A model generated the notes under the pieces. It ran no database searches. It saw only the letters and a list, made by a program, of their open reading frames with translations, and had not been told where the DNA came from. DNA of 64,000 nt from Chloranthus sessilifolius (taxonomy: Eukaryota; Streptophyta; Magnoliopsida; Chloranthales; Chloranthaceae): NCBI GenBank assembly GCA_021018995.1, contig CM037588.1:80139765-80203764 (forward strand), written 5' to 3'. Each line of letters starts with the position of its first letter. Position 1 is the first letter of the stretch. Positions 1-64,000 of the stretch are shown piece by piece. The position numbers and the translations under genes were made by a program.

Positions 1-250
1 CAATCATCTAGTTTTGGTGCCACCAGTACCAGAGAGACCACTCTTAATGTATCTCTCTACAATGAAAGTTTTGATGGGATGTGTCCTAAGGCAGCATGAT
101 GAAATAGGAAAAAGAGAGCATATCATCTACTATCTCAGCAAGAAGTTTACTGACTACTATGTAGACACCCCTATTTTGTCTTCTCAGAATATACATTATG
201 TTCAATCAACCTTTGACCTCATAACCCTGATATGGGAACCATACACTGAA
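1..250 (+). pseudogene. Tat-lineage RT/RNase H remnant
   Basis: The translated fragment reads as the end of a Ty3/gypsy reverse transcriptase and the start of its RNase H (MYLSTMKVLMGCVLRQHDE, then IIYYLSKKFTDYY). It is clearly related to the same part of Tat copy B at 12977-13186. It is a left-over piece of an older Tat element that begins outside the window and is broken. Downstream there is no further pol; the sequence turns into non-coding repeats. Tat membership rests only on similarity to copy B. Confidence 0.75.
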
Positions 251-371
251 ACAATAGTACATGGTTGAACATAGGTTGAAACAATAACTCTCTGACTTAG
301 ATCCCGATGTGGGGAGACTATATACTGAAACAATAGTATATAGTCGGAATGCAAATTAAAACAATAGTCTT
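237..371. repeat. Three hairpins with a shared loop and different stems
   Basis: Three inverted repeats follow each other around the loop AAACAAT. The middle one (316-345) has perfect 11-bp arms, GACTATATACT and its complement. The first (237-265) has arms beginning AACCAT, and the third (349-373) arms beginning AATGCAA. The loop is nearly constant while the arms differ but stay complementary within each hairpin. A fourth weak copy of the loop lies at about 276-292. Function unknown. Confidence 0.7.
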
Positions 372-373
372 GC

Positions 374-1057
374 ATTTCAGACTAGAGACTAGACTCGGAC
401 AATCCCGAATTAAGCACCGAAAACCAAGTGCATAATTCGATTGCACGCCAAACCACAAATGCGTAATCAGTCCCCCTTCTAGACCAAACTTCCTTTCTCA
501 GACCATATCGAGACTCGATCACGCGCCTAAAATTAGATGGGTGATCGGATTGCACGCCAGATCATCAGCGCGTAATTAGCCTACGCCAGACCTAGCCTCA
601 TAGTCCTTGACCCCTAAGTTTCCTTGATTGAGTGCTTCTGAAGAGATGCTTAATCAGATTGCACACATTCTACCAAGCGCGTAATTAGCCCTAATGCTAT
701 TAGGACTAGGAAACTCACTGAGCAAGTCAACCGGTCGCTCACTGAGTCGGTGACCGACTCAAAGCGATTAAGCAGTAATAAACTAGTGCACAATTTAGTT
801 AAATGCCTGGAAAAGGGTGCGTAATTGAAGAAAAACCTATAAAAACAATTTTCTTAATTTGCCCCAGGGGAGAGGTTGGAAAAAGGCTGGCAATTTTCGA
901 GAGTGAATGGATTTTTTCGGGATTCCTAAACCAGAGAACTCTGAGGACAAATCCATAGAGAGCCTTAATCATGATTTTGAGATTCAAGCTTCTAATCTTT
1001 GAGATTTCTCTCCGCAGCCCCGACCATTAGGTAATGATTTAATTTTTAGTTCCGACC
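374..1057. other. Non-coding stretch with degenerate repeats and a TATA-like site
   Basis: No gene seen. Between about 440 and 700 a loose unit recurs three times: ATTGCACGCCA, a short spacer, then GCGCGTAATTAG. A TATA-like CTATAAAAACA lies at about 837. The layout resembles the U3-R part of a Tat-type LTR or the 3' region of the remnant at 1-250, but no matching second copy is in the window, so the origin is uncertain. Confidence 0.4.
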
Positions 1058-1460
1058 TGTAGACAACCAAATTTAGCCCAAGGCCCAATCAAAACATATT
1101 TCGAGAGAGACGCACTTTTGAGCTTTTGATGGCATGTATGGTACCCTTAGATACCTTTCCAAACCCTTAGGAATCATCCCAAATCCCTCAGAATTTATCT
1201 CGAACCTTTAGAAACCAATCCCGACCCTTAGACCCCCTTCCGAATCCTAAACCTAACCTTAAAGGGTAATGGATGAGGAGTGGTGCACCAAGACTAGTTA
1301 TGGCCTTCTACTATGATTAAATCTAATAGCATTGAAAGGTAGACATCGTTAGCTTTCCAACGGTCCAAGAACCGCCCCAATCAGAGTTGTACATCAGAAG
1401 ATATGGCAGCCTGAACCCAGAGGGCACAAGCGTAATTTTGATTGGGCCCCCCTAGGGATT

Positions 1461-1666
1461 TGGCGCAACTAATAGTTGCGCCAATTATATTTTTTCCTGG
1501 CATAACTATTAGTTGTGCCAGGCCATTTTCCCAAAATTTATGCCTGGTGTAACTAATAGTTGCGCCAGTATTAAAGTGGGCCCCACCCTCGCGAAGCCAA
1601 CTTCTAGGCCACTGTTCAGCACTATTTTACTGTGCATTTGCCTGGCACAACTAATAGTTGTGCCAA
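1461..1666. repeat. Four 23-bp palindromes in U3 of LTR A
   Basis: Palindromes lie at 1461-1483, 1496-1522, 1543-1568 and 1641-1666. The skeleton is TGGC, half-site GCAAC (or CACAAC-like variants), centre TAATA or TATTA, the complementary half-site, then GCCA. The first copy is perfect apart from its central base. They lie about 280-490 bp upstream of the TATA box. The arrangement corresponds copy by copy to the palindromes of LTR B at 3333-3553, which use a different half-site. Confidence 0.9.
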
Positions 1667-1947
1667 GCATATGAACAGTAGCCTCTGGTTTTACCCTAAG
1701 TTTCTTGATTGGGGTTTGACTTGTTGACCACCTGGATCTTTAGGATGTGTTTTGTTAGTTCTGTTGCACCCTCTTACACCCTATTTACAACCCATTAGGT
1801 GACTTAAAGCCCCTCCCTATCATCCACCATTGGAGGCCCTTTTCACATATTTCAAGGCTCCAAAAATCCTAGGAATCCTTAGATGTGAGATTACCTAATT
1901 GCTAAACCCAATTAACATCTAAGTGGTCTCCTAACCCACCCATTTCC

Positions 1948-1955
1948 TATAAAAA
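1948..1955 (+). promoter_or_regulatory. TATA box of LTR A
   Basis: TATAAAAA in CCTATAAAAAGAG, followed about 30 bp later by AAGGGTTGAAAA, a stretch shared with LTR B. Placement fits the U3/R border of a Tat LTR. Confidence 0.7.
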
Positions 1956-2684
1956 GAGCCTCCCTCCATTTTGTTTAAGGGTTGAAAATTTTTGCCTAAG
2001 AGAGAAAGAGCTTAAAGTGAGAAGATCTTTCTCCCTTTGGTGCACCATTGCCCATACAAATTTCAGAATTCTAAAACCTCCTTTGAGTGATAGTTTCCAC
2101 CTTAGATCCCCTAGTTTAGGTGTAAGCTACTCATTTACCTTCCCTCTCTACCTCTTAGCTAGCAAGCCATAGAATTTAGAACTCCTATTTCCACAATACA
2201 AGCCTTCAAAAGCTCATCAAAGCAAACCAACGCATGGCTCTCCTACGGTGCTACAAGCGCCCGAGGGCTCCGGCTCTCCCCTTTCTTCTCTCTCTTATCT
2301 AGCTCTTCCCATCCTCCCATTTGTGCCATTATGCCACCGAATTTTCGATAGGAACGAAGGGGCACGAATAGGATTTAAGGCCCATTTGGGCAAGAGGAAG
2401 CCATTTTCTTTTTTTTTTTTACTTTATTTTTGTTTTGGCCATTAGTAGAGACCACGTTAAGCGGGTTAATCGAGTACCTAACACCTTCCCGATCGATAAC
2501 TAAAGCCCCTACCCAAGAGCCTTTGGTGTGGACCGGATTCAAAGTCATATTTTTAGCACTTCGATGCTCATAAAAATGATATAGATATCCCGAGACACCA
2601 AAAGCTATGGGTGGCGACTCTATATTTTTTGTTAGCGAGTGCATCACCACCACAGGATCGTAAAAAATCCCACGGTTGCACAGA

Positions 2685-2702
2685 TGGCGACTCTACTGGG
2701 GA
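2685..2702 (+). other. Primer-binding site of Tat copy A
   Basis: TGGCGACTCTACTGGGGA, two bases after the LTR end. This is the form known in Tat/Ogre elements and is assigned in that family to a tRNA-Arg primer. Confidence 0.85.
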
Positions 2703-2968
2703 GTAGGTAGTAGAGCTTCCCCTTGAACTAGGCCTCTATATTTTTTTTATTTTCCTAACATTTTATTGCTATTATTTTATTTTATTTTAGAGGGGTGAGT
2801 AAAATTTTTACTCACCCCTCTAATTAAGTCATTTTACTTACCCCTACTTTTACGTCATTGACGAGCCTTAGCCGATTGGTAGGCCTACTTGCACATAGTC
2901 TTTAAATTTTATTACTTTTCCATCAGTTTTAGTGCCTTAGCCGATCGGTGGGCCTACTTGAGCATTGT
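2703..2968 (+). other. Leader of copy A up to the insertion of B
   Basis: Non-coding. It holds an inverted repeat around 2794-2822 (GAGGGGTGAGTAAAA and its complement, a 15-bp-arm hairpin) and two copies of a unit beginning GCCTTAGCCGAT and ending GGGCCTACTTG (about 2866 and 2933). The same unit recurs three times in the leader of copy B. Copy B starts right after the second unit. Confidence 0.7.
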
Positions 2969-3332
2969 TGTAGACACCCAAATTCAGCCCAAGGCCTGAT
3001 CAGTCTGTACTCCGAGAGAGATGTACCCTTGTGCTTCCGATGACACCCTTAAACCTTTTGGAATCACCCTGAATCCTTTAGAACCGTTCCCCCAACCCTT
3101 AGAGATCACCCCTAAACCCTAGGATCCCTTCTCAAACCCAACTTAAACCCTTCAGAGTATTTGATGGGGGGAGAGCTACAAAATTTTGCACGGATCATGG
3201 CCAAGGATGAGCCACATACCATCAGAAGGAGGACTTCTCCAGCTTTCCAGCAGGTCAAAGATCACCCAATTTGGAGTTGCGGTTCGAATGTTATGACCGA
3301 TTGAAGTTTCACATAAAATCATGACTTTTACT

Positions 3333-3553
3333 CAGGCGTATGTATTAGATACGCCCAGCTAATTTGGCCCCATTTTGGTCCGTTGTATATATTATATACG
3401 CCTGACATTTTTGAGCCAAATTTGGTCAGGCATACATAATACATATGCCCAGCATAGGTAGGGTCCACCGCAGACACCTAACTTCTCAGATCTCCTATGG
3501 TTTTCATGGAAATCACTGTATATAAAATGGGTGCATGTAATATATACGCCCAG
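3333..3553. repeat. Four palindromes in U3 of LTR B
   Basis: Copies lie at about 3333-3358, 3381-3404, 3427-3452 and 3528-3553. The skeleton is AGGC, half-site GTATA, centre TAATA or TATTA, complementary half-site, then GCCCAG. The copies are slightly degenerate here but cleaner elsewhere in element B. They lie about 280-500 bp upstream of the TATA box, like those in LTR A. The non-palindromic DNA between copies three and four is alignable between A and B (GGG(C)CC(C)ACC, then AACTTCT). Confidence 0.9.
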
Positions 3554-3830
3554 CTTAGCTACAGTAACTGTCATCAAATGCTCGAAATTCCTTTATCAGG
3601 TTTGACCTTTTGACCATCCCCTTGGTTGAGGTGGGTGTCCTAAGATCGGTCGCACCTTCTTTGAGCTTATATGCAACCCTTAAGTCACCTATGGTCTCAT
3701 CCCATCATCTGCCATTGAAATCGGTTCCCCAAACCCCTAGGACCCTAAAAACTTAGAAAACCTTAGATGGAGGATTAACTAATTGCTAAACTAATTAGCT
3801 CTTAAGTAACCCTCTAACCCACTTCTTCTC

Positions 3831-3838
3831 TATAAATA
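3831..3838 (+). promoter_or_regulatory. TATA box of LTR B
   Basis: TATAAATA in TTCTCTATAAATAGAGAAG, a strong plant TATA context, followed by AAAGGGTTGAAAA as in LTR A. Confidence 0.8.
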
Positions 3839-4554
3839 GAGAAGCCCCCTTCTTCCCAAAGGGTTGAAAAAATTAGAGTTGAAGAAAATTAGGGAGCCCT
3901 AGTGAGAGAAAGCCCTTTTATTTTCTATTCTCCAACCAGAATTCCAGCATGCTTAGTTCACTCCTTTCAACCCCTTTCAACCATTAGATCACTCCTTTTT
4001 TTAGTCAAGCTTAGTCTCTAGCTTCATCCTACACTTCCCATCTACCAAATCCTAGCATTAGAATAGATTCCCCTACTGATTAAGTCATTTAAAGCCATCG
4101 GAAGCACACCAAAGCGAAGGTCTTCCTCGGTGCAACAAGGGCCCGTGAGCTTTGGCTCACCCCTCTCTTCCTCTACCTTCTTGATGTTTCTTCCGTCCAA
4201 GGATTCAAGCTATTACGCCGCCGAAATTTCAGAGTGGCTCAAAGCTTGATAGGACCGTATTGCCTTCGGGCAAGGGGAAGCTTTGCCCATTTATTTTTCA
4301 TTTTGGCCATAGATAGAGACCGCTACATGCAGGTTGACCGGGTGCCTAAACCCTTCCCGATCGATAATCGAAGCCCCTACCCTAGAGCCTTTGGCAAAAA
4401 TCGATAAATCAGAGTCATATTTAGCACTTCGGTGCTCCAAATATTGATTCAAAGGTTTCCCGGGTCACCAAAAGCTCCGGGTGGCGACTCTACATTTTAT
4501 TCCATCGTGAGCGCATCACCGCGATGGATTCGAGAGAATCTATGGTCGCACAGA

Positions 4555-4572
4555 TAGTGAGTCTGCTGGGGA
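4555..4572 (+). other. Primer-binding site of Tat copy B
   Basis: TAGTGAGTCTGCTGGGGA, a diverged form of the tRNA-Arg-type site of copy A, at the same 2-bp distance from the LTR. Confidence 0.75.
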
Positions 4573-5952
4573 TATCACCCTAGTGCTTCCCCTCTTGTTG
4601 GCCTTTATTTTTAATCTCTACTAACCATTGCTATTTTTTCTGATTTTCTGTTGCTTTTTCTTCATTTTTGTTGTTTTTACTAACATACTTTCCCCTACGA
4701 TTCGGTCCTTTAAGTGCCTTAGCCGATTGGCGGGCCTACTTGCGCCTTTAAATTTCAGTTTTTATGCTTTTGTCATTTAAGCCGCCTTAGCCGTTTGGCG
4801 AGCCTGCTCGCATCTACTTTCCACGTTATTTAAATTTCAGTCATTTACGAGCCTTAGCCGTTCGGTGGGCCTACATGCGCTCTTTATTTCAGTCATCATA
4901 TCTCTCCATTGAACGGCGGCCCGGGCTTGTCATACCCGACCCGAACTTGGACTTAAATTAACTCCCCTTTAAAAAATTGCAATTAAAAGTGAACCAAAAG
5001 TGTGGGGACATAATCAAATTTATTTTTGCGTATTTTGGGTAGTTTCTCGGGGGGTTTAGGCACAGATATAACTTACCCGGTTCCCAATAAGGCGGCAGCC
5101 ATAGTGGTGATGATCCTGAAAAGAACCACCCCTTCCAGTACTTGAGAAGGCGCTTACGCCGGAGGTATATCGGTTGGTTGTCAATTCTGATCAAGCTGTA
5201 AAACCCGCAATGGTGAGAGCGTAGACAGCTCGAATTCAGCCGTGTATCCCTAGGAAGCAGAAAGGAGTGACTCGATAACATACACAACAGTCCCCGGGAG
5301 CATCCCTCCTAGGGAACTAGTTCCAAAGACTCATTGTGGGCTTGTTGTTCACTGTCAAACAAAGCTGGAAGAACAATTTTTGCTAGGTGTATATATTAAA
5401 TACGCCCGGCAACAAATCCCCAGAAATACTCAGGCGTATATAATATATACACCCAGTCAAAATCCCCAGATTTAAGCTAGGAGTATATAATATATACGCC
5501 CAGCCAAATTTGCTAGTTTTGGTCAGGCGTATATAATACATACGCCCAATATAAACTGGGTTTAGGCAGCCCGATTTGAGGCCCAATCCACCACCCAAGT
5601 TCCCCGATTAGCGGTAATTAGTGCCCACAGTAGCCTCCCGCATTCTGTAACGCCCAATATGCCCCTGCCCAATCAAACAAAGGTGACTTCTCATTGATTT
5701 ATTCCGGGGGATCGGGTCGTTTGCGTGGACTCCCTCACCTTCAATAGAATGAAAGGGTTCACTTTTGCTTCTTCCAAAGTGTGTCGGATCCTGCCATGGG
5801 ACCTACTAAAGGTGCATATATCACCTGAGACGGGAATTTTTCTAGGGCACCAGATCATCATTCATTTAAATAGGGGAGTTAATTTTCATTTGAAAAATTT
5901 ATATATATATATATAGAAAAATCAAAATTCCATATATACGTGTACTTTCGGT
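4573..5952 (+). other. Leader of Tat copy B with GCCTTAGCCG repeats
   Basis: Mostly non-coding. Three copies of a 30-bp-class unit (GCCTTAGCCGATTGGCGGGC-like) lie at about 4731, 4790 and 4854; the same unit is in the leader of copy A. A palindrome cluster at 5384-5549 is listed separately. A short AT run (about 5898-5916) precedes the proline-rich reading frame. Small ORFs on either strand here have no recognisable domain. Confidence 0.65.
5384..5549. repeat. Second palindrome cluster of copy B (leader)
   Basis: Four copies at about 5384-5408, 5431-5456, 5478-5503 and 5523-5547, all of the GTATA half-site type with a TAATA or TATTA centre. They are roughly 47 bp apart. They would be present in the genomic RNA as well as in the DNA. 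Confidence 0.88.
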
Positions 5953-7690
5953 GTGACCGTCACTACAGTGACTTCAAACCCAACCTGTAGAAAGAGAACT
6001 AGGAAGGTATTCGGCCCTTACCCAAGACATCGATACAATACTCGTCAGCAGATCATGTTGAGTGCCGATAAATCCCCACCATCATCCCCATCCCATTCCC
6101 ATATAGGAGAAGACCCGATCTCCAACACCTTCACCCAAACCTGGTTCGATGTCACGGGTCCATTTGGGGCACCCGTGTTCGCATCCACCCCATCCCCCGC
6201 CCTTACATTTTCCCAACATACCCCCATCTCATCCCCTACTGAAACCCCTCATTTCCCAACCGACCCCTAATCCTCATCTCTCATCCATACACCCTTACTG
6301 CACCCCCCTACTCTCAAAGACCCCATCGGGACCCCCATCCCCCGCTTACTTCCCACGTCCCATCCACCTCATCATCCATGACCCCTACATCTTATATTCC
6401 ATCCACCTCATCTCACATGCCATCCACATCACATGGCCCATCCACATCCCAAGATACCCCCCCATTTACCCAGGTCATGCCCAACTTATCCCAGGGTATG
6501 ACCAGTAACCCACCATCTTCCATAGCCATACATTCATACCCTCCATGCGTAATCACCCATACCCCCCATACCCGGGCCATACCCAATTTCACCCGACCCC
6601 TTCCATCCTTGAATGGTCCATCACCCTCCAATCTCACACTTGAATCCATGCCCTTAATGGAGGACATGAGAATGATGTATACCCTATGGGCTGCCTCTCG
6701 GAACCCTACATCCCAAACCCCACATCAAGGTCTCCAAAACCTCCATACCCCATTCTCTCATGACCATGCCCAACCACCCATCATTCATACCATCCAAGAT
6801 CCCCCACCTCAATTCTAGGCCCAAGCCCAACAGGCCCAAGCCCACTCATCTCAGGCCCAAACCCACACAAATCCATGGGCCCAAGCCCAAATATCTTTAG
6901 AACCATGGGCCCAAGCCCACTCCCAAACCCAAGCTCAGGCCCAGGCCCAAGCCCAACAAACCCATCAAACCCAAGCCCAAAATCCTCAAGGCCCATGGAC
7001 CCAAGCCCAAACCCATCAGACTCAGGCCCAAGCATAAAACCCTCAAGGCCCATGGTCTCAGGCCCAGGTCCAAAACTCTCAAGGCCCATGGGCCAAAGCC
7101 CAAACCCACCAGACTCAGGCCCAGGCCCAAGCCCATCAGACCCAGGCCCAGTTCCAAGCCCCCAGGGCCCTTGGACCCAAACCCATCAAACTCAGGCCCA
7201 AGGTCCATCACCCCACACCCAATACCCACATGGCCCATTAGCCCAAACCCAACAGGGCCAATTGGCCTTGAGAGTTTTGGACCTGGGCCTGAGACCATGG
7301 GCCTTGAGGGTTTCATACCAACCCCCACACCCAAGCCCAAGGCCCATCAACCCATGCCTTCCAAAACCATCAAGCCCAAGGTCCATCCACCCACACTCAT
7401 CAAGGCCCGTTCACGAACCCCTTACCCCTTCACCAGTACCCTTCATTCACCTATACCCCTTATGCCCCCATCCTGCCTCCAACGGAAAATTTGATCCACT
7501 CCATTCCTCAAAACCACGCCTACAACATCCCGCCACATCAACCACACTCCCAGAATGTGCACCCAGCTCAGCACATCATTCATCCACAAACCACGCCTAC
7601 AGCATCCCCTACAAACCTTGTGGCCCCACTAGGTCATCCAACCCATCACCCCCCAAGTCCAAGTAGCGGAGCTCGCCCCTCACCAGTACA
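5953..7690 (+). pseudogene. Proline-rich region before gag, Tat copy B
   Basis: The reading frame starts with a basic stretch (CRKRTRKVFGPYPRHRYNTR) and becomes very rich in Pro, Ser, His and Thr. From about 6800 to 7400 it is built of AGCCCA/GGCCCA hexamers, giving GPSPNP-like protein repeats. Tat elements often have a long, poorly conserved region or extra ORF before gag, and I place this there. No domain is recognisable. Many overlapping ORFs on both strands are by-products of the repeats. Broken. Confidence 0.55.
6800..7400. repeat. AGCCCA/GGCCCA hexamer array
   Basis: Dozens of copies of AGCCCA and GGCCCA, often alternating and partly in tandem, with interspersed ATCAGACTC, AAACCC and CATGGG words. 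The array is GC-rich and strand-asymmetric. GGCCCA is also the core of plant TCP-type 'site II' elements, which may be coincidence. Confidence 0.8.
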
Positions 7691-7839
7691 ATGACCAACA
7701 GTACGAGGAGGACAAGATCCGCAACAATGGAGGAGTTACCAGCTTCGGCCCCCCTAGGCCCACCATCGTCACACCCAGGGAAGAACAAAATCAGGGGGAG
7801 GCAGTCCTAGCTACAGCCCCAAAAGAATCAGAGCAGCTG

Positions 7840-8390
7840 AAAGAACATATAGATAAAATACAGAAGCCGCTAACGAAGATGGGAGGGGTAGAACTGCATT
7901 CGACAGACTTTTCAGACTTATGTCTATTCTCGGATGTCCCCCTGCCATAAAAATTTAAGATGCCATCATTCGATAAATATAATGGCACTGGCAACCCCAT
8001 CACCCACTTAAAATCTTACTATGGGGATATGTGCCAGTACGGCGGAGATGAATGACTCCTCATCAAAGTGTTTCAAAAGAGTCTAACAGGCCCAACACTG
8101 AGATGGTTCACGTCCCTAGAACCATCCATGACAAAAACCTGGAATGATCTGACACACTTATTCCAAGAACAGTATGTCTATAACATGGACATAGAGCCAA
8201 GGAAGTCGGATCTGGCCCGTTTGAAGCAAAGACATGAAGAAACTTTCAGTGCCTACTTAGGAAGGTGGAGGGCATTGGCCACCCAGGTGACCCACCAAAT
8301 TCTTGATGATGAGCAGATTGAATTGATAACCAAGGGAGCTCTCCCAGTCATCGCAGAATTTTTGGTATATCAGTAACATTCCAGTTTTGC
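7840..8390 (+). pseudogene. gag: Gag of Tat copy B
   Basis: Capsid-region homology: PSFDKYNGTGNPITHLKSYY, then LTGPTLRWFTSLEPSMTKTW, FQEQYVYNMDIEPRKSDLAR and ETFSAYLGRWRALATQV. This is the Retrotrans_gag pattern (F-x-x-SL-x-G-x-A-x-x-W, followed by F-x-x-Y/F and L-x-x-R-Q-x-x-E-x-x-x-Y-x-x-R-x-R). Its role in the family is particle assembly. The copy is broken. Confidence 0.85.
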
Positions 8391-9995
8391 TAATTTGGTC
8401 TGAAATGCCAACCATTGCGAAGATGCCATTAGAGAGGGCAGCTTGGGAAAGAGCGTGGCCAACAGGGCCATCGGGGTTAGAAAAGCTACCGAACCAAGAA
8501 TTGAAAGAAGACCAGGGACAGAGCTACAGAACATCATTTACCCCCAGGCCAATGCTGATGCCCCCCCGTTATAGCTCCAGGCTGCACAACCACCCCCAGC
8601 CCATTTCGAGCCAACGCCAAGGCCGAACAACGGACCAAGATCCCTATTTACCCAGGAACAGATGAGAGCACGATTTAAATGGGTGTTCACACCGTTGGGG
8701 CAATCTTTAAGTGTCTTATTATCAGTATTACTATAAAAGGGCCTGGTCAATTTACTCCAGCCTCGCCCACCACCCAATTCAATCCCGAGAAACTATGACC
8801 CGAATCTGCATTGCAACTTCCACCAGGGACTGGGTCACCCTACGGACCGGTGATTCCCACTAAAGCACGTGATCCAAGATTTAAGAGAGGCAGGAAAAAT
8901 TGTTCCCCCGCCACTTTCTCAAGGGAAAAACCAGAACATCCATCAAGCCCATCTACCACCACACCTAGGAGGCCTCAGGCCTAACATCCATTGGGTAGAA
9001 GAGGAGGAAGAAGAGTTTGACCCCTCGGATTACATCAGTAGTCAAGAGGAGTTTTCATTTCCCAGGTTGAATAAGGACGAACCATCTATGGGGGTGATCA
9101 AGCCGTTGTAATTAGCCGATTACTTCCCCACCCCGGCATACCAAGAGGAGCCCTTAGATTTAGGGTAGTATTTTTCCACTTTCGCTCCCGCCTATCAAAT
9201 CCAAACGGGCATAACCCCGCCGCAATCATACACGTATCCACCCCACTCCCAATTTACCCCATATACCTCTCCATCACACCTAAATCACCCCACGCCATAA
9301 ATAATTCTGCCATTCCCAAATTATCCCATCCCGTACACACCCCCAAATCCCACCACCCAGTATACCATCCCACCATCCCCAAATCATCTTGCCCAATACA
9401 CAACTCCATCATCCCCAATTTACCCCGATTCATCCACGAACCCATCATCGCCCCACCATGCCACCCCATATACAAACCCTTCATATCCATACCCCTTTGC
9501 TCCATCCGCTACCCTGTCATTTTCCAATCACCCCGCTCCATGCACAATTCCATCATCCCCAATTTACCCTGTTTCATCCACGAACCCATCATTTCCCCAC
9601 CATGCTACCCCATATACAAACCCTTCATATCCCTATCACCCCGCTCCACCCGCACCTCTGACGTCTCCCAATCACTCCATCCCGGTCACACCCCCATCAC
9701 CCCTTCGCTATTTTGCCCCCAATCCAACTCCACCCCCACCCAAACAAACAACCCCTCACCCACTCCCCTTATCACCCCCTTCTAATCACCACTGGTCTTA
9801 CCACACCTAGGTAATGCCTGCACAAGCCCCCTCTGCCCCCGCAAACCCAACCTCGCCAATTCCCGCCACTACTACTTGCCCCCTATTAGAGTCAACCTGA
9901 TTAGACCCGAGAATTCGACATACCCAGCCCAATCCTCCCCATAATCACCATGGACTCCCTTCCTCATCCCGAAACCTGCCTATGACCTGCATCAA
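8391..9995 (+). pseudogene. Gag-protease linker of copy B, low complexity
   Basis: Weakly coding, Pro/Gln/Tyr-rich sequence that joins gag to protease in Tat elements. An acidic patch (HWVEEEEEEFDPSDYI, about 8990-9035) is the only landmark. From 9180 to 9790 the DNA is C/A-rich. A tandem duplication is seen inside: the block at about 9401-9490 recurs at 9544-9632, about 142 bp apart (words CATCATCCCCAATTTACCC and CATATACAAACCCTTCATAT). Broken. Confidence 0.55.
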
Positions 9996-10740
9996 GTGTT
10001 GTTAAGCTATGAACAGATGGACATGAATGCTGATTGCAACCAAGAGGAGACCGTTGAATTTATTACCTGGTCAGGCAGGACTTTTACACAGCCAGAAGCA
10101 TCGGAGGCCGTCAGTGGAGAAGAGAAGAAGAAAGAGCAGGCCACAGGGAACCCCTTTGAGAAAATGGCCAGAGAGCACGTGTTGGAGGCACAACTCAAGA
10201 GAACACCCGCACATATTACTGTGTGGGATTTGTTAATCACATCCCCGCTCCACTTTCAAGCCTTAATGGGAGCACTCAAAGACGCACATGTTTCCGCCCA
10301 TGTAACCCCAGATGAGGTGGGAGAAATAATCAGGCAAGTATTAGCCCCAAATGCCATCTCATTCACTGATGCGGATCTGTCGCTCGAGGGGAACAACCAC
10401 TCTAAGCCCTTGAATATAACAGTGGAAATAGGGAACCTGGTGGTGCTGTTGGTCTTAATAGACAACGGGTCGACACTGAACGTATGCCCTCTAAGGACGG
10501 CAATCAAAATAGGTGTGAACCCCAATACCTTTCGGCCATCCATAACAAGCGCCAGGGGATTCGACAACACCAGGAGAGAAATCATAGGAGAAGTAGACCT
10601 CGACCTGATCATCATGCCCAAACCTTCACCATCCCCTTTCAGGTGACAGACATCAAGTCTACGTTTAACCTACTGTTGGGCCGGCCGTGGCTACATGAGA
10701 TCGGGGCAATACCATCAACTCTACACCAAAAACTTTGATT
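9996..10740 (+). pseudogene. pro: Aspartic protease of Tat copy B
   Basis: ITVWDLLITSPLHFQALMGA leads into the retropepsin-like fold. The catalytic motif appears as VLIDNGSTLNVCP (D-N-G-S variant of D-T/S-G), followed by RGFDNTRREIIGEVDLDLII and FNLLLGRPWLHEIGAIPSTL, the typical second half with LLGRPWL. In the family it cleaves the Gag-Pol polyprotein. A related Tat protease lies on the other strand at 41222-41719. Broken, but this is one of the better preserved segments. Confidence 0.88.
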
Positions 10741-10939
10741 CATCTTAGAGGAGAGAACCGTCACCATCGTAGGGGAGAGCAGAGAAGATAGGGAGAGGAG
10801 CGCTCTCCATATTGAGAATCCGAAAGTGCTTAACATGCCGCACACAGCAGATGACACCGATCTCCATCGATTTGAGTATGACTTCTCAGCCGTTACCTCC
10901 GAGTCGACTGAAAAAACCCCCACCAAAACTGGAGGAGGA

Positions 10940-11050
10940 ATGGATGCAGCTGTGTTCATGCTCCACAAATGGGGCCACCAGAAGGGAAAGGGGTTGGGCC
11001 TGCGCCTTCAAGGAAGAAGAGACCCCATCAGGGCCAGGGGGCAGTAAACC
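10940..11050 (+). pseudogene. G-patch segment after the protease, copy B
   Basis: MLHKWGHQKGKGLGLRLQGR matches the G-patch pattern (hydrophobic, then G-x-x-x-G-x-G-L-G, then G). G-patch domains next to retroviral-type proteases are known and are linked to nucleic-acid binding. The same segment is seen beside the other Tat protease (complement of about 40870-40990, KKGKGLGPRLQGRREL). Confidence 0.75.
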
Positions 11051-11879
11051 AAATTCAGCCTGGGCTACAGGCCCATTGAAGAAGAAGTCAGAGAGGCCAA
11101 GGAAAAGATAAAAGCTGCAGCAGTCGCCAGGACCAGAGGAATCGACCTAGAAGAAGAAACTCCTGCCCGACCCCACATCTGTCAAACCTTTGTGAGCGTC
11201 GGGGTGGTAAAGATTGATCTAAATGGGGAGACAAGGGTAGCCCCACACAAGCCTGTTTTTGCCCATCCCACCAACCCTTACATCACCCCCCCAGACCTCG
11301 AGGTGGACTTAGCCACCCTCTCCTTATTTGAGGAGGAAGTCCCCCGGTTCACCCATCACTCTAGCACCAGCCACTTTGGGCCCATCCTAACCATAGAGGA
11401 TATGGTCCCAGAGGATCCCTCCTTAAACATGTTGAGGGAGGAACTCCAAGAGCCGACCAATGTCGCTTCCAACCAAAGAGGTAAAGGCCAAGGCTCTTAG
11501 GTAAGTAACTGGGCATCTTTACCCTAACTCCTGGGAGCCACCAAATGTCGTGAATATGGCACCGGCTCTCCAAAAAAAAAACAACCTGTAAAAAGTGAGG
11601 TTAGCCTCTGGGACACTCTACCCTGTATATATAGAGATCCACCTAGCCAAGGGCCGACCGCCAAAAAAATGCAAAATACCATAAAAATAGAAAAAATACC
11701 AATTCTAAAAATATTATTCTTTAAAATTCCTAATAAAATTAAAAATGATGTCGTGATACCCGTCCCACATGAAGCCGACCCCTTTCCTGTAGAAATACAA
11801 GAAGAGATAGGAGTCACGAGTCTGGGAGAAGAAGGTCAAGTCGATGAGCTCCCCAATGAGCTCCTCAAATAATTTGTCG

Positions 11880-13190
11880 ATTTTGAGCCTGACCCTACCC
11901 CGATCGTCGAGGAGATGGAGGACGTCAATTTGGGCACCAAAGAGGCCCCTAAAATCACCAAAATCGGAACATCGATGTCCCCTGCATGGAGAAAAAGTAT
12001 GATAGACTTCCTTCAGTCATACCAAGACGTCTTCGCATTGTCGTATGAAGACATGCCTGGTTTGGATACCGATCTGGTTGAGCATGAGCTGCCACTCTAC
12101 CCTGATATTAAGTCGGTTAAATAGAAGCTGAGACGCCTCTGACCTGAATGGATATTGAAGGTGAAGGACGATGTCATTAAGCAGTATGATGTGGGTTTCC
12201 TCATGGTATCCATGTACCCGCAATGGCTGGCCAATATCATCCCCATACCAAAGAAGGATGGGAAGGTTTGGATGTGCATTGATTTCTGAAATCTCAACAA
12301 GGAAAGCCCTAAGGATGACTTTCCGTTACCACACATCGATATCTTGGTTGATAACACTGCTAAGCACGGAATGCTCTCATTCATGGATGGATTCTTGGGC
12401 TACAATCAGATTAAGATGGCAGAGGCTGACCGAGAAAAGACTGCGTTCATCACTCCCTGGGGTTCCTTCTGTTACAAGGTGATGCCATTCGGGCTCAGGA
12501 ATGCTGGGGCAACCTACCAGAGAGCAATGACGACCCTATTTCACGACATGATGCACTGAGAGATCGAAGTGTATGTCGATGACATGATTGCCAAATCGTC
12601 GGAAAGGGATGACCACTTTGTAAACCTTCAGAAGCTGTTCGAGAGGTTGAGAAAGTACAGGTTGCAGTTGAATCCCCAAAAGTGTGCATTCGGTGTTATG
12701 TCTGGAAAACTGTTAGGCTTTATCGTCAGTAGGAGAGGGATTAAGGTCAATCCGACCAAGATCAAGGCCATCACTGAAATGCCACCACCGTCTACAGAGA
12801 AGGAGGTCAGAGGATTTTTAGGCAGAATCTAGTACATCACTCGGTTCATTGCATAGTTAACTCCGATATGCACACCGATCTTCAAACTACTAAGAAAGGA
12901 CTCACCAGTTGAGTGGAATGATGAATGGCAAGCTGCATTTGACAAAATCAAGGGATACCTCCTAAATCCTCCAGTATTGGTACCACTTGTACCCAATAGA
13001 ACCTTGATAATGTACCTGCCCATGATGGAGTTTTCCATGGGTTGTGTGTTTAGACAGCATGATGAGACAGGAAGAAGAGAGCAGGTCATGTACTACCTGA
13101 GCAAGAAGTTCACTAATTATGAGACACGCTATTCTCATCTGGAGAAGGCATGTATAGCGCTCGTGTGGGCTACTCAAAGACTTTGACGCT
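11880..13190 (+). pseudogene. pol: Reverse transcriptase and RNase H of Tat copy B
   Basis: Segments in order: DFLQSYQDVFALSYEDMPGL (entry of gypsy RT); SFMDGFLGYNQIKMAEADRE and TAFITPWGSFCYKVMPFGLR; the polymerase site VYVDDMIAKS at about 12570; the connection LGFIVSRRGIKVNPTKIKAI; then RNase H with EFSMGCVFRQHDETGRREQV and YYLSKKFTNYETRYSHLEKA. Role in the family: copying the RNA into DNA and removing the RNA strand. Several breaks; fossil. Confidence 0.9.
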
Positions 13191-13429
13191 ACCTGTTATC
13201 CCAAGCCGTTGTACTTCTAGCACGGATGGATCCGTTGAAGTACCTGTTCGAGAAACCTGCTCTCACTGGTCGAACTGCATGATGGCAACTTTTATTATCT
13301 AAGTTTGACATCACGTACGTCACTCAGAAATCAATCAAGGGGCAGGCGCCCGCTAATCATCTTGCTGAGAATCCTCTGCCAGATTACAAGCCACTAAAGA
13401 CTGAATTCCTCGATGAGGACATCCTGTTC

Positions 13430-13870
13430 ATGACAGAAGAGGATATGAAGGAAACAGAGGAGTCCTGGGTAATGCACTTTGATGGGGCATCGCATGTCAA
13501 GGGCCAAGGATTTGGCACCATCCTAATTTCACCAAAAGGATCCCATGTACCGGTCTCTATCAAACTCAACTTCCCTTGCACTAACAATATTGCTGAGTAC
13601 GAAGCTTGCGTCGCTGGTCTACAGGCAGCTCTGGATCAGAATGTAACTCACCTTCGAGTATTTGGTGATTCACAGTTAATCATATGTCAGACAAATGGTG
13701 ACTGGAAGACGAAAGATGAGAAACTAATCCCCTATCATGAACACCTTAAGGATCTGATAGCTTGCTTCCAAGATGTAACTTTCTCGTACGTTCGCCGGAT
13801 AAGGATTCGCTTTGCCGATGCATTAGCAACTTTGGCGTCAATGATTGAAATCCCCTTTGGTGTCAAGATG
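13430..13870 (+). pseudogene. aRNH: Second, archaeal-type RNase H (Tat hallmark)
   Basis: WVMHFDGASHVKGQGFG, then NNIAEYEACVAGLQAAL, VFGDSQLIICQTNGDWK and RFADALATLASMI carry the D-E-D-D series of an RNase H1-like fold. It lies after the normal gypsy RNase H and before integrase. This dual arrangement is diagnostic of the Tat clade. It is one of the longest open stretches of copy B (264 codons from 13430). Confidence 0.9.
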
Positions 13871-14039
13871 AAGCCGATCATGATCGAGCAGAGGAATGAG
13901 CTGGCCTTCTGCCTCCAGATTGAGGAACCTACAAAGCCTGATGATGAGCCACCTTGGTTCTCAGATATCAAGAATTTCCTCGAGATCCTAACTTTCCCAG
14001 AGGGTACATCCAAGACAGATCGACGAACCATTCAACGTT

Positions 14040-15205
14040 TAGCGGCAGGTTACATCATTGGCGGGGAATGCCTCTACAAGCGATCATATAATAACATCTT
14101 ACTCAGGTGCCTCACTGAAACTGAAGCGGTCAATATTATGAAAGAAATCCATGAGGGAGTATGCGGAGCCCACATCAGCTGTTGCATGCTCACTAAGAAA
14201 ATGCTACGGCAAGGATACTTTTAGACCACCATGGAATCGGATTATTGTAAACATGTCCAGAAATGCTACAAGTGTCAAGAACACTCCTGTCTGATACACG
14301 TTCCTGCCATTGATCTTCACTGCATGACCACTCCTTGGCCATTTGCTACCTGGGGCCTTGACGTTGTCGGAATGATTAATCTGAAAGCATCAAACGGACA
14401 TTGGTTCATCCTCATCACCGTTGAATACTTCACCAAGGGGGTAGAAGCAGCGTCATTTGCCAACATCACGGTCGATCACGTTGAGAAGTTCATCAAGAAC
14501 AACATCATTTGCAGATTCGGTGTGCCCAAGGATATCGTCACTGATAATGGCACTAATTTTGCTAATAGGCGCATCCGGGCCTTGTGTGAGTAGTTCCAGA
14601 TCAAGCATCATCTATCATCCCCATATAGGCCTCAAACGAACAGAGCTATAGAAGCGGCCAACAAAACTCTTATCCACATTCTGGAGAAGATGGTAATCAC
14701 TTACAGAGATTTGAGTGAGTAGTTACCCTTCGCACTTTCGGCCTATAGAACATCTATTCTCACCGCTACAGGGGCAACACCGTTCTCCCTTGTGTATGGA
14801 ACCGAGGTCGTCCTCCCGGTAGAGGTTGAAGTACCCTCGCTTCGAATCCTCATGGAATCAGGCTTACCTGAAGTAGAGAGAGAGAGATCCCACTTTGAAC
14901 AATTAAACTTATTGGACGAGAAGAGACTCCTAGCCTTGTGTCACACTCATGTTTACCAGGGGAGAATCGCACGTGCTTATAATAAACGTGTCCGCAGTCG
15001 AGATCTAAAGGTAGGAGACACTGTGCTGAAGAAGATTTTCCCATCCCTCCATGCCGATCCAAAAGGAAAGTTTAAGCCAAACTGGGAAGGACCATACGTC
15101 ATTCGAGACGTGCTGCCAGGATACGCCATCCGCCTCGCCACCATGGACGGAGATCATCTTCCTGAGCCCATCAGCGCTGGATACGTCCGACGGTTCTACT
15201 CTTAG
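14040..15205 (+). pseudogene. int: Integrase of Tat copy B
   Basis: An N-terminal zinc finger (HEGVCGAHISCCML, then C-x-x-C in CYKCQEHS) is followed by the core: TWGLDVVGMINL, GVPKDIVTDNGTNFAN and RAIEAANKTL for the D-D-E triad. The C-terminal part reads VGDTVLKKIFPSL, KFKPNWEGPYVIRDVLPGYA and GDHLPEPISAGYVRRFY, which ends pol. Role in the family: insertion of the cDNA. A few breaks. Confidence 0.9.
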
Positions 15206-15384
15206 TCTATTGCGATAAAGTAAGTATTGATGAAACAGATATGTAACTGCTTAAGAACCCCCCAAAAGAGGCTATCATTCCAAACACTGTAGCCCAAAAA
15301 AACATCCCTAAAAATGTTAATACCCTTTGCTACCCCATTTGAGCCTAGGCCATTCTTTGAATAAACCCATTCCCAAAAAAAAAA

Positions 15385-15421
<37 letters not shown>

Positions 15422-16999
15422 CATATACCAAAAAAAAAGAAAGAGAGAAAAGATGCATGTGTATAAAGTTACTATCAAATCCAAAAAAATTGAAAAAAGT
15501 AAAACCTCAAAAAGAGATTGCCTTAAATGGAGGAAAAAGAATAACAAAAAAAAAAAAATGTGTGTGTAGAAGAATCACGGGGCATGTACAATAGAAATCC
15601 CCAAGGAAGAAAGTATGTTGAGAAAACTGAAGCCGTATCAAGGAAACCCTTTTACCCCAGCATACCTTCAAACCCTAACCTAATCCATGGCAAAGCTACA
15701 CCTCGAAGGAAGCCCTTTTTGTAGGATCACAAGCAGTCATAACATCTGTCAAAGCCAACATGAGCCGAGTCGTGAGACGACACCAGAGCTTCATCCAGCC
15801 GGTTATGACAGAATCAGTGTCCATGTCGTGGCTTTCTGGTTCTTGAGAAAAAAATAATAATAAAATAAGAAGAAAGAAAAAAATTAATTTGAGTTCAAAG
15901 CAAAATGGGCATGGTGAAAACCCGCAAGGGCACCACGGGTAAAAACAATGACTTCACGCGGACGAAGTGAAAACCTGAAAAGGCACTTGGGGTAAGAGAG
16001 CAAACCCATGGACGTGGTGAAAACCCGAAAGGGCGCTACGAGTAAAAACAGAGATGACAGGCATAGCGAAAACCTGTCTTGGGCGCTGTGAGCAAAAATG
16101 TCAAGAAAAGAGAGATTAGGAGAGGATTTGTTCTGGCTCGCCTATTTTAGTCTGGACCCCTTGAGCCTCTACTCCCCTTTGCTAGGCCGCTCATGTTAAA
16201 ATTGGATCGGATCCTGATCAAGTATGTCATCTCTACTGCGTCATCTAACACATGACCAAAGGTAAAGGCAGAAAACCAATCAATCTCGGGGAAGCTGACC
16301 TATCCATGTTTAAAAAGAAAAACCAGAGCCTCATAAACAGGGTTCGACCATGCTCAAAAAAGGACCCACCAGTTGGCCTCGTAAATACCGACATCACAAA
16401 AAGGAGAAGGAGAAAAGGAGAAAATTTCAAAAAAGATAATAGATTTTCCTTTTCCATAAAAAGCCTCACACTGTGTAGGAGGAAAATTTTAAAAAAGATA
16501 ATAGATTTTTCTTTTCCATAAAAAGCCTCACACTGTGTAGGAGAAAATTTTAAAAAAGATAATAGATTTTCCTTTTCCATAAAAAGCCTCACACTGTGTA
16601 GGCGAAAATTTTCAAAAAAGATAATAGATTTTCCTTTTCCATAAAGTGCCTTACACTGTATAGGGGAAATTTTCAAAAAAGATAATAGATTTTCCTTTTC
16701 CATAAAAAGCCTTACGTTGCGAGACGTATGAAAGAAAATTCGAACACCAAAAAAAAAAAAAAAATATATATATATATAGCAAATTTCATTTCTTTTCTTA
16801 CAGCGTTACGTGTGAAGTGTCACGTCTCAAAAAGATAACAACAAGGCACACTTTCTATTTTCTGCTTTCTTTACAAGTATATAAAAAAAAACAATAAACA
16901 AAAAAGAAGAAACAACCCAAAAAAAAGGGAAAGAGATCTCTGTTAAGGGGCATCAGCCCCCCCTTTGTGTATATGATCTATGGTATGTACAGGACCAGG
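15206..16999 (+). other. 3' non-coding region of copy B, first part
   Basis: No gene. It contains an A-run followed by (AT)n(GT)n at about 15377-15420, and further A-rich tracts to 15560. Four degenerate copies of a unit reading GTGAAAACCCGAAAGGGCGC then GAGTAAAAAC lie at about 15905-16100; such units are common downstream of pol in plant Tat elements. A five-copy tandem repeat follows at 16420-16715, then an A-run with (AT)n at about 16750-16778. Lys-rich small ORFs here are low-complexity artefacts. Confidence 0.7.
16420..16715. repeat. Tandem repeat, about 61 bp x 5
   Basis: Unit words in order: GAAAATTTTAAAAAAGATAA, TAGATTTTCCTTTTCCATAA and AAAGCCTCACACTGTGTAGG. CACACTGTGTAGG contains the palindrome CACACTGTG. 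The five units differ by only a few bases, which indicates recent local amplification. The minus-strand ORF running through it (repeating MEKENLLSFLK) is a consequence of unit length and is not taken as a gene. Confidence 0.9.
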
Positions 17000-18650
17000 T
17001 CAGGGGCAGGAACCACGCTTCAAGGCACTGATCTCTGCAAGAAGAGAGTCCTCACAGGCATTTCGATCAGACAACCACCTACCATGAAGACTCTTCTGCC
17101 GCCTCCATGAAGCGTCAGCTGCACTACGAGACTCAGTCAAAAGCCTAATCAACCGAAGAACCTCTCTCTCGGCCGTAGCAGCTATCACCTCTGCAATCTC
17201 AGCTCTGGCCCTTTCCTTCTCCAAAGCCTCAGTCAAAGCCAGCCTCTCTACAGAAAGAGACTCAATCCTAGTCTGGAGTATCATTTCCTTGTATGGCCAG
17301 GGCCCCGTCTCTATCACATCTATCGAAACCGGGCTAGGGGCAGGTAAGACCTCGGATGCCAGCCAAACCTTGTAATCAGAAGAGAGAGCGCCCCCCGGAA
17401 CTAAGTTGCACATGTGCGCCGATTGGTGGGTCTCCCAGAGGACTGCTCTGCGGTCTAGGTCACTGAGAGAACCCCAAGAGAATATCAGAGAGCACAAGGG
17501 CGGCCTCACAGTGCATGACACGTGTGGGGTATATCCGAATTGGCAAAGCACCCAAGATGGGAAATAGTAGGTACTGCCAGTCAACCCCAAAAACGTGATA
17601 CCCTCACAATCCCGAGAGCGGACAATCGAAAAGGTGCCGTCCATCTAGGGAAGTTTCCAGATCAACTCCACATCAAATAGCCATAAGCTCAGTTCTTCAA
17701 TACTCCCATAAGGCAACCTTGAGCACCGGGTCAAAAAGCCCCGAGCCACATCCCCTCTTACTAAGCAAAATCTCGGCACAGGCCCCATGATAGCAAAATG
17801 CTCTCCTAGCCAAATCTAAATGAGGAGTGGACTCCCGCTAAGAATCCCAACCTGGCCCTAGGCCAAGGCATCCAAGCCCCAATACATCTCAGCCAAGACC
17901 AAATGTACCAGTGAATGACCTCCCTCCAATTCGGCCAAGACATCGCATAACCCAAGAGAAAAGGTCTTGCCCCCAGTAAAGAAGAGAACCTCTGATAGCA
18001 AATAAAGGGCAAAGGCCTTTACATTGAAAGGATCTTGGATAGGCAACTTTCGGAGACTCAAGTCTTCGAAATGTTCTCTTAGGAATTTCATCGAACAACT
18101 GGTGCGCCCCTCGACGAGGCCCTTCTCATACCCACCCTTTTTTAAACCAAGAATCTAGTGAACCGCCTTTGCATACCCCGGTTTCGACACCACTTTGGCG
18201 AGTCCCCGATGCATCCTCAAGCCGATAATAGAGGCTAGCTCTTCCAAGGTTGGGGTAAGCTCCCTAGACCCAAATCTGAAGACATGGGCCCTATGGTCCC
18301 ACAATGCCAAAGCCGCTTGCAAGAGATTGGGCAACAGAGGAATAGCAAGGAGGGAGGAAAGGCGAGATAACCCGAGGTGATCCAGATGAGCAAGCTCGCC
18401 CTCGGCCAAGCTATCACACCATTTTTGCAAAAAACTGGGCCCCGGGTCCAAACAGGGAAGTATACTAGCCCCAGCCCCTGTATGTGAACTTGGGCCCTTT
18501 TTAGGAAGCGAGTCCATGGACGTACAAAGATGTTCTTTATAAAAATCAGCCAATGTAGGGCGACGGACCCGCTTAGAAAAAAAAAGAGAGAGAAAAGAAA
18601 GAAAAAAGAGAGGGGCAAAAAGGCCAAGCCTGGATGAAAGGAGAGGCAAA
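17000..18650 (-). pseudogene. Antisense plant-mobile-domain-type gene 1 (DUF7745-like)
   Basis: Three segments on the minus strand agree with one protein type. From 18649: RRPTLADFYKEHLC, SFLQKWCDSLAEGELAHLDH and ALWDHRAHVFRFGSRELTPT followed by LEELASIIGL, which is the hallmark 'W-D-x-x-x-x-x-F-R-F-G-x-x-E-L-T-P-T-L-E-E' of the family. Middle: AFALYLLSEVLFFTGGKTFS and LAELEGGHSLVHLVLAEMYW. End (17000-17644): TFLGLTGSTYYFPSWVLCQF, then an Arg/Glu/Ala-rich coiled coil. Known role: plant mobile domains occur in Gypsy and Mutator-like elements, and host relatives (MAIL1, MAIN) act in silencing. The function of this copy is unknown. The hydrophobic N-terminus is encoded by a pyrimidine tract and may be intron. 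Palindromes lie just upstream. A few breaks. Confidence 0.72.
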
Positions 18651-18697
18651 GAAGGCTAGGTTCGGGTTATAAAGAACCCGTTGAGCCCAGTGATATG

Positions 18698-18863
18698 AGG
18701 CGTATATATTATATACGCCAAGGCAAAAATGAAAATATTCTGCTAGGCGTATATATTATATACGCTAATGCAAAATGCAAAACATTCTCCTAGGCGTATA
18801 TATTATATACGCCAAGGCAAAATTTTAAACTATTTTGCCAGGCGTATATAATATATACGCCCA
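18698..18863. repeat. Third palindrome cluster of copy B, upstream of antisense gene 1
   Basis: Four copies at about 18698-18722, 18743-18768, 18791-18816 and 18839-18863, spaced 46-48 bp. All have the GTATA half-site, and three are perfect in the core. The cluster starts about 50 bp upstream of the first ATG of the minus-strand gene, so it occupies the promoter side. Confidence 0.92.
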
Positions 18864-19249
18864 GTTAAAAATGCAGGGAAGTGTGGCTCCCCTCACATTA
18901 GTCCATTCTTTTTTACTTCCCCCAAGAGAGGGACGGGTTTCGCGTAGTCTACTTTTTCTCCCGAGGCAGCCCATAGTCGGGCATGCTTGCACACCCACGA
19001 GAAACCCTCAGATGACAAGGAATCCGTGGGTCGTATGCGGAGGATCATGTGCAGGGTTCAAACTCATCATTGGAGGGTCTCTGGCCTATTTCTTGCCAAG
19101 GAAAAGAAAACCATAACAGTGAAAAGATAACCAAACAAAGCATTCATATAAACCGTAAAAATCATTAAACCATTCAAAAGATTGTTGTAAAAAAAAAAAT
19201 TATTACATATCCCCCAATAAATCAAAGTCTAAACTATTTCACTGTTTCA
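18864..19249. other. Spacer between the two antisense genes
   Basis: No gene recognised. The 93-codon plus-strand ORF has no known domain. The right part (about 19120-19250) is A-rich and could hold the 3' end of antisense gene 2. Confidence 0.4.
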
Positions 19250-22200
19250 AAATTTCAAAAAATAAACTAGTCCTGGGCAGGCCCCTTTGACTTCTTCCGG
19301 CGTCGGGTCGCACTTTGAAAAGTACGGGTCTCCCCCACCCGAGTCCACACCTGAGAGATGCGGTCGAGTAGAGAGCGCGACTCCTTTTCGCGAGCACGCT
19401 GCATGAGCACACCAGAGGCCATTAGGTAGGGAAACAAGCAAAAAGTAAATAAGAAAATGATTAGATGCTGTCAATATTCACTCACCACCTCAGCCTCCCT
19501 AAGCCCGACAATGTTGCGATAGTATTCGACTTGGTTCACGGCCGATTCATAATTCTGCAGAGCAAAAAAAAAAAAGAGAGGTGTCAGTCACACAGGTCTT
19601 CGACATAATCTAAGAAAACAGAAGAGCAACGTAACAAGGGAGAGATTTCCCCAGGGATCAGCTCAGGGGGTGGGATCAGAATAGCTTCAACAGATATGCG
19701 TGCCTTCTCAGCCACATCGGCACACATACGCGACAGAAAGGCATCGTCCAAGCGCTTAAAAGTCCCTTGGACCTCAGTTGGCGAAATGCCGGAAGCGTAA
19801 GAACCGGAAGGGTCAGAAGGTCCAGCACCGATAGCCTCATCAGGAGCAGCTGCCTCATCCCCCTCATCTGAATCATCACCCTACCCAAACTATAGAGAGA
19901 AATAGTTTTTGTCGAAATAGCAGGGCAATCAAGGTAATCACATGGAAGGCTGCTAAATAAAAAGAGGAATGAACATTACCTGAGACCGCGAACCACCAAA
20001 AGCCAAAAAGTTGGCACCGGGCACGAACTAGGGCAGCAGAGAACGATAGGGCAGAGACTCATACCACATCTGATATCCTCCCGAAAAGAGAAGGTCATCA
20101 ATGGGGACCCCATGATGGAGAAAGTGAGTGGTAAGCGCTTCGGTAGAACCTTCAGGAGCCAATACATTAGCTGGAGGAGCTTGGGGCACAACAAAAAGAG
20201 GACGGTACTGATGAACCACCCTCTCTCCTAAGTAATAGGCCCTAGCCCAGGACCCATAGAAGAAAATGATGCGTCGATCTAACAAAAAATGACATGGACG
20301 CACTGCAGCCAGGTTCTAGAAGGGAGATCCGACGTAGGGGTCAAGGATGATCTGCTCATAAACAAAAAGGAGGAATATATACATTTGGTCAGAACCCACA
20401 CCACAAAAGAGCTATCAAATTTGCAAAGAGAGAAATTGTTATACCTGCTCAGGGATCAACAGATCAAACTAGGAGTGCAGCCCTAACTCCAGGTGCTTCA
20501 TGCCTACGTCCCGACGGCGGTTCGCATGCCAATTGCTCATAAGGGGGAACGTAGGAACTTCGGATAGAAGCAGAGGACGACCAGGTTGGAAATGTAGATA
20601 CCCCTAAACTTGAGAAAGCAAGTGGATAAAAACAGATTTGCCATAAAAGGGAAAAGTTTAACAAACTTAGACTAAAGGATAAAATACCTCAAGTGCGGGC
20701 CAAAAGCTCACAACGGAGCTGAACTCCCCAAGTATGGCTCGCACCAGGCTAGACATGAGCACCGCATAACCAGCACCGCCCCAATCAAACCGATGCACAG
20801 TGTCCCAGTTCACCATAACACTAAGAAGGGACAATGAGACCCACCCTCCACTGGTATTTGAAAGAAGAGCCTTACTCAAAAGGAACAACAGAGAAATACG
20901 GGCTAGCATCAGTGCACGCTCTGGCTCAAGATAAATGACCGCATCGGGCTGGCCCAAATCCACTAACTCATGAGGCTCAAACAGACTAACCAGCCAGGAT
21001 AACTTGACTTCAGAACCGCAAACGTTCCCGGAGGTTGGGTAGGCCCTATCAGCCGAGTCACCTCCTCCCTATCAGGCGTGTGGGTAGGTGTCACTAGCAC
21101 CCATCCAATGCGAACCCCAGTAATCATGGACCAGTCCGCAGGTGTAAGGGTCATCTCAGCCATGGCCATATGAAACATCATGGTCTCAGGGCGAAAGCAT
21201 TCTATCTGGGCCTTCACATAGGCCTTGTCGGCCCTCACGGCGAGGCATGAAATAAAATCTCCAAAACTGGCTTGAGCAAGTAGATCCTTCACCACCTAGG
21301 GAAGATAGAGTACGAGGTGCTGTAGATCGAACCAGCCACCCCAAAACATGATGTGTGGTAAAGGCTGCAAACAAAAGGGATCTGTCAAATAGGAGCAAAG
21401 TGGTATAATAAAGGCATCAAAGGAAAAGAAAAAGGGCTCATCTGTTTACCTGGCCAGCGATCCCAAAATTGGAGATATGGGTGTGCTGACAATGAAAGAG
21501 GCCGGTACGGGTGGCTTCACCTTGCATTTCATACCAGGGTTGAGAGGAGCATTGTGAAACGGTAAACTGCTCCCCATAAGGAGCATAGGCCATCTCTGGC
21601 CCCTCCTGTGGATCCTGCCCTTCGTCGCTGGACATCTGAAAATATGAAACACATCGGTATAACAAAGGGCTGCTAAAAAAAAAAAGAAGAGAAAGAGAAA
21701 AATAACAAAAAAGGCAAGCAAACAAAAGAGAAAAAAAAAAGCACTAATCCATCATGAAAGAAAAAAAAACAAATAAAAGGAAAAGAAAAATGATGATGAA
21801 TGATGAAGGATGATGATATATATAAATAATAAAAAAAATGATGATGAAAATGAATCAAAAAAGAGGAGCATAGGCATAAGGAATCACATATACTAAAATA
21901 AAAAAAGGAGGCATTAATCTTTCACCACAAAAAGGAAGAACATCAAGCATTTCAAACAAAAAAAAAGAGAGAAAGAGAAAAATAACAAAGAAAGCAAAAA
22001 GAAATAGAAGAAAAAAATGCACTAATTCATCATGAAAGAAAAAAACAAATAAAAAAAATTGATGATGAATGACGAAGGATGTTGATAAAAAAAATAAAAA
22101 ATGAAAATGAATGAAAAAAAAGTGGAGCCTAGGCATAAGGAAGAACATCAAGCATTTCAAAAAAAAAAAAAAATTATCAAAATCTAAAGGAAAGATGAGG

Positions 22201-22440
22201 GAGGGGTTGGTGATTACCTTCAATAGGAGGAGAAATAGATCCAAAAATTGGCGGAGAGTGAACGCTTTTAATCGGCACGCACGACTCCTAGTGATAGAAC
22301 TCAAGTAAAATCAAATTTAAAAACCCTAGAGGACTGTCCCGGACTTGAGAAGGAAGGAGGGAAGAAGATAGAATTTGAAAGAGAGGGACCCTTTTGTGCT
22401 TGGGCTCGGGCAGTTTTAAAATTGCCAAATTTTGGTCAGG
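19250..22440 (-). pseudogene. Antisense plant-mobile-domain gene 2 with introns
   Basis: A multi-exon gene can be read on the minus strand. A leader intron runs from 22217 (AAG|GTAATC) to 21636 (TATTTTCAG), directly before the ATG at 21635. The first coding exon (21635-21450, MSSDEGQDPQEG...) ends at CCAG|GTAAAC. The next starts after TTTGCAG at 21365 and carries the plant mobile domain: SFGDFISCLAVRADKAYVKA, then FRPETMMFHMAMAEMTLTPA and ITGVRIG, the 'E-x-x-R-P-E-T-x-x-F-H-x-x-x-x-E-M-T-x-T' signature. Later exons give ARISLLFLLSKALL with FDWGGAGYAVLMSSLVRA, EVPTFPLMSNWHAN, and RRIIFFYGSWARAYYLGERV, all in the order expected for the family. An acidic tail (DDSDEGDEAAAPDEA) follows at about 19870-19660. 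Introns imply that it is transcribed separately, opposite to the genomic RNA. About one or two breaks seen. Confidence 0.72.
21660..22216 (-). repeat. A-rich imperfect duplication inside the leader intron of gene 2
   Basis: Two related blocks of about 200 bp (about 21670-21890 and 21955-22160) share CACTAATCCATCATGAAAG-like, GATGATGAATGATGAAGGAT and AGGCATAAGG. The word AAGAACATCAAGCATTTCAA occurs at about 21937 and again at 22141. On the gene's strand this is a pyrimidine-rich intron. The Phe-rich ORFs read from it are not genes. Confidence 0.75.
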
Positions 22441-22510
22441 CGTATATAATATATACGCCCGGCTATTTTTGCTGCAGATTTGCTAGGCGTATATATTATA
22501 TACACCCAGC
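22437..22510. repeat. Fourth palindrome cluster of copy B, upstream of antisense gene 2
   Basis: Two copies, at 22437-22462 and about 22484-22509, of the GTATA half-site type. They lie about 220 bp upstream of the leader intron's donor site. A TATA-like TTTTAAAA lies just inside (about 22414-22422). Confidence 0.9.
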
Positions 22511-24077
22511 CAATTTTTGGCTTTGAGACCCGACGGGCCCTCTGTATGCTCTAGATTAAGGCCCCGTCCCTCTTAGAAGCCCACGTACCATGGGGCGGAG
22601 GTGCACGCATCCCCAAATGGCCCTTCAAACTCCCTTCGATTGGCCCAAAGGGACCGTGCTACAATAAACGGATCTAGATCTGTAAGCACCCGCCGAGTGC
22701 TCCCATAAAATCATAAAATCAAAAAGCGTTTTCTTTTAAAACTAAAAAAGAAGAAGAGAGGTTCACATGAAATAACTGAAACACAACACTAGTTCACAAA
22801 GAGCGTCGCAACGCCTGTTTGCCCCACTCTGAGAGCCGTGTTAAATTAATTCAGAATGATTGGGTTCACCCGAAAATTCATAAACCCTATTTTACACAGG
22901 GACACCTCATGCCTGATCCGACAAGCAAAATACTGGTCATGTTTATCCCCGATCATTAGGAAACCGCTCCTGAACCCACTTCCCTAAATAAGATAGCAGG
23001 GTCTAATTTGTTTAAAGACCAAGACCACGCATCCCCAGGAGTCAGGACCTGATCCGGCAGGCAAATAAACTCATTCATCATCGGTCGCTCCTGGGAACAT
23101 ACACCTAATCCAAAATCTTCCCCAGCAAGAGGCGAGACCTGATCCGACAGGCAAACCAAGGACCTATCACCGGAATGCGCACGTCCTTGAGGTGTATCAA
23201 CACGACAAGTTCATCTTCCTAAGGATACATGCGAAAATAAAAATAGGTTGAGTATACTCAAAGTCTCGAATTGACATATGTAAAAAAGAGGAAGAAGAAA
23301 AAAGGGGGAGAATGAGAAGGTTCGGGATAACAACCTTTTGTCATGTAGTTAAAATCCTGAGTAGGTTGACCCCACCTTCCAAGCTTTGGTTCTGACCATC
23401 CACCTCCGGATCTATGTTGAACAAGAGTCAACCTAACTTCAGACCATTCAAAAAGTCTATTGTCAGATGAAATTGACCCGTCAAAAATGAAATTACAGCC
23501 AACCAAACTATGTGCAAACATACAGACCGAAGGGCTCATTCCCTTTTATTTCCTTTTACACATGATTAAAACCTGTATGGGCATGGTGTCCCTGTTGAAT
23601 GTACCCACTTGCATCTAGGTACCCACAGGATGGTCATTTTTCCTCATAAATTGTACCTTAGGGTCGAGGCTTCCGTTCACGCCTATTTGCTGCTTATCGT
23701 CCCTGATGGGTGTCTGTCTGTGCATACTTTATAAGATGTGATTTCATTGGGGATGGAGGCTAGAATTGATCATCTCTTTCGATGGATGTTTGGTCCTAGC
23801 CCGATCTTTTTTAGCTTTGTCTCGAGTTAAGGGACTCTAGTTCGTATGAATCAGGAGCACCTCACCATCGGAACGTGTACATCCCCAAGGTGTACCAATC
23901 CCCGGCAGAGTGCACGCACTCTTAAAGCGTATCAACTGGCATTTGATCCACTTAAAGAGTTGTGCAAGAATAAAATTACCAGAGGTCCTTGAGCTTTGCT
24001 TGGAGGCCTCGAAATAAAAGAAAATTCAAAAATTATATATATAACAAAAGTTCACTTTGAAAATGGGCATGCATTCC
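22511..24077 (+). other. 3' non-coding region of copy B up to the insertion of Z
   Basis: No gene recognised. Three spaced copies of CCTGATCCGACAGGCAAA (about 22914, 23047 and 23132; one reads CCGGCAGG) occur in a stretch of roughly 250 bp. Two related words, GTGTACATCCCCAAGGTGTA and CGCACTCTTAAAGCGTATC, follow near 23873-23935. The polypurine tract and 3' LTR of copy B are not reached before element Z begins. Confidence 0.6.
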
Positions 24078-25948
24078 TGTTAGGCTATTTTTAAGTGCTT
24101 GCTACTGACTTTATTGAAGACAGTGATAAGAATGGGGTGAAAGAAAATGAATGAAAGGTGGATTGAAAATGATAGAGCAGCAAGCCTAAAATATGCACAA
24201 TCCTGCAAGATACAGGGCCTGTTGTAGCAAGTTTTGATAAGTAAGAGTTTGTCCCACAGGGAAGTTGATCTTAAGCTCCAAGGGAGCCATCTTTAGTAGG
24301 CCCTCCAGATTTGACTACAGATCTGGCAATCCTTAATGGAAGGGGATTTAGGGTCACTAAAATCTAAATTCTAAGGCATCCTAATGTCTAAACTATAGAA
24401 AGGGTTAAGAAAGAAGATGGAGTGAGAAAATAAATATAAAAGGGTGAGAAGTATGCTATTAGGTTCAGATCTGATGGGTTTCATTACTTAAATTAAGAGC
24501 TGCTGCTATAGAAGTCCTGTCCAATGGCTACATTATCACCACTGAGGAGAAAGAATCCAACTCATCTCTGTGCCCTGATCCAATCCCTTTATGGCTATAA
24601 CCTGTCCACTTAAATGGTTATAAACTATCTAATTGGGGAACCACAGTCCAGAGATGGGTCAGAACAAGTTTATCATTGTAGGCACTACTTCATCTAGTCT
24701 ACAAGCACAAGAATCCATAGGGAACCTCAACCTCTAAAGTGTTATGTGTGGGGCTAGGCCTGTATGGGAGCATGTTAGCCCAGACACATAGAACCAGCAA
24801 GAGTTTGAGTGCAGCCTTAGATCCAGTTGTCCACTGCTTTAGAGAGACTGCAGTGATCCAGTCGCAAGCCTACTATCTCTATAACCAAACCAGATATGCC
24901 ATCTGATGGCGGGTCTATACACATACAGGGGAGTTTGTCTCAGCACAATCTCTCACAAAACTACAAGCACACGTGTAGAGAAGAACAATCCGTCTTGAGT
25001 CTGTGGATTAGCTTCACCCTAAGGCTATAACCTGTCCACTTGAATGGTCACAGACTATCCCAGAGGCTATCCTCCTCACTAAACTCAAGATAGAACAAGA
25101 AACATTGCTGCCACCACCATGTTCACAAGGCTACAAAAGCTCATTGCTCCCATGGGGATTTTAGATCGAGTGGGTCCTGTGGTGGGGCTAGGCCTGTATG
25201 GGAGCATGTTAGCCCAGACACACAGGTCACTTAGATCTGAGTAAACCATAAAATTAGTCCTTCATTGCTTGCAATACGTCGTAGCAATGGAGGATCTCAA
25301 GGTAACAGCCTTGTACAGAACAACTCATAAAAATCCCATAAAAGTAAAACACCCTATCATGAAACTCCATTAATCTACTCCAAATAGTTATACAAAGGCA
25401 TAGCCAGCAAATGCTGGACTATGGAGAGAAGAAAAAGTAAAAAGAAATCTATCGAAACCTTACTAGAGATCTGCAGCTACTGCAAGAAGAAGATAGACTA
25501 AATTCTATTCTAAGCAGAGAGTCCCAAAAAGCTCTCTAAACCTAAACCAAGCTTAGGTTTATATAGCAGTCAGCTTGGCGGCGCATTAGGGTTAGGAAAC
25601 CCTAATCTTAATGATGCCACATGGCCTGATACTATTCCTTGGATGCCTCAGGGTGCGTGCACAAGAATTGGAGCATTGGAGTGCATGCCCTAATTGCTGA
25701 AAGTTCCCAGAATGTCCTCTGCAGAAGTGAGGGAGAGTTAGAGTTCAGAGCCTCGCCAGGTAGCACTGATTTCCAAGACTGTCGCATGCTAGCACGGTCT
25801 TTGCTAGATTGGATTAGCTTAAAATTCTAGTCGTCGTGGGGTTGTCTTAGTTGCAGCTTGAAGCAGTCGCGCGATAGAGCATTGAATCCTCACTGGATTG
25901 CTCAGGTCTTCGTGGGATTGCACTTTCCCACTGAATGGCGTGGGAATC
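24078..25948 (-). repeat. 3' LTR of Z, left part (U5, R and part of U3)
   Basis: Begins TGTTAGGCTATTTTTAAG, as does the LTR at 62859, and is nearly identical to it as far as the window allows. On the minus strand a TATA box, CTATATAAACC, lies at 25566-25556. The transcribed R-U5 part is therefore about 1.45 kb. U3 continues to 25948, where element X is inserted, and resumes at 51415. Confidence 0.9.
25944..25948. other. Target-site duplication GAATC, left copy
   Basis: GAATC immediately precedes the LTR start TGTTAAG at 25949. It recurs as GAATC at 51415-51419 immediately after the LTR end AACA at 51414. Five bases is the length made by Ty3/gypsy integrases. Confidence 0.85.
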
Positions 25949-27979
25949 TGTTAAGTAGTGAAAAATACCATTTTTCACCCCTAAACATGAGCCTTGAAAG
26001 ACCCTTGAGAAGACTAAATAAGTGCTTTAGTGTGCATTTTACAGCTAACCAATCAGACAGGTCCAAATCCGAAAAGCATCCCAAAAAGATCAAAAAGCTG
26101 ACAGCTCATGTCAAGTTTAAAGAAGGAGTGAAGAAACAGCCTCAGCAATGGCTAAAGAGGGTCTAAAAGAGCAGACAAAGACCTGAAGCAAGAGAGAGAG
26201 CCATTCGCAAAGAACTCCTACTATTCGCAAAGAAGAATGGGAGCCTAGAGTTCAATTCGCAAAGAACTTCTACTATTTGCAAAGAAGAATGGGAGCCTAG
26301 AGTTCAATTCGCAAAGAACTTCTACTATTCGCAAAGAACTTGCACTTTTTGTAAAGAACCTTGAACTTTGCGAAAAGAAGAAAACACTCCTCGAAAAGAA
26401 GATTGAACTTTGCTAACGAGCTTTGTGGTCATTGAACTTTGTGAAAAGGCCCTAACTCTGCGAAAAGGTATTCGAGATTCGCTTTAACAAGGGCAATTCA
26501 AGAATCAATGTCAGACGCGCTAATGCATTGAAAAGCCCGAGACATTCCGGAAGATTCTCGAGCATCCAACCAAAGGCATATTCCACCCCATGTGAACACC
26601 CAAAGATGAAATTACTTGGCGGAACTTCTAGAAACTCTAACTACTTTGCGAAAAAGCCCTTAAACTATGCGAAATGGCATTACGGGATTTGTACTCGTCC
26701 AAGGGTATTTCAGAAACTTTGCAGCGCCCAATGCAATCAAAAGACCAAGAACATTCGAAGGTTCCAATCAAGATCCAAGGCATATTCCACCCCATGTGAG
26801 CGCCGTAAAGTTATATTACTGGAACTTCCGTAAGCTCAAACAGAATTTCAAAATGCATAATGTAATTGATACCTCTGTTTCTGATTAACCGGATCAAGCT
26901 ATTGGTTGATCTGAATCTATCCAATTACGATTGGTTGATACACATTTGAGCCGGTTTAGGAAAACTATAACTAGAGGAACCATTTGCCCAAATTGGGCAT
27001 GTAGATTTTAGAGTTTTCATCTCTGTTTCCCTCATTCTCGTCGGATAGCTTATCCGAACCCCTGTAATCCCTTCTTGTAGTTTACCTTTGAGAGCCATTG
27101 TGAGTGATTTGTACTTCCAAGTTCAATTCAAGATGTAAGTCGAGGGCTCTCGAGAAGCTCAGGTGTAAGTGCGAGGGCTCTCTAAAGCCGTGCTCTGTAA
27201 TTGTAATTTTGGATTTTAAAAGGTTCTTTGTAATTTGTGTCTTCTCCATTGGAGTCATGTCGAGGGTCCTGAATGTTCACCTTAGTGCATTAGACTTCTT
27301 TAGATTCACTCATCCGCATGCAACTTCCCTTAAGTCATCACCCCTGTGCGAATTAGCATTGGTAACCTAATTCTACCAGCATTTACAGTGATGTTCATGT
27401 TCGAACTAAAGAATAGGCCAACTATGATCTGTGACCATTTAAGTGGACAGATCACAGCCATAAGTCTAAACCTATTCCTTAATTCGGATTTATTTCTCTT
27501 ACATCTGTGCTGGTAGCCAGATGAAGATTGAATCTGCTCTGTTGAACTACAGATTCTCCATTAAAATTCAGAGGCTAAAGTACATGAAGCTATTATTTCT
27601 GCATTTGTCTTATTTTAAACATCTCCCCAACTCGGATCTGGATCATGTAGTTAGTTCTTTTCTTTATTTGCTTATAGTTAAATGTGACACAATCCAACAC
27701 TCTCTTTTATCTATTCTTGTTTTTAGATAATTATAGAGCCAGATCTGGTAGCACAGATCTGGAGGTTTATCTCTCAGTTTAGACAAAATTCTCTGTGGAC
27801 GATCTTGAAATACTTACTTTTAAAACTTGCTACAATTGGCCCTGATCTTGCAGGCCAGTGTTAGCCCCAATGTGCTGATATCCCTTTCATAAGTTAACAT
27901 CCATATAACTTAGCATTCTTTAATTCTTTAATTTTTGATTCATAATGCACACATTTATGGCACACTTGGAGCGACAACA
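25949..27979 (+). repeat. LTR X1 (left)
   Basis: About 2.03 kb, TGTTAAGTAGTG to GCGACAACA, followed by the Athila primer site. U3 holds the array of TTCGCAAAG words (both orientations) from 26205 to about 26720. A TATA-like CTATAA lies at 26965-26970. Two further copies are at 41982-44059 and 49399-51414. Confidence 0.92.
26205..26530. repeat. TTCGCAAAG motif array in U3 of X1
   Basis: TTCGCAAAGAA and its reverse-complement form CTTTGCGAAAAG recur about a dozen times. The first part is a tandem repeat of about 52 bp (nearly three copies; words ACTATTCGCAAAGAAGAA and GGGAGCCTAGAGTTCA). The array is repeated in the other X LTRs at about 42236-42540 and 49646-49920. Confidence 0.9.
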
Positions 27980-27985
27980 AGTTTT

Positions 27986-28003
27986 TGGCGCCGTTGCCGG
28001 GGA
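27986..28003 (+). other. Primer-binding site of X1
   Basis: TGGCGCCGTTGCCGGGGA, the classic Athila-type primer site, six bases after the LTR end. Confidence 0.92.
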
Positions 28004-31000
28004 AGTTTGTTCTAAAATAGATAGACCTATGTTTATTTTCATTTATTTATTATTTTTGCTTTAAACCTGCACTTTGCATTCCAAGTGCTTGATTAAATGT
28101 CTCAGTTCAGATAGAAAACACTGCTTACTTTTAGTAATTTTTATTTTTTTTATTTTTCTGAGTTTTTATTCTTTGCCTTCTAGTTATTTGAATAAATGCT
28201 GCTGCCACCTCTCAAATTCATTGGCTAAGAGAGAAGAGGGTAAACTACCCAGCCAACCTGTGAACAATCCTAAGGGACAGTTCATGGTTGGAGAATCCTC
28301 AAATGGGCATGAGGAAATCAAAGCTGTGACTACTTTGAGAAGTGGAAGAATAATAAACAACACAGTGGGTAGTGAAGAGGAAAAAGATGAAGAACAAGTG
28401 CAGGAACAACAGCTGGATAGCAATATGGCTGTTGATTTACATCAGAAAATTCAAAAAAATGAAAAACAGAAAAATAACAAAATTGTTGAAAAAGATGAGG
28501 AGAAATTTGTTCCTCCCCTCCGATTCGCCCATGCAATGAAAGTCAGTTTCTCCTTTTGACAAAGGAAACACAAAAATTGAGGAAATGATGGAGACATTCA
28601 AGCAAGTTAAAATTAATCTACCTAGCTTGATGCAATCAAACAGTCCCTGCTTATGCAAAATTTCTCAAAGAGGTGTGCACCCACAAAAGGCAATCTAGGA
28701 TACATTTATCCAAGAAGGCCTTTCTTTGTGGAGAAAATCAACCAAGTGCTATCAATTGCAACACCACCTAAGATGCAAGACCACAGAATCCCCACAATCC
28801 CATCATTGGGGAGCACACCATTGAGAAAGCCTTGCTAGATATCTGGTGCTAGTGTCAACCTGCTTCCCTATTCGTATGAGAAGCTAGGTTTGGGAGAATT
28901 GAAACCCACTCAAGTGGTGTTACTAGGAATGACAGATCTCGAAAGGAAACCTATGGGGTTGATTGAAGATGTTTTGGTAGGAGTAGACAAGTTTTTCTAC
29001 CTACGACTTTTGGTGTTGGACATGGAACCAACCAAAAGTACCACTTTGCCATCCTGTCATTGGGAAGACCATTCCTAGCTATGCTAATGCATGCATTCAA
29101 TGCAGTGCGGCATCATGGAGGTGTCTTTTGGAAATATGAAAGTTAAATTGAATGTGTATAATCTTTGTTACTCAACCTCAATTCTCTGTGAGGAATGTTT
29201 CCATGTTGACATCATTGATGTGGTGGAGGAGTCTTTACAAACATTTACGCAAGGTAAAGACTCCACCACGAAATTTAAAATGATTGGGGATCCAGAGAAA
29301 GAAGGAAAAGGAGATCAAATTCAGCAGGAGTCTGCTTTGTGCAAGGCACTCACCAACTGTGATCATCAAGTTCTCTCTCTTGGAGACTGCTCCTCTCCCT
29401 CTTCCACAAGTTACCAAGGTACCTTTTGTGCCCTCTTTTCTCCCACAATTGGAACTCAAACACTCCCCAAAAATCTGAAATATGTGTTTTGGGAGATCAT
29501 CAAACACTACATGATTATTTCTTCCTCCCTTACAAAGGAGCAAGAAGAGGAGTTGAGTAGTTCTAAAAACAAGACAAGAAAGCAATTATGGACCATTGCT
29601 GATTTAGGAGGAATAAACCCAGTATGCATGCATAAGATCCACGGAAGAGGATGCCAAGCCTTCTAGAGAAATGCAAAGAAGGTTGAATCCTCACATGCAA
29701 GAAGTGGTAATGAAGGAAGTTGTCAAGTTGCTAGATCTTTGTCATTTACCCCATTTCGGATTCTCGCTGGTAGCACCACACATTGGTGCCTAAGAAATCT
29801 GGCATCACTTGTTAGCAAATTAACTCAGTAAACTTATGTCCACCGGACAAACAAGCTGGATGGAGGGTGCGCATAGACTACAGAAAATTAAATACCATGA
29901 CAAGGAAAGACCATTTCCCTCCCTTCATTGACCAAATCCTTGATAAGCTGCGCAAAGCTTACTCGCTTCCTTGATGGGTACTCTGTTACAACCGGATCCT
30001 GTGTACCACAGGACCAAGAAAAGACCACCTTCACCGCCCTTTGGCACTTTTGCCTATAGGAGGATGCCCTTTGGTCTTTGCACTGCCCCTGCTACTTTTC
30101 AAAGATGCATGTATTCCATCTTTTCTGACATGATTGATCAATTCATGGAGACCTTCATGGATGACTTTTCAATTTATCGAGACAGCTTTTCCCAACGCTT
30201 TCAGCTCCTCAAGTTGCTGTTGCAAAGATGTGAAGAAACCAATTTGGTTCTAAGTGGGAAAGAGTCATTTATGGTCACCAAGGCATTGTCCTAGGACATG
30301 TGGTCTCCCATAAAGGCATAGAGGTGGACCAAGCAAAATTGATCTAATTGCACATTTGCCTCCTCCCAACTATTAAGCAAATCGAAGTTTCTTAGGGCAT
30401 GCGAGATTTTATAGGAGGTTCATCAAAGATTTCAAGAAATTTCCAAGCCACTCATCATTTCTTGTGTCAAGATGTTCCTTTTGTGTTTACTAATGAATGC
30501 ATGATGCCTTTGAGGTCCTTAAGAAATGTCGATTTCAGCTCCCATCTTGCAGTCCCCGACTATTCAAAGGCCCTTTGAGCTGATGTGTGATGCATCAGAC
30601 TATGCCCTAGGAGCTGTCCTAGGGCGTAGAAAGGATAAGCTTCCCCATGTCATAGCTTATGCCAGAGATCCATGATAGATGCCCACTCAATTACACAACA
30701 AGCGAAAGAGTGCTGGCCATTGTGTTTGCATTGGAAAAATTCAGCCTTATGTTTTAGGTTCACAAATTATGGTGTTCTTGACCACTGCCCTAAAGTACCT
30801 TACTCTAAGAAGGATACAAGCCAGATTAATCGGTGGATCCTCCTATTACGGGAGTTTGATCTGATTAAGGATAAGAAAGGAGTGGAGAATGTGGTGGTCG
30901 ATCACTTATCCGAATTCTCAATCTGAGGATGATAGCTTACCCATTAATGAATCATTTCACGATGAGCAACTTTTGCCATCAATACCCAATCCGTGGTTTG

Positions 31001-32260
31001 CAAACATAGTCAACTTCTTGGCTATTGGACGATTCCTCAACATTGGAATAGAATGGATAAAGATCTTTTCTTCTCACAAGTTAAACATTTCATTTGGGAA
31101 GATCCTTATCTATTCAAGAATTGTGCACCAAGTGATCGAGAAAGTGTGTCCACCATGAATTCCACGGCATATTGTCAATGTGTCATGAATACACTGTGGA
31201 GGCCATTTCAAGCAATAAAATAGTCAGAAAAATTTGAGTGTGGTTTCTATTGGCCCACAATCTTTAAAGATGCCTTACAAGATCAGAATCTTGCCGAATC
31301 GCCAAAAACCGGGCGATTTCCAAAAGAAACTCAATGCCCCTAGCCAATCCCGGTAGTTGAGTTGTTTGATGTTTGGGGCATAGATTTTATGGGCCCTTTC
31401 CCCTTCTAATGGAAACAATTTCATCTTGGTAGTCGTGGATTATGTCTCCAAGTGGATTGAGGCCATAGCTACCAAATCCAATGATCACAAAGTGGTTTTA
31501 AGATTCCTCAAAGACCACATTTTTCCAGATTTGGATTCCCAGGCCACCATTAGTGATGGGGAAAACACTTTTCTGTAGCAGCTTGACTCTCTATTAAAAA
31601 GTACTCATTCACTCACAGTAGCCACTCTCTATCATCCACAAACCGGTGGGACGGTGGAGATTTCAAATAGAGATCAAACACATTTTAGAAAAAGCTGTGA
31701 AGAAGGATGAAAGGAATTTGGTCCTTTAAGCTTAATGATGCTTTGTGGGCATACTGAGCGCCTACAAGACTCCTATAGGGATGTCCCTTTCAGATCGGTT
31801 TATGGCAAGGCATGCCATCTACCAAGAGAATTAGAATATAATGCCTTGTGGGCAATCAAAACTTTTAATATGGATCTAACTGTTCGGTAACCACGGGAAG
31901 CTTCAACTCACCGAATCGAAGAACTGAGGATGGATGCCTACACTGGCTCCAGTTGTACAAAGAAAAGGTTAAATCATTCCATGATAGGAGCCTCATGAGA
32001 AAAGAGTTCATACCGGGGTCCAAGGTATGGTTATTCAACTCTAAACTTAAATTCTTTCCTCGGCAAATTGAGATCCAGATGGGAAGGGCCATACATCATC
32101 ATCAAGGCCTCCCCTCGGAGTCAGGATATTTCAGGATCCCAAGGATGGAAGAATACTCAAGGTAAATAGTCGAGGCTCAAACCATGCATTGAAAACACCC
32201 AGGAGCCCTTGCTGCCCACCTGTCATCATGAATCTCCAACAATCTGATGGTAGAAAAGTG
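28004..32260 (+). pseudogene. pol: X1 internal region: protease, RT, RNase H, integrase
   Basis: Parts seen in order: an acidic linker (28200-28560, NNTVGSEEEKDEEQVQEQQL); protease region (28650-29260; LGELKPTQVVL, GLIEDVLVGVDKFFY); RT (29700-30530; AYRRMPFGLCTAPATFQRCM, then FMDDFSIYRDSF); RNase H (30540-30920); integrase (about 31230-32190; Y-H-P-Q-T-type core and [14 protein letters not shown]). Gag is not recognisable. Sequence is closest to X2 at 44060-49398. Heavily broken; fossil. Confidence 0.82.
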
Positions 32261-32982
32261 TATAATATGTTTGTACAACATTGTTTTTCCGATTTTTCTT
32301 TGTTTCGCTATTTTCTTGCACGCATAGTGTAAATACACTTCAAAGTTCAAATCGCAAAGTAAAAAGTACTTTTCGAAAAGTTCAAAGTTCTATTCGAATT
32401 GATTCTGGAGCTGTAATGAACTACTCGAAAAGAACCATGTTCTGTTCGAATAGTTAAAATTTCCTTTTCGAATAGAAAATCTGGGGAGAAGTCCTTTGCG
32501 AAAAGATCTTTCTGGAGCACAAATTCTGTTTTTTTTGTATCAACACTTTTCTTTTTCTTTTTTAACTTTGTATTCAGTCCCTTACCTTGCTTTTACTGTT
32601 TCTCTTTTATTAACATTAGTTTCCTTTCATTTGCATAGTAATCCTTCTATTTGTTAGATTTTATTTAGCAGTTCTAGCATTGTTTTGTTGATTTTTCTTG
32701 CATTTGTATATCATGTTTTCCATTTCCTTGCTCATATCTTCAGTTTTACATTTTTATTTTTTCTGCTGCATATAGTTTAGATTTTTTCTGTTCTTAGTTT
32801 TTCTTTCTTCTTTTACCCTGCTGCCCCTAGTCTCTCCTTGTCTAGAACATTGAGGAAAATGTTCATCTTAGGTTTGGGGGTATGGCAAACAGGTCCTGCC
32901 CATGGGATAATTAGCATAAGGGCATCACAATCACCAAAGTAATCAGGAAATGAATCAATTTACTTAAGAATCATGACAATGT
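32261..32982 (+). other. X1 non-coding region after integrase
   Basis: Starts with a second TTCGAAAAG/TTTGCGAAAAG array (32340-32520), then a long T-rich stretch. An internal purine tract TTAGGTTTGGGGG (32868-32880) is preceded by TTGAGGAAAATGTTCATC. It matches 47230-47905 of X2 closely and is followed by Y sequence. Confidence 0.75.
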
Positions 32983-33811
32983 GGATTATGTATCCAAATG
33001 GGTTGAAGCCACAACCACTAAAACCAATGACCATAGAGTTGTCCTTAAATTCTTAAAGGATAACATCTTTTCCAGGTTTAGTTCCCCTAGAGCCATTATC
33101 AACGATGGGGGAAGCCATTTTTGTAATAAGCATTTTGAAGCTCTATTGAAAAAGTACTCTGTGACTCAAAGAGTAGCTACTCCATATCATCCACAGACTA
33201 GTGGACAAGTGGAGATTTCCAACAGAGAAATCAAACATATACTGGAAAAGACTGTGAGGAAGGACAGAAAGGATTGGTCCTTTAAGCTGAATGATGCATT
33301 GTGGGCATATAGGACAGCCTATAAAACCCCAATTGGCATGTCGCCATTTAGATTGGTCTATGGTAAAGCATTCCATTTACCAGTGGAGTTAGAATATAAG
33401 GCCTTTTTGGCCATTAAAACTTTAAACATGGATCTTACTACTGCTGGTAATCACAAGAAACTGTAGCTCTCTGAGTTGGAAGAGCTGAGGATGGATGCAT
33501 ACACCAATGCAAGATCTTACAAAGAAAAAGTTAAGGCTTTCTATAACAAAAATCTGCTGAGAAAAGAGTTCACAACTAGCTCTAAGGTATGGCTATTCAA
33601 CTCAAAACTCAATTTTTTTCTTAGAAAGCTGAGATCCAGATGGGAAGGGTCATATACTGTCATTCAAGCATCTCCATCCGGAGCTGTTGAAATTATGGAC
33701 CCAAGTGATGGCAGAACTTTGAAAGTAAATGGTCAGAGGATCAAACCATGCATTGAAAATATCCTGGAGCCTGTGATGACCATCTATCATCAAGAGACTC
33801 CACAAATCTGA
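32983..33811 (+). pseudogene. int: Integrase segment of Y
   Basis: [60 protein letters not shown] and [20 protein letters not shown] are the Athila integrase core. [20 protein letters not shown] and GRTLKVNGQRIKPCIENI are its C-terminal part. Very similar to X2 (46650-47175) and Z (57010-57909). Fossil. Confidence 0.88.
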
Positions 33812-34001
33812 TGTCACACAACTGTATCTTATGTATTTTAACTGTCTGTTTTGTGATTTTTGCATAGTTTTGTGTAATGTTTTTCTCTGTTTTAGTCATG
33901 TTTTAGTAAATTTTCTTTGAGGAGTCATAAGTTCTGAAAGTTTTGTGGTTTTAATTGATGGGGATAATAAATTCCAATGATTTTAATATGAAGATTTTGT
34001 T

Positions 34002-34035
<34 letters not shown>

Positions 34036-34056
34036 TTTTGTACTTCAGAACATTTG

Positions 34057-34480
34057 TTCAAAAGTAAATTCTTACTTTTTGAAAAGTTTTACAGTCAAAT
34101 CGATAAGTTTACACTCAATTCGAAAAGTTTTACAGTCAATGTGAAAAATCAATTTGCAAAGTAAAATTCATTTCGAAAAGTATAATCTCCTTTTCAAAAA
34201 GGATCTAAACCTGTAACCACAACTGCTCGAAAAGAATGATAAACTTTATGAATAGATGTAGAACACTTCGAATAGATGTTTCTGAAGCCATTTGCTTTTC
34301 GAATAGATGTTTCTGAAGTCATTTGCTTTTCGAATGGTACTGATGCCATTATCCTTTTTGAAAAGGACTTTTTTGAACTTTTCGAAGACTTCAATAATGC
34401 TTTGCGAAATTGATTTAAGCATATTTAAACCCATTCAAAGCGAGGGTTTCGTATTCGAAAGCATTTCCAGCGTGTCCCGG
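34057..34480. repeat. TTCGAAAAG motif array upstream of the Y accessory ORF
   Basis: About fifteen copies of TTCGAAAAG, TTCGAATAG, TTTGCAAAG and relatives in both orientations, in otherwise AT-rich DNA. A TATA-like CATATTTAAACCC sits at the downstream end (34418-34430), about 350 bp before the ATG at 34777. The same words fill U3 of Y's LTR at 39190-39470. Confidence 0.85.
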
Positions 34481-34776
34481 TTCGCAGAAAACCCATCTTT
34501 TTCCATCTCTGCATTCTTTTGGAGCTTAGATCCAATTTCCTTCAATTCTTAAGCTTGAAGAGAAGAATCTTTTGCCTCTAATTCTGGTGGATTTGATCAA
34601 GCGATCAAAGATTTCGAGCAAACCCTAGGTTTTGGTATTTTTCTCTTCATATCCTCTGTTTGTGCTTTACAAATTTGATTTCTGTGTAAGCATACATTGT
34701 CTGGGATTCAAGAGAGTTGTCTGGTCATTGTTGTTAGAAGGAGAAAATATTTGAAGAAGTGTTTAGAAATTGTTAA

Positions 34777-37142
34777 AATGGGGAAAGCTGAAAAATCGCT
34801 GGCTAAGATGTTCCCCAGGTCTTCTGCTAAGAAAATTAGCAAACCCTCCACCAAAGGAAAAGTTAAAACCTCAGCCAAGAGGAAACTGTTGATGGATAAG
34901 GCTGATAGGATTGAGAAGGGAAAGAAGGTTAGAATTAAGGAACCTATCCCAGAAGCTGACCCTATTCTTGAGACTGAGCTTCTTCCTCTTCCTAAGCATT
35001 TGGTACTGCCAAACCCTTTCATTGAAGCTCAGAAGCTGTAACCAGAGCTTAATGTGGATGAGAATTTTTTCTTGAACAAACCTGAAAGTAAGTTATCCTT
35101 TAACTACATCAGGGATGCTTCCGAGCAATATCCTAACCCCTCTTCCGGAAAATTTATCCAAGGATGGTAAGATTATGGTACCAGAACATGGTGAAAGTGA
35201 CTGAGAAGGATGCTGATGCCCCAACTCTGGTAATTTTTATTGATGATTGTGATTTAACCATCACTTATGAAGACATTGGAAATGCCTTGGGGATACCATT
35301 TAAGTTTGATCTTGCTGACCATTTGGCTGCATTAGAAACAACTTATTTCAGAGATATGGCCGCTCATCCCAAGGCATAGTTGGAACCGGGCAGTCCATCA
35401 TGAGGAGAGACTTAGCACCCCAATTTTTACTGATGGATTCCATTTTGAGAGGGTGTTTGTATGTCACTAGACACAGTCAAGAAAGAAGGACACCCATTTT
35501 GGAGGCCCTCTTTCACTTTTCTAAAGGGAAATTCTTCAATGCCCCTATGCTAATTTTTGAAGCAATGGCTAACATCAGTGCCAAAATGAAGAAGGAACAG
35601 AAAATAGCTGGAATACCATTTGGAAGGTTAATCATAGCTCTACTACGGACTAAATTTGACAATGATGAGCAAGAACCTTTTGAGATTGTAACACCTCATG
35701 CCTTTGGGAAGAGGGCTTGGACTACAAGCCAAACCATATTAAATAGAATGAGGGAAGAGGCTGAGCCAGCCTAGGAGGCTGCTATACCTGAACTTGAGGT
35801 GACCAGCTCTTTAGCTGCACCCATTGCACCTGATGTTGCCATTGAACCTACCACCATTGTGGAGGTAACCAGCTCTTTAGATGTACCCATTGTTGAGGAG
35901 ACCATCATCTTGCCCACCTCACCTATCACAACACCTATCCCATCACCTATCCTAGCAGTACCATCACTCATCATCACCACAATCCCAATTGCAGATTCTC
36001 CCCCAACACCAACCATTCCAGCCATACTTACACCACCAATTTCACCTAACAATTTCCCAGATATATCCACATATTTTTTTGTCAACTCTCCTAGCACTCC
36101 TCTCCTCCAAAGCTTCTTAGGTTCACCAGCTCATTCAGCTCATACACCTGAAATCACCCATACTCCTGAACCTGAGATATTCACCACTGAGGCCTATTCA
36201 TCCTTGATGGGATCTATCTTGGAGAATATTGGTCATGAATCTATCCCCATATTTGGCCCCCCCCAATTCACTCATTTGGCTACTTCCCCCTTTACAGTCA
36301 TCCCACCCATTGCTCCTCAACCATCAACATCAATCATACCAGTCACCACTCTACCTACCACACCCACACCTGACCCAATTAGCCAAATCTTCACCTTTCT
36401 CCAATCTATCCAAGCCCAGCTGTAGACCAACACAGACAACCAGTCTGTGACAAATTCCATTCTCCAAACCTTGGTCTCCACATCCCAACCAACAACCTCA
36501 GCCACAGTACCCTCCACTTCTGACCATGCTACCCAAACAGAACCTGAGGTAGTTCTTTTGGATTCACCTCCACCCATCCCCACTATCTCTGATCAAGCTA
36601 CCCAAACTAAACCTGAGGTAGTGCTTTTAGATTCATCTTCTCCCACCCCCACTGCTGGGATACATATGGTCCCCCACCACTCCATTCCCATTCCACGTTT
36701 TGCCACTCTTAAAAGGGCTATGGAAGAGAACCCTTACATCTTTCGTGATGTCCTTAAGGGGTTTGCAGATCTTCAAGCTTACATTAAGACTCCTTATGAA
36801 GACCAGATTCGGAAACTGGAGCTATTTATGCAATTTGAGAGAGATAAGATGCAGGACCAGTTGAGCCAAACATTTCAGATGGTTAGGGGTGAGAAGCACA
36901 AAGTTGCTATGTTACAAGAGAAGCTTGAACAAGAAAAACTGAGGGCTGATAGACTTGAAAAATATATTGGCCTCACCAAAAAGATCAAGTCTGAGGAGTA
37001 CACCGCACTTGAAGCCACAATCCAAGAGAAAGCTAAATCAAGTTCAGACTCCAATACTGACTCAAGTTCAGACTCCAATACTGACTCCAATTCTGATCCC
37101 ATTGAACCAACTTATGATACAGATTTTGACCCTAGTTATTAG
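34777..37142 (+). pseudogene. Athila accessory (env-like) ORF of Y
   Basis: Opens with a Lys-rich, nuclear-signal-like stretch (AKKISKPSTKGKVKTSAKRK), then a domain shared with Z: TLVIFIDDCDLTITYEDIGN, ALGIPFKFDLADHL, RRDLAPQFLLMDSILRGCLY and RHSQERRTPILEALFHFSKG, then APMLIFEAMANI. A long Pro/Thr/Ser-rich middle follows (35800-36425) with a repeated DQATQTKPEVVLLDS unit. The end is a coiled coil (KLELFMQFERDKMQDQLSQT) and an Ser/Asp repeat. The position after integrase fits the 'env-like' ORF of Athila, but I see no signal peptide or clear membrane anchor. The architecture looks nuclear or cytoplasmic. A few breaks. Confidence 0.75.
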
Positions 37143-37329
37143 ACTACCTTGTAATTTTTTTTTTTGTTTTTTTTTGTTATTTGTGTAGTGTGTAATTAAT
37201 GTTTAGTGTTGACTTTTGTTAATTTGCAATTACTGTGCATTTGTTTTTCTCTATCCTTGTGCTTATTATTTTTTTTTTCTTTTCTTTTTGCTTATCCACT
37301 TCTGAACCAGTGAGGACATTAATCCTCAT

Positions 37330-37345
37330 AGGTTTGGGGGTGTGG
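37330..37345 (+). promoter_or_regulatory. Internal purine tract of Y
   Basis: AGGTTTGGGGGTGTGG, preceded by GTGAGGACATTAATCCTCAT. It lies 1,565 bp before the 3' LTR. Equivalent tracts occur in X (47791-47808) and Z (53570-53553). Confidence 0.75.
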
Positions 37346-38892
37346 GAGAAATGCCAATAGTTTAGTTAACATCAATGCAGCCTATGATTAGCAAAAATTT
37401 TTGAAATTGAAGTGATTTCACACCTGTTTGTTTTTAAAAAATGAGGAAGTTAAAACTTTTTAAAATTAATTTCTAGTGTAATTCTAATACTGTCATTAAG
37501 TGAATGTCAGAAAATTTCCAAAACAAAATTGATGTTTTCAGTAAACCTAAAAAGAGAGAAAATAGCAATGATATACCTCAGAAATTTGATAGAAAACCAC
37601 ATCCAGTGAGATTTGGGCCTAAAATGAATTCTTTGGAGGTATGAATTGGCAATTTTTTCTGCTCTAGGGACTATTTGAACCTGCTTGTTATCACTAGAAG
37701 TTACACATATCCAAATTAAAATAGCTTGACAGCAATCATGATATTAAAGACATGATGTAAGGCCTCCTTTTGAATAGTTTGAACTTCAAAATGCCCCACC
37801 TTTTGAAACTGCCCTTGATACACACCATTTGAGCTTTATAAATTCAAGATTTCTTTGAAACCTCATCAACCTCATTTAGCCTAACCCTCACTCTGAGAAT
37901 TCAGAATGTAAAGGAAAGAAAGCTGAAGAAAGGATAGTTGGGTAACAGTTTGGTAAAAGAAAAATAAAAATAATTGAAAGCAATGATGTATCAGCAGAAG
38001 AAATGTGGCATTCCAGTCAATGTTGCTTTGAAAAAAAAAAAAAGGGGGGGGAAAAGGAAATGTCATTTCATTGGAAGTTTGAAAAAGAAAGAGAAAAAGA
38101 TGGCCACTTTGGCTCTGAAAATTCAAAGAAGAAGATGATATTATGCTGAATTGAGGAAGGTGTGTCTATCACCTCTGTACCTTGATTGACTTCTCAATTT
38201 TGAACTCCATTCCAGCCCCTTATTCTTGATAAATTTCACCCATAAGCCACATTACAACCCAAGTTAAAGTCCTTATTGATCAAAGATGGATTGAGTTGTC
38301 ACATGGAGATAAGGATTTGTGTAATCTATGGTGAAAAGAGCAGTGAATTAAGAACTAAAAAGCAAAGCCTATGCTCCTGCTTACAATCCTATTTGAGGGT
38401 TGTAACTGCTCTTGAGCTGTGTAAAATAGTACAACCCTCCTACTTGCATGTTGAGTGAAAACCCTGGTGAGAGTTGGGTTTAAAATCAACTTATTTGGGG
38501 TAACATCATAGCAGGATTCTCAAATAGAAGGCAAGCTTTTCATTAATTTTTCTTGTAAAAACTTTTTGACACAAGTAATAAAGGAATTATAGCAGAATTT
38601 TAGTTTTGAACTGATGTTTTCTTGAGGATCCTCTTACAAGCTTGACTGATGCAGGTGTGAATAATCTGATTGAATGAAAGTCTGTTTTAACAGAACTACA
38701 TTGATATTAACTGATTTATTGGAGAAGTTTGTGGGTACCTTCACTGAAAACCCTCAGGAGACTTCACTCCTCCACTAGGGATCACATAGGGGTTTAAAAG
38801 GCTTGTTGCATATGCTAAATGTAACTGTGTTCCCTACAAAAGTGGCTTTTCATTCTATTTTTAATTTTGTCTTTGCTAAGGGACTAGCAAAA
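37346..38892 (+). other. 3' non-coding region of Y with conserved blocks
   Basis: No gene. Two blocks are conserved with X2 and Z. Block Q is at about 38275-38420 (CACATGGAGATAAGG, GCCTATGCTC, CTCTTGAG). Block P is at 38722-38820 (GAGAAGTTTGTGGGTACCTT, AACCCTCAGGAGACTTCACT, AGGGGTTTAAAAGGCTTG). The rest is AT-rich with an A-run followed by a G-run near 38029-38050. Confidence 0.75.
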
Positions 38893-38909
38893 GCTTAGGT
38901 TTAAGGGTG

Positions 38910-40774
38910 TGTTGAGAACTGGAAAATACCAACTTCCACCCTTAATCTGGGCCTTGATAGACCCTTGAGAGAACTAAATAAGTGCTTTAAGTGTTTGTTT
39001 TACAGCTAACAACAAAGGCAGGCTTAACTCTGAAAGTAGCTTAAAAAGTACCAAAAAGATGATGACCCATCTTGATCTGGAGAAAGAAGGAGAAGGAACA
39101 ACCTCATTGGCTGTCAAAATGCCTAAACTCAAGAAGACAAAGGCATGGTTTGACCCTAGAAATAAGTTTGAAGCTATTAGAAAAGAAGAATGCACTACAG
39201 AATGCTATTCAAAAGGATTCCTGATCTATTCGAAAGGATTCCTGATCTATTTGAAAAGAACCTGAACACTGCGCAAAGAACTAAACCTCCAGGCTTGGTT
39301 TTCGAAGAGCACTTGATCTATTCGAAAGGAACCAAACTCACTGATGATCTTTTCAAAAAGAAGAAAACTCCTTGCGAACAACACCAGATCTATGCGAATA
39401 GAGCTCCAAAAGTCACATTTCCTTTCGAAAAGGCCCCCAATTTGTGCAAAATCGTATTCTAAAGATTCTCAGCATCTGCAAGGGCATTTCAGTAATCTCT
39501 GCATGCACCCCAATACATTTAAAACTAGGGGCATTCTGGAAGATTCTGAGCATTAACCAGAGGCATATTCCACTCCATGTGAACACCCAACGATGAAATT
39601 ACTTAGCGGGAACTTCTAGAAATTCAAACAGATTTTTGAATTTCCTAACAGAATTGATGCCTCTGTCTCCTGATTGGCTGAACCAGATCAAGCAGTTCTG
39701 ATTGGCCAGAATAGATCTGGATCCTTGTGCTCGACTCTTATTCGTTGACATAGATCTAACCAATTCTGATTGGTTGATGCACATCTGAGCTGGACTTGGG
39801 GAAAACTATAATTAGATGAACTATTTGCCCAATTTGAGCATCCAGAATTTGAGTTTCATTCCTGCTGTCCCCATTTCCAATTCAGATCAAGATAGTTTGT
39901 CGGAAACCACTGTAATAGCCTAGCTTTTGTCTGTAACTGAGAACTATGAGATACTTATATAATTCAAGTGAGAATTATATTCAAGACTACAAATTTGAGA
40001 GCTGTTTTAAGCTGTGCTCTGTAATTGTAATGGTCAATTTAAAAAGGTTGCTTTCATCAATACGTTCTCAATCAGATTCATGTTGAGGGTTCATTGTGAT
40101 CTCCTCACTCATTAGACTCCTTCAGATTTGTTGCTTTTAAGTAGTTTCCCTTAATTCACTATCCCTGTGAGAATCTGTGCTTGTAACCTGGTTCTTACAA
40201 CATCTGTAGTGGTGCTTATGTTCTAAATCAAGACTTTGGATTGAAAACAATTGGATGATCTGTGTCCATGACAGTGGACAGATCATAGCCACAAGTTCAA
40301 CTCAATTCTAATCCTTGAAAAGATTTGATACTTTCTCAATTGTGTTACACTATTTCTCACTCTGCAATCAATTACTAAGCTTAAGTAGCTATTATTTCTC
40401 CATTCTTGTTAATTTTGCATCCAATTCCCCCAACTCGGATTTGGATCACTTAGTTTATATTTTACTTTTAGATAATTTAGTTAATGTGACAAATTCAACC
40501 TCCCATCTTATTTGCTTTGTAGATAGGATCAGAGGCCAGATCTGGTAGCTAAGATCTGAAGGTTTATCATACATTTTAAATCAATTCCCTGTGGACGATC
40601 TTTTACTCACTTACATTTAAAACTTGCTACAATTGGCCCTGATCTTACAGGCTAATTAACTTCTCTCTGTGCTGATATTTCTTTATTCTTTTCAGTTTTC
40701 CAATTCCTATATAATTCATCCTTTGCAAATCTGTTTTCAAAATACAAATAAATCATGCACACTTAGGACAACAA
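38910..40774 (+). repeat. 3' LTR of Y
   Basis: TGTTGAGAACTGGAAAATAC to GACAACA, about 1.87 kb, directly after the purine tract TAGGTTTAAGGGTG. The layout is that of X, with a different sequence: TTCGAAAGG/TTCGAAAAG array at 39190-39470, TATA-like CTATAATTAG at about 39806, and an end block shared with X (ACTTGCTACAATTGGCCCTG). Confidence 0.88.
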
Positions 40775-41981
40775 CACTCTAGCAGCGGCTATTGTTCAGG
40801 CCTTTTCCTTAGACTCTCGGACTTCTTGTTCAGTGGGCTTGTAGCCTAACCCAAATCTGACTTGTTGCCCTCCCTTGGCCTTGACAAGCTCTCTCCTGCC
40901 TTGCAGTCGGGGTCCTAAGCCCTTTCCTTTTTTATAGTTTCATTTCTGGAGCATGGCTATTGCCACGACCATTCCACCACCGTTCTTCAGAGTGATCCTC
41001 TCGAGGGGCTCAGGGATTACCATCGATACACCATATTTAAAGTTATGAAGGTCTACATGTTCGGTCGTGTGCAGCACATTTAACACCTTGGGATTCTCAA
41101 TGTTGTGGGTAGCTTTTTCTCTTTCCTCCTGCCCCTCACCTAGAATGGTGACGATTTCCTGCTCTTACACAAATCTAAGCTTTTGGCGCAGGGTTGAAGG
41201 TATTGACCCAACCTCATGTAACTAGGGGCGCCCTAATAGCATATTAAATGTAGACTTGATGTCCATAACTTGGAAGGGTATGGAAACGGTCATTGGCCCG
41301 ATGACGAGCTCAAGGTCGACTTCTCCAATTATCTCTCTTCTCGTTTTATCAAATCCTCTGACACTTGCTTTTGCTGGGCTGAATGCGGAAGGATCCACCC
41401 CTATCTTGGTAGCGGTTCTCAGAGGGCATACATTCAAGGCTGATCCATTGTCTATTAATACTAATGGAATCACCAGGTTCTCGGCTTCTACAGTGATGTT
41501 GAGGGGTTTGGAGTGATTATTTCCCTCATCTGGTAAATTAGTATTTGAAAAAAAGATGGCATTGGGAGCCAACACCTGTCCAATTATTTGTCCCACTTCG
41601 TCTGAGGTTTCTTGGATAGACACATGTGCATCTTTTAATGCTCCCATTAAAGCTTGGAAATGGAGTGGTGATGTCATTAAGAGGTCCCAAACGATGATGT
41701 GGGCTAGCATTCCCTTCAATTATGTTTCCAGTATGTGTTCTCTACTCATTTTTTCGAAGGGGTTCACCACAGTAGGTTATTTCTTCTCTTCAGGCTGGGC
41801 TGGTACCGATACTTTAGGTTGTTTAGAGATTCTCCTGATCGGGTAATAAAATCCACTTCCCCCTCCTTGCTGCTACCAGCATTGACATCTGTTTAATCAT
41901 AACTGAGTAGGACCTGATGGGGATCGCAAGTTAGTCTCAGAAGCTGGAACGAGGTGAAAGGTATCTGTGCTGATGGATTGG
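40775..41981 (-). pseudogene. Tat fragment between Y and X2 (protease and G-patch)
   Basis: Minus-strand protease (41719-41222): IVWDLLMTSPLHFQALMGAL, VLIDNGSALNVCPLRTATKI and FNMLLGRP, closely related to copy B's protease at 9996-10740. A G-patch segment (KKGKGLGPRLQGRREL) follows near 40990-40870. No LTR. It is the older DNA into which both Y and X2 had inserted, and is broken. Confidence 0.85.
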
Positions 41982-44059
41982 TGTTAAGTAGTGAAAAATA
42001 CCATTTTTCACCCCTAAACATGAGCCTTGAAAGACCCTTGAGAAGACTAAATAAGTGCTTTAGTGTGCATTTTACAGCTAACCAATCAGACAGGTCCAAA
42101 TCCGAAAAGCATCCCAAAAAGATCAAAAAGCTGACAGCTCATGTCAAGTTTAAAGAAGGAGTGAAGAAACAGCCTCAGCAATGGCTAAAGAGGGTCTAAA
42201 AGAGCAGACAAAGACCTGAAGCAACAGAGAGAGCCATTCGCAAAGAACTTCTACTATTCGCAAAGAAGAATGGGAGCCTAGAGTTCAATTCGCAAAGAAC
42301 TTCTACTATTCGCAAAGAAGAATGGGAGCCTAGAGTTCAATTCGCAAAGAACTTCTACTATTCGCAAGAACTTCTACTATTCGCTAAAGAACTTGCACTT
42401 TTAAGTAAAGAACCTTGAACTTTGCGAAAGAAGAAAACACTCCTCGAAAAGAAGATTGAACTGCGAGCGAGCTTGAAGTCATTGAACTTTGCGAAAAGGC
42501 CTGAACTTCTGCGAAAGGTATTACGGAGATTCGCGGCTTTAACAAAGGGCAATTCGATGTCTAACACTTGCAGCCCCAATGCATTGAAAAGCCGAGACAT
42601 TCGGAAGATTCTAAGCATAAAAGCAAAGGAATATTCCACCCCACGTGAGCACCTAGAGAGAATAACTTGGAACTTCAGAAACTCTAACTACTTTGCGAAA
42701 AAGCCCTTAAACTATGCGAAATGGCATTACGGGATTTATTTCGGAAGGGTATTTCAGAAACTTTGCATGCGCCCCAATGCAATCAAAAGGCCGTGAACAT
42801 TCGGAAGGTTCCAATCAAGATCGAAGGCATATTCCAACCCATGTGGCGCCCAAAGTTAAATTACAAGTGGGAACTTCCGAAGCTCAAGAATTTCAAAATG
42901 CATACGAATTGATGCCTTTGTTTCTGATTGGTGAACGAGATCAAGCGATTACGATTGGCGAATGATCCGGATCACGGTGCTCGACTCCTATTGGTTGATA
43001 CAGATCTATCCAATTCGATTGGTTGATACACATTTGAGTGGCTTAGGAAAACTATAAATAGGCGAACCATTTGCCCAATTTGGGTATCCAGATTTTAGAG
43101 TTTTCATCTCTGTTTTCCTCATTCGGTCGGATAGCTTATCCGAACCCCGTAATCCCTTCTTGTAGTTTACCCTTGAGAGCCATTGTGAGTGATTTGTACT
43201 TCCAAGTTCGGATTCAAGATCAGAAGTCCGAGGGCTCTCGAAGCTCGACGTAAGTCCGAGGGCTCTCTAAGAAGCCGTGCTGCTGTAATTGTAATTTTGG
43301 ATTTTAAAAGGTTCCGTAATTTATGTCTTCTCCATTGAGTCATGTCGAGGGTTCGAATGTTCACCTTAGTGCATTAGACTTCTTTAGATTCACTCATCCG
43401 CATGCAACTTCCCTTAATTCATCACCCACTGCGAATTAGCGTTGGTAACCTAATTCTAGCGACATTTACGATGATGTTCATGTTCGAACTAAAGAATAGG
43501 CCATGACTAGTAGCAGATCTGTGACCATTTAAGTGGAATGATCATGACCATAAGTCTAAACCTATTCCTTAATTCGATTTATTTCTCTTACATCTCATTG
43601 GTAGCAGGATGAAGATTGAATCTGCCTCGTTGAACTCTGATTCTCCATTAAAATTCGAGAGGCTAAAGTACATGAAGCTATTATTTCGCATTTGTCTTAT
43701 TTTAAACATCTCCCCAACTCGGATCCGGATCATGTAGTTAGTTCTTTTCTTTATTTGCTTATAGTTAAATGTGACACAATCCAACACTCTCTTTTATCTA
43801 TTCTTGTTTTAGATAATTATAGAGCGATCTGTAGCACAGATCCGGAGGTTTATCTCTCGCTTTAGACAAACTTCTCGTGACGATCTTGAAATACTTACTT
43901 TTAAAACTTGCTACAATTGGCCTCGATCTTGCAGGCCGTTGTTAGCCCCAATGTGTTGATATCCCTTTCATAAGTTAACATCCATATAACCTAGCATTCT
44001 TTAATTCTTTAATTTTGATTCATAATGCACATTTATGGCACACTTGGAGCGATTTGACA
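41982..44059 (+). repeat. LTR X2 (inner)
   Basis: Near-identical to X1 at its start (TGTTAAGTAGTGAAAAATAC), TATA box CTATAAATAG at 43052-43061, ending in TTTGACA before a primer site at about 44066-44083. The preceding bases ATTGG do not match the flanks of the outer X LTRs. Confidence 0.9.
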
Positions 44060-45926
44060 AGTTTTTACGCCGCTGTCGGGGAACTTTGTTCTAAAATAGA
44101 TAGACCTATGTTTATTTTCATTTATTTATCATCATTTATTAATTTTGTTGTTATTTTATGCATGTCTGTATGTAAAAGGAAAGGAAAGTTCTTAAATAGA
44201 CAGGTTTGTTGCACCAAACTCTCTGAGTTGTATGTTTGGCAGAGAACCCTCAATCTGAGATTCTCCGTTAAATTGAAGTTGAAAGACTCTAAGAAACCGG
44301 CATACATCATGCATATCTCTGCTGAAATGGGTGAAGAAATGAGATTGTTAAGAGACTACTTTGCCCCTGGTGCTTATAATTCCCATTTTGCATTCAATTT
44401 CCCACAAAGGAGGGAAATTATGAAATTAAGTCCTCCACCATCCAAATGTTGCCTTCATTCCATGGATTGAGTAAGGAAGACCCTTACAAACACATTGATG
44501 AATTTCTAGCTTTATGCACAACATTTAACATAGTTGGACTGGTCTGGTAGAGGCAACCAAGCTTAGGCTCTTTCCTTTTTCATTAAAGGACAAAGCTAGA
44601 GCATGGTTATCTATGTTAGCACCAAATGACATCACATCATGGAATGATTTGCAATGTCAATTTTGTCAAAATATTTCCCAATGACTAAAACCAGCCAATC
44701 GAGACAAAGCATCATCTCTTTCTCCCAAAACTCAATCAAACTTTCCATGAAGCATGGGAAAGGTTTAAAGAATCATAAGGCAATGCCCTCACCATCAAAT
44801 TCCTAAATGGCAGCTGGTTCAAAGCTTCTATCAAGGAACCGATCGGAAGGGCAAGAACATGGTGGATGCCTCTTGTGGAGGTACCTACGCGTAAAAGCAG
44901 TTGAAGAGGTTTGGGACCTCTTTGAGGTGATTGGAGAAAATTCAACCCGAGGAATCTCGCCAAGGGACACCGAGAATCCAGCTAGGATGAATAATCCCCA
45001 ATTCACAAGAGGGAAAGTTTATGAAGTCAATGAGTGGAAAGGAAAGTGAATAATTTGACCACAAAATTTGATAGACTGATGGACTCATTTAAAGCTCCAA
45101 ATGGGTCAAGAGTAGAGGAGGCATGTCCGATATGCGCCCCCACTCATTCCATTGATCAATGTCCTTCGCATCACAATTTTAACTCATGATGGAACAAGCT
45201 CATGCTTATCTTATGGACAAATGCAATCGAATGACTACCCATGGAGATCTCATCCTAATCTCGTGTGGAATCGGGAAATTACCAAATAGCGCAAGACAAA
45301 AATCAATTACCTTTCAAACACCTTTCGACCATATCGCAGAATTTTTATAATAAATCAAATTTTCAGCTAACCAACAACAAGCCATGCATGCGCACCAGCC
45401 CTGCCCTCCTAGATCCACGACCTTTTGAAGAGCAGGTCTTGAGTTCACTTCAAAATCTTGAACTGCCTCATCTCGTGAACCTTCACATGAGCATTAAAAA
45501 ATTGAAGAAACTCGGCCAACTCTCAAATTCATTGGCTAAGAGAGAAGAGGGTAACTACCTCCCAACTCCGTGAACAATCCTAAGGGACAGTTCATGGTTG
45601 GAGAATCCTCAAATGGCCATGAGGAAATCAAAGTCATGACTACTTTGAGAAGTGGAAGAATAATAAACAACACAAAGGTAGTGAAGAGGAAAAAGATGAA
45701 GAACAAGTGCAGAACAACAAATTTGGATAGCAATATGGTCATTGATTTACATCGAAAATTCAAAAAATGAAAAATGAAAAATAACAAAATTGTTGAAATA
45801 GATGAGGAGGAGAAATGTTCCTCACCTCCCATTTCCCCATGCAATGAAGTTTCTCCTTTGACAAAGGAAACACAAAATTGAGGAAATGATGGAGACATTC
45901 AAGCAAGTTAAAATTAATCTACATAC

Positions 45927-46600
45927 ATGCTTGATGCAATTAAACAGGTCCCTGCTTATACAAAATTTCTCAAAGAGGTGGGCACCTACAAAAGGCAATC
46001 TAGGATACATTTATCCAAGAAGGCCTTTGCTGTGCAGAAAATCAACCAAGTGGTATCAATTGCAACACCACCTAACATGCAAGACCCTGGCATCCGCACA
46101 ATCCCTTGCATCATTGGGGGGCACACCGTTGCGAACGCCTTGGTAGATCTAGGTGCTAGTGTCAACCTGCTTCCCTATTCTGTCTATGAGAAGCTAGGTT
46201 TGGGAGAATTGAAACCCACTCAAGTGGTGTTACAGCTAGCTGATAGATCTGAAAGGAAACCTATGGGGTTGATTGAAGATGTTTTGGTAGGAGTAGACAA
46301 GTTTTTCTACCCTGCTGACTTTTTGGTGTTGGACATGGAACCAACCAAAAGTACCACTGCCATCCCTGTCATTCTGGGAAGACCATTCCTGGCTACAGCT
46401 AATGCATGCATTCAATGCAGGTCTGGCATCATGGAGGTGTCTTTTGAAAATATGAAAGTTAAATTGAATGTGTATAATGCTGTTACTCAACCTCAATTCT
46501 CTGCTGAGGAATGTTTCCATGTTGACATCATTGATGAGCTGGTGGAGGAGTCTTTACAAACATTTCTGCAAGGTAAAGACTCCACCACAGAATTTAAAAA
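45927..46600 (+). pseudogene. pro: Protease of X2
   Basis: RIHLSKKAFAVQKINQVVSI, TIPCIIGGHTVANALVDLGA and SVNLLPYSVYEKLGLGELKP carry the catalytic D-L-G-A-S loop. LADRSERKPMGLIEDVLVGV, FLVLDMEPTKST and IPVILGRPFLATANACIQCR give the rest of the Athila retropepsin. Same family as Z's protease at 60146-60720. Confidence 0.88.
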
Positions 46601-46649
46601 TGATTGGGGATCCACTGAGAAAGAAGGACAGAAAGGACTGGTCCTTTAA

Positions 46650-47175
46650 GCTTAATGATGCTTTGTGGGCATACAGAACTGCCTACAAGACTCCTATAGG
46701 GATGTCCCCTTTCAGACTGGTTTATGGCAAGGCATGCCATCTACCAGTAGAATTAGAATATAAGGCCTTGTGGGCAATCAAAACTTTTAATATGGATCTA
46801 ACTGCTGCTGGTAACCACAGGAAGCTTCAACTCACTGAACTGGAAGAACTGAGGATGGATGCCTACACTAGCTCCAGATTGTACAAAGAAAAGGTCAAAT
46901 CATTCCATGATAGGAGCCTCATGAGAAGAGAGTTCATACCGGGGTCCAAGGTATGGTTATTCAACTCTAAACTTAAATTCTTTCCTGGCAAATTGAGATC
47001 CAGATGGGAAGGGCCATACACTGTCATCAAGGCCTCCCCCTCAGGAGCTGTGGATATTTTAGATCCCAAGGATGGAAGAATACTCAAGGTAAATGGTCAG
47101 AGGCTCAAACCATGCATTGAAAACACCCAGGAGCCCTTGCTGCCCACCTATCATCATGAATCTCCAAAAATCTGA
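46650..47175 (+). pseudogene. int: Integrase C-terminal half of X2
   Basis: [60 protein letters not shown] and [20 protein letters not shown], ending [19 protein letters not shown]. This is the integrase C-terminus of Athila, nearly the same as Y and Z. Confidence 0.88.
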
Positions 47176-49385
47176 TGGTAGAAAAGTGTATAATATGTTT
47201 GTACAACATTGTTTTTCTGATTTTTGTTGTTTCTGTCTATTTTTCTTGCACGCATAGTGTAAATACACTTCAAAGTTCAAATCGCAAAGTAAAAAGTACT
47301 TTTTGAAAAGTTCAAAGTTCTATTCGAATTGATTACGGGCGTAATGAACTACTCGAAAGAACCATGTTCTGCTGAATAGTTAAAATTTCCTTTTCGAATA
47401 GAAAATCTGGGGAGAAGTCCTTTGCGAAAAGATCTTTCTGGAGCACAAATTCTGTTTTTTTTGTATCAACACTTTTCTTTTTCTTTTTTAACTTTGTATT
47501 CAGTCCCTTACCTTGCTTTTACTGTTTCTCTTTTATTAACATTAGTTTCCTTTCATTTGCATAGTAATCCTTCTATTTGTTAGATTTTATTTAGCAGTTC
47601 TAGCATTGTTTTGTTGATTTTTCTTGCATTTGTATATCATGTTTTCCATTTTCTTGCTCATTTCTTCAGTTTACATTTTTATTTTTTCTGCGCATATAGT
47701 TTAGATTTTTCTGTTCTTAGTTTTTCTTTCTTCTTTTACCCGGCTGCCGCTAGTCTATCGTTGTCTAGAACATTGAGGAAAATGTTCATCTTAGGTTTGG
47801 GGGTATGGCAAATGTGTCCCGCCTCATGGGATAATTAGCATAAGGGCATCACAATCACCAAAGTAATCGAAATGAATCAATTTACTTAAGAATCATGACA
47901 ATGTGGAAATTTTAAAATTTTCTTTGCAAGAATTTAGACATTCTAAACCCTACAATATTCCACATTTCCATGATGTTAACAAGGAAAATACACTTGTATT
48001 AGCACATAGCAAGTCCACAGAAGAGAAAAGGTAAAGATATACTTAAAAGCTCAAGGAAAACCATAAAGTGAGAATTGAGCCTATATGTTTTACATCTCTG
48101 TTGAAGAGTGACTGAGGCAACCTTTTCTCGATTCAAAGGATGGCCGAGGCATTAGATCCACTAGAAATTAGGAAACTCCAAATCAAAACAAGCAACAAGA
48201 TTCATGAAACCGAGGAAAAGATCAAGGCCTTCTTTGGACAAATTTTGAGCTTAATGTAACCAACCAAGAAAGATCGCCCTTGTTTGTACCCCAATTGAGC
48301 TATAAATCCTACAATGCTTCATCAAAACACCCATTTTCTTGCACGAACCAATGGAACTAATTCACCTTCCTCACCTTGAGAATTCAGGAGTTAAAGGAGA
48401 AAGAAGTAAAGATGGAACATTTCTGGGCAAATATCAAAATAAATAAAGAAGAAATACCTCAAAAATGGGCAGTATGGTGACTGAGAAAGTAAAAGAAAAA
48501 CAATGTGAAAAAGAAGCAAGCAAAAAAAAAAAAAAAGGCAAAAAGGGGAACTTTATGTTGAAAATTCAAGATCAAAGGAAGAAGAACTGAGTACTTTGAA
48601 CACGAGAATCTCAAAAGAAGCTAAACTCAAGAAGGTGGAGTCATGAACCACCTCCTTCAATTCCTGACTTCTCAAAAATCCAAACACCTGTTCAACCTTC
48701 CTATCCTCAAACCTCACTCCACGAGCCATACAACAAACCCAAATTTAAAAGTCCTTGTGATCCAAAGTTGAGTGAACTGTCATGTGGAGATAAGCGCTTC
48801 CCAATCTATGGTGAGGAGATGTCAAGGATGCCAGACTGAGAATCATGCCTATGCTCATGCTTACAAATCCATTTGGGAGATGTAATGCTCTTGAGGTTGG
48901 GTGAAAATGAACCCTCCAACAAAAATCTTGATGAGAGTACACCCTGGTAAGTGTTTGGGTTGGAACTTGAGCACATTAAGTATGACTTATAACCTAATTT
49001 TTATTCAAATGATGAACTACTGCTGACACATTTGCATGATTTCTATGGCTGCTCACAGATTGCAAAGAGTGAAACATTCATAAGGTTTATAAATGTTGTA
49101 ACCCCCTTGCAAACAATAAACCTTAATTTCTGTTTAAACATTGATTCAAGAGTAACTAATTTTGTTCTTTGATTGCTCATGGGATGACAAAGGCACTAAT
49201 GCCAACTGTCCCATGGAGAAGTTTGTGGGTACCTTCACCGAAAACCCTCAGGAGACTTCACTCCTCCTCTAGGGATCACCTAGGGGTTTAAAAGGCTTGT
49301 TGTATATGCTAAATGCACTGCTTCCTACAAAGTGGCTCTTTATTTTGCTTTTACGCTTTCTTTTGCTCGTGGACTAGCAAAGCTT
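47176..49385 (+). other. 3' non-coding region of X2
   Basis: No gene. TTCG-type array near 47275-47430, T-rich stretch, internal purine tract at 47791-47808 (1.59 kb before the 3' LTR), block Q at about 48760-48905 and block P at 49215-49320. Confidence 0.75.
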
Positions 49386-49398
49386 AAGGCTGGGGGTG

Positions 49399-51414
49399 TG
49401 TTAAGTAGAGAGAAATACCATTTTTCACCCATAAACATGAGCCTTGAAAGACCCTTGAGAAGACTAAATAAGTGCTTTAGTGTGCATTTTGCATCTAAGC
49501 AATCAGACAGGTCCAAATCCAAAAGCATCCCAAAAAGATCAAAAGTCGATACTCATGTCAAGTTTAAAGAAGGAGGAAGAAACAAAAAAGAATGGCTAAA
49601 GAGGGTCTAAAAGAGCGCATAAAGACCAAGCAAGAGAGAGAGCCATTCGCAAAGAACTCCTACTATTCAAAAGAAGAATGGGAGCCTAGAGTTCAATTCG
49701 CAAAGAACTTCTACTATTCGCAAAGAAGAATGGGAGCCTAGAGTTCAATTCGAAGAACTTCTACTATTCGCAAGAACTTGCACTTTTCAGAATGAACCTT
49801 GAACTTTGCGAAAGAAGAAAACACTCCTCGAAAAGAAGATTGAACTTCAGCAGAGCTTGAAGTCATTGAACTTTGCGAAAAGGCCCCTAACTCGCGAAAA
49901 GGTATTCGGAGATTCGCTTTAACAAAGGGCAATTCAAGAATGTCTGCTACGCCGCCTAATGCATTGTAAAGCCCAAAGACATTCCGAAAGATTCTGAGCA
50001 CGAACCAAAGGCATATTCCACCCCATGTGAACACCCAAAGATGAAATTACTTGGCAGGAACTTCTAGACACTCTAACTACTTTGCGAAAAAGCCCCTAAA
50101 CTATGCGAAATGGCATTCGGGATTTGCTACTGCTCAAGGGTATTTCAGAAACTTTGCACGCCCCTAATGCAATCAAAAGACCAGAACATTCGGAAGGTTC
50201 CAATCAAGATCCGAAGGCATATTCCACCCCATGTGAGCGCCTAAAGTTAAATTACTCGGAACTTCCAAGCTCAAGAATTTCAAATGCATAATGTAATTGA
50301 TACCTCTGCTTTCGATTGGTTGAACCAGATCAAGCTTCGATTCATTGGCAACAGATCCGATCTGTGTCGACTCCTATTGGTTGATACAGATCTATCCAAT
50401 TGATTGGTTGATACACATTTGAGCCGGCTTAGGGAAAACTATAAATAGAACCATTTGCCCAAATTGGGCATCCATTTTAGAGTTTTCATCTCTGCTTTCC
50501 CTCATTCGGCCGATAGCTTATCTGATCCCCCTGTAATCCCTTCTTGTAGTTTACCTGTGAGAGCCGTTGTGAGTGATTTGTACTTCCAAGTTCGAATTCA
50601 AGATGTAAGTCCGAGGGCTCTCTAAGAAGCCGTGCTCAGAATTGTAATTTTGGATTTTAAAGGTTGTTGTAATTTGTGTCTTCTCCATTGGAGTCATGTC
50701 GAGGGTTAATGTTCACCTTAGTGCATTAGACTTCTTTAGATTCACTCATCCGCATGCAACTTCCCTTAATTCATCACCCTGCAAGTAATTAGCGTTGGTA
50801 ACCTAATTCTAGCGCATTTACATGATGTTCATGTTCAACTAAAGAATAGGCCACTGACTAGTGACAGATCTGTGACCATTTAAGTGATGATCACGACCAT
50901 AAGTCTAAACCTATTCCTTAATTGGATTTATTTCTCTTACATCTGTCTTGGTAGCCGATGAAGATTGAATCTGCTCGTTGAACTCTGATTCTCCATTAAA
51001 ATTGAGAGGCTAAAGTACATGAAGCTATTATTTCTGCATTTGTCTTATTTTAAACATCTCCCCAACTCGGATCTGGATCATGTAGTTAGTTCTTTTCTTT
51101 ATTTGCTTATAGTTAAATGTGACACAATCCAACACTCTCTTTTATCTATTCTTGTTTTTAGATAATTATAGAGCCAGATCTGGTAGCACAGATCTGGAGG
51201 TTTATCTCTCAGTTTAGACAAAATTCTCTGTGGACGATCTTGAAATACTTACTTTTAAAACTTGCTACAATTGGCCCTGATCTTGCAGGCCAGTGTTAGC
51301 CCCAATGTGCTGATATCCCTTTCATAAGTTAACATCCATATAACTTAGCATTCTTTAATTCTTTAATTTTTGATTCATAATGCACACATTTATGGCACAC
51401 TTGGAGCGACAACA
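49399..51414 (+). repeat. LTR X3 (right outer)
   Basis: TGTTAAGTAGAG to GCGACAACA, followed by GAATC. Its last 350 bp or so is identical to LTR X1 by eye. TATA box CTATAAATAG at 50439-50448. The purine tract GGCTGGGGGTG directly precedes it, so it is a 3' LTR. Confidence 0.92.
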
Positions 51415-52003
51415 GAATCGCGCGAGCAGTTTGCTTCTCAATGGATCTTTGCGAGGATGTGATGTGCATTGGTCTCTGAACTGTGTGAGAGGTTTTTCTG
51501 AAGTTTTGCATCTCGCGGCCACTAAGCGACAGCTGTGCGTAGAAATACCTGGGGCTCTCTTTCCTCAGCTGATCTGAGTGAACTGCATGAGGTTTGAGAG
51601 CTGCTTTCTTGAGCTGTGCGAGACTACGTGATCATTTATATTTAAGCTTCGCGAGAGCTGCGCGAGGTATAATTTTGAAGCTCTTTTGTCACTCAGCTGT
51701 GTGAGAACAACACAGACAATTGGAAATGAAGTCTTAAGAAACTCGTGAGGACTGCGCGAGGCTCAATTTCTGAATCCTTTAAAGCTTGTGAAAGCTGCGC
51801 GAGGTTCAATTCTTGTCTAGCTTCAGCTTTCATCATTCTGAGGGACTTCTGGGGCAAAACTGGGCTCCTTAACAGGGTTCAGACCTTATTGCAGCTGCTG
51901 TTTATTACCTACATAAATGACTTAACACACATTTATTAGATGGCTAAGGGTCTAACAGAGGCTATGTTAAGGGGTGAAAAGTGGTACTTTTCATGTCTTA
52001 ACA
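51415..52003 (-). repeat. 3' LTR of Z, right part (start of U3), with CGCGAG array
   Basis: Continuation of the LTR at 24078-25948 after the inserted X. It ends on the plus strand as CATGTCTTAACA at 52003, i.e. TGTTAAGACATG on Z's strand. From 51419 to about 51810 it is dense in CGCGAG, TGCGAG, TCGTGAG and GCGCGAGG words; another (GTCGCGCGATAG) lies in the left part at about 25864. Rejoined length of the LTR is about 2.45 kb. Confidence 0.88.
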
Positions 52004-52017
52004 CACCCCCAAACCTA
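52004..52017 (-). other. Polypurine tract of Z
   Basis: On the minus strand TAGGTTTGGGGGTG, directly before the LTR start. It primes plus-strand synthesis in this family. Confidence 0.88.
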
Positions 52018-53772
52018 ATCTTTGTTAGTCCCTTAGCAAAGCTACACTAAAAATCTACAGAAATTAATTGCCACTTTCGTAGGGAGCACGAATACATTTA
52101 GCATATGTACCAAGCCTTTTAAACCCCTAGGTGATCCCTAGTGGAGGAGAGAAGTCTCCTGAGGGTTTTCAGTGAAGATACCCACAAACTTCTCAATAAA
52201 ATAGTTAACAGTAGTGCAAGATTGTCAAGTTAGCAGTCAAGAAACAGAGTATCAGTTCACCCTTGAATAGGTAAAAATATAGGAAATTTAAAATACATTG
52301 TCTGCACAGATGTTTAAGCAACATAAACTTCACATGATAGCACAGCATTTCCAATCAGTTCACAACAGGGAAACTGCACATCTGTGTTAGCACTTAGCTC
52401 ATCATTAAATTGAAGATTAGGTTATAGGTCATGCCTAATACATTCAATATTAGACCCAAAATTCTCCAGGGCATACTCTCACAAAGAACTTTTGAGGGTT
52501 TTATTGTCTCTCAAGCTCAAGAGCAGTTACATCCCCCAAATGGGTCTGTAAGCATGAGCATAGGCATAGCATTCAAGTTCTGGCATCATTGGTAGATTTT
52601 TACAATAGATTGGACAACTCATTATCTCCACATGACAACTCATTCAACTTTGGATCACAAGGGCTTTAACTGGGCTATAATGTGGCTTATGGTATTGGGT
52701 TATAAAAAGAATTGGAAGGTTGAAAAAAGGGTTTTGAAATTCAGAAATCAGTAGGTGCAGGAGGTGATTCATGACTTCACCTTTTTTAATTCAGCTCCTT
52801 TCATCTTCTTTGAAATCTTCAGATTTGAAGTGATCAGTTTCTCCTCTTGTTTGAATTTTTTTTTTTTTTTTTGATGATTTGCCACCTTTTTCCTCAGTTG
52901 TTACACTGCTAGAACTTTAGATAATTATTCTCCACTCATCCAATGTTGACCCTAGCTTTTCCATCTTTAACTCTTTCTCTTTTACCTTCTGACTTCTCAG
53001 AGTGAGGGTAAGGTTAAATCAGATCCATAGGTTCAGGTACAAGTACTCAGGTGTGTTTTTGAAGAAAATTGGACTTTGAAGCTCAAAGAGTGTATGAACA
53101 AGGGCAGTTGCTTTAGGGTTTGGTCTGTTTAGACTCAAACTGTCCAAGAGAAGGCCTTGATCCTTTCCTAAGTGTCATGAGTGCTGTCAGTTGTGAACAC
53201 ATTGACTCAGCCAGTCCTTAAAGCTAGAAGAAATTTGCCTCAATCACTCCTCAAAATAAAAAAATTTTGTAGGCCCGATTCTCACTGGTGATGGTCTTCC
53301 TTTGAACTTTTAAGCATGTCCTTACCTTTTTCTCTCTTCAATGATTCACTAAATGCTGATACCAGTGAGTTTTCTTGGTGTTCTCATCATGGAAATTTGA
53401 AAATTTAGAAATTTATAATGTCTAAAGATCTGCAAAAAGTTTTAAATTCTTTAATTTTCATAATTCTTAAGTGAACACAGCTCCATTTCTATGTTACTCA
53501 CATGATTCTGCTGTACTTTAAGTTAACTTATGTTATTGGCAGACCTACCTGCCACCCCCCCAAACCTAGGAGGAGCAGTGTCCTCACTGGTTCAGAGGTG
53601 AGAATAAACGGTAGAATCCAAGGAAACATACAGAAACAAACACAAAAGAAGAGAGAGAAATAAAAATGTAAAACTAAACAGTATGGAACTAAAAGAAAAC
53701 TTTCATTAAAAGAAAAAAAGAAAATATGACAAAAAGATGGAGAAAAAAAAAGGGAAAATGGGGGGGGGGGGG
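52018..53772 (-). other. 3' non-coding region of Z with internal purine tract
   Basis: No gene. Block P is at 52090-52195 and block Q at about 52495-52645, both in the minus sense and shared with X2 and Y. The internal purine tract is at 53570-53553 (CCTAGGTTTGGGGGGGTGG), 1.55 kb from the LTR and preceded by GTGAGGACACTGCTCCTCC. A pure G-run is at 53761-53772. Confidence 0.75.
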
Positions 53773-54054
53773 TTAAGGTGTAAGCGGGGGAGGGTTGGAG
53801 GAAGATGGAGGGGGAGATGTAGGTGGTGCCATATTTTTCTTTTTCTTTTTCTCTCGCTTCTCCCTTTTTTTCTTTTTCTTCTCCTCTAACTTCTCTCTTT
53901 TTTTCTTTTTCTTTTCCTCCTTGGCCAGGATCTGCTGGACCTTGTCATACTCATCCCAGAGAAATTGCAAAGGGTCCGGCTCCTTTGGCGGTGGGGGATC
54001 GTCCCTGATGGGGTAAAATTTGATTGGAAAGCCAAAGGGGCTGTCATCCGCCAT
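53773..54054 (-). CDS. Small Lys/Glu-rich ORF after the Z accessory ORF
   Basis: MADDSPFGFPIKFYPIRDD, then PDPLQFLWDEYDKVQQILAK, a run of KKKKRE repeats predicted to be coiled coil, and a Pro/Ser tail; 94 residues from the chosen ATG. A TATA-like CTTTAAATACC lies at about 54294-54284 on the same strand, and three CGCGAG words (54303-54385) lie just upstream. That suggests its own promoter. No domain recognised. The longer reading from 54273 is less likely because the sequence before MADD looks like leader. Confidence 0.5.
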   Translation of the reverse strand: MADDSPFGFPIKFYPIRDDPPPPKEPDPLQFLWDEYDKVQQILAKEEKKKKKREKLEEKKKKKREKREKKKKKNMAPPTSPPPSSSNPPPLTP

Positions 54055-54299
54055 TTGTGTGAGGAGGTATGGACTTCTAGGGTTAGAAGAGGAGGGATGA
54101 GATGAAAAGGGACTGAGGGCCGGTTTAAAAGAGAGGGACGAGGGAATATGAATCGACGGAATTGAAATTGCACCCGTTTTCACACTTGGCAATAAATGAG
54201 GGTTGTGTGGGGAAAGTAGAAAATATACAACTGGCTCTTTGGAAAAGAGAAGTAGCATTAAATGAATGTCCAAAGAGAGGCATGGTATTTAAAGAGGTA

Positions 54300-54390
54300 T
54301 GTGTAGCGTGCGGGGATCCTCGCGAGGAGCAATAAGTGATGAAGAAAGGACATTTCTCGCGCAGCTGAGCTGGGGATCTTCGCGAGGTAC
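54300..54390. repeat. CGCGAG words upstream of the small Z ORF
   Basis: CCTCGCGAGGAG, TTCTCGCGCAGC and CTTCGCGAGGTAC within 85 bp, in DNA otherwise poor in CG. Same words as in Z's U3 and upstream of its accessory ORF. Confidence 0.75.
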
Positions 54391-54691
54391 ACTTATGATG
54401 GCACATCAATTTGAAGAGGAAGCCATTGAAAATCCTGAGGCAGGTATTTCCACAAATTTATATAAACACCATCTTCGCAACATGGATTACTGGTTCAAAG
54501 AAAAATATCCTCCCAAAAACTCTTCTCCCATGAATGGCAAAAAGAACAAAATCACAAGTAACAAATAATCAGAAAGAAACACACAGAACAAAGCAATAGA
54601 GAAAACTAGAATTTTTATTAAAGTGGAATAAAAATAGTTACAAGTGAAATTACAAAAAGAAAAACCTAAGATACAATCTAGAAGCTAGGAC

Positions 54692-55943
54692 CTAATCTAA
54701 ATCAGAATCTGTAAGGAAATCCCAGCCCATCTGTAAGGATATCCTCGGCAGCGGCGCCAAAAACTTGTTAGGCTTAGTTGGAATGGAGGGGGGAATTGTG
54801 GCAATGTACTGTGGTAAGGTAGGGGAAGGGGAGTCCTCCCATGGACCAAGCACAGGTGAAGGGGGAGTGGGCATGGAGAATGGAATCAGAGGGGGGTGAG
54901 AGATGGATGCAAGAGGACTAGAGGATGTAGGAATAAAAGGTGGAGGGGGTGTGGGTGCTGCTGCAGGGATGGAAGTGATGAGCTCTGGAGGCACTACTGT
55001 TGTAGCAGGGTTAGACTCTGATTCAGCTGCTTCTGCTTGCTTGGGCAGGGACTGTGCCTCATCTTTCTTCTTTTTCTGACCCCCCATCAAGCTTCTGCTA
55101 ATTCCCCATTGCCTCTTGGAAAAGGTAGTAGGGGTAAGGGTGGTGGTTTGCTCGGTTCTTCCTATCTTGAAGCCCCCCTTGATTAGCAGCAAGGTGATGA
55201 TTCTTGCATAGGGTAGGGTGTGAGGCTTCTTGTTTGACCCTAATTTCACCATTGTGTCTTTCATAGCTTCAAAAATCAGCCAGGCTACATGGAAGCCATG
55301 GCCCATGTGGTAGGAGTAGACAGCATCCGCAATGGGAGTTCTTCTCTCCTGCTGATGTCCTGAGCAATATATGTTCTTCCGCAGGACTTGGTCAATGAAC
55401 AACAGCTCAGGCTCAAGTTCCCTCCTTCTGATTGAGTCCTTGGTGGCTTTTAATCCTCTTGTTAGGGCTCTTACAATTGTGTCAATTGATGCACGCAGAG
55501 GGGGGCCATATCCACAGCTAGGATTGAATGCTGCTGGGATGCCCAATACTTCAGAAATCATCTTAGGGCTCACTAACAAATCAAAATCGTCAATCATCAC
55601 CAGTAAGCACTCTTGTCTGGTAAAACAGCTGCACTAGCCTTGGGTAGGCTAGTGCTGGAATTTCTCTTATCAGTGGCATCAGGCCCGCTTTGCTCAGAAA
55701 TTGTATTACAGGGGCAGAGAGAGGTTCTTTTTCAAAGAATGAGACATCAAAGGCTGTTTCAGGCTCCAATGGAATTGACTCCATGAGCTCAGAAGGAGTA
55801 GAGAACTTTGTGGTTGGTACCGCCGCCTCCTCAACCACTTCCTTTCCTTTTTTGGGGGACTTTGAAGACTTGGCCTTTTTAGGGGTGGTCTCTGCAGGGT
55901 CCTTGTCCTTCCCCTTTCTCTTTTGTGCAATTTTGGGAGCCAT
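54692..55943 (-). pseudogene. Athila accessory (env-like) ORF of Z
   Basis: From 55943: MAPKIAQKRKGKDKDPAETT and KKAKSSKSPKKGKEVVEEAA, a basic nuclear-signal-like start. Then the shared domain: LVQLFYQTRV, MMIDDFDLLVSPKMISEVLG followed by IPAAFNP, RRRELEPELLFIDQVLRKNI, GHQQERRTPIADAVYSYHMG and WLIFEAMKDTMVKLGSNKKP. It ends in a Pro/Ser-rich tail (54700-55000). Equivalent to 34777-37142 in Y. The domain type is that of Athila ORFs listed as putative plant transposon proteins. No envelope features visible. About one break. Confidence 0.8.
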
Positions 55944-56220
55944 TTCTAACTCTGTCCTCTAATATGAGCAATGGAGACGGAGAGCTAGGGTTTGGTTTGA
56001 TTTGACGCACAGGGCACCTCAAGATCTCTCAGCAAAGGGCAATAGATGGGAGTGATGATAGGAACACTTGTATAGATTTGTGGAGTGAATGATGAGCTGT
56101 AGGAGTGATGCTGGAGGAGAGAAGGGAGAGCGACAGAAGTGAGGGTTTCACAGAGGAGTGATGCTGGAGGAGAGAAAGCAGATAATGAAAAAGGGACAAA
56201 GTGTGGGGTTGAAATACTTA
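55944..56220 (-). other. Leader of the Z accessory ORF
   Basis: Non-coding, pyrimidine-rich on the minus strand. It contains AAACCCTAG (telo-box-like) at about 55994-55986 and a TATA-like AAGTATTTCAACCCC at about 56218-56204. A short duplicated block (GTGATGCTGGAGGAGAGAA) occurs at about 56106 and 56158. Confidence 0.5.
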
Positions 56221-56705
56221 TTGGGATGCTTAGCGCGCTTTGGAACATCTGGTCACGGGGTTGGAAATAAACGTAGCAAGAGTGTTGATTACATCTGGAT
56301 TGTGCGACAATCTCTAAAGTCGACCTTGGAGCACGTGACAGAGTGATATTAATTCATGTGAAATGCGCAAGCGGTTCCTAAGGCTCTATTTGGATTGCGT
56401 GAGAAACTTTGAGGTTCATCTTGAATCTCGTGATAGACTGATAATCTTGCGACAGGTAATGTATGGCTCTATATGAATTGCGTGAGAGGCTCTCAACTAC
56501 ACATGAATCTTGTGACAGGGAATAGAACGTGACCAGGTGAACTGCGCGAACTTCTCTCAGACTCCCTCCTTTAACCTCGCGATAGGTTTCCAGGCTTCCT
56601 CTTTTAACCTCACGAGAGCGTATGAATCTCACGATAGTCTCCCAGGCTTCCATTTTGGATCCAGCGACAGTAAGGTATAAAACAGAGAGCATGTGCTCTC
56701 TGTTC
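56220..56705. repeat. CGCGAG/TGCGAC motif array upstream of the Z accessory ORF
   Basis: At least a dozen words of the form TGCGTGAGA, CTCGTGATAG, TTGCGACAGG, CTCGCGATAGG and CTCACGAGAG between 56230 and 56665, many followed by AGGCT or AGACT. A near-perfect 20-bp palindrome (CAGAGAGCATGTGCTCTCTG) closes the region at 56684-56703. This corresponds in place to the TTCGAAAAG array of Y at 34057-34480. Confidence 0.8.
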
Positions 56706-57009
56706 TGCCCTTTTGCATTTTTACTGTGGTTGAATCCTGGGCATGACTCTCTCCTATGACTGTCTTTAGACACATGTAAACTCAATCATACACTCAAGGA
56801 CAACAAAAATGACCTTCCACATTAGGCATTCAACAGAAGCTATCAATTCAAAAGCAGTAAGAATCAAGCTAAGCATCATAAGTTCACAACAGATAGGGCA
56901 AAATTCATATAAGGCCACTAGCAAATCCTAGAGAATAGAAACTAAAGAAAGCAAGATAAATCAACTAAAAACTAAGTGCATATGCTATAGTAATGACACA
57001 CCTGTGGAA

Positions 57010-57909
57010 TTAGTTTGAAGAAGGATCCCCTTGACAGTGAATGGTGTCGAAAAGGTCGGCAGGTTTTTCAAAACAAGGCTTAAGCCTCTGACCGTTCACC
57101 TTCAAGAGTCTCCCAGACTTAGGATCCTTGATTTCCACAGCACCAGGTAGGAAAACATGCATGACAATATAAGGACCTTCCCATCTGGATTTCAATTTGC
57201 CTGGAAAAAATTTAAGTTTGGAGTTAAACAACCAAACCTTATCACCAACATTGAAACTCTTTCTCAACAGCCCTTTCTCAAAGAAAGCTTTGGACCTTTC
57301 CTTGTAGGTCCTTGCATTAGAATATGCATCCATCCTTAGTTCTTCTAATTCTGACAGCTGCAGCAACCTGTGATGACAAGCAAAAGTTAGATCTAGATTT
57401 AAATGTTTGATGGCCCAATAGGCCTTGTGTTCTAACTCCACTGGGAGATGACAGGCCTTGCCATAGATCAGTCTGAAAGGGGACATACCGATGGGGGTCT
57501 TATAGGCAGTCTTATAAGCCCACAGTGCATCATTAAGCTTGTCAGCCCAATCCTTCCTATCAGTCCTCACAGTCTTCTCAAGGATATGCTTGATCTCCCT
57601 ATTTGAAATTTCAACTTGCCCACTGGTTTGTGGGTGGTAAGGAGTAGCAATCCTATGGGTGAAAGAATATTTCTTGAGCAAGCTCTCGAAATTTCTATTG
57701 CAGAAATGGCTCCCCCCATCACTGATAATGGCTCTAGGGGTACCAAATCTGGAGAAGATATTTTGCTTTATGAACTTGAGGACCACCTGATTATCATTAG
57801 TTCTTGTGGCAATGGATTCTACCCATTTGGAAACATAGTCCACTGCCACTAAGAGAAAATGAAAACTATTTGAAGGAGGAAAGGGGCCCATAAAATCAAT
57901 ACCCCACAC
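57010..57909 (-). CDS. int: Integrase core and C-terminus of Z
   Basis: [20 protein letters not shown] (first catalytic Asp), [20 protein letters not shown] (second), then [20 protein letters not shown] with the Glu. The C-terminus has [20 protein letters not shown] and [12 protein letters not shown], ending [15 protein letters not shown]. This is a 299-codon uninterrupted stretch of normal length for this part. It is a part of a broken element; the polyprotein as a whole is not intact. Confidence 0.9.
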
Positions 57910-57936
57910 ATCAAACAGTTCTATAACAAGGATGGG

Positions 57937-58803
57937 CTATAAAGGCATTGAATTTCGTTTAGACAGCCCTCCTAGTTTCTGACATCTTTCACAGGCCTGG
58001 CAGTGTGTATGGGCATCTCTGAAAAGAGAAGGCCAATAGAAACCACACTGCAACACTTTGTCAGCTATTTTTCTCCCACTAAAGTGACCCCCATAGGCAT
58101 TTTCATGGCACATGGCCAGAATACTGGGGATATCACTTTCGGGAACACATTTCCGAATAATTTGGTCTGCACAATACTTGTACAAGCAAGGTTCCTCCCA
58201 GAAAAAGAATTTGACCTGTGAGAAAAATAGGTCTTTATCCATTTTTGTCCAATGGGAAGGGATCTTGCCGATAACTAGATAATTGACAATATGTGCATAC
58301 CAAGGAACTAAAGATTGGATGGCAAACAATTGCTCATCCGGGAATACATCATTTGTAGTGAGGTCATCAACACCTTTCTCCAACATAATTCTGGACAAGT
58401 GGTCAGCCACCACATTTTCTACACCTTTCTTGTCTTTGATTTCGATGTCAAACTCCTGCAACAGGAGTATCCATCTAATCAATCTGGACTTTACATCCTT
58501 CTTGGATAGTAGGTACTTTAATGCTGAGTGGTCAGTGAAGATGACAGTTTTAGACCCAAGTAGGTAAGGTCTAAACTTGTCTACGGCGAAAACCACTGCC
58601 AGAAGCTCTTTCTCAGTGGTTGTGTAGTTCAGTTGAGCTTCAGCAAGTGATTTGCTGAGATATGCAATGACCACAGGCAGCTTATCCCTTCTCTGGCCCA
58701 AGACTACACCTATTGCCAAGTCAGATGCATCACACATCAACTCAAAGGGCAGGGTATAGTCAGCTGTTTGGAGTACAGGGGCCGAAGTGAGGCAAATTTT
58801 CAA
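57937..58803 (-). CDS. pol: RNase H and integrase zinc finger of Z
   Basis: [40 protein letters not shown] and [20 protein letters not shown] give RNase H. The linker [12 protein letters not shown] follows, then the integrase zinc finger (H in [13 protein letters not shown]-x-x-C in CQACERCQK). 288 codons open. Confidence 0.9.
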
Positions 58804-58821
58804 AGTTTCAAAAGCCTTCAG

Positions 58822-60158
58822 TCATTCAGCAGAGAAGTCAAAGGGCACATCTTGGCAGAGCAGGTGGCACAATGGCTTAGCAATTTTGCTAAAGTCTTTG
58901 ATAAACCTCCTGTAGAATCTAGCATGGCCAAGGAAGGATCTGATTTGCTTGACTGTTCTTAGAGGGGGCATATTTTTAATGAGGTCAACTTTGGCCTTGT
59001 CTACATCAATTCCATCTTTAGAGACTACATGGCCCAACACAATTCCTTGTGTTACCATGAAGTGGCTCTTCTCCCAGCTTAAGACCAAATTGGTCTCTTC
59101 ACATCTTTGTAGGACTTGATGGAGGTGTTGTAGACATTGGTCAAAGCTATCTCCATAGACCGAAAAGTCATCCATGAAAATTTCTAAGAATTTGTCAATC
59201 ATATCACAAAAAATGGCATACATACACCTCTGAAAGGTGGCAGGGGCATTACACAGTCCAAAAGGCATCCTTCTGTAAGAAAAGGTGCCAAAAGGACAAG
59301 TAAATGTAGTTTTCTCTTAATCAAGGGGGTGCATAGGGATCTGATTGTACCCTAAGTACCCATCAAGAAAACAGTAAAAAGCCTTCCCAGCCAACTTGTC
59401 CAAAATTTGATCAATAAAAGGGAGAGAGAAGTGGTCTTTTCTGGTCTTGGAGTTGAGTTTTCAATAATCGATGCAAACTCTCCAGCCAATGGTCTCCCTG
59501 GCTGGTCTCAACTCTCAGTCGAGTTTGATCAATATGTTGCAGATTTCTTGGGTACCACCTGGATTGGTGCCACCCATTCAGAATCAGAGATGGGGTAAAT
59601 TACCCCAGCATCCAGCAATTTAATGATTTCTTTCAGAACCACCTCTTGCATGTGAGGATTAAGTTTCCTCTGCATTTCCCTGGAGGGTGTTGAGCCCTCC
59701 TCTAGATGAATCCTATGCATATAGATTGATGCATCAATTCCTCCTAGATTAGTAATGGTCCAGTCAATTGCTTTCTTGTGCTTCCTCAAAACTGTTAGCA
59801 ACTCCTCCTCTTGCTCACTGGTAAGAGAAGAGGAGATAATCACAGGAAGTTTCTCTTCTTTCTCGAGGAAAGCATATTTTAATGTCTTTGGCAGCTTCTT
59901 GGGCTCCAGATCAGGGGCTTGTTGTATGGATGGCAGGATTGGTGTATTGTTGGTTGGAGGAAGGGGCAGCAATGTAGGTTTCCAAGTTGAATGCTGCACT
60001 AAGCCCACAGAAGACTTTACTAGGGGTGTGTCTTCTGGCATTAATGCTAGGCTTCCTTCCTCCACCAAGTTCCAAACTTCAGTCAAATCAGTGACAATGT
60101 TGCTCCACTCCAGCAGAGTGGATAGTTCTTCTTCAACAATTTCTTCTAGTACATCCAC
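58822..60158 (-). pseudogene. pol: Reverse transcriptase of Z
   Basis: From right to left: ELSTLLEWSNIVTDLTEVWN; LTSEQEEELLTVLRKHKKAI with DWTITNLGGIDASIYMHRIH; LNPHMQEVVLKEIIKLLDAG then VIYPISDSEWVAPIQVVPKK; MPFGLCNAPATFQRCMYAIF; the polymerase site EIFMDDFSVYG; SHFMVTQGIVLGHVVSKDGI; and FLGHARFYRRFIKDFSKIAK. Full set of RT blocks in order. A couple of breaks. Confidence 0.9.
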
Positions 60159-60720
60159 TGCAAAGATTCCTCATTGTCCAGCTGAGGGTAGTTTGCACTG
60201 TTGTACACATTAAGCTCAACTTTCATATGTCCGAAAGTGACCTCTATGATCCCAGACCTGCATTGAATGCATGCATTGGCAGTGGCCAAGAATGGTCTGC
60301 CTAGAATAACAGGTATCGGAGATGTACTCTTGTTGCAGCCCATGTCCAAGACAAGGAAGTCTGTAGGATAGAAGAACTTATCAACCCCCACTAGGACATC
60401 CTCAACCACTCCCTGGGTTTCCTCTCGGACCTATCAGCCATCAATAGAACAATGGGGGTGGGCTTCAGCTCCCCCAAACCTAACTACTGATACACACTGT
60501 ATGGAAGCAGGTTAACACTGGCTCCAAGGTCCAAAAGGGCCCTCCCAATCGTGTGGTCTCCAATAATACAGGGAATAGTGGGAATCCCCGGGTCTTGCAA
60601 CTTCTCAGGCATTGTCATGGTTAATACAGAATTCACTGTATTAGTCTCAAAGACCTTCTTGGACAAATGGCCTCTGACCTACCTTTTCTGAGTACAGAGG
60701 TCTTTCAAAAACTTTGGATA
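60146..60720 (-). pseudogene. pro: Protease of Z
   Basis: VLTMTMPEKLQDPGIPTIPC, IIGDHTIGRALLDLGASVNL with the D-L-G-A-S catalytic loop, LLPYSVYQ, MVEDVLVGVDKFFYPTDFLV, and SPIPVILGRPFLATANACIQ. Homologous to X2 at 45927-46600. A break or two. Confidence 0.88.
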
Positions 60721-61239
60721 GGCTGGGACCTGTCGGATTGCAATAAGCAGGGGTAAGTTTATCCTGACCTGCTTAAAGGTCTTCATCATTTCCTCGATTT
60801 GTGCCTGACCCTTATCAAAAGGGGCAGGGCCACTCAAAGCTTGAGGAAATGACAGCTGAGGTACTGTTGGTTCCTCATCTGCAAGCCCATGGCTGAACTT
60901 TTATTCTTTTCTTTTTTCTATTTTTATCTACTGCTGAGGCTCAACTACCTCTTTATTTTTCCCTTGTTGAAGGACAGCAGGCAGTTCTTTACTCAGTGCC
61001 TTAACAAAATCCTTATCACTTTCACATGACATTTCCTTAGGATAGACCTCTCCTTATTCCTTTCCCACCTGGTTGTCTACCATCCTACCAGACCTTAGGG
61101 CAGTTATGTCATTGGCCCCTTCAAAATTGGAGGAGCCTTCTCTGATGGAATACTGGCCCTTAGGGTTGGCAATTGGTTGGCTTGGCAACCTGCCCTCCTC
61201 TCTTTTAGCTAGAGCATTGGCTATTTGGCCAAGCTGCTC

Positions 61240-62545
61240 TTCTATTTTCTTAATGCTTTAACTGTGAGAAGTCATAGTCTGATTTAAGGGTCCAAGGCTT
61301 TGCAATTGGGCCAAAACCTAGTCCTCAAAAGAAGCACTTCGGGGCTGAGGTGGGGGAACTATCAATTGATTTTGTTGCTGGGGCTGCTGTTGTTGGAAAT
61401 TCGACCTTTGGGCATAACCCTGGTTAAACTGCTGCTGTGGCCTTTGAGGTAAGGCCAACATCCGTTGGTCATATAATTGTCTTGCCTCCACCTCAAATTT
61501 GGGTGGTCTCTCCATTGGTAACCAGCATTTTGGTGCTGGTATCCATATGGTTGTTTATTGTAGCCACCAGATTGTTGCTATCCAAAAGATTGGGTTGTAG
61601 CAACCTGTTCCATTACAAACTTAGGGTATTGCCCCGCAGATGGACATTCTTCTACTGTGTGCTGTGGAGATTGGCATATCAGACATGCCTCCATCACTTG
61701 TGCAGCCATTATGGGCTGCACCACAGTCAAAAGTTTATCAAATCGTTCAGTAAGATTGGCCATCTGCATTCTCAGATCATCATTTCCCCTAACTTCATAC
61801 ATTTTTCCTTTAGAAGTCTCAGCCACCCCCAGCTTAGGAGATGGTTCTTGAACAGCTCTAGAAGAGGACATCTTCTGGAAAGCATTTTTACTTATGACCT
61901 CGAACAAGTCCCATGACTCATCAGCTATTTTATGCATGTACGTTTCACCACAAGAGGCATCTACCATGTCTCTGCTCTTCTCATCAATCCCATTGTAGAA
62001 GCTCTGGACAAGCTGCCAATCAGGGATCTTATGGTGGGGACAGTGTTTGAGCATCTCTTTAAATCTAGACAGAAATCTTGTCTTGAGGTCTTTCCAGGAA
62101 GTGATGCTATTGTTTGGGAGAGTAGATAACCAGGTCATGGCCCTGTCCTTTAAGGAGAAAGGAAAGAGCCTTAACCTAGTGGCTTCTGGTCCCAAACCAG
62201 TAATGGAGAATGTCGTGCACAGGGCCAAGAACTGGTCAATGTGCTTGTAAGGGTGTCTTCCTTGCTAAGCCCATGGAAAGAGGGAAGCATTTGGATGATG
62301 GAAGTTTTGATTTCGTAGTTTCCTTGAACATCAGGGAATTGGATGCTGAATGGAGAATTGTAATCATCTGGAGCATTCAATTCCTTCAATGTTCTAGGTT
62401 GTTCTTCACCCATAACTGCTATCTCAATTTCAATAGGGGGCTCAACTGTGGTGTGTCTATGCCTTCTCGGTCTTCTACCCCTTTCTATCTCAGGGTTAGC
62501 AGGCTCTAATATAGGACTGAGGGATCTCCTTCCTAACATGCACAC
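61240..62545 (-). pseudogene. gag: Gag of Z
   Basis: Start region: IEIEIAVMGEEQPRTLKELN, APDDYNSPFSIQFPDVQGNY and IIQMLPSFHGLSKED, the Athila gag opening. Capsid part (62228-61578): LRLFPFSLKDRAMTWLSTLP, SWKDLKTRFLSRFKEMLKHC and WQLVQSFYNGIDEKSRDMVD. A CCHC zinc knuckle is seen in CLICQSPQHTVEEC (C-x2-C-x4-H-x4-C) at about 61680-61640. A Gln-rich tail (NFQQQQPQQQNQ) follows at 61515-61318. About two breaks. Confidence 0.88.
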
Positions 62546-62834
62546 ACACCAACAGCAGGGAAGACTATTTGTAGGCACATTGCACTTAATAAAAATTATA
62601 ACTATCCTAATCAACTGCTATGGAATCTTCAAATGAGAAATAAACTAAGTTTTGAGGGTTAGAGCAGTGCAAACAGAGGTAGCTAGACTCCCAGTGCAAT
62701 TCTACTCTCCTTCTCTGCTACGGTCCAAATCTGCAAGAAAATTTTCAAATGTAAATCAGCAGTATCAATTATTCACAAGTACAACTACCAAAGAATAAAG
62801 AATCAAAAATCTAGAGTCTACTAAAAGATCAATA
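62546..62834 (-). other. Leader of Z between primer site and gag
   Basis: Non-coding; I see no repeat or further signal. Confidence 0.5.
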
Positions 62835-62852
62835 TCCCTGACAGCGGCGCCA
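62835..62852 (-). other. Primer-binding site of Z
   Basis: On the minus strand TGGCGCCGCTGTCAGGGA, the Athila-type site, six bases from the LTR. Confidence 0.9.
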
Positions 62853-62858
62853 AAAACT

Positions 62859-64000
62859 TGTTAGGCTATTTTTAAGTGCTTGCTACTGACTTTATTGAAG
62901 ACAGTGATAAGAATGGGGTGAATGAAAGTAAATGAAAGGTGGATTGAAAATGACAGAGCAGCAACCCTAAAATATGCACAATCCTGCAAGATACAGGGCC
63001 TGTTGTAGCAAGTTTTGATAAGTAAGAGTTTGTCCCACAGGGAAGTTGATCTTCAGCTCCAAGGGAGCCATCTTTAGTAGGCCCTCCAGATCTGACTACA
63101 GATCTGGCAATCCTAAATGGAAGGGGATTTGAGGTCACTAAAATCTAAATTCTAAGGTATCCTAATGTCTAAACTATAGAAAGGGTTAAGAAAGAAGATG
63201 GAGTGAGAAAATAAATATAAAAGGGTGAGAAGTATGCTATTAGGTTCAGATCTGATGGGTTTCATTACTTAAATTAAGATCTGCTGCTATAGAAGTCCTG
63301 TCCAATGGCTACATTATCACCACTGAGGAGAAAGAATCCAACTCATCTCTGTGCCCTGATCCAATCCCTTTATGGCTATAACCTGTCCACTTAAATGGTT
63401 ACAGACTATCCAATTGGGGAACCACAATCCAGAGATGGGTCAGAACAAGTTTATCATTGTAGGCACTACTTCATCTAGTCTACAAGCACAAGAATCCATA
63501 GGGAACCTCAACCTCTAAAGTGCTATGTGTGGGGCTAGGCCTGTATGGGAGCATGTTAGCCCAGACACATAGAACCAGCAAGAGTTTGAGTGCAGCCTTA
63601 GATCCAGTTGTCCACTGCTTTAGAGAGACTGCAGTGATCCAGTCGCAAGCCTACAATCTCTATAACCAAACCAGATATGCCATCTGATGGCGGGTCTATA
63701 CACATACAGGGGAGTTTGTCTCAGCACAATCTCTCACAAGACTACAAGCACACGTGTAGAGAAGAACAATCCGTCTTGAGTCTGTGGATTGGCTTCACCC
63801 TAAGGCTATAACCTGTCCACTTGAATGGTCACAGACTATCCCAGAGGCTATCCTCCTCACTAAACTCAAGATAGAACAAGAAACATTGCTGCCACCACCA
63901 TGTTCACAAGGCTACAAAAGCTCATTGCTCCCATGGGGATTTTAGATCGAGTGGGTCCTGTGGTGGGGCTAGGCCTGTATGGGAGCATGTTAGCCCAGAC
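62859..64000 (-). repeat. 5' LTR of Z, end portion (runs out of window)
   Basis: The plus strand starts TGTTAGGCTATTTTTAAG and matches 24078-25219 with about 19 differences by eye and almost no length change. Its remaining part, with TATA box and U3, lies beyond 64000. Tandem-like blocks inside are shared by both copies: GGCTATAACCTGTCCACTT (twice) and GGGGCTAGGCCTGTATGGGA (twice). Confidence 0.92.

Follow-up and report, generated by a model that had tools for sequence, protein, structure and literature searches.

Two neighbouring long terminal repeats (LTRs) in the genome of Chloranthus sessilifolius carry palindromes that are built on one frame and differ in their half-sites, which raises the question of what, if anything, reads them. 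The window analyzed was a stretch of 64,000 nt (GCA_021018995.1, CM037588.1:80,139,765-80,203,764, forward strand). LTR A, which belongs to the GCAAC family of a Tat-like Ty3/gypsy element, lies on the plus strand at 1058-2682 and ends TGTAGACAACC...TGCACA. It is followed on the same strand by the primer-binding-site region and 5'UTR remnant of element A (2683-2968), where TGGCGACTCTACTGGGGA, found immediately after the LTR, is presumably a tRNA-Arg-type primer-binding site. LTR B (2969-4552, plus strand), of the GTATR family, abuts this remnant directly and can be aligned with LTR A. One RNase H-like stretch was found at 13283-14224 (RVT_3, PF13456, E 6.4e-20), which we take to be the Tat-type RNase H; elements of the Tat lineage of Ty3/gypsy have a dual RNase H in pol. 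The pol of the window copy is broken.

Four palindromes were found in each LTR. Those of LTR A are located at 1461-1483 (A1, GCAAC/GCAAC), 1498-1520 (A2, ATAAC/ACAAC), 1545-1567 (A3, GTAAC/GCAAC) and 1643-1665 (A4, ACAAC/ACAAC), the last one 284 bp before a TATA box at 1948-1954 (plus strand). In LTR B they are located at 3334-3356 (B1, GTATG/GTATC), 3381-3403 (B2, GTATA/GTATA), 3428-3450 (B3, ATACA/ATATG) and 3529-3551 (B4, GCATG/GTATA), with the TATA box (3831-3837, plus strand) 281 bp past the last palindrome. Measured from the start of each site, the distance to the TATA box was 486, 449, 402 and 304 bp in LTR A and 496, 449, 402 and 301 bp in LTR B. The first-pass annotation had placed all four palindromes at matching positions and equal TATA distances; three of them do match, but the outermost is displaced by 10 bp. 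Among 13 LTRs of the GCAAC clade the first site lies 484-488 bp from the TATA box in six and 437-520 bp in the remaining seven. The near-equal distances in LTRs A and B count in favor of the palindromes being operators, and the scatter within the clade counts against it. The frame, described earlier as constant, is strictly kept (GGC-N5-TAWTA-N5-GCC) in five of the eight LTR palindromes, the exceptions being A3 and B4, which read GGT, and B2, where the left frame has decayed to GTT. The half-sites are indeed GCAAC-like in A and GTATR-like in B, but they differ only at positions 2, 4 and 5, G1 and A3 being common to both. A joint change of both arms at every site is true of the family and only roughly true of the window's own LTR B copy, the arms of which are decayed. 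The palindromes are real, and the earlier claim, confirmed in part, was overstated in detail.

Chance was excluded as the origin of these sites, in agreement with that claim. Ten strict-frame sites were counted in the window compared to a mean of 0.03 over 100 shuffles, and this excess, together with the lack of a TATA core in the A sites, also led to the rejection of a plain TATA box or AT-rich noise as an explanation. Bases 1-23000 contained 15 palindromes in which 9 or all 10 of the 10 pairs matched, against a shuffle mean of 1.1 and a maximum of 2 (20 shuffles). The whole genome contained 55,653 strict-frame sites. A control with the reversed pattern gave 128, which is too low a yardstick because the pattern contains CCG/CGG. 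Scaled up to the genome, the window shuffle corresponds to a very rough figure of 1,000 chance sites, about 55-fold below the observed count, an estimate resting on the mean of 0.03 in 100 shuffles.

The two arms of a site were found to agree closely. Across 164 sites the left and right arms matched at all five positions in 84, at four in 49, at three in 25 and at two in 6, and no site matched at one or none. In total, 703 of 820 arm positions matched, compared to a mean of 485 and a maximum of 527 after the right arms had been re-dealt across sites. Genome-wide, exact sites comprised 9,336 A/A, 8,531 B/B and only 2 A/B hybrids, and neighboring sites were paired A-A about 5,550 times and A-B once. 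The covariation of the arms, the near-absence of hybrids and the half-site type shared by clusters favor a dimeric binding protein of shifted specificity, as the first-pass annotation had proposed, and its interpretation is partly supported. Since families differ in half-site, the putative reader would be largely family-specific.

The classes are not sealed off from one another. Mixed GCATG/GTGTG sites are common, with 8 among the 100 sites listed, and 28 of these 100 were not homotypic. GCAAG and GCATG arms occur in A-class 5'UTR clusters (L012, L024, L035, L038 and L044), GCAAC or GCAAG sites occur in GCATG-class clusters upstream of an antisense gene (L023 and L070), and the L049 cluster mixes GCAAC with GCATG. 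Half-sites are not fully private to families. Uniformity of half-sites within one LTR had been expected; the mixed GCAAC/GCAAG/GCATG clusters go part of the way against it, although the mixing is not random. Such mixing of GCAAC and GCATG fits a less private reader, and the palindromes could be binding sites for host transcription factors, different families having captured different dimeric factors or paralogues to drive their LTR and antisense promoters. Host factors are the usual readers of LTR enhancers, the sites lie 300-500 bp upstream of the TATA box, and a fixed GGC/TAWTA/GCC frame around a variable N5 could mirror a paralogous host family. However, the A and B clusters change half-site in concert, leaving hardly any hybrids, which is easier to account for if a single co-inherited reader changed, and at least six half-site types are present in one genome. 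A host factor as the reader is considered unlikely.

A tree of the LTRs built without the palindromes grouped them by half-site class, except for L060, which grouped with no class; this grouping counts in favor of the operator reading as well. L054 was left out of this tree because fewer than 700 bases remained after the sites, and the L066_1018 row was a chance site in an LTR already included. That half-site class tracks LTR phylogeny could be due to neutral history, in which each family descended from one founder and the arms were homogenized by quasi-palindrome correction, a known mutational process, with no reader at all. Single sites with both arms changed beside unaltered neighbors are also in line with this. 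Within one LTR, the outermost site may retain a different and still symmetric half-site (GTATG/GTATG as against GTATA, GCAAG/GCAAG as against GCAAC), and the outermost sites trail the inner ones in half-site change, which speaks against the operator reading.

What neutral history leaves unexplained is the recurrence of one half-site at separate places in the element while the spacers diverge, matching only at 0.30-0.45, and the preferred spacing of the sites. Neutral history is regarded as improbable. Three further clusters were found in the window, all of them absent from the first-pass annotation, so the sites are not confined to LTRs. Element B has four GTATA-type sites 46-47 bp apart in its 5'UTR (5386-5546), some 830 bp past the LTR. 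Four GTATA/GTATA sites 47-48 bp apart (cluster D, 18699-18861) are situated directly upstream of antisense gene 1, and two GTATA sites 47 bp apart (cluster E, 22439-22506) are situated upstream of antisense gene 2. D clusters of classes A, B and GCATG were found just upstream of gene 1, and E clusters of classes B and GCATG/GTGTG upstream of gene 2. Within family A or B, clusters at different places mostly have one common half-site type. In family B, half-site columns matched at 0.61-0.98 between LTR and D, compared to 0.30 for the 26-bp spacers; spacers matched at 0.45 between LTR and UTR and at 0.44 between UTR and D. The corresponding values for family A, LTR against UTR, were 0.77-0.98 and 0.33. 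Families were labeled from the half-sites and sites were located by the frame in these comparisons, which makes both the identity of half-sites within a family and the conservation of the frame partly circular. All 50 A-A pairs listed were spaced at 37-38 or 46-49 bp, where 37-67 bp was permitted. The spacing favors periods of 10-10.5 bp, yet a score of at least 0.6 was reached at most of the other periods as well, owing to the dominance of the 47-48 bp spacing, and the signal for helical phasing is therefore weak. As for promoters in the window, none is clear downstream of the 5'UTR cluster, where just an AT-repeat follows at 354 bp; a TATA box was not found around cluster D, and cluster E has only an AT-repeat 615 bp away. 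These observations count against the operator reading.

Palindromes may also be selected for pairing only, as RNA hairpins, as loop-loop (dimer-initiation) contacts or as DNA cruciforms. Cluster D folded as RNA with a z of -11.6, and if identical palindromes of one RNA paired among themselves, they would need to change jointly. Mismatches between the arms speak against it. In the 163 sites retained, each with at most one frame mismatch and at least two matching arm positions, G-U and A-C mismatches numbered 46 and 48 in LTR and UTR clusters; in clusters D and E and those left unassigned they numbered 15 and 9. RNA pairing should favor G-U, and the equal frequency of A-C argues against it; the family-specific hairpin stem proposed earlier was accordingly not upheld at the RNA level. 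This comparison addresses RNA stems and not DNA cruciforms. Pairing also does not demand the fixed frame letters, which are in excess genome-wide, and the structural explanation as a whole is viewed as very improbable.

The genes behind clusters D and E are both related to the plant mobile domain (PMD). Antisense gene 1 (17000-18655, minus strand) is PMD/DUF7745-like, with a DUF7745 match below the cut-off (E 0.001), and is broken in the window copy. A tblastn search gave 54% over 376 amino acids. The C-terminus of its product is helical and charged; a coiled coil was considered there and rejected, as the long proline-free charged stretch had no clear heptad signal. Antisense gene 2 (approximately 19267-21635, minus strand) encodes a PMD protein in several reading-frame pieces and is probably spliced. 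Its piece at 20667-21068 matched PMD at E 8.2e-5. The window's own pieces fall below the cut-off of the PMD model (34.9 bits), which was passed by the antisense reading frames of relatives, namely L034:1369-2787 for gene 1 (E 1.7e-13, 50.9 bits) and L002:2410-3021 for gene 2 (E 2e-12, 47.4 bits). Protein searches for relatives returned two and then three matches. The structure of a PMD relative, predicted from a three-sequence alignment, was unusable (pLDDT 32.5).

The placement of clusters at the LTR promoter, in the 5'UTR and upstream of each antisense PMD gene suggests that the 21-23 bp sites (GGCG-Y-R-W-N-TAWTA-mirror), grouped mostly 47-48 bp apart, could serve as recognition sites. Our judgment is evenly balanced on whether the palindromes are dyad-symmetric operators for a DNA-binding factor that is largely family-specific and would act on the element itself, with PMD as the candidate reader. 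The simplest candidate would be either of the PMD proteins whose genes adjoin two of the clusters; as a symmetric dimer, it may control the LTR promoter along with both PMD genes, its own and the sister one. No demonstration of DNA binding by PMD was found in the portion of the literature covered. The sign of regulation could be feed-forward activation or anti-silencing, similar to VANC on VANDAL elements. The same operators might instead be read by a repressor, for copy-number control by the element or for silencing by the host, and palindromes can seed small RNAs. The host PMD proteins MAIN and MAIL1 are described as acting in silencing (PMC5418596), and autoregulation upstream of the PMD genes suits negative as well as positive feedback. 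However, elements that select for sites of their own silencing require a copy-number-control argument, and a repressor is held to be somewhat unlikely. A fuller version of the operator reading, in which Tat-like elements would run a self-contained regulon, is put forward tentatively. The 21-bp operators of the LTR, of the 5'UTR and of the two PMD genes would be read by antisense PMD proteins, the subfamilies would have split as protein and operator changed specificity in step, and several largely orthogonal pairs (A and B at least) would coexist. If true, this would be the first function for the gypsy-encoded PMD, which would then be a sequence-specific DNA-binding domain.

Parts of this arrangement have been described in other elements. 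The RM palindromes of Sireviruses (Ty1/copia) are present in high copy number, nearly all with a CGG-CCG core and a variable remainder, and are clustered in the LTR ahead of a conserved TATA box; an additional, env-like gene is likewise preceded by clusters (PMC2829016). The likeness is in layout only, with LTR clusters before the TATA box and clusters before an additional gene. The elements studied here have Ty3/gypsy-type PMD genes, a GGC...TAWTA...GCC core instead of CGG-CCG, and further clusters within the 5'UTR and ahead of each of the two antisense PMD genes; subfamilies A and B, moreover, show symmetric half-site switches in one genome with hardly any hybrids. Sirevirus LTR palindromes are reportedly treated in a later paper as well. 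Tat, Retand and Grande elements also have antisense genes, located between pol and the 3' LTR, and gene23 of Grande has its own promoter and a nuclear product for which a regulatory role was proposed (PMC11963269, PMC7264820). Retand genes encode TRP28 and not PMD, and operator sites were not found in the parts of the Retand and Grande accounts consulted. The literature consulted describes the role of Tat antisense accessory genes as unknown, and likewise the function of the gypsy-encoded PMD, of which clades PMD-A1 and PMD-A2 are known across angiosperms (PMC5418596, PMC9289625). Like those elements, the present ones are Ty3/gypsy elements encoding PMD, and in addition each of the two PMD genes lies behind a palindrome cluster. 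Among the titles and abstract openings listed in literature searches, none dealt with palindromic operators in Tat or PMD elements; the new observation here is the presence of clusters within the 5'UTR and ahead of the two PMD genes, with half-sites matching within a family.

The spelling of the site varies among related families of this very abundant group of elements, mostly with the same change in both halves, and this suggests family-specific DNA-binding proteins as readers. Natural sites numbering in the tens of thousands, symmetrically spelled in several ways and located beside PMD genes, make the role of the gypsy-encoded PMD directly testable, and the result bears on the host silencing proteins MAIN and MAIL1 because the domain is common to both. 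If the reader is element-encoded, giant LTR retrotransposons would evolve their own gene-control systems, diversifying as VANC targets do, and would offer a panel of plant DNA-binding specificities. A close parallel in motif behavior is the sequence-specific anti-silencing of VANDAL elements in Arabidopsis, in which short repeated non-coding motifs diverge between related families and are proposed to evolve with the element-encoded protein; VANC carries DUF1985, removes DNA methylation and binds YAGTATTAY, and VANC6 binds AGTTGTCC/AC (PMC5735166, PMC10398659). Both systems have repeated non-coding motifs diverging by family, but the putative operators described here are 21-bp palindromes of LTR retrotransposons, whereas VANDALs are DNA transposons with shorter motifs. 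Kinship with VANC through DUF1985 was rejected, as, among the fragments scanned, only one from gene 2 gave a match, which was sub-threshold (E 0.023, 15.1 bits; cut-off 35.1), and the domain was absent in the five other PMD-matching proteins. DUF1985 is common in this genome in its own right (150 scored of 4,046 candidates).

LTR A (window 1058-2682) and LTR B (2969-4552), sibling LTRs of two Tat-like Ty3/gypsy elements, align along their length. Each carries four palindromes of 21-23 bp, starting at 1461, 1498, 1545 and 1643 in LTR A and at 3334, 3381, 3428 and 3529 in LTR B. The matching placement claimed in the first-pass annotation was recovered, with near-equal distances from site start to TATA box (486/449/402/304 bp in LTR A versus 496/449/402/301 bp in LTR B), the outermost sites lying at 486 and 496 bp. 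The frame, GGC-N5-TAWTA-N5-GCC, in which each N5 is a half-site or arm, was less constant than described: five of the eight LTR sites fit it strictly and the remaining three have one or two mismatches. The window contains ten strict sites, whereas shuffled versions of it averaged 0.03. Half-sites are GCAAC-like in LTR A (family A) and GTATR-like in LTR B (family B); the reported difference lies in positions 2, 4 and 5, positions 1 and 3 being identical. The sites in the window's copy of LTR B are visibly decayed, and perfect concert between arms must therefore be judged on the whole family. A perfect inverted repeat with 18-base arms lies at 2787-2823, in the 5'UTR remnant of element A.

The assembly comprises 2.17 Gb in 32 contigs, the window being C5:80139765-80203764, and its elements suggest a flowering plant. 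The strict frame was found at 55,653 sites, where scaling from the window shuffles suggests very roughly 1,000 by chance. Sites with two exact A arms numbered 9,336 and those with two exact B arms 8,531; A/B hybrids numbered 2, and on this scale the earlier claim that both arms switched together was upheld. A-A half-site neighbours with 16-46 bases between them occurred 5,553 times in forward and 5,536 times in reverse orientation. A-B neighbours, in either order, occurred once, the single case arising from one of the two hybrids. Arm agreement was also scored in 164 distinct sites from the window and 76 loci of 3 kb, all of them in the first 82 Mb of a single contig and picked via the sites themselves. 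Arms matched at 5, 4, 3 and 2 of 5 positions in 84, 49, 25 and 6 sites, giving 703 of 820 matching positions compared to a mean of 485 (maximum 527) when right arms were dealt anew. In a sample selected by frame only, the first 50 listed of the 55,653 sites, 31 showed the form G-Y-R-W-(A/C/G) in one or both arms. In these 31 the two arms matched at 5, 4, 3 and 1 positions in 13, 10, 7 and 1 cases. The other 19 were less symmetric (5, 4, 3, 2 and 1 positions in 1, 3, 6, 5 and 4 cases). Sites in the same frame with another, GGCCCGATTAWTAATCGGGCC-like spelling were seen at C1:4607141, 14072621, 14072751 and 19151564 and in locus L022, which has no similarity to the Tat anchors used.

The half-site classes GCATG, GTATG, GCAAG and GTGTG occur in the genome alongside GCAAC and GTATA, and the general formula is G-Y-R-W-N. 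In a listing of 100 sites that retain both CpGs and have G or T at the fifth half-site base, 72 were homotypic, 8 were GCATG/GTGTG and 20 were other mixtures. Cytosine deamination acting on a common GCGTG would produce the GCATG/GTGTG mixtures. In a midpoint-rooted tree of LTR sequence downstream of the sites, LTRs group by half-site class. Support was 0.999 for the GTATR clade and 1.0 for each of the GCAAG and GCAAC clades, these two being joined at 0.99; GCATG/GTGTG LTRs were scattered along the base. All seven B-clade LTRs have an outermost site with G at half-site position 5 in one arm or both; in four of them this site is GTATG/GTATG. Inner B-clade sites are mostly GTATA. Similarly, five of eight LTRs in the GCAAG clade carry a GCAAG/GCAAG outermost site, and inner sites in this clade are GCAAC-like. 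The four GTATG/GTATG loci and six GCAAG loci were retrieved by a pattern requiring G or T there, which biases their frequency but not the position within the LTR. A symmetric odd outermost site beside unchanged inner sites indicates that both arms can change together while their neighbours have not.

A TATA box was identified in six of the seven B-clade LTRs, and in these six the first site precedes it by 490-496 bp. Among 13 GCAAC-clade LTRs with an identified TATA box the distance is 484-488 bp in six; in the other seven, some of which have lost a site, it is 437-520 bp. Adjacent sites keep discrete distances, being 47 or 48 bp apart in 79 of 125 pairs (up to 160 bp), and all 50 A-A pairs listed are 37-38 or 46-49 bp apart, although 37-67 bp was allowed. 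The 10-bp step (37 versus 47 bp; outermost sites at -486 versus -496) may correspond to roughly one helical turn, which contact between bound proteins would predict.

The same palindromes recur in a 5'UTR cluster (5386-5546), in cluster D (18699-18861), directly upstream of antisense gene 1, and in cluster E (22439-22506), upstream of antisense gene 2. The B element of the window thus has 14 sites over four places, all GTATR-like apart from decay. In an A element on contig C1, exact A-A pairs at 69546619, 69548759/69548807, 69561231/69561279, 69565493 and 69567845 lie at intervals that fit LTR, UTR, D, E and 3' LTR, the places being assigned by distance. Among the sampled loci, D clusters beside gene 1 were of class A (L034, L043), B (window) and GCATG (L023, L055, L058, L061, L070), and E clusters beside gene 2 of class B (L002, window) and GCATG/GTGTG (L054, L068, L076). 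Class A E-like clusters (L031, L032) were placed by flanking similarity only and lack a gene 2 match, and no GCAAG class was seen at D or E in these loci. Both antisense genes encode plant mobile domain (PMD) proteins. Gene 1, a stop-free frame at L034:1369-2787 beside an A-type D cluster, matched PMD (E 1.7e-13) and DUF7745 (E 3.3e-8); gene 2, at L002:2410-3021 beside a B-type E cluster, matched PMD (E 2e-12). In the window itself both genes are broken, and their scores fall short of the cut-off. Gene 1 relatives are 46-86% identical over aligned pieces. Between pol and gene 1, about five copies of a ~61-bp tandem repeat (16416-16722) resemble arrays described for Retand elements, and GGCCCAAGCCCA-like units are repeated upstream of the gag-like region (6814-7254).

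Half-sites and spacers were compared in site pairs 47 bp apart, aligned without gaps. In family B, LTR versus D, the half-site columns matched at 0.89, 0.98, 0.95, 0.95 and 0.61 and the spacers at 0.30 (22 comparisons); spacer matches were 0.45 for LTR-UTR and 0.44 for UTR-D. In family A, LTR versus UTR, the corresponding values were 0.79, 0.77, 0.98, 0.97 and 0.77, with spacers at 0.33 (120 comparisons). Half-sites that agree between places whose spacers differ would point to a reader acting on them in trans. For comparisons inside one family, the half-site and frame values involve some circularity, since family was assigned from the sites and sites were found by the frame; the genome-wide counts are free of this. 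Between A and B LTRs the frame matched at 0.91, half-site positions 2, 4 and 5 at 0.19, 0.00 and 0.09, and spacers at 0.49 (132 comparisons). Mixed clusters also occur. In A-class UTR clusters the first site often includes a GCAAG arm, and the last sometimes includes one spelled GCATG or GCATA (L012, L024, L035, L038, L044). In the GCATG-class D clusters of L023 and L070 a GCATG/GCATG site is accompanied by one that is GCAAC- or GCAAG-like, and L049 combines GCAAC and GCATG within single sites. The near-absence of hybrids thus holds for A versus B and not for every class pair, which counts against a fully private reader.

The family-specific hairpin stem proposed earlier would, as RNA, imply selection on RNA pairing. 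As RNA, cluster D gives a strong fold (z -11.6), which is to be expected of any palindrome array. Stems under selection as RNA should accept G-U pairs more readily than A-C. With mismatches oriented by the element sense strand, LTR and UTR sites had 46 G-U versus 48 A-C, and D, E and unassigned clusters, a small sample, 15 versus 9; no preference for G-U was seen in these arm mismatches, which argues against the RNA reading. The palindromes are very probably DNA-binding sites, and would act as operators bound by a family-specific dimer. The reader is somewhat more likely than not to be encoded by the element itself. The favoured reader is either of the two PMD proteins, with roughly even chances that PMD fills this role, because two of the four clusters precede PMD genes and a co-inherited reader would explain the joint change. 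The likely outcome would be that LTR and accessory promoters are self-activated or protected from silencing; in the main variant, the same operators would serve repression or copy control.

In published work, Sirevirus LTRs have palindromic repeated motifs upstream of the TATA box, and such motifs also lie upstream of env (PMC2829016); VANC proteins of VANDAL elements bind short, family-specific motifs that recur in the elements' non-coding DNA (PMC5735166, PMC10398659). Antisense genes with no assigned role have been described in Tat-lineage and related elements (PMC11963269, PMC7264820). The PMD-A1 and PMD-A2 clades are reported as gypsy-encoded only (PMC5418596), and PMD is the commonest non-canonical gypsy domain in another survey (PMC9289625). 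The host PMD proteins MAIN and MAIL1 affect genes with a common 'DOWN' promoter motif (PMC7156037). Among the titles and abstract openings listed by the literature searches, none described operators for PMD proteins or Tat elements whose half-sites switch symmetrically. DUF1985, the VANC domain, is common in the genome: 150 matches were scored out of 4,046 candidates, and many have open frames. They may form a separate VANDAL-like or related family.

Elsewhere in the window, three related repeat copies, ~88% alike and with a TTCGCAAAGAA-rich array (25941-28053, 41974-44132, 49391-51414), contain no strict palindrome sites. A direct repeat (24078-25219 and 62859-64000), 98% identical, 38.8 kb apart and cut by the window end, perhaps represents the LTRs of a large young insertion.
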